This document shows, piece after piece, positions 1-64,000 of a stretch of DNA of 64,000 bases (within the stretch, counting starts at the first letter, position 1; each line of letters begins with the position of its first letter). The stretch lies in the NCBI GenBank assembly GCA_009760855.2, contig WPIO01000003.1, positions 14,702,911-14,766,910 of the forward strand, in the 5' to 3' direction. Below the pieces are notes generated by a model. That model saw nothing but the letters and a program-made list of their open reading frames with translations, made no database searches and was not told the DNA's origin. Source of the DNA: Cristatella mucedo. Lineage: Eukaryota > Bryozoa > Phylactolaemata > Cristatellidae. Position numbers and translations under genes: made by a program.

Positions 1-149
1 GCTAAGCAGGTCCTGTTTTGTGTAGCATATCCGAGGACAGCTCATAAATAGTCACAGCGAAGATAGCAGCGGAATACCCGAAGGTATTACGGAGAAATCA
101 AGTAAAGGTCCACACCACGCTAGGGGTCGCCCGAGGCCGCTCTTTAGCG

Positions 150-1085
150 CGGATCCGCACATGGATGGCAGCAAATTTTCTTTAACTAAACGATGATAAA
201 ACTAACTTAGTAGTTATGGGCAAACCCTGTCTGATTCAGAAACTGGAAAGGCTGATGCTCAAAATTGGCTCTACATACTCCAGATAACCTCTCGTTAGAC
301 GACTTGATCAGCCCCACAATCAAGACTGCTTACTTTCAGCTACACAACATCGCTGAAATTCGGGCTTGTTTAGATAAGGATATCACGTCTAAGTTGGTCA
401 ACGCTTATGTGGCATCCCGTCTTGACTTCTGCAACTCACTGCTTGCTGGCCTACCGGCATGTGCAATCAGGCGATTGCAGCTGGTGCAAAACTCTGCAGC
501 TAGGCTTGTCTGTCGTGAGCGTCTCAGTTGCCACATCACACCACTTCTCGCCAACATGCACTGGCTACCAGTCAAGCAACGGATCGACTTCAACGTTTTG
601 TCGCTCACTTTTATATCAGTTCATTCTTTGGCTCCTGCCTATCTCTCAGATGTACTCCCCACGGAGCTAAGCATTGTACCACCAGCTTTTCGGAATCCAA
701 CAGTTTACCAATACCTCGTACAAACCTCAAATCCTTTGGAGACCGTGCATTTAGTTTGTATCCTTCGAAAGCCTGGAATTCACTCCCGACTTGTCACGAC
801 ATCCCTGACTTGACCACATTAAAAAAGAACTTAAAAACACCTATTTAGCAAAGCATTTAGTAGGTTCGTATGATTCGTCCTTCATGTGCTTATTGTATGC
901 TGTTACTAACCACGCTTGCATGGTGATCCTGTGAATGTCACCCCTAACCGTGTTATTCATGTTGTTTATCGAGCATACTCACCATTCAATCGTGTTTTCC
1001 TTTACAGCAAATGTACAGCGCCTAGAAAGAGATTGAGTTCTCTGAGAGCGCTTTATCAAGTTCATTGTTATTATTATTATTATTG
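150..1085 (+). mobile_element. LINE family A (CR1/L2-like), 3' part of RT ORF and 3' end
   Basis: The translation carries the C-terminal part of a CR1/L2-type ORF2 (RLDFCNSLLAGLP, LQLVQNSAARLVC, HITPLLANMHWLPV). The family 3' end follows, with the GCGCCTAGAAAGAGATTGAG signature at about 1019-1038 and an (ATT)n tail. Frameshifts break the coding part. The first roughly 150 bases of the window match nothing I know. Confidence 0.85.
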
Positions 1086-1089
1086 ATGT

Positions 1090-1600
1090 AATTACTTGTA
1101 AGTCTTGCTGCCCAAATATTTCGAGCCTTTGGTTGCCAAACTTATAACTGGGTCGAGAGGGCTACAAACTTCTTATACCTAGAATAGACGTGTGTCTACA
1201 CACTACTTTCAGAATCGCTCTTTATTTGAGCGATATGGTTAGAATCGTATTATTCACGTACAGATGCCAACTAGCTGCTTCGGCAAACCACCATGTCATG
1301 CTGCTGACCAATATGCTTTACATGTATTTAATCTGAGGAACAATCAACTCGTAACAATGGTTTCAATCTAGTCACTGCCATTGCCTCGATTATTTGAATC
1401 ACTATAGGAACAAACAAATGCGTTAGAAGAGAAATAACGCCAATGCTCGAAGATATCGAACAGCAAACGGGTCCAGGAGTTGCTACTCCATTGTGCATGA
1501 GAGCTCCTTGCCCTGCTGAGCTTTGCCACGAGACAGCATCTCGTTGAAGTAAGGGGTGAGGGTGCAGTGGTTACAAGAACAGCAACACTTGCAGCAGATG
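1090..1600. other. No gene or repeat recognised
   Basis: AT-rich DNA between a LINE copy and the proposed receptor 3' end. No coding, splice-linked or repeat signal that I can support. Confidence 0.4.
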
Positions 1601-1606
1601 TTTATG

Positions 1607-1612
1607 TTTATT
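1607..1612 (-). terminator. Candidate polyadenylation signal of the long receptor transcript
   Basis: The first AATAAA on the minus strand after the stop at 2094, about 480 bases downstream. The hexamer alone is weak evidence, but none lies closer. Confidence 0.35.
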
Positions 1613-2093
1613 GATAAGTACTTTACACAGTTAAAAATAATTGCGTCTTACCACTGGCCCAGAGCTGTCACTTTGGCAGGCACAAAGCATAGTGATGACC
1701 GCTAAGCTGTACATGAAAAACACAGCCGCACCACTTTTTCACGATAATAAAGAACGAACGAGTACAGAGAATAGCGGCATGAACATCCGATATCGCCGAA
1801 TTGCACACGGCATGCAGTTAAGTCATTTCGAGAAGTATACCAAGTGCTCCTGCTAGGAATAAATAATTAAGACAGCAGATCAATCTTATAGCGACGGCTA
1901 TGCCCCATAGAGCTGGGGTGAGTAGCACCAACGCATTGTGCAGCAATATATCAGTGTGCTGTCCTATATGAAAAATGGAAAAGGAGCCCCGCGTTGACAG
2001 AACCCTTCTGAGTCCGGGTAAAACTTTCTCTGTCTTAGTATGGGCAGCAGATCTTAAGGAATTCCTCCGTCGATGCAATGCTTGCTGCTCCCA

Positions 2094-2233
2094 TCAAACG
2101 ATGACTTCATATAACACCCTTTTAGCCTGCTTGCTGTCAGTAGCAGAAGTGGCATCACTCTCAGCTACACTGACCTGAGGATGGTATGGAGGTGGCTCAG
2201 ACACTGACGAACTGTCATCCCTTTGGAATCCAT
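2094..2233 (-). CDS. Receptor exon 13, C-terminus with PPPY and hydrophobic end
   Basis: The TTTGTAG acceptor is phase 1, and the exon runs to TGA at 2094-2096. It encodes VSEPPPYHPQVSVAES and ends LYEVIV. PPPY matches the PPxY ligand of group I WW domains. A V-x-V end fits a class II PDZ ligand. An internal CAG/GTCAGT could act as a donor, so a further exon is possible, but the open frame with a stop is the simpler reading. Confidence 0.78.
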
Positions 2234-2702
2234 CTACAAATAAACATGCAATGATAAATTATAGCAGTATCACACATGCATGCACGCACACACACCCACT
2301 GACAGACATACACTTTTACTTATTAGCTGAAATTAATTCCTCGAGAGCTACTGACGGCTCGGGAACAAAATAGAATTGCCATAAATAGCCAGGAATATTG
2401 TAACAAATAAAGATATGAGCTGATGAGGCAGCCACGATTGGATCTCACCACGTCAACAAATTGCCAGTAGGCCATAGAGCTTTCTTACCAAGTTCGTCAA
2501 TGTCGTCAAAGTTGTAGCCGGGTATGCCTTTTGCAGCACTAGCGGTGATAGGGGCTGGTTGCCGCTTGACCCCGACTGAGGCATAAGTGTAATCGTGACG
2601 CTGCGGATTGTTGTTGGCTGCAGGATAGAAAACATGCTGACAGCCTCAATCAGAGGATAAGTCGGTCAGGTCAGCATAACCTGATGCAAACTGGCTAACC
2701 AC

Positions 2703-2790
<88 letters not shown>

Positions 2791-5700
2791 AGGACATGAA
2801 CCAGAGGCAATAGCAGGATACAAAAAATTCTGAATGAAAGTGATTGTAGCATGCGATAACCAATGAATTGGTGGCTACAAAACTGATACTAACACGGAGC
2901 ACATCCCGACTAAAATAAAAATGATGCAACTTACGAAGGTCCTGATCGTGAATCTGAGTACCATCATGGGAAAGATCATCTTCACCTTCACCAATAAAAT
3001 TTGGATTAGCATACAACTGATCCCTTACATAGCTTGCATATGGCGGCTCGTTGGCATTTAACACTGCACCGCTGCAATGTAGTACAGAAGTATTACTACT
3101 CATGTCCATAACTCACGAAAGGCTGATAGTCGGCAGACATTGGTACATATAAATAACATTAATAATGATAATAATACATTTGCATAGCACCCTGGGAACT
3201 TTATCTCTTTCATCTTTATAACTTTACATATGACAACAGTAAAATCGATATAGAAACTGAGGAAGCACAACTACCTCTTAGTATTGAACGAGCAGAGAAT
3301 ATGCCACACACATATACCACACACACAAAAGAGACTAAGGTCGGCCTACTCAACCATCTCATTTATACAGTGAGCAGAGAGCTTTAGTGGCTATCACTAT
3401 GCCTGCTTATGGTACGACTCGAAACCAAGATCTGGGTCGTAAGGCAACCTACCGCTGGGAAAACTATGACCCATTGGCAAGATGAGCAACTGAAAGTGAA
3501 ACGAATGCTTGATAATTTAACGAGCACTCAAGGAGGCAGGCCATCGGGTTTCGCCCAACAGTAACTTATTCCCTCACCAACCCGCATGTGGCAAGCTCTT
3601 ACAGCAGATGATTCTGTACATACTTTTGTCCATTGCATGTGGGGTGACGAACGATAAGGCTATGTTACACAAATGAGGTTGTCAAATCAGCTGGAATATA
3701 CTTTCACTTTTAAATAGAAAGCTTGGATTGTTGATATAATGCTGAAGTCGACGGCTAGAAAATATAAAATCTACATAAAAAGAAGAGAGATACAGGGTAG
3801 TCAGTAACTCAGCAACTCTAAGGGTGGACGTACCAACGCTCTCTGAGATACTTGGAAAGGAAGCAGTGAGCAAACACGGAGAGACAAGGGAGTGGAACAA
3901 GAAGAAAAAGAGAGCCTTAAAAGATAGGTAGGAAATGTCAATGTGTCGTTACTTTTTGAGGCACACAAGACTGTTTTGCAAGAGCTTTTGGCCTTTGGCT
4001 GGAAAACAACTAAGCATACGTGAGTAGGGAAACAACCAGCCACTGTCATACCAGCGAAATTGCAATTCAAGTTCAAACACGAAATACTCCGAGTCTTGTT
4101 TGCAGGGAAAGACTGCATCTACAGGAAGAGCCGGTTGGTTATTACGCAGATCTGCAGACGTAGCTCTGGGCATGCTGAGATTTGTCGACATTTATCAAAA
4201 TACAAAACTGTTTTCTATTTTTTAATTAATTATTCATAACTCACTAATTACGTCCTGCATGCATTGAGACCTTTAACTAGGGTTGAGAGAGCAAGATACT
4301 CATCCAAATTCACATTTCGAATGTGAGTTCCACGTTCCGTTATTCTTGCGTTTCTATAAAGCGCATACTGAGCCACACAAAAACGGCAAAGAAAGCGATG
4401 ATTATCGGTGATCCATGCTCATGCATAGACCACCACAATGCTACAACACGCACGGGATGTGAAACAAGTTGTGGCACCTTACCTTTGTGAAAAATCGTGT
4501 GTGCTGTACATCAATGAGCCCGGTGGACCCTTCTTACGACCTCGACGTCTGACATAGCAAGCAGCTGTGATCACAATTACGATGAGCAACACTGACCCAA
4601 CAACGACACATGCTATGATGATGACATTGTCTTGGGTCAGTTTCGTCTGGCTGTTTTGTGTACCTGAAAAAATTCACCGGCCGTCGAATTTTCACCGGCC
4701 GTCGAACACGAATAGCGCCGAGCCCTGGACACAGCCTTCACAAAGATGTAACACATGGCACAACCACACTGCAGCAGGTTCAAATGTAGATATGGGCAAT
4801 AGTGCTCTGAGTGAATAAGACTTGGATGCTTAGATCACCGTTCCGTCACCATTGCTGCTCAGACGGACTAGATTCCACAGCTAACAAGACAACTCTTTTA
4901 AGACCAGAATGAATGCATCAGCTCAGCAAGAGAAATCCTGGTGTGGTGCTGAAATGTTTCAGAGCCAGCTGCAGAGCTTTTTATAGCCACATACTGGACA
5001 TGTGCTTCTTGATTTCTTGTGGTGGGCGAGGAAGCAGGGGCAAGCGTACTTCCTGTGTTCAAGCATATATCTAACTTTTTATATCAGAGTAGTCAGTGTG
5101 GTTACACAGCAACCAACACTGTAGAAGCAGCATCGTTATGCTAGAGCGGTCAGCAGCCGAGCCAAGCAGCAATAACACAGACTTTAACATTGGGATCAGT
5201 GTTCCTTGCAACTTGCAAGTAAGCTTCTAGAGAGACTATGCTGAAAAAAACACAGGAAATAAATGCTCAAGAAATTAAAAACAACATAGCCCAATGGATC
5301 CAGCTTGGCGTTTCCAGAAAACAATGATCTAAGACAGGCAACAGGGTAGCACCTAACTTCCACGACAGAACCTGTAAGTCCCCCGTAGGACTTATGTCAC
5401 GTATATTAATAATAATAATAATGCACTTGATAAAGTGTGCTCTTGAACAATCCAACAGACAGTACATATGCTCTGAAGCAACACTACTAGCTCACCCTCC
5501 CCAACTGATTGAATGCAGGGTTGCAACCACCGTTGCAGTGGTTCCAACTGAATAGTCAATTTGAAAATACCGAGCAACTGAAGTTTGTCTACAGTGGGAC
5601 TGCGACCTGTAAGGTTCAGCAATATGCATGTACGTGCAGAGATTTCATGATCTTGCACAAATATAAAGTGCCTAGAAAGAGATTAAAGTCTCTAAGGGCA

Positions 5701-8700
5701 CTATATAAAATGCATTATTAGTATTACTATTATTAATCCCTACTTGGCTTCTAAGCTACAAAATTCTATCCTCAGAATTAAATAATTGGACTTTACTTGA
5801 GGTCTTCGAACGACCTGGCCTCTCGACTGAGGACCAAACAGCTTAAAATATTTATGCAGAGCTTCTGGATTTCATCCAGCTGTTGATGATATATTAAAAT
5901 CATTTCTCAACGTTTTCAGACCGTCACCACTTGATTTCTAAAACCCATCCTTAGTGGTCTTAACCTAAAAGATTAATATTCGTTCTCCTAGATTGAGACC
6001 TACAGAAATACTGCAGATGACGATTCATGGATTAAATGCAAAATAGCAGCTGGTAATTGCACATTTACTTCAACAATGTTGATTACCTTAATCCAGTTGA
6101 CCGTTTTTTTAGAGTTGAAATTGTATGACCAATTGATGCAAGTACTCCATTAAATATTTAGTGTAAAATTTGATGATTTTGATGATGCCGGAAAATAGGT
6201 TCCTTGCTGTCTTATCCAAAGTTCGGTACAAGGAGTATGAGATCACCAGTTTCCAAAGTTGGAGATAACGTTTTCACTCAGTGATAACCTGAATGATTGC
6301 ACTAAAACAACCTATGACACTAATAGAGTGTTTAAATGAGAAAAGGAGTTTGCTAGCAACTGATGAACAGGCCGAATAGTGTGCCAATTGCTATGTAAAA
6401 AATGGGCTTCAACTCGAAGCCATTGTTTAGAGTAATTAGATTCTTCACTACCAAGCTTCATAAGGAAGTAGAAATGGATTTAAAAATGAATTTACAATTT
6501 CTCTATAAGAAATTAAAATTGCTCAAACTAATCCTAATGCAGCATATTCATCTGGTCGGAAAGAAATTCAAATCCACTTGCACCTCACTTTTTCACTTTA
6601 GACACACAGGGTCGGAAAATGAAATAGTTTGTGATGGCCCGACGTAGCAACTGAATCAAGTTGCCTTGCAATAAATCTAGCTATAACAATTTGGCAATAA
6701 TTATGAGACCTTAAATTATTGCAAGTGCGAGTCCACTTCATCAGCTCGTCAGATATTCTGATGCCTATACAAACACGTATCAGAACTTGCTTAAACTATC
6801 CCAGAGCAAGGCATCAGAGTCGCTCACTAGTTTACAAGGTAATGGTGATCAAGGCGCATGCTCGTGGTTCGTTGAGACTCCATTAGCAAGGTTGGAGTTA
6901 CTGCAACGCAGGGGAAAGAGGGCCAAAACCCAGAACCAAGGCAAATAAAAAGCACAAGGACGGCCTTCGAGAGGAGCCACACAAACTAGAGGCTGGGTTG
7001 CATTAAATCTGGTACTTACCACATTCTGGCCACGTCTATAAGTGTATTCAAGCCTATGGCAATTGATGGTAGCCATTTCTTACGCAACCCCTATGCATCT
7101 TAAGCAGGCCATTTGATCAGAGAGTACACCATCTTCAGCAATCAGGAAAAGCATTGTGGAAACAGTACAAAGAATCTTAAGCAGCTGCAGTGAGGTGAGA
7201 CTATTCTAGCTAATTAGCGTAATTTATTAAATATGATATATCCTACTCAAAGGCCAGAACAAATCACTTCAGAACTTAAAGTTGCGTAACTAAGGACAAT
7301 CGAGTTAAATCAAATGTGATTGTAATCGTCAAAATCCTTTCAGAAATGAGAATAACATTCGTGCATAGCAACAACTGATAGTTTGGCTGGCAAAGTTCTT
7401 CAAATGCCACTTGCTAGCATTGCTTTCCTGCCTGGACCAAGGCTTCATGGCTGCATGACGATGCATAAGGTCGACAGCAACTTTTATTTGCTGAATGGTA
7501 ATTTCCTACCATATTGCAACTCTTTGGGCTAATCTGTCCACACCTCTCATTGGGCGGCTGCAGCTTGATCTCTGTTCTGTCTCTGCCACTGGCGACAGTA
7601 CGAGGCTGTCGTAGCAATAGCAACTAGCAGACATACAGCACCTACAGATGACGTGGCAACCAAGATAGTTTTGAATTTGCTCAGTGTGTCTGGTGACGAT
7701 GTTGTTGTCTGAGTAGTTTCGAAACTATCTGGAATGAAAATATCTGAAGTGGAAGGTGTGCCTCTGGTGATGCAGATATTTGAAACTTAATCTCATACAC
7801 AGCCAACTCTTGCAAGTTTTATGAGATTTCTATCTAGGAAGATAGGAAAATCGAAAACAGTGCTAACCAAAATTCGCCAAGAACGAGATACATCTATGCG
7901 AATAAAAATGTACTGGAAGTACCTGAACAGGATCTTGATTTTCTAGCTGAATATCCCACGGAAGTTTCCTAAAACTCACTGCAGCCTTGTAAGGCCCTGC
8001 TGACTACATTCACCTTGATCAAGGTCAAGGTGAATGTAGTTAATGACCGAGGTCGTGGGCTCAAGCCGCTAGGCATACATGAACCGCCTGAATACAGATT
8101 ATGCATGCTTAGGAGCTATGCAAATGAATTATATTTGTATAAGCATTCTCTAACACAGTAAGGCAGGGTATGGTGCAGCATTTATAGCCAAACAACCTGA
8201 TAAATAGCACTGCAATAGAAACTTTGAAAACGCAACCGATCAGAGGAAACAGAAAATTCAGAGCTTAACGAACTTCTGCCCGGCAATGATTTACCAAAAC
8301 GTGAGATTCACATCAGTTAGTTATGTTGTTAACTGACCGTGCATATTTCTACCGTGGTTATCTTAACAAGCACAAAAATATACTATATGAGCCTGTTTTG
8401 GCAGAATTTAAGGCCTTTCTGGCTTGTGACGTAGTCACCATATCGAAGGCTATTATTTCGTAGCACCGTAAGATTATTGCAAGATTAACTAAGATTGATT
8501 AGGTAAGATTAACTAGATAAACCAAATATCCTCTGTCTTAGAATGTAACTAATGTGACATACTTTACCTCAGCAATCATCAATGACTTGCAGCATGCTAT
8601 TTTGAATGTGCTCAACCATATGCCTGAGGGCCTGACAGGGCTTTAAATGGTGAAGGAATCGATGACAAAGTGGGGAAAACCAACAAACCATATTATCGGA

Positions 8701-11700
8701 TAACTAAAGAAATCTTTTATATTATGACTAACAGATATAACTATCCGTTTTCCTAACACACATACATATATATGCATTAAATGTAACTACCTTCTCGTAA
8801 CGACGGTGGAAATATTTGTATACACACTGATTATAATGGTTACGACAGCTCAAGTGCCAGTGTATTCAAACGTACTAAAAAAAACTTCATTTTTTCGCAC
8901 CTAGTGAGCTAACTAAGTAGGCGGCACACTTGCCACATTTATAGCTTCGTCATGTTAATACTACCGAGTGGCAGTGCTGTTTGACCTTTGTTTTTAAAAT
9001 CACTGCAACACTTCAGATTTGTGTTGATTTCCGGGGTGTGTAAAGTTTTTGCACCAGAAGACATTTATCAAATCACGAACAAATATAAACCATGCTGCAC
9101 AACTTGCTTTCCAGCAATTCTTAAACTAAGGAAAATCAACTCATTCAAAATGCAGAACCAGGCCTTGAAATTGCCATTTTAAAAACTAAAAAGATATACA
9201 ACCCTAGTTGTTTCAAATGTAAATAATGCACCACTTTGGACTTAACTGTCGACAGGTAGCTATTGCATCCAACATATGACCCTCAATTAACTGTGATTTT
9301 ACCTTTCGCATTCTATATAAGTCCCTGAAAATTCTAACAATCTTCCCGCTTACTACTTGCATCAGTGATTCGACCAGGAGTACACTGCCCTTATGGGTCA
9401 GCTAATAATCTGCCATCAAACCAATACCATCTAAATACACGTGTGACTGAAGAATAGTCCATCTCAACTAAATACTCATGGCTGCATGCTAACGGTAACG
9501 ACTAAAATAGTTGATTGTGGATCACTACTAGGTATATATAATAGCGAGTGCATTGGCGTTTTGAGAAGGCATTGATCGACGGACATCAGTAGATGGACTT
9601 GCCTGTAGTTCTTGTAAGGTCAGCATAAGCTCCACACACTATATCTTGAAAGTTGACCAGGCACCATCGGGCACGAGCTGCAGGACACTGAATGCTCTGA
9701 GCCACGTTAGCACTTGTCAGGGTGCAATTATTGGCTGACATACTGCTCTGAGAATCGGCATAGGAGCAATTGACCTCGACACAGTATTCAGCATCAGCAT
9801 GAAAAGGAAGACTCCAAGGAGTGCTAAAACTCAAGCTTCCAGCTGGCGGTCCATCCAGCAGAGTGACCACCACCACCTCCGAGGAATTACTTTTTCCAAC
9901 GTAGTTCTTTGCCTCGACATACACAAAATAGCTGCCAGATGAAAGCCCTACAAAAATTAGGAAATTATTAACTAATGTATAAACAGATGTTCTCGAACCA
10001 TCTGTAATTTACCTAGAAGCTTCCTCTGTAGAGGTTCGATACTCAGGAACTCGGTGCTACAAACCACCATTCAAATGTAACGAACCTGTCTGTTCTCGAC
10101 TGCCAGCTATGGCATTAATTGGTCAGCAAGCTTCACTGCCACATCCTTAGTGCCTGCTTAATCAACCGTGTCCTTATTTTCCAACGAGCTTCAAAATCTC
10201 ACTTTTTAAAGCAAATTATGCATACAACATGTGGCAATGCTTTGACAGTGCTTGCTAAAACCTTTCCTTTGGACCACCCAATAAGTTATCAAGGCTTTGT
10301 TGAGCTACAGGTCAAGATGCAAAAGTAAACTCACACGCAAATATGGCTTACAGCGAATGCAGACAGAAAATATTACAGTATTGAATGCAGCAGGCACAGG
10401 CACAGCTGCTAGTCACAGCGGCACCCAACTAATTCCCAAACATTCATATATGGAAAAATTGCATATACACATAAAACTGATCTATAAATGACATACCCGT
10501 GACTGTGCATGACGTGCTGCTTCCATTATATACAAGTGTTAAATTGACATGCACCTGGAATTCCTGTTCATAGCCACCATTGTACGATGCAGCCCACGAA
10601 AGTACCATCGTGGACCATCGAGCGGCGACTTCACTCACATTTGAAGGCGGCAGAGGTGGAGCTGCATTAAAAAATGTATAAATGTCTCGAGGCATCATAC
10701 ACTGTGATACATTCACATTGCGAGAACATTTCGGCCTTAGCAATATCCTAGAAAAGAATGTAATGAGATCCCTTCCCTATCAGCAATCAATGAGCCTATG
10801 GCCCAACTCTACTGAATGCAAGCCAGTCAGGCTAAACTTTGGCTATGAATGTCTTTGACAAGGGCACAACTAAAACCCATACACAACATAATTGTGCCTC
10901 CCCAATTATAAGTAGTTCAAACTAGATCTTAAATTAGAGCTTAAAAATGTCTGCACATGCTATGTATAAGCAGTCATGGGTAGTATAAGGAAACGACAGC
11001 ACGGCCTAAATATCGGCAGCCTCAACATCTATCGTCAATCCAACTAGCACTGCTAGACGTGCATTTCCTTAACAGCAGATTTTCAAGGGTAAGATGTTTC
11101 TACAAGAAATTCCAACAGAAGCTTTGAGACTAGTGCATGTGGTTCAAGGGCAGCAAATCGATGTACTTGCACTCTCGCTTGACAATATACGAGCCAGATA
11201 TTTTAGAGCACCAAACAGCATGAAAATGCTGGCTGTGACAGTGACTGCAGGACGATATTTACTGGTAAGACTTAAAGAACCAAGAGCCAAGCTGTCAAGT
11301 ACCTACTACTTCAGATTGAATGCATAGCAAGAATATTAGGGCCTTAGCAAAGTTGCATAAATTGGCTGCTGAAATGCAGCAGTAATCTATCCCCAACATT
11401 ACCATACGTTATAATGATAACATTAAGAAGAAATACTTGGCCAGTGAGCAGGGAAATCAGCTGGCTTTAGCTGGCACTGGACAAATGAGCTAGCTGAAAG
11501 ATCAGACATTACCAACGTGGGTGTGTGGTTCTTTAAGGGGGGTGTCAAGAAAATACCTACAAAATTTGTCTGACAATCAAATATGTGTTTATAGTACCTT
11601 TCGAAAGACAAAAATGTTAGAACTAGGATCTAAAGTTCTGACGACTTCTACGTAAAAGAAAAATTGGTTATGCCAACCACGCCTAACCCGGATGTAAACC

Positions 11701-14700
11701 GGAAGCAACAAATCTACAAATAAAAAATGTACCGATCTCTGCATCATATGCGACTTGTATCCCAGCTTGTCGAACCTTGGTAGATCGCTATAGACGCTTG
11801 AAGCTTGTTGAGGTGCATACTTGTGACTTTTATACATCTTTATTTCCAAGGTTGGTTGGTGCCTTGTAAATTAAATAACTCAACTGATATTTCACATATC
11901 GGAATGAAATTTGAAATGCGAGTTTAGCTCTCCTTTTCCTACAGTAGTTTTTAATATTTTTTATTTCGATTTGATACATTTGGCTGTAAATTTAGGCACC
12001 AACCAACCCAGGAAATGAAGCCGTGTAAAAGTCACAAGTGTGCACCCAACAAGCTTCAAGCATCTATAGCGATCTACCAAGGTTCGACAAGTTGGGAGAC
12101 AAGTCGCATACGATGCAGAGATCGGTAAATCTTTTATTTGCAGATTTGTTGCTACCGGTTTACATCAGGGTTAGACGTGGTTTGAATAACAAATTTTGCC
12201 TTTCATGTATAAGTTGTCAGAACTTCCGATCCCAGTTCAAACATATTTGTCTTTCGAAAGGTACCATAAACACATACTCGTTTGTCCGAAAAATGTTATA
12301 GGTATTTTCTTGACTTCCCCCTTAAGATAAGAAGTGAAAGACAGCAGCTCATTGCCTAATAAGCTCTCACTAAATCGGAAATAAAATGCTGTCCACTGTT
12401 TGGCAATGCTAACCACCAGCGGGATGGTAAGCACACAGTAAGTGGCACTGTCGGGAGAATAATGTCTAGGGCACCCTCTAATTTAACTGCATTAACCCTT
12501 CCCAGTCACTTCTAAATGCTTCATATACAATAAGGCCACGAATGATTCACACATTCCAACATAAACTAGATGGTAATGAGTGCTGATAAATCACTCTCTA
12601 ATTAAAAATGCCACACAGGCAGTTGACTCTTTGAAATCATAGAAAGGTGAAAGGGCATCAAGGGGTGGCCAAACTGCCCCACCCAAGCCATCAGGTCGAT
12701 CCAGGGGAAGCCAGCACTTGCTAGCCCTCCTTTCCACTAGCCATGTCTGGACACTGTGTTCTAATGGACTTAGCGTTCTAATATGGGGTCGGCAAAGATG
12801 TGAGTCGATGCCGTAAGCCAAAAAATCGGTTTATTGACGGGTCCAGAAATCAAAGAATCTGCAGTGTAACCATGCTTTAAACAGCAGTACACCGGTAGTT
12901 AATTCTGGTGGGCCAGCATGAAGTCAATGTCAACAAAAAAAAGTGGAACACTATTAATAAGGCAGATTAGAAACTACGATGTCTTGTGGAGAGAATCAAC
13001 AACTAAGCCTGCTGAAACCATACCTGCTACTCTGTTGATACAATCGACCGCTCTCGATAGTTTGGTTTGGCAAACATCTCCTGGGATAATAACAATAATT
13101 CTAATAATAATAAAAAGACATTTGTATACTACCCGAAGACAACTAACTGCACTGTTAGAGTACTTGTACAGCCATAAGCCAGCTTCTGGCTCCAGCCAAC
13201 ATATCAGAACTACTCCTCCACCATGCTAGGCATCGTATCACCTGCTTTTTCTGAAACATATCCCTTAGCTATACGTCAAATCAACCTCAAATTCTTTGGA
13301 AACCGTACCTTTTGTTCGTATGCTCCTAGAGCCTGGCATTCACTCCAGACTAACGACATCCCAGACTTGACATTTAAAAAGAAGCTAAAGACACATTTTA
13401 TCACAGCATTTAGTAGGTCATTGTGATTCGACCTTTGTGAGCTTATGCATACTGACACTGTGAACTGCCACTAAACAAATTTACACGTTGACCCTCTAAA
13501 TTTCACCTCTAACCATGTTATGCTTGCTGATACTGCGCATATTACCACTAACCATTTGATCATTCTTCCTTTACAGCGTATGCAAAGTGCATAGAATGAG
13601 ACTATGTTCTCTGACGGTGCTATACAATTTTTTACTAATATTCTTATTAGGTACAATGCTATGAAGAGAGGGCTCCAACAGCAACGTCAAACTTCACATA
13701 TACAAAGCTCAATGGCACTAAAGATGGCCTTCTTGCCCATGGGGACGGCTAAGCCTTGTCACCAGTGTCCCTCGGTTGACAGATTGAATTGCCGCTCGTT
13801 CACAAATACCAGATAGTTTTGCAAAGCATAGTGGTATCGACTACTACCACTTATGCTATCAACGTTGTGATGCATATTCGGAAGAGAAGCTTCTCTATCG
13901 TAGTCACGCCAACCATGCCACACCTATCATGAGATTATTACAAATGAGTTCAAATGATCTTGTATTGAGATTGGGATTGTCTTAGATCGGGTGAGATTAG
14001 TTGGAATAGGCTAATAAAAGAGCATACTTGTAATTAAAAGAGGCCGACAGGCTTTATCGTATGTAACACGTACGAAGCAGCAGCAGCGATGCAAAATCCT
14101 AAGCGGCAGATACCCTATGCTGCTGCAACTCACACGGCGCAATAACGTCGATGGATGACGAGTCGTTGCCATATTGGCTATTGGCAAAGCATATATACGT
14201 CCCATAGCCATCCTGGCGTAGGCTGGCAATAAGTAAGAAGCTTTTCACAGTGAATATCGAGCTGCTGATAGTTGTGACATTCCAACTAGAATATGTGGAC
14301 ATGTTTTTTGTCCATGTAATAGTCGGCAGAGGGTTTCCATAGGCTGAACAAGCCAAAGTAATAGGCTTTCCAAAGTAACCCACAGTAGTGGCTGGACCAC
14401 GAGCAATCACTGGTTTTGCTGCAAAAAATGTGTGTAGACAGAAATGAGATTATCAAACTGGCATATGACGACTGATTCTAGTAAGAATAAAACATGTGGT
14501 AAACGCTCTGGCCTGGACCATGCCTACTTGGTGGACATGCTCAAGCATCGTGCTTACACTGCATAGGTGAAGCAACGACTACGAAGGGCACATGCTCAAC
14601 GAACGCTACTCATATCACAGCAAAACGAGCGAACTACTGAGCGTACAGCATGCTTGGGAAGCGCAGCACATGTGAATGCCCTGAGTTTATCACTAAGTAC

Positions 14701-17700
14701 TTGTCAACACCGATGGCAAGGCACGAGGTCAAGGCTTGCCAGAAACAACAGCTTGTCTACACATGCAACCATGCACATCCTGAACACTAGAGCACGTGAA
14801 GCTCAAAAATCGCACAGCCTTGCTTGGCAAGCCAAGTGCATAGGAGATCAAATTGAAACGACCGAAAGTGTTTCTGCTGAGAAATGATGGTGGAATGAAG
14901 CCTGCCTAGGGCAGTCTAAATAGGAAGATATCGTAAGCAGCATGCTAAACGCCAGATCCCCATGCAATGCTATGCCACCAAAACGGACAAGTGCGTTCGC
15001 ATAGCATGTCGGTATTTAAGTCATAGATACTAATCAACAAATAATATTTATCACATACCAAGCAAATACCTCCTATTCATGCCCTTAGGCATGACATCAT
15101 AAGCATCGTGACTGGATCAGCCAATAAACTAAAATGTAGCAGAACGAACAACTGTCAAGGCAAAGCAGCAGATCATAGAGGTAAACACCGTTACATCGAG
15201 AGAAAAACCGTAATCACATACTAGCAAAGAAAAAAGCTGCCTGAAATGAAAACCTGCAAGGAAATTCATCTGTCGCCGTACAAAGGCAATGAAAATCTCT
15301 TGATAAAAATCATAATGATAATAATGATAACTATAAGTCTTATGTAAAAGATAGCACTATTTAATTTCTATTCAGATGCTTTACAACTCGCTGAAGGAGA
15401 AGCAATACCAACAATAAATAAAAAGCAAAGCATCCAGCTTAGCTTAAGGCAGCAATCAGCAGAAACAAACTTAGAGATAGAAGAAGCGTTCACACAAAAG
15501 ATTTTGTCGAAAGAGAGCAGTGGAGATGCATAATGGCACTCAAAAGGGACGAAGTGTTTAATCCTACGTTATATAGGAAGCTGCATTTACCAGTGCGCTA
15601 AAATCTTACAGATTTAATCACATAGGATTGTGCTAATAACACGGCATCAAAGCGAGCAATACATGCACTCATCCTGAAAATAGGCGCAACTTATTTTCAC
15701 TAAAGAGAAGCCCTTTGTTCAAAAAAGAGAAGCCTTGTGTTCAAAAGCTACACTTGTGCAACCACAAACAGTATATGCCACATTGCCGTCTAGCCACATG
15801 CCTCTGGTGCTTGTTTTACCAATCACAGCGATTAACCGTGTAAGAGTAGGATTGGCCACTAGTAGGTCGGATGGTCCACCATATGCAATGTTTTCCATTT
15901 GGAACAAGAGAACATACTTTGGAAAACTTAGCCAACACCACCTCTAACATTTGTTAGTGCTATAGCATAACCAATTCACTTAAGCATCTATGTGGCTAGA
16001 GTGAGATGCTTAGAACTGACTACCAAAAACTGACAGAACTGACTACCATTGCAAGATCATAGTTGGCTTCACACCACGATTATCAAGAAATAAACTCACC
16101 TTTCACGTGTCTCACATGTTGTAATCGAGGCGCTCTGGCTCCACTGAGGCAAGCTGAGAGCCAAGCAAGGATCAGAGGACAAGCTGAGTAAAGACTAAGC
16201 AACGAGCTATGAAAAACCCAACCCCTCTGCAGCCAATGATACTGTGCTCAGTGAGAGCAGAACCACCGAGATAACTCGGCAGCCATTCCTATGAGCTGGA
16301 TGACACACCGAGTAGATAAGGCCTCATCCCCTTGGCTCAATCCACGACATGCCGCCTTATCGAGCTATTCGAGAAAACTGGCCGTGGCTGGCATGCGCAG
16401 TGGCAGGGCAGCAGCCGACCTGCCGGAGCCGGCTTATGAACTTTCATTAGCCAGAAGCACCTGCTGTAATTCGAGGTCAGTTTGGTAAGGCTTGCACTCC
16501 ATCTATCCACCGTTCAAAATTTGGTTTTTAGGTTAAAGTTGCAGTCGCACTGAAGCCCACGGTCGTTCGGTGGGCTGGTAGTGTAAGACAAGTGGGAAGG
16601 CTGCAAGCGACCACTAGCAACATATTAGCAAAGCGACTGCAGCACCAACAATTCGCTGGGGTACTACAATGCAGCAAAATCTTGGTCAAGCTGCTTCTGT
16701 GGCCTTGCACTGCTATACAGGGCACATTGAGAGATCAAAATTTACCCATGGTCGACGATATAACTATTGCACATATATCGATATCCTTCAGCAAAGTACT
16801 CACATGACCCCATCCAACCGCAGCCAAGCAGCTCAGCTACTGACTAGATTGTTCAACAAGTCATGGCAGAATACGATCGACTCGACCGAGAATCTGACGA
16901 GTTCTAGCTGCCCGAATCACACATCTGCCTGAGTTTTTGAGATTTAAAGAGCTTGTACTATTTAAGACACAAAGAAATATTTAGCAAGCAAACTTTCATT
17001 CGAGTGGTGCTACCAAACCTAAGGCTAGCTGCTGCAAAGACAGCTGCTACAACCCAGCAGGCATGGGCAAGGCCAATCAACATGCCAATCAATACATGCA
17101 TGTGTCCAAGGCCACTCAATCCCTGCAATAAATGCCTACAGAAAACCCTTGACCACACAGAACTGCCTCGACTTTACACGAATTTCACGAGCATACGGTT
17201 TGAAAGGATAATCACGGCAATGTACGGTATATCTTTCCTGAATTACTCACATATCTTTACTGAATTACTGAGTTGGTAGCTTTTTCGACAAGCTTAGCTA
17301 TCTGAAATGCTTCAAATGAAAGGTCATTCGGGAATCTAATGTATGCAAGATGAATTTTTGGATATGTAGAATGTTCAAGGACAAGGGAGGGCGAACTGAA
17401 AGCAGCCTTAACGAAACAAATGGTGAGCCGTTATGACACACTAGGTAAGGTGGTTGCTTCTCACGACCTCTATCCCCAGGTCGTGGGTTCGACTCCTGCA
17501 GCGGGCGATCCATTATAGCTGCTGCAAGCGATGGTGATATCCGTAAAGCTCTTCTGTCGCTATACAAAAGAGACTGTTGAATCAGCTAATTTTTTATATG
17601 CAGTACTGAAGGGAATCATCTGCTACCGAAATAAGACATTGCCCTTTCCAAGCAATTCTGAGATTTTCTTTGTGGGCTCTATGCTGATATTGTTCCACTT

Positions 17701-20700
17701 AAATTAAAAAGAATGGTAGCAAGTAGCTAGGGGTAATGTTCTTGCTCTTCACGACACAGGTCATGGATTAGAGTCCAGCCACGAGCGGTCCTGTAATGCC
17801 CACTGCAAGTGGTGGTGATAGCCTTTGAGGCTATTTTGATGCTATATCAATGAGACTGCTAATTCATCTAACATTTCTTACTTTCTAGCTACTGACGACC
17901 ATCTTGCTGCTTGTTGCACTCGGGCGCGAGACTGCGTTACATGTCCGTGAATAAAAAAGGCTACATAATGAACCAATTACCGTGTTTGTTGGAATCTCAG
18001 AACTTGCTTTCTCATAAGAATCACATTGAGGCTAGAAAGTAGCCGATACCCTGACTCACTAATTCGACAGCAAGAACAACTGCAATGACTATAAATTGCA
18101 GGGTTCAAATGAGGAATTCATAATGCCAACTATCCAACTGGTCTGCCATACCAAGCAGAATCAGACACTGAAAAACCACTAACAGCATGAACATTGAGTG
18201 TAGGATAACAGCTATGTCCTACTGCAATGCCACACACAAAGGAAAGCAAATGACATGCCATTGAAATTCTACTTATCTTACCAAAAACGGATATGTTACA
18301 CATTTCTGATGCTGCAGGACCTGCAGTGTTGTAAACTGTGCAGACGTATGCCCCACTAGAGGTCAGGTTAACAAATGGCATTATCAGTACACCTGTTGAC
18401 AAACCGGTACGAATTGTCAGGCCATTCTGAGTCCAATTATATAGAGCAGCAGGATTTCCTAAAAGAGAAAAGATGGTCGATACCATCAGACATCATGTAT
18501 ACATCAACAAAAAGGAGATGATTTTCGAGCAGCTAAAGATATACGTTTTAGAAAAAATTTAAATGTTTTCGTGTTTAAAGCAAACTTTGCTTCTTCTGTG
18601 ACAATCTCTCCAACTCCTCACCCCCAAAAATATTGACCCGAGTGATTAAAAACAGGCTCGTCAGCAAGCTGGAATTAATCCTGAATGTTGCCGATGCCGA
18701 CGGTTTCTTCTTCCTAAGCCTTCCCTTCCTGCTCTTTGTGCTTCGGCTGTTTCCTGTGGGCATTTTCAAATTCGACAGAATCATCGGTAGCCAAAAGGTC
18801 GGTTCACGCAAATGTGAGCTTCTTGGAAAGAACTTGCTTAAGCTGAGTACAGTTAAACGCGATGGCGACTTACCTCTCACATTTTCCTTGCCCAAGACGC
18901 ATGAGCTGCTTTGATCTCATCGGTCCTGAATTTATTTATTTAAATAAATAAAACATTAACAATGCTCTGGAAAACTGGACGTATTGTAAACCATTTTTGA
19001 AAACGTCTATTTTAAAATAAATTAAAAATCTATGCAGTACTTAAGCAACTGGGATAAATGAGGGCGCCATTGCTTCAGGGCGCAGGCCAAACAACACCAA
19101 TATCTCCAATGCCTCGCTTACAACGGCACTGTTCGCGGTTCATAATAGTGTGCACTGGTTCAACCACAACTCTTTACACTAATGAAAACACAGGTTGTAC
19201 AGCTCCCTGAGAGCACGCAATCTCTTTCTTGGCATTCAATATAGGCTGACAATTATGCGCATAGACTGATTACCGATAAGATAACTGTACAATTGCAGCA
19301 TGCATAACCATTCCAATGACAATTTAAAATGACAAAGCAAATGCCGCAAGGCACAGGTGAGCTTTTAACTTCAATTTAAATGTCTGCAAATCAAGGGTGT
19401 GGTGAGGTACTGCAACCACAGCAACTCAGGCTTCAACAATCGCAACAAAAGAAATTAAAGTATGCCACGATTTGAGTGTATCCACAAGGCATCGTCCTAT
19501 ACAGCAAGTGCATTCTCATGCAATGGACTACTAAGGCACGGTATTGGTCTAGGTCTTGGCAGTTCATTTTCATAAGAACACCTGGGCGCAACAGTGCGAA
19601 ACAATGTGGATACCTATGAAATATCAAGTACTACTACATGCAATCAAAATTGAAGATTTTTGCAGTCGATTTCGCATGTATGTGCACTGTATAGCAGTGA
19701 TTCGTTGAGCCTGAAAGCTATGGCTGATATGAGTCAAGTGATATTAGCGATACTGGTGATAGTAGTCAGCAGCTCTATGACTTAGTTGTGTAGAAATGTA
19801 GGGTCTACACAAAATATCGGCTGGGTCCTCTGTACCGACAAATGATCATAATAAGAGAAACCAGGTGTGAAAAGCAACAAAAATGTAAGGCCTAAACAAG
19901 ATTTAGGCTTGGTCTGAAGCATAGGTAAATAATCATAATGAGAGGATCCAGTGGCAAAAAGCAACAGACGAAAGAATTTCAGCATGTTATTCTATGCGAG
20001 TTGTCATGTTATGTTATGTTATGGTATGAGAGAAAATTTGGAAAAGAGCTGAAAAATTAGTAACATGACACTATCTGAAGCTTGATGGGGAACCAGCACA
20101 GGTCAGAGAGAAGTGGTCATGAGCCTATTACAACGTTACAGACAAACATACTTTGCTGTCGTTTTTTTGAAGCTAATGTGCTTAATTGCAGGGACAGAGA
20201 GACCTGAGTCATAGTAGAGGGGAGGTAGTTCACAAACATCACGACCTTGGTCAAGGGATCGAGTACTTTGGCAGGCTATTCATTATTGCCTGCCGCGAGC
20301 CAATGACAGCTGCTAAGGCTCTTCTCCTGCTAAAACAAGAGAAGCTGTTCAGTCAGCTTTACTTTTTAAGTGAAGGTATCTGAAACTAAAGTAGATGCGA
20401 TACATGAATGGTCGAATTCAGCTGCAGCCCCATTATTTAAGCAAGCCCAAATGATTTCTACCAACAAATACTGTCACTAACCAAACATCACTCAAATGAG
20501 AAGGCTGGGCTGATGGTCTACCACAAACTGCCAAATAAAGTAAGAGCATATGGATCACAAAGAGCTATTCGCAATGCCATAGTGCATTGCATGGGCTGCA
20601 GACGACATAGGTACGAGAATAAAGGGCATATTTATTACCTGGGTCGCTGACGTTGCATATCAGACTAATATTATCTCCAGACGAAATGTTAACCGAGCTT

Positions 20701-23700
20701 GGGTATACGATCGGCTTACTTGGTATATCTATAAAAATAAACAGAATAAAAGAGTAGTCGATTGTTACTGCCTACTCGGCAACAGCTCACAGTAGCAAGA
20801 TCGCAAACAGCGAATTAAATATTTAAGTGATTATGGAAAAGCTACTCAAAGATGATCTGAAATAAGAAAACACAAAATGGCTTACATTTAACATCCAAAG
20901 TGATGTTGCTAGAAATGTTCAAGTTAAGCAGTTGGTTGACAAAGTTCGAAGTGGTGCAGATATATATGCCAGCTGCTTGCCTCTGTATGTGACTCACATA
21001 CAAGTACGATACTCCTCCTATAGTGTTGTTCAACTGGATGGTGCTCCCACCTACATTTTGCAAAAACTACAGGTAAAAATCAGCCATCAGCTTAATCAAT
21101 AGTAACAATACCAGTGAAATTTGTATAGCATCCAAAGAGAAATTAATCTCGTTCTAGGCACTTGAAATATGCTGCAAAGGAATCCTGGCAATTGGTTAGT
21201 GATAACATGTGCAGTGTCAGCATTCGTAAGTATGCAAAAGACAATCCATACGGACCAAGCAAATGTAATGAGAAATAAGTATGCTTGTATTTCTTTTAAA
21301 ATGCCAAGTACGAGAATTTCGTGATCAATGTGGATGCCAGACTATGGATACGAGCAAGGAAGAACATAGCTGCTTACTTGTGTTAGGCGCTGTCCATGAT
21401 ATGGAGGGCAGCGGCTTTCCCTGAGCCGAGCACGTCAGCATAATATCACTACCTTCCACAATTGAAGCTGCAGATGATCTTAGTAAAACATTCCTAGAAC
21501 CATCTGCAAAAGTTTACATACATCAGCAGCTCTCCTAATATGTAACAGAAACTATATAACAGCTTAACAAACAATGCAAAATAGTTTAGTAAAATGTAAG
21601 AAACGTTACCCACAGCGACCTCGTGTAAAGCAGGAGTAAAAACATAGCAAATTGTTATCTTTGACTGAATCTAAACTCTAGATTTGAAGTACCAGCCTGT
21701 CGTGTCTTCGAAAATGAAGATTAGAATAGCTATTGCCACGAAAATCAAATATAAATGAGGGAATGACAGATGCTGGGAACGGCTATTGCCGAGCTGGCAG
21801 CATCAACAAAACTGTGGTCCTTTCACGATACTATACATGCATGGGTTACTCATCATTAGCAACTCCAGCAAACACATCTACTTACAACTGACATTCAGAA
21901 AAGCAGTAGAACTGTTACTGCCAAGAATATTGTTGGCAACACATGTGAGTGACGCTCCATCATCCAAGTAACTGGGGACGAAGCTGATGATGCCAATAAC
22001 ATCTCCACTGCTGTTGGACGTCGCAGATACGTTGGATTGCTGTAGAACACCACCTTTGTACCACGTGATATTCGGAGCAGGGTAACCACCAAGAGACTGA
22101 CATGTTACCATGGATATGCGACCTTCGATCATATCCAGGGCCGACTGTGATATTGAAGGCAATCCTGGCAAATCTAAAATAGCAGATCCAAACTTTGAAA
22201 GTTGAGAAAAAGACGATAACATGACGATCTGGCATTCCAAGATTGAGACATTGAGATGGGCGTAAAAAAAGATCAAAACTCATAACTAAGGCTACTGCTG
22301 CAGTAGGGCTCGAGTCTACCAAAGGAACATACCGGTTGTCAACACTTTTTCCGACAAGAAAAGAATGCTTTTATTGGTCTCGTGGGTTAAACCTGGACCC
22401 CAGGGGCCGAAAGCCAGTATCTCAAGCCTGTCCCAATCAAACAGATAAAAGAAAATAAATAAGAATGAAAGACTGGGAGAAGAGTCGGCCAGGAAGTTGA
22501 TAGATACTTCAAAATCAAAAATGATGGGAAGTAAGCTTATGTTGTACATCCATCCACACTGTGGTGGGCTATGCTTTTTTGTATGTGACGACATTTATCA
22601 AGCCAAGCTGGCTTACTGATCTTTCAATATTTGACCGGTAGCAACAGCACACAAATGTGTATTCAGTCAGCATCATTGTCGATGGTTACTTGATCAATCA
22701 AATTCATTTGTTACAAATCAAACATGACGTTCTATTAAGAAACCTTGCTGATTTCAGTGTCGATTAGTGAAGTGGAAGCATAGCAAACCAGTTTTCCTAT
22801 CATTTAAAAAAAGAATAGCTCCATACAGGTTGTGGCAGTGCGAGGGTCTGTTTCTGGATTCATAGATGGGTGCAAAAGCTTGGTAGTCTTTTTACGAAAC
22901 TTGCAACTACATTAAGAAGTCAATATAATAGTACCATAAAAATACAGTACGGCTTTGCAACTTTTAATTCTGCCTGTTTATTAAAACAATATGCAATAGA
23001 ATAAAGAGCTTTGAAAATACCTTTATAGTTTCGTGGTGGCTGTCATTATAGAACAAAAGTGAAGCATGCATAGCTGAGGATTTGCCAAACCCAAAAGACT
23101 GTCTACACGAATGTCTGACATAATAGTTTCTATACAAGTGCAGATAAGAAATAACTGACACGACTTGTATTGTCTAAATCCAGAATTACTCAAATCACGC
23201 AGCTGACACGTCGGTTATATAATCAAGGTGTAGCAGTTAGACTTAACATAATGTACTGTTTTAGTTAGTAACCGAGAAACAGTTTTTCAAAATAAAAAAG
23301 GGTACTCATCTTATTGGTGATGTAAACACGAGATAAATGCCGGCCCTTTGATAAATTAAACTCCACGAAAAGTAGCCTTAATTATAGCGATCAGAATCTA
23401 GGTCATAGATAAGGAGGCGGCTGCAGCAACTTGACCTTTGAGACACGCCAACCGTCTGGAATGTGCAACACTACTATTACTATCGGTCTTGAGCAGAGGT
23501 CGGCAAACTCTGGCCTGTGGGCCAGATCCGGCCTAGCTAGTGCTTCAGTCCGGCCTAGCGGCCCCCTAGTTATTTATTGATGGATCCGGCCTATTTGAGT
23601 TGTGCCGGTTTTCTTCCCCTTCACAATAGAGGTACTTTGAGTGACGAGTATTACAACGAACGAGTTCAGGAGGCACGAGCCGTCTCGGCTGCTTTTTGCT

Positions 23701-26700
23701 TTGAGTTGAGAGCCAACTGCAATTGTGCATGACTTTTTTCTTCGCGTGTTCCGCAGTATGATTTTCGAACTACGACTTTGCTTTGCGCATGGCTGCTATC
23801 CGTGACGAATTTTCACCTGAAAGTGTTAACGCAGAGGTCGGCAAAATCCGGCCTTCATGCCAGATAGGCCCCAGCTAGCACTCCAGTGCGGCCTAAAGCC
23901 ACCCTAGTTATTTATAGTTGGATCTGGCCTAGTTAATAATTATAATAATAATAATACGTTTGATATAGCACCCTAGAGAGAACTCAATCTCTTTCTAGGG
24001 ACTTTACATTTTGCTGCAAAAGAAGCACGATCGAATGGTTAGTAATTGAATTGTCGTGGTTTTGTTCCTCTTCATTACTGCTGGTTGCAGTTCAAACTGT
24101 TAACCTTGTTTATTTTTAGAACTGATATCAGGTGCTTGTATGAACAGAAGCGCATGGCCGGGTAGGGGTGATAAATGTCTACCTCTATAATTGTCGTGCG
24201 TGTCCGTGGGTCAGTTGTGGCTTTTTGTTGGTTTGTTCGTCTGGCCACGCCCACTCCGGTTCGACAGAGTGGGCGTGACCGGATTAGGCTACTCAACCGC
24301 ACAAACTGCTAGTCAGTCACAGTGCACCAAGCCAATAATGCAGCAATACTGACCAATGTTGACTCAGGTGCCATAGTCACGTGCCTATCGACCACTGTGG
24401 GTGCCTCGTGCTCAAGTATCTCAATTAAAGGTAACACAGGCGCCCACGCCTACTTGCCTAGACGACAGCCGGTGGATATGTAGTAGCACCGGTGGCTAAC
24501 TTGACACCGACATTTTGTACAGCTGAAGCAAATGTCTACCTTTATGCTTTCTAGACTGCAGCAGCATGCACCTGCTAGCTGTTAATAATAATGATAATAA
24601 TAAGATTTGTATAGCATGCGATCAAAACCGAATCTCTTTCCATGCACTTCGTGTATGCTGGAAAAGAAGTTGGCAATTGATTGGTGATAACATCCACAAT
24701 GTCAGCATTCATAAGCACTCAAAGGACTTTTCTTACAGACCGAGCTAATGCTGATTATTGGTAAGACATATACAAATAAGATCTTTGAATTTTTTCCCAA
24801 AAAGCATTAAAAATGTCTAGACACTTTACATATGCTAGCAATGAAGCCTGTCTATTGGTAAGTGATACTATGCACCGAGTCAGCATGCATGCACACGAAG
24901 GAAAACTTCACGACATGAAAAGTGCTGTAGATGACAGCTTTTTTAGCTTCTTCTTAAATGCCAAGTCAGATTATATCATTGATTAGAGGCAGAGCTAAAC
25001 GTGTGGAGTGAGGAGAGCCTGCGGTACTTTACCTAGCCTGATTGAGTAGTAGTTTGGAAAGGGAGGCTGGAGCAAGAGAACAAAGGAAGTGAGTGACACA
25101 ACCTTGAAGAAGTCGATATGCTGGTTAATTGGGAGCCAGTGCAGGTCGGTAAGAAGTGGTGTAATGGGGAAACTGCAACGTTCACGACAGACTAGCCGAG
25201 TTGCCGAGATTTGCACCGACCGTGAGACCCTTATTGCACCGTAAAGGAAGACCTGCAAGTGGAGCGCTACAGAAGTCGAGATATCAAACGAAGTCGGGAT
25301 GTCAAACATACATAGACAAACTTGGATGTGGTATCCCTGTCTATGCATGCCTCTGAAGAATTGCTATTTAGCTGAAAGTCGCAATGTAGAGCTGATGTTG
25401 TCGCCTAGTAAAAGATAATGTACAGCAGAACACCCAGATTGTGTGCAGATGCTACAAGGAGATTTGCCGGGGAAGCCCACTTTGGTGCTGGGTTTTTCCA
25501 TTTCTGAGTAATATTTAACCAACCAGCCTTCACAGGCAGAGGTAGGTGATTCACATTAGCCTCAGCTTGGTCATACTTCCAGCATAGGCATCGCTTAGCT
25601 GACTTATTGACTCCTGGTCCCTTGCCATCACACACAGTCCTCTCTAGGCTGGACAGACTCTTCTCTTTATTCTTTCTCACAATTGTAGATCTTTTACATT
25701 TGTTGTTAAATGATGCCACTTACATCTAGCCCACTTGACAATTCTTCCATTTATATTCACCACCAAGTGTGCATTGCACTTATCCAGTGGAGAGAAAATG
25801 GCATGTTTTGAACATCGTTTGGGGTTGCCAGTTGGCCCAAGTGTCACACTGGCACTAGCAATGTGACCCTCGTTTGTGATCGGCAAAAAATATACGTATG
25901 TGCAGATATGTCTATTTACTAGGGCCAATACAATATCAAAGACAGCACGTGAATGACTAAAATATCGACTGACAGACTTTAACATCACACTACCTTGACA
26001 AATAGAGCCAAACCTTTCTAGACGGCCACCTATTTAGAAAGGCATGCACATAGGGACCAACAGGTCAAATACGAAATACCTGCTGTGTGTTCCATATGCC
26101 ATACAACGTTGTCTTTTAGTTCAGAACCATCACACTAACATCGGATCTACCAATTCCAGCAATACTTAGCAGATGAAACAATAAACCAGGCTCGATCTCG
26201 AGCTGAGCCAATGAAATTGATATGGTTTGGAAATAACTAGGACTGAAAATAATGGACATATTTGTACAAAACAAATGACAACCATACACACTTAAGCAGT
26301 ATGTTTTTGACGGTCATTACATGGTAGTTAAAATTTCGCAACTAAGCGATGCAGTTGTTAGCTTACAATGTATATTCATACTTGGTCTGTATATAGAGCC
26401 AACTTACCTCTCACCGTCAACGTCAATGATCTTACTACTGTTGGCTGACCATTGCCGCTGTAGTAGATTGTACAACCGTATTCTCCTGTGTCGGCCCGTG
26501 ACACATTTGCAATGATTAGGTCGTATGAGGATGTATTGTTTATGCAATACTTTGAAGTACAGCTTGACTGACCACTGAAAACCACTATCTGGTTTCTAAA
26601 CGTCCAGGCTGCATGTGATACGGATCCTTGAGTAGGGTCACTTCGGCATGTGAGCACAAGGGGCACTCCGGAAGGCTTGTCGTAGACGACCACGTCAGCT

Positions 26701-26771
26701 GCTGCTGAATAGTCACTAATCAGCAGTAAGCTCAAATGTAAGCTTAGGATGCGAATGTCCGCTGGCGACAT
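2094..26771 (-). CDS. Ig/FN3 single-pass cell-surface receptor, whole gene (14 coding exons)
   Basis: This is a multi-exon receptor or adhesion-type gene. Exons on the minus strand join as 26771-26408, 22173-21886, 21503-21378, 21050-20886, 20728-20639, 18458-18282, 14418-14134, 10661-10497 and 9947-9603. They then join either 7728-7547 (stop) or 4663-4483, 3071-2935, 2617-2489 and 2233-2094 (stop). Codon phase is continuous at each join, giving 863 aa (long) or 728 aa (short). Domains in order: signal peptide (about 1-25), Ig1 (26-121), Ig2 (122-217), Ig3 (218-314), Ig4 (315-403), Ig5 (404-498), FN3 (499 to about 590), a membrane-proximal module (to 668), a TM segment, and a cytoplasmic tail with tyrosine motifs and PPPY. 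Many N-x-S/T sites fit an extracellular location. Ectodomain introns are all phase 1, as usual for shuffled Ig modules. I recognise no specific orthologue. The exon model is inferred from splice consensus and Ig motifs; further small exons cannot be excluded. Confidence 0.85.
2489..2617 (-). CDS. Receptor exon 12: cytoplasmic tail, YASV and GYNFDDIDEL
   Basis: A 129 bp exon with a TCCTGCAG acceptor and a GTAAG donor, phase 1 to phase 1. It encodes RHDYTYASVGVKRQPAP and ends GIPGYNFDDIDEL. YASV has the form of a YxxPhi sorting or SH2 motif. The intron before it carries a very long (CT)n tract on the coding strand. Confidence 0.8.
2706..2787. repeat. (AG)n microsatellite, about 40 units
   Basis: An uninterrupted AG run. 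On the receptor coding strand it is a (CT)n tract about 90 bases upstream of the acceptor of exon 12. Long Leu/Ser or Glu/Arg ORFs across it are artefacts. Confidence 0.97.
2935..3071 (-). CDS. Receptor exon 11: cytoplasmic tail with tyrosine motifs
   Basis: A 137 bp exon with a CATTGCAG acceptor (phase 2) and a GTAAG donor (phase 1). It encodes ANEPPYASYVRDQLYANPNF followed by an acidic stretch (GEGEDDLSHDG). YANP fits the general pYxN form preferred by Grb2-type SH2 domains; that is a motif-level inference only. Confidence 0.83.
3143..3245 (-). mobile_element. LINE A 3'-end fragment
   Basis: Begins with ATAATAATGATAATAATAC. A diverged copy of the complement of the family A 3' end follows (TTTGCATAGCACCCTGGG, CTTTACA). 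It lies in a receptor intron. Confidence 0.55.
3330..3490 (-). mobile_element. Degenerate tRNA-derived SINE-1
   Basis: Resembles the complement of SINE-1: a tail-like CAACCATCTCATTTATACAG, TGGCTATCAC, then a decayed B-box region and the head. Old and diverged. Confidence 0.45.
4483..4663 (-). CDS. Receptor exon 10 (long form): TM and start of tail
   Basis: The TTTTTTCAG acceptor is phase 1 (compatible with exon 9); the AG/GTAAGG donor is phase 2. The 181 bp exon encodes a short stalk, then a strongly hydrophobic span at about residues 682-706 (VIIIACVVVGSVLLIVIVIT). A basic stop-transfer (YVRRRGRKKG) and the start of a cytoplasmic tail (PPGSLMYSTHDFSQ) follow. It has no obvious sequence similarity to the other TM exon beyond general TM character. 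Confidence 0.88.
4668..4706. repeat. Two-unit tandem repeat TTCACCGGCCGTCGAA
   Basis: TTCACCGGCCGTCGAA occurs twice, 18 bases apart, just outside the acceptor of the long-form TM exon. Confidence 0.8.
5404..5735. mobile_element. LINE A 3' ends in inverted pair, about 330 bp
   Basis: The left end reads (TAA)n then GCACTTGATAAAGTG, the complement of the LINE A 3' end. The right end reads AAAGTGCCTAGAAAGAGATT and runs into ATTATTAGTATTACTATT, the direct 3' end. The interior is unrelated to the LINE ORF. The unit looks like a small non-autonomous element with LINE ends on both sides. Confidence 0.6.
5740..7480. other. Receptor intron without recognised features
   Basis: AT-rich intronic DNA between the two alternative TM exons. 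I see no conserved ORF, RNA gene or known repeat here. Confidence 0.4.
7483..7488 (-). terminator. Candidate intronic polyadenylation signal of the short isoform
   Basis: AATAAA on the minus strand, 59 bases downstream of the stop of the alternative TM exon. That spacing is suitable for a short 3' UTR. It supports reading exon 7728-7547 as a terminal exon. It is a hexamer match only. Confidence 0.5.
7547..7728 (-). CDS. Receptor alternative terminal exon: TM and very short tail
   Basis: The ATTCCAG acceptor before 7728 is phase 1 and matches exon 9. The exon encodes a Ser/Thr-rich stalk (TTQTTTSSPDTL), a hydrophobic span of about 23 residues (ILVATSSVGAVCLLV onwards) and a basic stop-transfer (CRQWQRQNR). 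A TGA follows about 15 residues into the cytoplasm (stop at 7547-7549). I find no convincing donor before the stop. AATAAA lies 59 bases beyond it. This predicts a 728-residue isoform with almost no signalling tail. It competes with the TM exon at 4483-4663. Confidence 0.72.
8003..8040. repeat. Perfect 16-bp inverted repeat (hairpin)
   Basis: ACTACATTCACCTTGA at 8003-8018 is exactly complemented at 8025-8040 with a six-base loop. It sits at the 5' edge of a SINE-2 fragment. Confidence 0.9.
8041..8150 (+). mobile_element. SINE-2 fragment (tRNA head lost, LINE-A-like tail)
   Basis: GAGGTCGTGGGCTCAAGCC (a B-box-like string) is followed by GAACCGCCTGAATACAGATT and GCTATGCAAATGAATTATA. It is collinear with the better copy at 56388-56525. 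Confidence 0.7.
8160..9590. other. Receptor intron without recognised features
   Basis: AT-rich intron between exon 9 and the alternative TM exon. Nothing supportable as coding or as a known repeat. Confidence 0.4.
9603..9947 (-). CDS. Receptor exon 9: end of FN3 and membrane-proximal module; GC donor
   Basis: A 345 bp exon after a TTTTTGTAG acceptor. It completes FN3 with SGSYFVYVEAKNYVGKS (the YxVxAxN-type strand F/G). It then adds a cysteine-rich membrane-proximal segment with about five cysteines, possibly a diverged second FN3. No phase-compatible GT donor precedes the stop. The sequence at 9606-9597 reads ACAG/GCAAGT, the classic GC-AG donor, and gives the phase 1 needed by both downstream TM exons. 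Confidence 0.8.
10497..10661 (-). CDS. Receptor exon 8: first half of FN3 domain
   Basis: A 165 bp exon with a TTAATGCAG acceptor and GTATGT donor. It encodes PPLPPSNVSEVAARW and TMVLSWAAS, the proline-rich start and strand-B tryptophan typical of fibronectin type III domains. Two N-glycosylation sites are present (NLT, NGSS). The remaining FN3 strands are in exon 9. Confidence 0.83.
11533..12325. mobile_element. Fold-back/MITE-like element with about 330-bp inverted arms
   Basis: The left arm (about 11533-11864) and right arm (about 11994-12325) are inverted copies around a 130-bp AT-rich centre. Both ends read TTAAGGGGG...GTCAAGAAAATACCT into the element. The TTAA at each outer edge resembles a piggyBac target. 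The arms share recognisable inner strings, for example GGCACCAACCAACC against its complement. The element lies in the intron between receptor exons 7 and 8. Each arm holds an ORF of about 86 codons, and the two peptides are similar. No transposase is visible. Confidence 0.8.
13180..13645 (+). mobile_element. LINE A 3' fragment
   Basis: Encodes NLKFFGNRTFCSYAPRAWHS, matching the C-terminal end of LINE A ORF2. The family 3' UTR and TGCATAGAATGAGACTATG, a diverged form of the end signature, follow. Truncated at its 5' end. Confidence 0.75.
14134..14418 (-). CDS. Receptor exon 7: Ig5 (I-set like)
   Basis: A 285 bp exon follows TTTTTTGCAG and ends at a GTGAGT donor, phase 1 to phase 1. It encodes a complete Ig domain: ITLACSAYGNPLPTITW, then LRQDGYGTYICFANSQYGN. 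The spacing of cysteine, tryptophan and YxC fits the I-set type seen in cell-adhesion receptors. Confidence 0.9.
15310..15560 (-). mobile_element. Diverged LINE A 3'-end fragment
   Basis: Starts with an ATAATGATAATAATGATAA tail, then GATAGCACTATTTAATTTCT and CTTTACAACTCGCTG. It matches the complement of the family 3' end at low identity. Confidence 0.45.
17428..17590 (+). mobile_element. tRNA-derived SINE-1
   Basis: A tRNA-like head (CTAGGTAAGGTGGTTGC) and B box GGTTCGACTCC at about 17486-17496 are followed by a body with ATGGTGATATCCGTAAAGC. The tail is GCTATACAAAAGAGACTG. The same structure recurs at 42.4, 57.1, 58.4 and 59.3 kb. It is transcribed from an internal RNA polymerase III promoter in families of this type. 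Confidence 0.8.
17735..17875 (+). mobile_element. Older SINE-1 copy
   Basis: Same order of parts as the copy 300 bases upstream (TTGCTCTTCACGAC, a decayed B box, AGTGGTGGTGATAGCC, a GCTATATCAATGAGACTG tail) but more diverged. Confidence 0.6.
18282..18458 (-). CDS. Receptor exon 6: second half of Ig4
   Basis: A 177 bp exon with a pyrimidine-rich acceptor (TCTTTTAG) and a GTAAGA donor. It provides the Ig tryptophan (LYNWTQNG) and the closing motif SSGAYVCTVYN. Another cysteine (SEMCNISVF) lies near the domain end. A 2.2 kb intron separates it from exon 5. Confidence 0.86.
18540..18930. other. Unassigned intronic stretch open on both strands
   Basis: Overlapping ORFs of 93 codons (plus, 18633-18914) and 106 codons (minus, 18575-18895). 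The minus peptide has a basic run (SRKGRLRKKKP). I recognise neither. It lies in the intron between receptor exons 5 and 6 and next to an AT-rich palindrome (TTTATTTATTTAAATAAATAAA), so it may be a repeat fragment. Confidence 0.25.
20185..20375 (+). mobile_element. Degenerate SINE-1
   Basis: GGTAGTTCACAAACATCACGACC, a weak B box, GCCAATGACAGCTGCTAAGG and a CTAAAACAAGAGAAGCTG tail follow the order of SINE-1. Confidence 0.55.
20639..20728 (-). CDS. Receptor exon 5: first half of Ig4
   Basis: A 90 bp exon between a TTTATAG acceptor and a GTAATA donor, phase 1 to phase 1. It encodes an Ig-domain opening (IPSKPIVYPSS, then NISLICNVSDP) with the first Ig cysteine. The core tryptophan is in the next exon (YNWTQ). 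Confidence 0.8.
20886..21050 (-). CDS. Receptor exon 4: second half of Ig3
   Basis: This 165 bp exon follows an AATGTAG acceptor and ends at a GTAAG donor, phase 1 to phase 1. It completes Ig3 with LYVSHIQRQAAGIYICTTS. AAGIYIC fills the DxGxYxC position, with alanine where aspartate is usual. Confidence 0.85.
21100..21330 (-). mobile_element. LINE A-like 3'-end fragment in receptor intron
   Basis: Complement of the family end: TTTGTATAGCATCCAAAGAG, then TTCTAGGCACTTGAAATATG, followed by GTGTCAGCATTCGTAAG from the 3' UTR. Same subfamily as 24580-25400. Confidence 0.6.
21378..21503 (-). CDS. Receptor exon 3: first half of Ig3
   Basis: This 126 bp exon is too short to stand out as an ORF. It has a TTTGCAG acceptor and a GTAAG donor and is phase 1 at both ends. 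It encodes VEGSDIMLTCSAQGKPLPS then ISW, the first cysteine and core tryptophan of an Ig domain. The domain is completed by the next exon. Confidence 0.82.
21886..22173 (-). CDS. Receptor exon 2: Ig2 (I-set like)
   Basis: The acceptor TTTTAG lies just before 22173 and the donor GTAAG follows 21886. The 288 bp exon is phase 1 to phase 1. It encodes a whole Ig domain with MVTCQSLGG, a tryptophan in NITWYKGG, and the closing DDGASLTCVANN. Several potential N-glycosylation sites are present (NVS, NSS, NIT). Confidence 0.87.
22320..23480. other. Receptor intron without recognised features
   Basis: Upstream of Ig2 (in transcription order). AT-rich, with no supported ORF or repeat. Confidence 0.35.
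23494..23945. repeat. Two direct copies of a roughly 105-bp unit, hAT-like ends
   Basis: CAGAGGTCGGCAAA opens both copies (23494 and 23832). Both continue through CCGGCC-rich sequence to CTAGTTATTTAT and GGATC(C/T)GGCCTA. The start resembles hAT-type terminal repeats, but no matching inverted end or 8-bp duplication was found. Confidence 0.5.
23935..24062 (-). mobile_element. LINE A 3'-end fragment
   Basis: (TAA)n, GATATAGCACCCTAGAG, AACTCAATCTCTTTCTAGGG, then TTTACATTTTGCTGCAAAAG: the complement of the family A 3' end. Confidence 0.8.
24580..25400 (-). mobile_element. LINE A-like copy, diverged subfamily
   Basis: The 3' end with an (ATA)n tail lies at the left and ORF2 C-terminal coding at the right. 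Translated pieces include SATRLVCRERCSFPITPLL and DLHWLPINQHIDF. Disrupted, and 5'-truncated at about 25.4 kb. Confidence 0.75.
25405..25990 (-). pseudogene. Probable piggyBac-type transposase remnant
   Basis: Two overlapping minus-strand frames (25988-25677 and 25719-25405) read in series. The pieces GPTGNPKR, NGRIVKWARCK and, in the next frame, MASFNN and STIVRKNKEK sit in the same order as the RxGxP, WKD and ASN...VxR motifs of piggyBac transposases. Only the C-terminal third is visible and a frameshift separates the parts. The acidic catalytic residues are not visible, so the assignment is tentative. Confidence 0.35.
26408..26771 (-). CDS. Receptor exon 1: signal peptide and Ig1
   Basis: The ATG at 26771 opens a hydrophobic leader (LSLHLSLLLISDYSAAA) followed by an Ig domain. 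That domain shows the first cysteine in LTCRSDP, a tryptophan in AAWTF, and the closing motif RADTGEYGC. The exon ends in phase 1 at an AG/GTAAGT donor (GT at 26407-26406). An additional cysteine pair lies between the canonical ones (SSCTSKYC). No other in-frame ATG precedes the leader closely, so this start is preferred. A separate 5' UTR exon upstream is possible. Confidence 0.85.
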
Positions 26772-27034
26772 CAGGGAAGAGGTCGATATCTATCGAAGGT
26801 AGCCTTCACTTCCAAGACACCATCAATTCTTTGCCGAAACTGTCAACGATAAGTAACTTGCATGACCTCCGACCCCAATATTCTATACTGGGAGGAACAA
26901 CCAGTGAGGAACTGTTAGTGGAATAAGCAGTGCGAAGTCCAAATAAAGGAGCTTGACTTCTTTTAGAAATTTGACATAAACATGCCACTACACAAATGCA
27001 TGTCGGCTGATTCAATTCTTTAAGTCAGTAGCAG

Positions 27035-27180
27035 CACGAAAGCCTTAGTGGCTTTTAACTCCCCTTGTAGTGAGTAATAAAGAATCACCTGGTGAAGGAC
27101 TTAAACACACAATCTGAGTTGTACGGTGCAAAAGGCATTACCTTTCAACCAGCAATGAACTCGCAGAATTTGTAGATATT
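27035..27180 (-). mobile_element. Degenerate SINE-1
   Basis: TTAGTGGCTTTTAACTCCC, AGTGAGTAATAAAGAATCACC and AAGGACTTAAACACAC match the complement of SINE-1, with a decayed B box. It lies just upstream of the receptor start. Confidence 0.5.
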
Positions 27181-27794
27181 CTAGACAAGACACACCCTGT
27201 GGAATGGCTGGCAGTCTCCATCAAGTGCAGCCATTCTACTGGGGGAGGGGGCTGTGTGCTTGCAGTTCTAGAATCAGCAACTTTGGTCTATGCTTGGCTC
27301 TTACACATGCAATTTGATTGAGAAGAGCAATGCGACTGTGAAGCTGGCCAATACAGGCAAAACTGACAGTAAAACTAGGAACAACTTAAAATTGAACAAG
27401 CTTTTGCCGCTACAGCTGCAGTCCCTTGAGTCAGTAACACATACTCAAATAGCATTTAGTAAATATGATTCTACAACTTGTATTCCATCTCAGCAGATAC
27501 CACCAGAAGAAGAGCATTCTTTGTTCTGGTGGTGCAGAATAATACCTGGCATTTTTCTACTTCACCACAGCAGTGCCTGTGCATACGAGCTTCCCTCAGA
27601 GACATTTGGAGAATCACTGAAGGCTTTAGTAGCAGCCAACGAAGGATAGTGAGCTGCATTCAGCTGTTGGAAGGCAGTGCAGAGGTGTGCACTGAGGTAT
27701 TACACTGTTCTGGGCACGATGTGATGGCCTTCTGTGCAGCTGTTTGCAATGGGGAGAGGGCAGATGGTAATCTTTCTAGCACTTTGCTGACTCG

Positions 27795-28455
27795 GACTGG
27801 CAAACGGACGTGCAATCAGGTGCTTACAGCTGGTACAAAACTCTGCAGTTAGGCTTGTCTGTCATGAGCATCGCAGTTGCCACATCACACCACTTCTCGC
27901 CGACCTGCACTGGCTCTCGGTCAAGCAACGCATCGACTTCAAGGTTTTGTCGCTCACTTTTAGGTCACTTCATTTTTTGGCTCCAGCCTATCTCTCACAT
28001 CTACTCACCCGCCAGGCCAAGCATCGTACCACCCACTTTTCGGAATCCAACAGTTTACCAATACCTCGTACAAACCTCAAATCCTTTGGAGACCGTGCAT
28101 TTAGTGTGTATGCTCCCAAAGCCTGGAACTCACTCCCGACTTGCGCCAGAACATCCCCCGACTTGACCACATTTAAAAAGAACTTAAAAACGCCTATTTA
28201 GGACAGCATTTAGTGGGTCCCTCTGATTCGTCCTTCATGTGCTTATGCATGCTGACACTGTGCATCCTGCCACTAACCACACTTGTATGCTGACCCTGTG
28301 CATGTCAGCCCTAACCATGTTATTCATGTTTTTTATCAAGCATGATATTACTCACGCTTCAATCGTGTTTCCCTTTGCAGCAAATGTAAAGCGCCTAGAA
28401 AGAGATTGAGTTCTCTGAGGGCGCTTTATCAAGTGCACTATTATTATAATAATTA
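27795..28455 (+). mobile_element. LINE A 3' portion
   Basis: Encodes RSLHFLAPAYLSHLL and NLKSFGDRAFSVYAPKAWNS in a frame ending at 28201. The 3' UTR, the GCGCCTAGAAAGAGATTGAG signature and an (ATT)n-like tail follow. Truncated at the ORF2 C-terminus; frames shift once near its start. Confidence 0.88.
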
Positions 28456-28459
28456 GTAT

Positions 28460-30610
28460 TATTTAGTAGTGGCTTAATCGTCCCCCTACCATCTAGCTTC
28501 CCGGCAACAGCCTGGAGGCCCTTGGGGGGGGGGGCAAAACGATTCTTTAAGCTTCACTCTTTATCGACCTCTCCTTGTGGAGAGAGGGTGTAGCAGCATG
28601 TGGGCAGCTGAGTCTCTGCGTTATCAATTGTATCAGCCGTGGCCATTTTCTTCAGATCGTACCTCATGGCAGTCTTACCAAATCGCAAATCTTTATTAAG
28701 TGCAACGTTCCTAAGCCACTGTTTGGTGTAAAGCCCACAATTGGCCCTTCATAAAAGCAGTTAACTCCTTGGTCTTAGGCATGCAGAACAGGGATGGCTT
28801 GAGGATAGAAAACGAGAATCCTAGGTGTGCTGTAGCTTACGTATTACTGCACATGCCTAAGTACCACCAGAAGCCAACAATGCAGTAGTTTTCAATATGC
28901 AACAAAATGTAGAAAGCTACCATTAGTAAATAAATTTAAGGGGTCGGAAATGCAATTTCTTGTTATTTTTCCGTTGTGCATACCGATACAAGAAAAAACG
29001 ATCGAGAAAGGAACTATTTTTACTGGCCGCCTTCAGTCTGTGTACTTCGGTTTAATTGCTCACAGTCGGATACCCATTACTCATGGTAAACAGGGGATGG
29101 CGGATACTTCTTCGCCGAAGTTTAGGTGTTCAGGAGCATCCAAAAAAAAGCGGTTTGAAGGATCAAATGTCAATATGCCTAACTCAGTAACATTAACGAT
29201 TCGTGATACCCTGTTCATGTTTTTGCTCAAAATCGTGCAGATGCAATTACAGCATATTACAATTATAATACAATATTACATGCAATTACAGCACAAACAT
29301 TCATACTTCAAGGCTGTGTAACACAGGACCACTCAGAGGTAAATGTAATACAGGTAAGAGACCAACACTCACCCTCTGAAGGCCAAGACACCATGGGCCA
29401 ATCAAAATTCTGTCTTGAGCATGAAATTACAGCTGTATCTTAGTCTGGTGGAAAGGCACCCTCTCTTCACGACCAAGGCTGTCGGTTGAGTCCTGCAGAT
29501 GGCAACTCTCAATGTAAGTGGGTAAAAGCCACTAAGAATCGCTGTTGCTATGAACTGATATGATATGCTGGCTGTTAAGTGAGCTGCTGTTTGTTAAATC
29601 GCTAGCATCCTAATAGTCAATAATAATGGGCACACAAGAAAGCTCAGGTAAGCAATCCTTGAGGTAATCGGCTTGGTGGTTCAATAGCCTACCTATTGAT
29701 GCAAGCCCGGGCTGGCTATGGTGGCTTCTCCGTATCTTAAGCTTATAGGCATTTATAACTTCTAAGCAGCTCAAGCTCCTCGGCATTTCAAATTCATTAT
29801 AATATTTTCAATATGAGCTCAGCCTTATAAAATATGACATACTGTTCATTGTTGACTGATATTTCCTGTCATAATCCCTAGGCAAAAGTTTACATTCCCC
29901 CTTGAAGTTTTTTTTTTATGGAGGGAACAATTGAACCGGATCAACACTTTATGTCATAGGGGTTGTATGGTATAATGGTTGAAAGTGCATTTAAAGGATC
30001 AACTTTAGGATGACTACCATTTAAACTAGCGATATCACCAATGAATATAAAAATAAACATCAGAGACCTGTATAAGCACGAGAAAAGGTTAGTAGAGTAA
30101 GTCATACAAAAGATGGGCCATGTAAATCACTTGAATCAAATTCTTTTAATGACACTAAACTACCAAGATCATCAAAAAAATGAATCAAAGAGCATCATGA
30201 AAATCAGGAAGATTGGCTGAGCTAGGCGATATAAATTATAATGTTAAATGATCAGTCATACTTCAGTTGACCCTGTATAGAATACAAGGCCCAACTCAAG
30301 TATGACAAACTTGTCCACCATTCTCTTATGTTCGATATGCAGTTTGACGGTCTTAGCCAAATTCTATGATTTTCCTATGATCTGGATGATCATACGAGGT
30401 TAAATCATGTGTGGTGCAAGTGAGAGTCACCAGACCCAAAGCAACAGTAGCCTTAGGCACCTACAATAAAGAGGGCTAAAGACTGGTAGGGGCAGCACCA
30501 CATATAACACGATTTGCACTGCCTAGATACCAAAGTAAGGCTTCTACTTTCATTTGGCTTCTTTATTGCTGACTAAACTATTGCTGCATCAGCAAACTCG
30601 AGTTGACAGG
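28460..30610. other. Intergenic DNA with few recognisable parts
   Basis: Contains a G10 run near 28525 and a decayed SINE-1 at about 29440-29580. Nothing else supportable. Confidence 0.4.
29440..29580 (+). mobile_element. Degenerate SINE-1
   Basis: CTCTTCACGACCAAGGC, a B-box-like GTCGGTTGAGTCCTGC, then TAAAAGCCACTAAGAATCGC and TTGCTATGAACTGATATG in the order of SINE-1. Confidence 0.5.
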
Positions 30611-30614
30611 AGTC

Positions 30615-31325
30615 AACAAATATGAGAAGAACTCAATTACTTCTTACTCTTTCTAGGCGCTTTACAATTGCTGCAAAGGAAGTACGATCCAATGGTTAGT
30701 GGCAGCATGCTCAATAAACAACAAGAATCACATAGTCATGGGCAAGTGGCAGCATGCAACAGTATCAGCATGCATAAGCACATAAAGGACAAATCTCAGG
30801 GACCCAGTAAATGCTGTCATAATGAGATGTGTTTTAGTTTCTTTTTAAATGTGGACAATCGGGGAGATGTTGAGACACAGGTCGACAGCGAGTTCCAAGC
30901 TTTGGGACCATATGAATTAAAGGCACAGTCTCCGAAGGATTTGAGATTTGTACGAGGTATAGGTAAGCAGTTAGATTCCGAAAAGCAAATGCTAAAGTCA
31001 AAGGAGCAGGTGATACTATTCGAAGCCTGAAGAAGAAATATTACCGATAGGTAGGTCGGAGCAAGAGAATGAAAGAGCCTTAATTGAGTGACTGAACTTA
31101 GAAATCGTTATTGCATCTTATAGCAAAGACAGGTTACCTGTTGAAGTCTAGTTGAGATGCAACAAATGCATAGATGAGATTGGTTGTGAAATCCTTACCA
31201 GAGCAAGCCTAAATTTTTGCATAGGAACATAGGTTTAAAGTCGGCAGACTTGACTGTAGAGCTGATGAGGTTATCGAGTGAAAGGCCATTTTGGAGCATG
31301 ACTCTTAGATTTCGTGCAAATAATG
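30615..31325 (-). mobile_element. LINE A copy, interrupted
   Basis: The complement of the family 3' end lies at the left (TTTCTAGGCGCTTTACAATT). ORF2 C-terminal coding lies to the right, ending with SLDNLISSTVKSADF near 31290. The homology stops exactly where the 3' tail of the next LINE A copy begins, so one copy probably inserted into the other. Confidence 0.75.
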
Positions 31326-31334
31326 CAGAAGATA

Positions 31335-32530
31335 ATAGTAACAATGATAATAATAATACATTTGGTATAACACCCTCAGAGAACTCAATCTCCTTCACAC
31401 CTATCACTTTGCATTTTTTTGCTGCAAAAGAAGCACGCTCTAATGATTAGTGGTGGCATGTTCAATGACAGCAAGCATAACATGGTTAGGCGTGACATGC
31501 AAAGGGTCAGCCTGCAAATATGGTTAGTGGCACCATGCACATGACAGCATGCACAAGCACGTAAAAGGATGGATCACATGGACCCACTAAATGCTGCGAT
31601 AAATAGATGCCGGACGCAATCAGAAGTGAGTTCCAGGCTTTAGGGAGAATACGAACTAAAGGCACGGTCTCCAAAGGATTTGAGATTTGTACGAGGTATA
31701 GGTACACGATTGGGTTCCGAAAAGTGGGAGCTACAATGCTTAGCCTGGTGGGGGGGTATATCTGATAGGTAGGCTGGAGCCAAAGAATGGAAGGACCTGA
31801 AAGTGAGTGACAAAACCTTTACATCAAATGCCCGTTGCTTGACTGGTAGCCAGTGCAGGTCGGCAAGAAGTGGTGTGATGTGGCAACTGTGATGCTCACG
31901 ACAGACAAGCCTAGCTGCAAAATTTTGCACCAGCTGTAAGCACCTGCTTGCACGGGCGGTAGACTAGCAAACAGTGAGTTACAGAAGTTAAGACAGAATA
32001 CCACAAATGCATGGACCAATTTAGATCTATGTATCCCTGTCTAAACAAGCCCGAATTTAAGCAATGTTACGTAGCTGAAAGTAGGCAGACTTAACTGTGG
32101 ACCTGATATGGTCGTCTAATAAAAGGTCCCTTTGGAACATGGCACCTAGATTACATGCAGATTCAATATGCCGTGTGCTGGCAGAGCCGATTTTGAGAGT
32201 TAGCCTTTCCAATATCTGAATCACATTTGGTTTGCACATAACTAGTAAGTTGGTTTTATCATCATTCAATTTAAGGAAGTTTTCTGCCACCCATGTGCAA
32301 ATGTCATCAATACATGCAGCAAGGGAGTTGAGAGAATCAGACGTGCTCGAGGGCTGGGTGAGATCAAAGCAAAGGTACAACTGAAAATCTGTATAGAAGT
32401 GAAAGCCTAGATTGTGCCTGGAAATCACATCGGCAAGAAGGAGAGTATAAACCGTGAAAAGAACGGGACCAAGCACACATCTCTTAGGTACCAGAGATTC
32501 TTCGGATGATCTTTGTTTATTCACATCAAT
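31335..32530 (-). mobile_element. LINE A copy with RT domain part
   Basis: 3' end with ATAATAATAATAC at the left. The minus frame 32524-32057 encodes VLGPVLFTVYTLLLADVIS and LGFHFYTDFQLYLCFD; the usual YVDD core reads YTDF, so this copy is inactive. Truncated at about 32.53 kb. Confidence 0.85.
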
Positions 32531-32539
32531 ACTCCACTC

Positions 32540-34255
32540 CGGAGTCTCCTAAGTCGACCAACATAACCTCGCGTATAGGAATACTGCGACCTGCATGAAA
32601 TGGAGCCGAAGATGGCCAATAAGCTGAGCCCCAATTCAGTCGGCAAGGGGGAAGGCATAGCACCAAGTAACACGTCGTGTGCAGCAAAAATACACACCAG
32701 GAAGAAAGACCCCCTATGTGCGGTGCGTAACATATGAGTAAACATAAAAGCAGAGGTATCAAAATAGTAAATCCTGAGCATTGCATACATAATTAACAAG
32801 TGCGCGGTCTTAACTAGACTAAGCTTGTTTACAACTAGAAGAGACCATGATGCGAATCGATGCACGACTTTGGGCAACAGGGAGCCGGACCAACTTGCCC
32901 TAAGCCGCTGGGTATGAATTATGTAAGTGCAGCTAAGAGCATACGTGATGGTGCCACAATATCTTCATAAATCTCTGTTTTGATACCAGCGCTAATACGC
33001 ATACTCAGAAAACGCACGACTTCCGTGCTGAGGGGTTCTTCCGGGTAAGTACTTTATCCAACCACTCAGTAAGCACCAAGGTCAATCTCTTCACAATTAC
33101 AGTAGGCTCATCTAAGGCGAAATCATCGCATTGCACAAGTCAAATAATAGTATTACTCATGTAGATAGAGGTTGAATGGCAACCTATGCCGCATCACCGA
33201 AAAGTCAATCCACTTCGAAGCCTACCGAACAACGCAGATATGATGAGACGATTCATAGATTAACTCACGTATCTAAATCTCCAACTCCCGAAGTTATGTG
33301 TACGACCATGCAACAACCAGGTAGAAAGATGTAACAAGGATATACATGCAACCAGGAAGGAAGGTCGCAGCCGACGGCGCTACCGGATATAGCTCTGACG
33401 TAATAACATGGCAGCATGCCATTCGGGGTCCATAGACATAAACAGCCTAACTATTACAGAGGAACTCTCTTCGTATCAGCGGGTCGGCAACTACCTTTAC
33501 CGACCTGTGCCTATACTTCCGGAAAACCGGATTCCGCGACGCAGCCGGCGTCCGGCGGATCTTAGCCGCGTCCTTGTCTCCCAGCTATATGCCCTAATAC
33601 AGTGATTAAACGAATGGCCTGGATGGATTACAGTGGAAGGATATGCAAAACGGATAATAGTGCCATTTCATCAGTAATATTTATCAAGCTGGGATTTACA
33701 GTCATTTGTGTGTATGTCTGACTTTAGCCCGGCAAAGCAACTTCCGACACGAGCTGTTTGTGGTGCTCCAGTGCCGAGCAAATGGTTTTTCAACCAAATC
33801 CACCTATTTCAAAGCATAATCTTTCTTGGCTGGGTATGTTCGATTGTTGTATCAGGAAATTGGAAACAGCTGAGGAGGCCTGGTGTAGGCTTCCCAAGCT
33901 GGCCTGGTGGAATTGAGGTCCCAGGCGATTCATTCAGACTTCTCAGACTGATGTTGGTTCCTTTCCCAATCAAAGTCAACCGCAGGGTTTGACAGCCTCA
34001 CCCGTGCAACTGGGCTGCTGCCGGCTTAGGCGTGCTGCCAGCTGGTTGGGTCACTTACTGCCTGGGTCATGTAGACCTCATCATCGCTTGCTCCCCGCCC
34101 TCTGCCTGCCCGGCGGCTTTTACGGACGCTCTTCCCTGTCCACCCTAACTCCTCAACTTTAAAGGTTCCTACTCACCACCAGCGATCACCTAATGAAAAT
34201 GTTATGCCACTCGTTCGTCTGCGTTAATGCACGTCACCTAGCAACTCATGTGAGG
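32540..34255. other. Intergenic DNA, nothing recognised
   Basis: Only short ORFs without family resemblance. Moderately GC-rich from 33.4 kb. Confidence 0.35.
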
Positions 34256-34263
34256 GTTTCTTA

Positions 34264-34462
34264 TGTAGTTTGAGTGTATGCCGGCTCCTCTAATAAGCCT
34301 GTGATGTGGCATGGACACCGGCCGGTAACCCCTGGTGGCCAGATGGTGAATTCACCATCAGGGTCGGCCGCTGCACAGTTGTGGTCCTCGATGAATCATC
34401 GGGGTCAACCAGAGGAGTGGGGACTGGAGAAAGGGAGGAGACTCTAGTGTGAGAAGGGGACG
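34264..34462 (+). repeat. Partial LTR (extra 5' copy)
   Basis: Matches the first 199 bases of the full LTR, then stops at GAGAAGGGGACG and runs straight into the next TGTAGTTTGAG. It lacks the last roughly 85 bases, including the end of the LTR. Confidence 0.88.
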
Positions 34463-34746
34463 TGTAGTTTGAGTGTATGCCAGCTCCTCTGATGAGCCTG
34501 TGATGTGGCATGGACACAGGCCGGTAACCACTAATGGCCAGATGGTGAATTCACCATCAGGGTCGGCCGCTGCACAGTTGTGGTCCTCGATGAATCATCG
34601 GGGTCAACCAGAGGAGTGGGGAGGAGGAGAGACTCTAGTGTGAGAAGGGGGCGAAGGCAGTCGTGCGTCTTGCTGCTCCGTGCCTTGTACAACAAACCGT
34701 TGGCATTGTTCATCGGCTGGCTCTCTGATGGGCGAACCGAATCACA
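34463..34746 (+). repeat. 5' LTR
   Basis: Starts TGTAGTTTGAGTGTATGCC and ends GCGAACCGAATCACA. About 95% or more identical by eye to 36350-36631. The polyadenylation-like hexamer reads ACAACAAACC here against ACAATAAACC in the 3' LTR. Confidence 0.9.
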
Positions 34747-35228
34747 AGCTATTTCGGGAGATGAAGCCGATGACGCCCTGGGAGATGTCTTGTGCAGCGT
34801 CCCTAGGCTTCGATGGCTTCGGAGACTTCGTTGGCTGGCTGCTGAACTTCGAAAGGGAGATCGAGGAAAGTGGCTACGAACGAAGTGAGTGCCACTTGTT
34901 TTTGCTCCTTGCGATGCAAGGCGGGGCCTTCACGTTTGCCTCGGGGCTCCCGTAGGAAGTTCAGGATGACTATGCCAAGCTTCGTGAGGCCCCAGTGAGG
35001 GCATTCACCTCGCCGGCCGGTAGAGCGCGATTGCTGCACGCTGATCGGGTAAAGGCTGGTCGGACTGAGAGGGCCGACAGGAGCGACCAGAAGCGGCAGC
35101 AGCGATCACCGACTGTGTGCCAGGCGACAGAGGTTTGTCAGGCTGCCACCCCGTGGCGGCAGGCAACGGCTATCAAAGCGGTGACGGTTGGTCAGGCTGC
35201 GATGGTGTTCCACGAAGCAACGGCGTAG
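34728..35228 (+). pseudogene. gag-like frame of the LTR element, broken by an amber stop
   Basis: A frame from an ATG at 34728, inside the last 19 bases of the LTR. It carries FVGWLLNFEREIEESGY and AFTFASGLP, then DDYAKLREAP after the stop, the order seen in Ty3/gypsy capsid (retrotransposon gag) domains. In-frame TAG codons lie at 34953-34955 and 35226-35228. The same frame then continues into the alanine-rich ORF from 35250. No zinc knuckle was seen. Confidence 0.5.
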
Positions 35229-35249
35229 TGCGAGGCAACGGTCAGCGGT

Positions 35250-35966
35250 GTGACTGAGGCGACGGATAGTGAGACGGCGCACGGAGAGGCAGCGGCGTCC
35301 GCGTGGAGGGCGGCGACGTCCGCGTGGAAAGCGGCAGCGGCCGCGTGGAAGGCGGCGGCGTCCGCGGCAGAGTCGGCGGCGTCCGCGGCAGAGTCGGCGG
35401 CGTCCGCGACAGAGTCGGCGGCGGCGTCCGTGGCAGAGTCGGCGGCGGCGTCCGCGACAGAGTCGGCGGCGTCCGCGTGGAAGGCGGCGGCGTCCGTGAG
35501 GAAGGCGGCGGCGTCCGCGACAGAGTCGGTGGTGGCGTCCGCGGCAGAGTCGGCGTCCGCGTGGAAGGCGGTGGCGTCCGCGACAGAGTCGGCGGCGGCT
35601 TCTGCGTGGGAGGCGGCGGCGTCCACGAGGAAGGCGGCGGCGCCGGCGACAGAGTCGGTGGCGTCCGCGACAGAGTCGGTGGCGTCCGCGATAGAGTCGG
35701 TGGCGGCGTCGGCGGCAGAGTCGGTCGCGTCCGCCAGAGAGGTAGTGGCCGGCGATGCAGCGAAAGCCATGAAGGTGACGTTGGCCTGCGACCAGCCGGT
35801 GGGCTGTGACGCGGCACAGGCAGGAGAGTGTGTGCAGACTGAAGAGTCTGCACAGGACGGAGAGGCTGTCCAGGAGGGAGAGATTGTGCAGGCCGCAGAG
35901 ATTGTGCAAGCCGGAGAGACTGCCCAGGTTGGAAAGGGTACGCAGGATGTTGAAGCAGCTGCTTAA
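35250..35966 (+). CDS. Alanine-rich repeat ORF inside the LTR element (238 codons)
   Basis: Encodes seven- to eight-residue repeats of the forms AASAAES, AASATES and AASAWKA, then an acidic, glutamine-rich end (VQEGEIVQAAEIVQAGE). It is in the same frame as the gag-like region, so it may be its downstream part. The repeat is GC-rich (GGCGGCGTCCGCG units), so every frame is open on both strands. Whether this frame is translated cannot be decided here. Confidence 0.35.
   Translation: MTEATDSETAHGEAAASAWRAATSAWKAAAAAWKAAASAAESAASAAESAASATESAAASVAESAAASATESAASAWKAAASVRKAAASATESVVASAAESASAWKAVASATESAAASAWEAAASTRKAAAPATESVASATESVASAIESVAASAAESVASAREVVAGDAAKAMKVTLACDQPVGCDAAQAGECVQTEESAQDGEAVQEGEIVQAAEIVQAGETAQVGKGTQDVEAAA
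35300..35745. repeat. GC-rich tandem repeat GGCGGCGTCCGCG(ACAGAGTC)
   Basis: Irregular tandem array of 21- to 24-base units built from GCGTCCGCG and GAGTCGGCG. It lies in the interior of the LTR element and generates long spurious ORFs on both strands. Confidence 0.9.
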
Positions 35967-36204
35967 ATCGGAGACGCGGCGGCAGAATCGGCAGAGGCGG
36001 ATGAAGCGACGGCGGTTGGTGTCCGAAAAACAGTGGCTGTGGACGTCAGCTCGACGACGATGGTCGATGGCTCACGTTGCCGGCTGGTCGCAAAAGGCCG
36101 TGCACCAGCTTGCCTCTTGCGATCAGCCGTCAGGTAGCCTGTGGGGTCAGCTATTGATGCTAGCTGCTATGTGGAGGATGTGTAGGGTCTAGTTTGCATC
36201 GTTT

Positions 36205-36290
36205 ATAGATAGGCTTTGCTGCTTAGATAGGCTCGTCCATTGCTGCATAGATAGGCGCGTTTATTGCTGCTTAGATAGGCTCGTTCATGC
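36205..36290. repeat. Short tandem repeat GCTGCTTAGATAGGCTCGT
   Basis: Four imperfect copies of TAGATAGGC(T/G)CGTTTATTGC-type units between the coding part and the purine tract of the LTR element. Confidence 0.75.
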
Positions 36291-36349
36291 TGCCCTGTAC
36301 ATTGCAGCTACGTGTGTAGGTGCTGCAAACTTGTGACCTTAAGGGGGCG

Positions 36350-36631
36350 TGTAGTTTGAGTGTATGCCAGCTCCTCTAATGAGTCTGTGATGTGGCATGG
36401 ACACCGGCCGGTAACCCCTGGTGGCCAGATGGTGAATTCACCATCAGGGTCGGCCGCTGCACAGTTGTTGTCCTCGATGAATCATCGGGGTCAACCAGAG
36501 GAGTGGGGGAGGAGAGACTCTAGTGTGAGAAGGGGGCGAAGGCAGTCGTGCGTTTTGCTGCTCCGTGCCTTGTACAATAAACCGTTGGTGTTGTTCATCG
36601 GCTGGCTCTCTGATGGGCGAACCGAACCACA
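36350..36631 (+). repeat. 3' LTR
   Basis: Directly follows AAGGGGGCG. Carries AATAAA at about 36578. Ends CACA, followed by the target duplicate TCTTA (36632-36636). Confidence 0.92.
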
Positions 36632-37007
36632 TCTTACTCGTCGCTTTCACCCTCGCCCAAGTCCCACTGGGGAACAAGGGCAAGGGACGGTTGTGGTTAG
36701 CAACGTTAGCGTGCTGCAACGGTCAGACAATTCTCTCTAGAGAATACTATCGTAGCTATTGAGATTAACGCTGCGCTCGAGTATCCGGTTAATTCCCAGC
36801 AGACATGGAGTGTCGCCGAAGCTTTTGGGCTTCGCATTCTGCAACGCATTTGATTTTGCTTCTCAATAAGAAAACAACATATCGCTCCTGCAGAAATCAG
36901 GCCACGGTAGCGTACTAAAGACCATTTAAGTACTGCGACAATAAGCCTTTATTTGGTGACCAAAATTGCAATAAGGACCTGTATAGTTCGTGCTTGCTTT
37001 GGGTATG

Positions 37008-38010
37008 ATGTGATGTAATATAATTTAATGTATCTCCGCTTGTAACTCCACAAAGCCATACAGACTATGTAAGTGTTACGAAGGAGAGTTTTATATAGCC
37101 CTTTTAGAGCCTAAGCGGCTTTCGGTACGCATTCGGTAGCCAACAGACTTCGTCTCACGCAACAAAGAGAAAGTGGGAAGCATAGCAGAGTCAGGAGAGC
37201 AGTTGAGGTAGTGAGTAGCATGGAAGTAGCACCTCAGGACCGCTGAAAATGATGAGCCATAGTCGGCAGCAGGAGAGTATTGCCGTTGCGTAAGAATTAT
37301 GGAAGAGAGCTCCACAGCCTAGGACCTGCAAAGCTAAAGCTTCTGTCGCCAACACTCTTTGAGCGGAGGAATGGAACAGCTAATTGATTGTCCACACAGG
37401 ACCTGAGAGCGTATGGAGGCTGAAACTGGCGCAGCAGTTCAGCTAGGTACGAAGGAGCCAAGCCGTGGCGGGCCTTGTGGCTCAGCGTAAGAACTTTGTT
37501 CTGTATCCGTTGCTCAACCGGCACCCATCCTTGCTCTTTTAGCAAAGGAGACACGTGCTCAAACTTCTGGGACTTGAAGACTAGCCTTGCAGCCATATTC
37601 ATAGTCAGCAGCAGTAGCCTAGTTGCTTTCTTTGGTAGCCCAGCCTATAGGGAATTACAATAATCAAGCCGAGACAGAACTAAGGATATAGTTAATTTTT
37701 TTACAAGCCACTGTGGAAGGCAGCTCCTAATCTTTGATAGAGATCGGACGTAATGGCTAGCTGTATAAGCAGTCTTCTGAATGAAGCTTTTAAAATTTAG
37801 ACAGCAGTAAGAAACGACACTTAAATTTCGAGCACGTGATGGTCGCACAACAGCATCAACTATTAGAAGAGCAAAGCCTACTAATCTAGCCACACGCTTA
37901 GGGTGTCCTATGAGCAGCAATTCATTTTTATCGTCATTTAGTTTTAAGAAATTCTCCGCGCGATAAACGTTCTCTGTTTTTAGCTTAGCTATTGTGTAGC
38001 CCATATATAT
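37008..38010 (-). mobile_element. LINE family B (CR1/L2-like), 3' half
   Basis: Minus frames encode NMAARLVFKSQKFEHVSPLL and SVGDRSFSFAGPRLWSSLP, and earlier AENFLKLNDDKNELLLIG. Its 3' end has GGAGATACATT-type repeats (TGTAATATAATTTAATG on the plus strand), unlike the (ATT)n of family A. Broken frames. Confidence 0.85.
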
Positions 38011-38084
38011 TGACTACATTTTCTAACGAATTACAACGGTGATTGTCAATAACATCATTGGTATTATCAATTAAGTATATATGA

Positions 38085-38205
38085 ATAACATCATGTTTTG
38101 TATAGTGCTATGAGATAACTTAATCTCAAGCCAGGTGCATCGTATATGCCTCAGGCCTGGAGCCTAAGTCGGCAAAGATGAGCACTTTAACCCCATCACG
38201 GATCT
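38085..38205 (-). mobile_element. Degenerate SINE-2
   Basis: TTGTATAGTGCTATGAG, TTAATCTCAAGCCAGGTGCA, ATATGCCTCAGGCCTGGAGCC: the complement of SINE-2 from tail to head. Confidence 0.55.
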
Positions 38206-38789
38206 CTGTTAACCTCTGCCAAGTGTCCCTACCATCTGGCTTGTACATTAGTAGTATTCATAGCCCTGAACATGTGAGATATGACACGGCTAGCTAGGGG
38301 TCAACAAGGTGAGCCAAATCTGTCCTTTGACTTGGGGTCATGATGAGCGGTGAATTAGGTCAAGGCAGTCAGTGAAGAACTCTAAAAAAATCCAAGCGTT
38401 GACTTCGTAATGGATTGGAACACTCGCCTCCCTAACTATGGAGTCCTGGCGTTCCTGAAGACCACGTCTGGCCACCGAAGAACAAGAGATACCGGCTGCC
38501 AGGATGCTTAAGTGTCTCGGCATTCCGCGTACTCCCTTAGTCGTGCTTTGTATATAGCCCCCTGCAAGTTTTGTTGACTGTTACATGTACTGCAGCAGGC
38601 CCTTGCTCTGACCTACAGCCAGTCCCATCTTGGGCGTTGGTGCATTGAGGCTCCCGGGCAACAAAGTCAGTTACTGACAGATCGATAATTCGGCGTCTAT
38701 TCTAACGATTGTATTTAGGGTTCCTAATAGTGTTATTTAGTTCCTCTGTTGTTGTTTGCGAATGTGACGGATGTAAAGACTTAATTAAT

Positions 38790-40640
38790 CAAACAATCGT
38801 TCCTCAGTGCTATTCTTGAGATAGCCACCTGACAGTCGAGTCAGAAAATGAAGGGGCCTGAAAGTGAATGATAGAACCTTAAAGCCGATATGCTGCTTGA
38901 CTTGGGAGCCAGTGCTGGTCGGCGAGAAGTGGTTTGCTATGGCAACTACGACGCTCACTACAGACAAGCCTAGCTGCAGAGTTTTGCACCAGCTGTAAGC
39001 ACCTGCTTGCACAGGCCGGTTGACTAGCAAGCAGTGAGTTACAGAAGTCAAGATGGAATAATATACAAAATATTATTGATTGGTATAGCGCCCCAAGAAA
39101 GCTGAATCTCTATTCAGGCACTTCACATGTGCCTCGGGGCTCGAGCCAACGACCTTAGCCAAACCTTGGTCGGAGCGAGCACCTTAACCACTGGAATACC
39201 ACAAAGGCATGGATCAATTTAGATCTACATATCCCTATCTAAATAAGTCCGAATTTAAGCAATGCTATGTAGCTGAAAGTATAGAGACTTGACTGTGGAG
39301 CAGATGTGGTCGTCTAATGAAATATCACTTTGGAACATGGCACCTAGATCACATGCAGATTCGACAGGCCGGTGCAGGCAGAGCCGATTTTGAAAATTTG
39401 CCTTTCCAATTTCTAAATCGCACTTTGTTTGCCCATAACTACTAGGTTGGTTTTATCAACATTCAATTTAAGAAAGTTTTCTGCCACCCATGTGCAGATG
39501 CCATCAATACATGCAGCAAGTGAGTTGAGGGAATCCGACGTGCTCAAGGGTTGGGAGGGATCAAAGCTAAGGTACAACTGAGTGTCAGCCGTATAGAAGT
39601 AAATACCTAGATTGCGCCTGGAAATCACATCGGCAAGAGGGAGAGTATAAACAGTGAAAGAACTGAGCCAAGCACAGATCCTTAAAGTACCTCATACTTC
39701 AAGGGCTACTCGGATGATCTTTGTCCACTCACATCAATACTCTAGAGCTCCCATTGAGATAGGATCTGAACGATTGCAATGCAGTGCCAGTCATGCCCAT
39801 GTGAGATGAGAGACGCTATAGAAGGACTTGGTAATCGGTAGCATCAAAAGTAAAAAGCTACCAAAAGATCAAGAAAAATAAGCAGAGGTACCCACGTCTG
39901 CATTCCCATGTCTGCATTCCTAAGTAGGTCGCTGTACATCCAAAACAATACTGACGCTGTGGGGTGATAAGCTTTAAAAACCAGACAGGGATTTTCTAGC
40001 AAGGTTTAAAGTTTCCATGTACGAGTTCGGCTAGTCTACTACGACTCGTTCCAGTTTCTTTGATAGGAATTTTAGAATGGAGACTGGGCGGAAGTTGCTA
40101 AAATTATCTTGGTCTGGTGTGGCTTTCTTAAGTAGTGGCCTGACTAAAGCCTTTTTTTGAAAGGTGGTGGGATACGACCTGAGGCAAACGATATATTTAA
40201 GATGTTAGTTGTGTACGGAAGCAGCAGATCAATGTATCGTAGAAGCAGGACAGTGAGAATAGAGTCCAAAGAATTAGTTGTCTTCTTTGACTGGGATATG
40301 AACTTCAGGACGAGGTCACTCATGGCCTTCGTTGAGAGACATTAAGGTGCTGCGTGGAATTGAGGGAGAGGAGTCTTGTGGGGTTTTTGTTGAGTAACAG
40401 GAGTCAAGAAGGAATGCCGTTACCTTATGAATGGACTCTGAGCTTGTCTTGCGTGCAGCCAAAGAACCTAGAAAAGCAATCAGCTAGATTTTTACAAGGT
40501 TTACTAGGCAAGGATCTATCCTGGGAGCAGCTAAGAAGACGATTTATCGTAGACATCCGCATTCTTTATTGGGCATACAATTTCTTTTATCTGGTCGTTC
40601 CTAATGACATTTCGCACATCGTCACTAAGGGGTAGCAGCG
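38790..40640 (-). mobile_element. LINE A copy (RT and C-terminal region), split by SINE-2
   Basis: Collinear with the best copy at 60.9-63.8 kb from the C-terminal end (RRPVQAGAYSWCKTLQLGL) through AENFLKLNVDKTNLVVMGK to the N-terminal RT region near 40.6 kb. Multiple stops and frameshifts. A SINE-2 lies at 39061-39191 between duplicated TGGAATA. Confidence 0.85.
39061..39191 (-). mobile_element. SINE-2 inserted in LINE A, with target duplication
   Basis: Minus strand: tRNA-like head (AGTGGTTAAGGTGCTCG), B box GGCTCGAGCCC, then GAAGTGCCTGAATAGAGATT and GGGGCGCTATACCAATCAAT. Flanked by TGGAATA at 39054-39060 and 39192-39198. The uninterrupted LINE site is seen at about 32000. Confidence 0.88.
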
Positions 40641-40859
40641 ACATGCTTTTTCTAGAACCTAATTTTACCTGGTTTTCTTGGTTGGGTTTGCTTACCTAAG
40701 AAAGATTGAGTTAATCTTACTAAACGGAAAGGGTCGCACTACAACCAGCAATCACGACTCGTGAGTCTTTTGTGTGCTTTTGCTGTGTGTCTTGGCATGA
40801 TAATTGTCTGCTTTTGCATGCTTGCTCAAGCAGGATACTTTGATTTTCATTAGATCCTA

Positions 40860-41600
40860 GTTATTATTTCTCCTGTAGAGAGTTGTAAAGTGCCTAAAAT
40901 CAGAGTTCTCTTTGGGTGCTGTACAAAAGAGCTACTACTATCGATACTAAAAAATCGGGAGCAATAAACCCACTTACCTCACTGCGATGCGATCCCTCTT
41001 ACATGGATCGCTCTTTAACGCTACTAAAAGACGAGACTGTTGCACCCTCAAAAAGCCTAGATCGCTGTACCCAGGTATGCGTTTTAAAATTGCCTTAGTC
41101 TAGTTGATCAAGTCAGTCCACAGGCAAGTCAGCTTTCTTTCAACTTTTTATTATTACAAGCTCGGGTTCCCTTAAAAAAAGAGTATCATGGAAAAGTTAC
41201 CCAATGCATTCTCTAGACATTTGCACAAATCTGTTTGTGGTTTATTTTAACAACTATATAAAACACCTACAGATAGTGCAAAACTAGGCATCTAGGTTTT
41301 TCTATAGTAAAAGTCGCAACTTCTCATTATACCACATCTCTCCAACCTGCACTGGCTTTCTGTCAAGGATTGTATCGGCATCAAGGTCTCCTACATCACT
41401 CATATGCCCTTTACTTATCACATCATTTAGTAGGTCCCTGTGATTCGACCTGTATGTGCTTTTGCCTGCTGACACTGTGTATGCTGCCACTAACCACACT
41501 TGCATGCTGACCTTGTGCATCAGTTCTCTGATGGTGCTTTATCAAGAGTCCTATTATCATTTTATTATTATATTATTATTCTTATTATACGTTATTATTA
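40860..41600 (+). mobile_element. LINE A 3' fragments, two pieces
   Basis: GTAAAGTGCCTAAAATCAGAG at about 40884 is a 3' end. At 41290-41600, TCTCCAACCTGCACTGGCTT, GTAGGTCCCTGTGATTCGACC and a shortened end with an (ATT)n tail belong to a second, internally deleted copy. Confidence 0.65.
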
Positions 41601-42404
41601 TGTTTCATATTCCTATTATTCCCTCCGACTCACCCATCTGAATTACTTGCTCACTTAAAATTCCCTTTTACAATTCATTCGTCTGACTTGGCTGGTTAAG
41701 GTGTGCCTAAAATCCTAAAATCCCTCCAAAACAGTGCTTTCATTTCCTATACCCCTGAAGCCTGGAGCTCACCATCGGCTTACATATCCTGACTTGATAA
41801 CAGTAAAATTAAACCCACATGTTCACTCACCTGCTTTGTTCACATTATGTTTCCTTACCGTGCTTCTTCACGTGATACAATCGTTTCTGCTACTGCTACT
41901 GATAAGTTACTTTGGTTACTTTCCAGCCTATGTGGAGTGCCCCAGCAAAAGATTTTAGATCTGCTACAATGCAAATTTATTATAACTATTTCATTTATTA
42001 GTATTTTTAATGCAGCATTGTTATACGCTGCTTCTCGTTGGCATTATAATTAGAAGTAATCTTAGCGTATCGCCGTGCTGGCTGAATTTTGGTTCACAAA
42101 AGAAATGCAAGGTAGGAAAACGCTTCTGCCCTTGAACGTAGAGCATTAGGGTAGAGCAGTTTCGGTAGGATCATTTAGAAAGCTTAGCTCAGGTAGATGG
42201 GCTTGAGAGCCAACCGTGGCATTTTCGCCGCCTGTCGTGCTGCGCTTCGCAGGAGTGCCCGGCCGATGGCGGCAGACGACGAGTCAAACTCAGCCTAATA
42301 TCTCTTTGAGAATATTGTCTCAACCCTCCTTCCGGCAATCGAACGTTAAGTGGGCGAGCCTCAGCAGACGATTAATGGTGGTAGTACTTCACCGTGAAAA
42401 TTTT

Positions 42405-42575
42405 TAGCTGATTTAACTGCATCATTTGTATGAGCCTTAACGGCTATCACCATCGCTTACAGTTGGCAATAAAATTCACCCATTATGATATTCGAACCCG
42501 CGACCTGAGGTTGAGAAGAGCGAGCACCTTACGTCCTGGGCTGTCACAGCCCACTAGTAGTTCCAGATGTCAGGC
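42405..42575 (-). mobile_element. tRNA-derived SINE-1
   Basis: Complement: tail GCTGATTTAACTGCATCATT, body GGCTATCACCATCGC, B box complement ATTCGAACCCG at about 42490, head AGCGAGCACCTTACGTCC. Confidence 0.78.
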
Positions 42576-42579
42576 CCAA

Positions 42580-44130
42580 AACTGTAAACTCTTTCTTGGC
42601 ATTCTTTACCTTTTGTCTAATATATATACTTAAGACCAAGACGATTCTCGCTCAAGGCAGCCAGCGTCCGACAGTTGCTTCACTCGATTTTGTTAAAACC
42701 TGGGAGGTGGGCGGGCACTCATGCCACCTATCAATGACTACGGAAGAGCCTGCGACGAGCGGTGAAGAAGGGTTTGACTGATGCCACCGAACACATTTAT
42801 ATAGCCCGGCGACATGCATTTTGTTGGTGTGTGTTCGTGCGTGTGTCGCACGTACGTGTATGTGTATGAGCGAGCGTGTGTAGAGCTCGCTCGCGTGCGT
42901 GTGCGCTACCGGCTTGGAACTTGGCAAGGTGTTGAGTCTAGTCTTTCCTACCTCCGGTTAGTGAGTGGAAGGAACGTTTTCGGTTAGCAAAACAGCCTTC
43001 CTAGCTCCGATCTCTGTGCAGGAGATAAAAGTGAGCGTCTTTTTCTGTTAGGAAGTAGACATCGGTGAAGCGACGATCGGAGCACGTGGGGTCTGAACCG
43101 ACGTGAAACTAGTCGCGATCTTCATGCTGCTCGGCCCCTTAGTCTATGCTGGTTGCGTCCCAGCAATAGCCGCCGTTGACCTGAGTACGGGGTCAGTGTT
43201 TCCTCCATAAGAGCTCCTTGTAAATTGGACCATGTCCGTGCGTTTCTCTTGGAAAGCGTTTGAGAGGAGCATGGTAACGAGACTAAATAAGACTCGCATC
43301 GACATTGTGCGCCGGCGTATGAAGATATATAAAATCCACAATTCGTGCTTAGCAACTAGATCTAGCGCACGCAAACGAACTTCCAATCCTAGCAATAGTG
43401 GGCTAGAATTGTACCTGAAACCCTCTATGCGTGGCGTTCTACTTGTTGCGCACCCAGAGCGACCTGCATTCAGGAGTGGGTTTCGCGTTCGAGCGGCGAC
43501 GGAGCCAGGGCGAACCCATCTCCCGCGAGGGTTCCGCATTACACTAAGCTATTCCCATGCACAGCATGAACGCCTCAAAAAAGTATACCTCATAAATTAA
43601 TCTTACTAGCCGCAATAGCTCGCTGCTATAACCGGGTCTTCACCCTTACAGGAATTAAAAATTCTTTCTCTTTCAGCGGGATGCTATGGTACCACAGCAC
43701 TTAAATGCAGGGACCAAGCAAGCCTCGTTCTCACAGCAGAGTTTAGGGTCACCCACGCTGTTATACACAAAAATATGTATGAGATTTTGCATTAACTTAC
43801 ATTTCTTACAGTGAAAAAAAAACTTCAGGCTTTAGTAGCCGAAAGCCGACGTTTTAAGTTCAGCTTTTGGGAGGGTGCCTTAAACAAATCTGAATGCAAA
43901 AACTCTGCTGTCAAACATAAAATGGTTCTTGGCTAGACTGTGTTAGTCGTTTGACTGAGATTCAGAGCTTTCTTGCAATCAAGCCAAAATAATTCCGTCA
44001 GAATTGTAGCTCTCTTATCAACTATGTTATCAGGAGCACTTGTGAGCAGACTATTTTATATCAGCTTCCTTCGCGGCCATGCTAAGTACGGTGCTCTACT
44101 TCAATAAGTCAGTCAATGCTGAACAATACA
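42580..44130. other. Intergenic DNA with GT-rich alternating tract
   Basis: 42825-42910 is an alternating GTGCGTGTGT tract of degenerate purine-pyrimidine repeats. Beyond it I see no gene or known repeat; ORFs at 43.1-43.6 kb overlap on both strands and resemble no family. Confidence 0.35.
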
Positions 44131-44194
44131 AGTAATATATGGCACTATATCTGGTGAATTTTCAGCAACATTGTCGAAAATTCACCGTAGGTAC

Positions 44195-44490
44195 ATCAGC
44201 CTCATCATATATCTTCTTACGCAACGACATCTACTCTCCAAGTGCCGACTATGGCACATCTTTTTCAGCGGTCCTGAACTGCTACTTCTATGCTACTCAC
44301 TACCTCAACTGCTCTCTTAACTCTGCTATGCTTCCCACTTTCTCTTTGTTGCGTGAGACGAAGTCTGTTGGCTACCGAATGCGTAATGAAAGCCGCTTAG
44401 ACTGTGAGTGCGCTATACAAAACTCTCCTGCGTAACACCCACATGGTCTTTATGACTTTGTGGAGTTACTGACGGAGATACATATATCAA
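44195..44490 (+). mobile_element. LINE B 3' end
   Basis: Encodes NDIYSPSADYGTSFSAVL and FSLLRETKSVGYRMRNESRL. The 3' end with TATGACTTTGTGGAGTTAC follows. Strongly 5'-truncated. Confidence 0.82.
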
Positions 44491-46085
44491 TTAGTCAGGG
44501 TCGCCCTGGACTTCCGCCTGCCAACAACTTTCGGAATTCCTTAGTCGTCGCTTAAAATTAGTTGCTTGATGTACCTTCAAAGAATTGCGATTTAAAAACT
44601 ATGATTAATTATCTGTGCATTTTTTTAATAAGCTCATTTGAGGTTACTCATAGAGACGTACGGCGCCGTATCGTCTACTCCGATAGCGGCCCGTCTCCAC
44701 CATTGTTAGAAGGACAGTATCTATCTATGAGAATCCGTCGATGGCTACCATAATTAACTTTGAAGTTGTCTAGAGATGCGTAATTCATTTCTTTAGTTCT
44801 TTCGTGTACTTAAAACGGACAGACACTGTCAATTGGACTTCCCCCGGACATTTCCTCCTGGGCTAGGACATTCCCCCCGGGGTAGGACATTCCCCCCGGG
44901 GTAGGGCATTTCCTCGCCTCTCGTATGGAAATGTCATGATATAACTGTCTTGTTTACATATCTTGCAAAAATATTGTATAGTATATAATATATAGCATAT
45001 TCCTACATTATGGTAATCAGAATTGCGGTCGCTGCGGCCCTGCTTTTCGGCAGACCACCAAGTGCAAAGTCAAAGCTCTACCACGGGCGGCCAGCATTAG
45101 ACGCTCTCAGCAGTAGCTGCGAGCGTGTAGCAGTATCCTCGGCCGCCGCCGACGCCACCACCGCTGCCCCTCACGACATCGGCACCGCCGGCTACCGCCC
45201 GTCCAAAGCTCACCACCGCCACAGTCGTTGCTGCACTGGGTGTCGCGCGTCGACCGCCGCCGCCGCCGATGCTGCGCTGGCCGCACCGCCTCTGTCGGTA
45301 GTGCTATCGAGTCGCCGTTTATACTGGGTTGTAAATACAGTCATCCATCGTCACTTCGCACTTCGACTTTCGTGGCTTCACTCTATTGCGGTTTTTCAAA
45401 TATCTTCATTAAAAAGTTGATCGAGATCGTGAAAATAATACAGCGAGCGCTTGGTTGTCTGAGTCAATTACACACCCCTGCATCACAATTAAAATTAAAA
45501 CTACTGTACGTATGGGCTGTTGGTCTGTTTATTCGAGCAGCCCCACAAATCTTTCAGCGTCAGGTTCAGCCTCATTGAGAGCAGTAACCTTGCTCTTCTT
45601 TGCCGTGCAGTATACCTCTTCATCATCATCGAACAAATTGCTATATTTTCATAAGTTAGTGGTTGTGCAAAAACTGCATGCGTGTGTGTAATTAAATGTA
45701 CACTAAGAATAATGTAACGTTTGTAACGTCTAATAAATCTTATTATCCCTTAATTTGTCTAATATATTGGGTAATATGGGTGTAGTGGTGACTAAAAGGG
45801 TGTTAATTCATTTCCAGAGGGCTTTAATAATGTTAAAACCAAATTAGAGAGTCGTGAACAGGTTTTCTAAGCTCTAGTTACAAAGCATTCGATTTATCAG
45901 TAAATAATTGTACTTCACGGAAATTCACCTACCAGGCAGAGTCTGGAACGATTAACCGCGATAAACGAGGGACGGCTGTATATATCTGTATTCTTAGTTA
46001 TACATCCATCAACATAGGGGGAAATGTCCTACCCTGGGGGAATGTCCGGATGAAATGTCCTAGGGTCCACCACGGGGGGTCCGGC

Positions 46086-46843
46086 GAAAGCTTCATTCAG
46101 AAGACTGCTTCTACAGCTAGCCATCACGTCCAATCCCTATCCGAGATTAGGAGCTGTCATCCACAGTGGCTTGCAAAAATTAGCTCATTGGTTCTGTCTC
46201 GGCTTGATTATCGTAATTTCCTTTTGGTTGGGCTACCAAAGAAAGCAACTTGGCCACTGAAGCCGGCTATGAATGTGGCTGCAAGGCTAGTCTTTAAGTC
46301 CCAGTCCCAAGAGCAAAAGTTCTTACGCTGAGCCACAAGGCCCGCCACGGCTTGGCTCCTTCGTACCTAGCTGAACTGCTGCACCAGTTTCAGCCTCTTC
46401 GTGCCCTCAGGTTCTGTATGGACAATAAATTAGCTGTTCCATTCCTCCGTTTAAGTTGGCGACAGAAGCTTGAGCTCTGCAGGTCCTAGACAGTGGAGCT
46501 CGCTTCCACAATTCTCACGCAACGACAACTACTCTCCTGCTGCCGACTATGGCTAATCCTTTTCAGCGGTCCTGAACTGCTACTTCCATGCTACTCACAA
46601 CCTCAACTGCTCTCCTGATTCTGCTATGCTTCCTACTTTCTCTTTGTTAAGTGAGATGGAGTCTCTTGGCTACCGAATGCGTACCGAAAGCCGCTTAGCC
46701 CTAGAAAGAGATTGAGTTCTCTGAGGGCGCTTTATCGAGTGCATTATTATTATTAGGCTGTGAGTGCACTATACAAATCTCCTTTGTAACACACGCATAG
46801 TCTTTATGGCTTTGCGGAGCTACAGACGGAGATGCAACAACAA
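46086..46843 (+). mobile_element. LINE B copy with a LINE A end inserted
   Basis: Encodes SFIQKTASTASHHVQSLSE, LVLSRLDYRNFLLVGLPKK and NVAARLVFKSQ. The family B 3' end is interrupted at 46700-46755 by a short LINE A 3' end. Frames are broken. Confidence 0.85.
46700..46757 (+). mobile_element. Roughly 50-bp LINE A 3' end inserted in LINE B
   Basis: CTAGAAAGAGATTGAGTTCT, GAGGGCGCTTTATCGAG and (ATT)n sit between CCGCTTAG and GCTGTGAGTGC, which are contiguous in other LINE B copies. TTAG flanks both sides. Confidence 0.8.
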
Positions 46844-46939
46844 CAGGGGGAAATGTCCTACAACCACCAGTTTATAGTTTTCCAAACCCCTCCCCCAGGG
46901 TAGGACCTAGACGGGCGGCGCTGCCCGGAGGTGAGAAAG

Positions 46940-46985
46940 CACTTCCGCCAGGAAGATGGTTGTGGCCTGCATTTTTAATGTGTAA
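46940..46985 (+). promoter_or_regulatory. Candidate kinase promoter/5' UTR: paired ETS-like sites and uORF
   Basis: CACTTCCG at 46940-46947 and AGGAAG at 46950-46955 form an inverted pair of ETS-core sites. AAGATGG, a YY1-like string, overlaps the second site. An ATG at 46956 opens a nine-codon uORF ending at 46985, 34 bases before the proposed kinase start. This is motif recognition only; the transcription start is unknown. Confidence 0.3.
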
Positions 46986-47019
46986 AGTCTCCTGCTGTAC
47001 TATCACATTGAAAACGAAG

Positions 47020-58316
<11,297 letters not shown>

Positions 58317-58417
58317 TAATTTTGCGAATGTTACGTCTTGCCGTGGATGCATTATATAAATATGCAACAATGTGAGGTAAAGTTTTCGACTTTTGTAGCT
58401 CTCTAATATTTGCTGAT

Positions 58418-58585
58418 TTAACAGCCTCGTGTGTATAGTGGCAGAAGAGCCTTAACGGCTGTCACCACCACTTTCAGTTAGCCATAACTTGCTAATAGCC
58501 CACAGAAGGATTCAAACCTCCACGGCCTTGGTCATGAAGAGCAAGCACCTTACCTCCTGGGCTATCAAGGCCACTCGTTATACGA
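58418..58585 (-). mobile_element. tRNA-derived SINE-1
   Basis: Complement: TGATTTAACAGCCTCGTGTG, GGCTGTCACCACCACTTTC, B box GGATTCAAACC, head AGCAAGCACCTTACCTCC. In the last kinase intron, antisense. Confidence 0.85.
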
Positions 58586-58639
58586 GAATAGGAGAGCTCA
58601 TTCACTTGTACCAGTCATAAGTATCAAAACATGGTATTC

Positions 58640-58905
58640 GATGAAGAGTTTAGTTTAAGGATATTGAAATAAATTTCTTCAAATCAGGCATTAGCTTTAA
58701 TAGTAAGCCTAAGCTGATTGGGAGGTTTTGAATGATAAGTCCAGCTGGGCGTCGTCGGCATAGATTGATATCCGACACCACGACCCCAAATGACTCTCCC
58801 ATGAAGCTGACTCATTGTGCATAAAGAAAAGTCAAGTACGAAAACTATCTCGAATACTCCACTGATGACCGGTCTGCTAACGGTCTCACTCGATACAGAC
58901 TAAAA
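58640..58905 (-). mobile_element. Decayed LINE RT fragment
   Basis: AGTTTAAGGATATTGAAATAAA and GATTGATATCCGACACC stand where LINE A/B have the conserved LKLN and YVDD-side sequence. ACTCCACTGATGACC matches the GVPQ side. Low identity; family uncertain. Confidence 0.45.
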
Positions 58906-58919
58906 ATGACGGTACAAAA

Positions 58920-59070
58920 GTTAGTTGATTCAACAGCCTCATTTGTATAGCAGCTGAAGAGCCTTGCTGCTATCACGACGACTGGCAGTAGATAATAAAG
59001 AATTGCCTAATGCAGAACTTGAATCCAATACCTAGAGAGTAATTACCTTATAAGCTAAGGTCGTATCTAG
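58920..59070 (-). mobile_element. Degenerate SINE-1
   Basis: GATTCAACAGCCTCATTTGT, GCTATCACGACGACTG and AATAAAGAATTGCC follow the SINE-1 tail and body; the B box is decayed. Confidence 0.6.
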
Positions 59071-59312
59071 CACGACACCATATCCCCTGTAACCTGTATA
59101 CAGGCTCGGGAGGGCCCGATCCCAAATGTTATTTTGCTACATCATTAGATTAGCAGGTCAAATCTATCCGTTTTTACCTACTCAGTACATCAGGACAACA
59201 TTGGTAGCTCCTTGCCAATAGTGTATTGTGCTTCACGTGGGTATGGCTTTCCCTCATAGAGTAAAACCGGGCTGCACACTTGGATTGGTGAGGCTTGTCC
59301 CGTTATTTAAAT

Positions 59313-59475
59313 ATTAGCTGATTTAACAGCCTCATTTGTATAGCAACAGAAGAGCCTTAAACGGCTATCACCACCGCTGTCAGTTGGCAATAAAGAATCG
59401 TCCACTAAAGGATTCGAACCCACGACCTTGGTCCTTTAGAGCGAGCACCTTACCTCCTGGGCTATCATGGCCATC
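59313..59475 (-). mobile_element. tRNA-derived SINE-1, well preserved
   Basis: Complement: GCTGATTTAACAGCCTCATT, ACGGCTATCACCACCGC, B box GGATTCGAACC at 59410-59420, head GAGCGAGCACCTTACC. Confidence 0.88.
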
Positions 59476-59594
59476 AGAGGCCATCAGAGATGCCATGTAC
59501 CATTAAATTAGTTTACCTTGAAATGCACTTCATGCACAGTGATGTGTGAAGCCTAGCCTACTGCAGTGCTCGGTCATTTTGCTTGAGCATCTAG

Positions 59595-60357
59595 ATTTAC
59601 ATTCCAAAGCGGCCTCTCGTTAGACAACCATATCAGCTCCAGTCAAATCTGCCTATTTTCAGCTTCATAACATTGCTAAAATTCGGGCTTGTTTAGATAA
59701 GGATACCACATCTAAGTTGGTCCATGCATTCGTGACATCCCGTCTCGACTTCTGCAACTCACTGCTTACTGGCCTACCAGCATGTGCGATCAGGCGATTG
59801 CAGCTGGTGCAAAACTCCGCAGCCAGGCTTGTCTGCCGTGAGCGTCACAGTTGCCACATTACTCCACTTCTCGCCGACCTGCACTGGCTACCAGTCATGC
59901 AACGGTTTTGTCGATCACTTTTAGGTCACTTCATTCTTTGGCTCCAGCCTATCTCTCAGATATACTCCCTATCAGGTCAAGCATCGTACCACCCACTTTT
60001 CGGAATCCAACAGTCTACAAGTACCTCGTACAAACCTCAAATCCTTTGGAGACCGTGCATTAAGCTCATATGCTCCCAAAGCCTGGAGCTTCCTCCCGAC
60101 CTGCGTCAGAACGTCCCCTGACCTGACCACATTTAAAAAGAACTTAAAAACACACCTATTTAGGACAGCATTTAGTGGGTCCCTGTGATTCGTCCTTGAT
60201 GTGCTTATGCGTGCTGACACCGTGCATGCTGCCACTTACCACATTTGCATGCTGACCCTGTGTATGTCACCCCTTACCATGTTATTCGTTTTGTTTATCA
60301 AGCATGTTATTACTCACCATTCAATTGCATTTCACTTTGCAGCAAATGTAAAGCCCT

Positions 60358-60389
<32 letters not shown>

Positions 60390-60435
60390 AGTTCTCTGAG
60401 GGCGCTTTATCAAGTGCATTATTATTATTATTATT
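59595..60435 (+). mobile_element. LINE A 3' portion
   Basis: Encodes SRLDFCNSLLTGLPACAIR, LQLVQNSAARLVCRERHS and DLHWLPV. Frames shift near 59.9 kb. The 3' signature has expanded into a (GA)n run, followed by (ATT)n. Confidence 0.88.
60357..60388. repeat. (GA)n microsatellite grown from the LINE A 3' signature
   Basis: Other copies read CCTAGAGAGAGATTGAG or CCTAGAAAGAGATTGAG. Here the GAGAGA core is extended to about 14 GA units at the same position. Confidence 0.85.
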
Positions 60436-60884
60436 TTCCATGCAGCACCGAACAAGCATTTTGATGGCTGCCATTAACGTCACGATTGTTTTTCTGCTCT
60501 CATTCCTAGAGCGTGTATTGAATGCTCAGTCTGGCTTGGCCACTGGCTCATTTTGCAGCTAGCCTGCAAGTGGGGGCCTTGGAGAAAATGTCCTTCTTTT
60601 GTCGAATTAATAGGAGAAATTGTGTAGCAGTTTGACTCGAATTCTTTGTTCCATTTAAGGAAGAATGATCTTCCTCAAAATTGGGTAACTGCTCCCAACG
60701 TAGGAGTGAACTTATCGTACAAATACTCGAAGAATGGTTTCACGGGCCTCTGTAGTTCAACAAAGCCTGTGCCAATTTGTCACAATATGTAATGTAGATT
60801 CGTCTCATTTGGTGGCCAGGTGTCGAGCCCTCAGTGTGTGCAGTATGACTAGCATAAGCCTGGCAGCCTGCCAGCAGCTTTTAA

Positions 60885-63822
60885 TTAATAATAATAATAA
60901 TAATTCACTTGATAAAGCGCCCTCAGAGAACTTAATCTCTCTCTAGGCGCTTTACATTTGCTGTAAAGTGAAATGCAATTGAATGGTAAGTAAAATCATG
61001 CTTGAAAAACAAACGAAATGAATAATATGGTTAGGGGTGACATGCACAGGGTCAGCATGCAAATGTGGTTAGTGGCAGCATGCACAGTGTAAGCACGCAT
61101 AAGCACATCAAGGACGAATCACAGGGACCCACTAAATGCTGTCCTAAATAGGTGTGTTTTTAAGTTCTTTTTAAATGTGGTCAGGTCAGGGGATGTTCTG
61201 ACGCAGGTCGGGAGGGAGTTCCAGGCTTTGGGAGCATATGAACTAAATGCACGGTCTCCAAAGGATTTAAGGTTTGTACGAGGTATTTCTAGTCTGTTGG
61301 ATTCCGAAAAGCGGGTGGTACGATGCTTAGCCTGATGGGGTAGTATATCTGACAGATAGGCTGGAGCCATAGAATGGAGGGACCTAAAAGTGAGCGACAA
61401 AACCTTGAAGTCAATCCGTTGCTTGACTGGTAGCCAGTGCAGGTCGGCGAGAAGTGGAGTAATGTGGCAACTGCGACGCTCACGGCAGACAAGTCTAGCT
61501 GCCGAGTTTTGCACCAGCTGCAATCACCTGATCGCACATGCTGGTAGGCCAGTAAGCAGGGAGTTGCAGAAGTCGAGACGGGATGTCACGAATGCATGAA
61601 CTAACTTGGACGTGGTATCTTTATCTAAACAAGCCCGAATTTTAGCAATGTTATGAAGCTGAAAATAGGCGGATTTGACTGTGGAGGTGATATGGTCGTC
61701 TAACGAGAGGTCGCTTTGGAATATGACACCTAGATTTCGAGCTGATTCAACTGGAGATGCTGGCAGAGCCAATTTTGAGAGTCAGCCTGTCCAATCTCTG
61801 GATCACACTGGGTTTGCCCATAACTAGTAAGTTGGTTTTATCATCGTTAAGTTTTAGAAAATGTGCTGCCATCCATGTGCGGATGTCATCAATGCATGCA
61901 GCTAGTGAGTTGAGAGAATTTGAGGTGCTCGAAGGCTGGGAGGGATCAAAGCAAAGGTACAACTGAGTGTCATCTACATAGAAGTGAAAGCCTAGATTGT
62001 GCTTGGCAATCACATCAGCAAGAGGCAGAGTATAAACCGTGAAAAGAACCGGACCTAGCACTGAGCCCTGAGGTACTCCATATTTCAGAGGTACTTCAGA
62101 TGATCTTTGTCCATTCACGTCAATACTCTGAAGTCTCCCACTGAGATAGGACCTGAACCATTGCAGAACAGTGCCAGTGATGCCCAGGCGAGATGAGAGG
62201 CGCTCTAGAAGAACTTTGTGATCGATGGTATCAAAAGCTGCCGAAAGATCAAGCAAAACAAGCAGAGACACTCTACCCATGTCTGCATTCCTAAGTAGGT
62301 CGTTGTATACCCTAAGCAATGCTGACTCTGTGGAGTGATTAGCTTTAAAGACAGACTGGAACTTACTAGCAAGGTGTGAGGTTTCGATATGTGAGTTCAG
62401 CTGGTCCACCACGACCCGTTCGAGTGTCTATGATAGGAATGGTAGAAGGGAAACTGGGCGGTAGTTGCTCAAGTTCTCTTGGTCAAGTGTAGCTTTCTTG
62501 AGAAGTGGCCTGACTACAGCTTTTTTGAAAGGTGCTGGGACATAACCTGAGGCTAATGACATATTAATTATGTTAGTTATGCATGGCAGCAGTAGATCAA
62601 TGCAACGTAGGAGCAGGACAGTGGGAATAGGGTCCAGAGGACTTGTTGTCTTCTTTGATTGAGATACGAACTTTAGGACTAGATCACTAGTGACCTGCTT
62701 AAATGCAGACATTGAGGTGCAGCCAGGAACCGAGGAACAGCATTCTAGTGGGGAGGTTGTCATCGCAGGGATAGATTCCCTGATCTTGTCTATCTTCTGC
62801 ACAAGGAATCGAGAGAAGCGATCGGCTAGATCATCATTAGGATCATCAGGTAAGGAGCTAATTTTGGGAACGGTTGAGGAGATGGTTAATTGTCGACATC
62901 AGCATTTTTGGATTGTGCATCTGTGATTCAACAATGTTTTTATAAAAGCTAGACTTGGCCTTTGCTAGGATCAAGTGGTACGACCTACAGTAGTCTTCAT
63001 ATGCCTGTCGATGGACAGTTAGTCCGGATCTTTTGTATGCTTTTTCAAGCTTTCGTTTAGTAGACTTGGCTAGTTTAATGTCTGCGGTAAACCATAGGCC
63101 GTCTGGGCGGGGTCGCGTAGTGCGCTTTGTCAGAGGGGCAAACTCGTCTAGCGTGTCAGCTAGTGTTGCGTTGAAGCTATCTACCAATGATGACAGATCG
63201 GAGGGGGACTGAGCAGCAGAGGTGAAGCAGATATTCTCGCACGGACAGCATCGATGTCAAGGGTCTTGAGGTTTCGCGATTCACAGGATATTTTAGAGGA
63301 GGATGTGGGCACACACTGTAGATTGAATGAGATCTGCATGTGGTCAGATAAGCAGGATTTGGTAATAATTGATGATGACAAAGTGCAGTTGTATGAGAAG
63401 ATCTAGTCGAGTGTGTGACCCTTGATATGGGTAGGGCCATGCACATGAGCCACAAGAGACAATGAGTCAGGCAATGCACGAAATTCGGTGCTGAAAGCGT
63501 CAGATAAGTTATCAAAGTGAACGTTGAAATCACCCATGACGAGGAAGGATCGATTTCTTGCACACAGAATCGAAATGAGATCGGAGAAATCTGAAATAAA
63601 AGAGGATTTGGTACCTGGTGGGCGATAGACTACTGCCACTATCGGTAGCTTGTTTTCAGGTGAGACCAAGACAGTTGATTCAAAAGACTGCTTCGAGGGT
63701 ACCGCAAATGGCTTGAAGTTGAATTTCGAGCGCACGACAATAGCAACTCCACCTCCAGTTTTGATTGATCTAGGGGTGTGAAAGAACGAGAAACCAGATG
63801 GAGTTGACCCTGTGCATGTCAC
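60885..63822 (-). mobile_element. LINE A, most complete copy: endonuclease and reverse transcriptase
   Basis: Read on the minus strand: an AP-type endonuclease part (GGGVAIVVRSKF, VAVVYRPPG, FLVMGDFNVHFDN); a linker; RT with LLDLSAAFDTIDHKVLLERL, YGVPQGSVLGPVLF and HFYVDDTQLYLCFD; then the C-terminal region and a 3' UTR ending in (ATT)n. These motifs place it in the CR1/L2 branch of the Jockey group. The EN N-terminus is missing, and at least three frameshifts or stops (near 63.4, 63.2, 62.8 and 62.4 kb) separate the frames. The RT frame itself (62412-61747) is intact with the catalytic YVDD, so the copy is fairly young but not functional as read. Confidence 0.93.
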
Positions 63823-63975
63823 CCCTAACTATGTTATTCATTTTGTTTGTTTTTCAAGCATGATTTTACTTACCATTCAATTGCATTTCCCTTTGCAGCA
63901 AATGTAAAGCGCCTAGAGAGAGATTAAGTTGTCTGAGGCCGCTTTATCAAGTACATTATCATTATTTCAATTGCA
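63805..63975 (+). mobile_element. LINE A 3' end, inverted relative to the adjoining copy
   Basis: TGACCCTGTGCATGTCACCCC through GCAAATGTAAAGCGCCTAGAG to ATTATCATTATTTC. It is the direct-strand counterpart of 60885-61045, starts exactly where the endonuclease frame ends, and shares subfamily features with it. Confidence 0.85.
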
Positions 63976-64000
63976 TCGTGCAGTTTTTTTAGTGAATTGT

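Follow-up and report, generated by a model that had tools for sequence, protein, structure and literature searches.

The receptor gene described here lies on the minus strand of the window, which is the whole 64,000-nucleotide stretch of Cristatella mucedo DNA that was analysed. Judging from its exon structure and its paralogues, the gene probably gives rise to two membrane receptors that have the same ectodomain, by joining exon 9 either to exon S or to exon L, each of which carries a transmembrane segment (TM) of its own. The shared part comprises a leader, five Ig domains and one FN3 domain, and nine upstream exons were followed from the ATG at 26771. Exon 9 is the common 5' partner of S and L; it leaves one base (phase 1), and both exons continue the frame from 9603, in agreement with a preliminary description that had placed two in-phase exons behind it. 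The features are the following.

26408..26771, minus: exon 1, start ATG, hydrophobic leader and first Ig-like domain, phase 1 out (open frame)
21886..22173, minus: exon 2, Ig domain
21378..21503, minus: exon 3, part of Ig domain
20886..21050, minus: exon 4, part of Ig domain
20639..20728, minus: exon 5, part of Ig domain
18282..18458, minus: exon 6, part of Ig domain
14134..14418, minus: exon 7, Ig domain
10497..10661, minus: exon 8, first part of FN3 domain
9603..9947, minus: exon 9, FN3 end and cysteine-bearing membrane-proximal segment, phase 1 out
9601..9602, minus: GC 5' splice site CAG/GCAAGT, common to both splice choices
7547..7728, minus: exon S, candidate alternative terminal exon with stalk, TM, 16-residue tail and TGA
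7483..7488, minus: AATAAA 3' of exon S, offset 58 after the stop
7308..7546, minus: possible 3' UTR or poly(A) region of an S transcript, from identity to copy L016
4483..4663, minus: exon L, the other TM and the first part of the long tail, phase 2 out
2935..3071, minus: tail exon T1, YASY and YANP, matches at 4 genome places
2489..2617, minus: tail exon T2, YTYASV, matches at 4 genome places
2094..2233, minus: tail exon T3, PPPY, C-terminal ITIM-like VLYEVI and stop, matches at 3 places
1607..1612, minus: AATAAA 3' of the long form

Pfam gave four Ig stretches and one FN3 domain over exons 2-9, and exon 1 adds one weak Ig (Ig_3, E = 1.4e-5, 25.9 bits, under the Pfam cut-off of 30). A scan for exon 1 by a strict leader and donor rule returned nothing, and the exon was located by a looser scan with relatives; its leader and domain start are the same in copies L028 and L029. 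Rfam at gathering scores gave zero matches in positions 1-24000 of the window. For the genome as a whole, a sponge source was considered and dropped: let-7, a marker of bilaterians, is present, and the mitochondrial COX1 agrees with a PDB chain when translated by table 5, whereas table 4 had yielded Arg and Ile. The block of mitochondrial genes may resemble the gene order of chitons and phoronids, and the mitochondrial pieces gave no tRNA when scanned with the bacterial code.

Exon S opens with ATA behind TTTTCATTCCAG, ends with the TGA at 7547 and has a hydropathy peak of 2.29 (19-residue window). Exon L opens behind TTTTTTCAG, its phase-2 end precedes GTAAGG and its peak is 3.53 (19-residue window). 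The anatomy first proposed for S, a stalk, a TM and a short tail with a stop followed by AATAAA, was borne out (16 tail residues and an offset of 58 by the present count), as was that of L, whose different TM leads into a long tail of about 158 cytoplasmic residues. This tail has nine tyrosines, one YxN motif, one PPxY motif and one ITIM-like motif; the ITIM pattern has a single match, VLYEVI at the C terminus (by pattern only). Both frames are complete and multiples of three, as had been claimed, with the terminal stop as the sole one in each. Cleavage and polyadenylation inside the long intron would let exon 9 be joined to the terminal exon S, for a 728-residue protein (2187 nt spliced) that has a TM of its own and some 16 residues in the cytoplasm. 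Where no intronic cleavage takes place, exon 9 would be joined to L and the three tail exons, for an 863-residue receptor (2592 nt spliced). We infer the use of both exons and the poly(A) step.

The exon pattern alone is not beyond chance. A comparable exon, defined as in-phase with a TM, a stop and a poly(A) hexamer no more than 150 bases away, was found in 86/500 dinucleotide-shuffled versions of the 4,939-base intron (21/500 with an exon of at least 60 residues), and such a candidate also occurs in three of the six other introns of the gene when all three phases are scanned. Chance alone is thus not ruled out by the anatomy. It is the comparison with the paralogues that rules it out and lifts the S and L pattern above that level. 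In the genome, S is found at 10 places, L at 8 and close exon 9 matches at 9. The proposal that one form has the long tail and the other lacks it is upheld insofar as two alternative TM exons stand behind one donor and both recur in paralogues. The copies are recent duplicates, and therefore the features that they have in common are not independent.

The same comparison bears on an unlikely alternative, in which S would be the relic of an anciently duplicated TM exon, formerly used and now skipped or spliced at noise level. Five of the 10 copies of S are broken or shortened, as such a relic would be: the frame is unbroken through the TM in 8/10 and has its full 60-61 codons in 5/10, L009 being frame-shifted, L013 being interrupted by an insertion close to the TM end and three further copies ending early, at 48 codons. 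The frequency of comparable exons in the shuffles also suits a relic, as does the poly(A) hexamer, which is not retained, AATAAA at +58 being present in only 4/10 copies, the window included; L016 is without it and has ATTAAA at +219 instead. The build of S as an intronic terminal exon, in phase with the upstream donor and closed by a stop, is upheld. On the other side, the S acceptor is intact in 10/10 copies, and at the two loci where every part is present (the window and L016, 2/11 copies) S is conserved like exon 9 and above the intron. Identity between these two is 89.6% for S, 90.4% for exon 9 and 95.0% for L, against a mean of 78.1% over 342 overlapping S-length windows of the intron; the three windows that match S all start 46-66 bases behind it. 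S differs by 18 substitutions, 8 altered codons and no indels, compared with 14 indels in 855 bases of flank. The putative 3' UTR of S retains an identity to L016 of 0.83-0.90 (60-base steps) to about 7308 and then falls to 0.75; its 3' edge is blurred, several steps further downstream again having 0.82-0.92.

Among eight copies, the identity of S lies above the upstream flank mean for 27/28 pairs and above the downstream one for 26/28; upstream windows never match it in 10/28 pairs, and where L011 is one of the two copies, S and the downstream flank are conserved about equally. The relic explanation draws support from the 10-copy alignment with the broken copies included, where S (0.75-0.89) shows no peak over the preceding 250 bases (0.80-0.85), and from codon tests that are weak. 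Codon models, with no transition bias, were run on S (two sets), exon 9, L and the tail. Omega for S was 0.50 with five copies and 0.56 with eight (two-sided p 0.088 and 0.058, not significant), exon 9 had p 3e-7 and the tail an omega of 0.58 (two-sided p 0.22, not significant). An open S frame with so few altered codons arose in 2.2% of simulations for the window and L016, and the same simulation for the window was weaker with other copies (L014 0.12, L012 0.36, L019 0.71). The preferred reading remains that S is a working terminal exon.

A GPI-anchored short form, with the hydrophobic segment of S acting as a GPI signal and not as a TM, would agree with the moderate hydrophobicity of that segment (2.29) and with the three early-stop copies, whose frame ends SYCRQW* soon after it. 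In five copies, the window among them, however, a tail of 16-17 residues, polar and with arginine, follows the segment. Such a tail would be expected of a TM stop-transfer, not of a GPI signal, and we regard GPI anchoring as quite improbable.

The S-L protein alignment covers 43 residues without gaps, and the score of the window pair was matched by 0/2000 region-wise shuffles; in 5/9 S-L comparisons the score was matched by 8-26 of 2000 shuffles, and at the DNA level by 6 and 71 of 300. S and L are probably the products of an old exon duplication.

The donor that both choices would share is unusual within the gene, as 11/12 long-form donors are GT and that of exon 9 is the only non-GT one. GC is present at this position in 9/9 copies read. 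GC donors are a class tied to regulated splicing. In the Caenorhabditis elegans gene let-2, a conserved GC donor, as at exon 9 here, is described as required for regulated alternative splicing, and its replacement by GT abolishes the regulation (PMC2490688); by that account let-2 is a collagen gene, with neither a terminal exon nor a TM concerned, unlike the present case.

The distribution of parts among the copies could also be read as two adjoining genes, one with the ectodomain and S, the other with L, the tail exons and a first exon of its own. The candidate fuhc of Botryllus, as described (PMC12065747), is a precedent, and partial copies exist of either kind, for L010 and L014 lack a complete exon 9 yet have L and tail exons, and L012 and L019 have exon 9 and S without L. 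Nevertheless, L has the same start phase as S, a query with Ig exons 2-8 gave no match in the stretch from S to L, and the two leader-like ATG stretches in 7480-4664 are without a phase-1 GTRAG donor. A separate gene for L was rejected, no first exon being found between S and L, and two adjoining genes are very improbable. In the single gene that we favour, the paralogues suggest that both anchor exons matter, and therefore one receptor can probably be made by the animal in two forms, one silent and one that signals. The short form may bind the same partners without tail signalling, and would then either damp the long form or serve for anchoring and adhesion only; a decoy or adhesion-only role is what we infer for it.

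Most copies are without tail exons, which were found in only two of the six copies having all Ig exons 2-8. Diverged L copies gave no convincing match to T1-T3 (best tail exon E 0.68), and no clearly coding segment was seen in about 13 kb downstream at L009, L015 and L018 or about 5 kb at L013. A distant exon 9 paralogue on C656 (E 0.0013) was read for TM exons, and its exon structure is ambiguous. We tentatively suggest, as a possibility with the odds against it, that the cluster is a lophotrochozoan immune- or self-recognition receptor complex with signalling power set at two levels. Per transcript, it would be set by the choice between duplicated TM exons behind the conserved GC donor; a level per gene is proposed because so few Ig-complete copies have tail exons, the remainder seemingly being without a tail by more than one route. 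Should both forms be made, a single splice choice would set the same ectodomain to signalling or silent, in a clustered receptor family from outside the arthropods, tunicates and vertebrates, which are well studied. The paralogues, having lost their tails in various ways and having a common GC donor, would offer a natural series for the origin of decoys.

The mechanism is a known one; the gene cluster is newly recognised and, as far as could be seen, the family is apparently without earlier description. Alternative TM exons are reported for Dscam in Drosophila (exon 17) and Penaeus monodon (exons 32.1/32.2), together with tail-less shrimp forms for which type III polyadenylation is suggested (PMC3364881, PMC6851185). 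The present gene resembles arthropod Dscam in its Ig and FN3 ectodomain and, by anatomy only, in its two alternative TM exons. In the cited accounts, however, tail-less shrimp Dscam has neither TM nor tail, whereas the predicted short form here would keep a TM, and the Dscam variants are mutually exclusive internal exons, whereas here one TM exon is itself terminal. The domain count also differs (10 Ig and 6 FN3 in Dscam, 5 and 1 here). Mammalian IL18R1-Short is described in a preprint as a membrane-spanning decoy that lacks the signalling domain, which arises by intronic polyadenylation and damps signalling (PMC13232192). The putative short form would likewise be a membrane form lacking the signalling part; IL18R1 is an unrelated receptor whose poly(A) signal is derived from a LINE2 element, with no second TM exon in the preprint's description.

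Alr/FcoR-type allorecognition receptors are characterised by clustered Ig receptors with high allelic polymorphism that control fusion; of these properties, a cluster was observed here, in one assembly. The fester co-receptors (FcoR) of Botryllus are likewise Ig-superfamily type I receptors encoded in one locus, and in some of them alternative splicing exchanges the signalling motif (PMC12065747); as reported, these tunicate receptors have an Ig/Sushi ectodomain and exchange an ITIM for a hemITAM, the tail not being removed. The oyster receptor CgIgIT2, compared by description alone, has five Ig domains, one TM and a tyrosine signalling motif, as here; the review describes the motif as an ITAM and makes no mention of an alternative TM exon (PMC11999971), whereas the motif here is ITIM-like, VLYEVI placing an ITIM, by pattern, in the cytoplasmic tail as in ITIM-bearing immune-type receptors.

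The window is the end of contig C332 (G000:C332:14702911-14766910) in a genome of 572 Mb, and its receptor gene was traced through nine shared exons, followed either by a short terminal exon (S) or by a second transmembrane exon (L) and three tail exons (T1-T3):

26771, minus strand: ATG, start of the gene
9947-9603, minus strand: exon 9, the shared 5' partner of S and L, with a GC donor at 9602
7728-7547, minus strand: S, coding for a stalk, a transmembrane (TM) segment and a short polar tail
4663-4483, minus strand: L, coding for a TM segment of stronger hydropathy (3.53 vs 2.29 in S)

Spliced lengths are 2187 (S form) and 2592 bases (L form), with predicted proteins of 728 and 863 residues, respectively. 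Exons 2-9 harbor four Ig stretches and one FN3 (Pfam), while exon 1 gave an additional Ig match under the cut-off. Among PDB chains, the closest sequence relatives are those of Dscam, Robo and contactin, a likeness that says little beyond the presence of Ig repeats. The long tail opened by L has 158 residues and contains nine tyrosines, one ITIM-like motif, one YxN and one PPxY. The preliminary description had proposed two alternative TM exons giving forms with and without a signalling tail, and its particulars proved correct: exon 9 ends in phase 1 and each spliced form has a single terminal stop. The donor common to both choices is CAG|GCAAGT; it is the only GC site among the long form's 12 donors, the other 11 being GT.

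Taken alone, the anatomy of S is not beyond chance, because an in-phase TM exon that has a stop, with a poly(A) hexamer no more than 150 bases away, arose in 86 of 500 dinucleotide-shuffled versions of the 4,939-base intron (21/500 when 60 residues were required, 341/500 when the hexamer was not). Three of the gene's six other introns, scanned in all three phases, also contain a comparable candidate exon. The paralogues decide this question, and comparison with them supports the reading of two membrane forms at the sequence level. Genome searches located exon 9 at at least nine places (plus two weak matches), S at at least ten, L at at least eight and tail exons at at least 3-4, all of these counts being lower bounds. 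A distant exon 9 paralogue (32% identity, E-value = 0.0013) was also detected on contig C656 (G000:C656:1257043-1257366).

The regions around ten further copies (L009-L016, L018, L019) were compared with the window, 11 in all, that of L011 holding 2,499 N. Only L010 lacks S among the 11 copies read, and the S acceptor (AG with a pyrimidine-rich stretch) is kept in all ten others. The S frame is full length in five of the ten (window, L012, L014, L016, L019) and ends after 48 codons, beyond the TM, in three (L011, L015, L018); in L013 an insertion near the TM end cuts it and foreign codons follow, and in L009 it is frame-shifted at codon 18. Of the eight copies of L, five are open (window, L009, L014, L015, L016), while those of L010, L013 and L018 carry frame-shifts. 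All nine copies that have exon 9 retain its GC donor; exon 9 itself contains stops in two of them (L010 and L012). Only at two loci, the window and L016 (contig C174), were all parts found.

Between these two loci identity is 89.6% for S, 90.4% for exon 9 and 95.0% for L, while the mean over 342 overlapping S-length intron windows is 78.1% (77.6% for the 290 in the older block). The S value is reached by three of the 342, which start 46-66 bases behind S. In 60-base steps, identity at the S acceptor rises from 0.70 to 0.88; it falls to 0.75 about 240 bases past the stop; the 3' edge is not sharp, because steps of 0.82-0.92 recur farther downstream. The 5' step is smaller in comparisons with L015, L018 and L011. 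Over 28 non-independent pairs from the eight copies whose S frame stays open through the TM, S exceeds the upstream-flank mean in 27 and the downstream-flank mean in 26, and in ten it is unmatched by any upstream window; the downstream flank is conserved about as much as S in pairs that involve L011. The ten-copy alignment, broken copies included, gave S at 0.75-0.89, with no peak over the preceding 250 bases (0.80-0.85).

Concerning selection, S of the window and L016 differ by 18 substitutions and eight altered codons, with no indel, while 855 flanking bases contain 14 indels. Under simulated neutral change, 2.2% of runs kept S open with no more altered codons than this; the result is weaker in other pairs (0.12 for L014, 0.36 for L012, 0.71 for L019), and exon 9 gave, for comparison, 0.11 (L016) and 0.018 (L019). 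Codon models returned omega values of 0.50 and 0.56 for S (two-sided p 0.088 and 0.058), 0.30 for exon 9 (p 3e-7), 0.23 for L (p 0.022) and 0.58 for two tail exons (p 0.22). By the simulations and codon models, S is probably under constraint, though looser than that on the ectodomain. S and L of the window copy align without gaps over 43 residues, a score reached by 0/2000 shuffles keeping regional composition; of nine S-L comparisons over three copies, four gave 0/2000 and five 8-26/2000, and at the DNA level 6 and 71 of 300 shuffles did as well. An old exon duplication is likely, though not proved.

Within the two-form model, the poly(A) step has the weakest footing. AATAAA lies 58 bases behind S in four of ten copies (window, L012, L014, L019); in L016 this site is altered, and the nearest of twelve hexamers sought is ATTAAA at +219. 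Most likely, the GC donor is spliced slowly enough for cleavage to occur behind S, or else regulated factors select S or L. Alternatively spliced genes are reported to be enriched in GC donors, and that of let-2 is needed for the regulation of its splicing (PMC2490688). The proposed short form resembles IL18R1-Short, a membrane decoy from intronic polyadenylation documented in a preprint (PMC13232192). The short form could be a decoy; adhesion only, or signalling via a partner, would fit as well.

Contig C332 bears eight copies in strictly alternating strand (+,-,+,-,+,-,+,-) at G000:C332:14450396-14725081 (window part 1-26771), and its minus-strand copies apart from that of the window are partial. 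Contig C174 bears three more, reading +,-,+. Exons 2-8 were all matched in six copies (L009, L013, L015, window, L016, L018), among which only the window and L016 have T1-T3; tail exons were not found downstream of L009, L015 and L018 (~13 kb) or L013 (~5 kb). In the latter four, exon L belongs to a divergent class with 76-78% identity to that of the window, and in L013 and L018 its frame stops shortly past the TM, giving another short-tailed form, probably through one shared event. Possibly, copies without T1-T3 have a different, unrecognised tail exon. With T1-T3 found in only two of these six copies, tail loss seems to act at the gene level as well, which lends the cluster the look of paired receptors. 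The arrangement is of a known kind, here in a newly seen gene cluster, of which searches of open-access papers, made without the species name, showed no report. The C174 copies (G000:C174:43700-178248) have counterparts on C332 that match them at ~78-96% identity across kilobases; the two sets show rearrangements and differing S/L states, and C174 may be the other haplotype of the cluster.

Elsewhere in the window, a GC-rich repetitive stretch (35106-36071) has long open frames on both strands, and the translated minus-strand frames at 61747-62898 and 63403-63828 resemble LINE-type reverse transcriptase and endonuclease. The genome contains a let-7 gene, a bilaterian mark, and mitochondrial COX1 fits the invertebrate code (table 5). 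The 21-kb mitochondrial contig (C688) combines a repeated block and tRNA cluster with genes encoded on both strands, in an order presumably reminiscent of lophotrochozoans.
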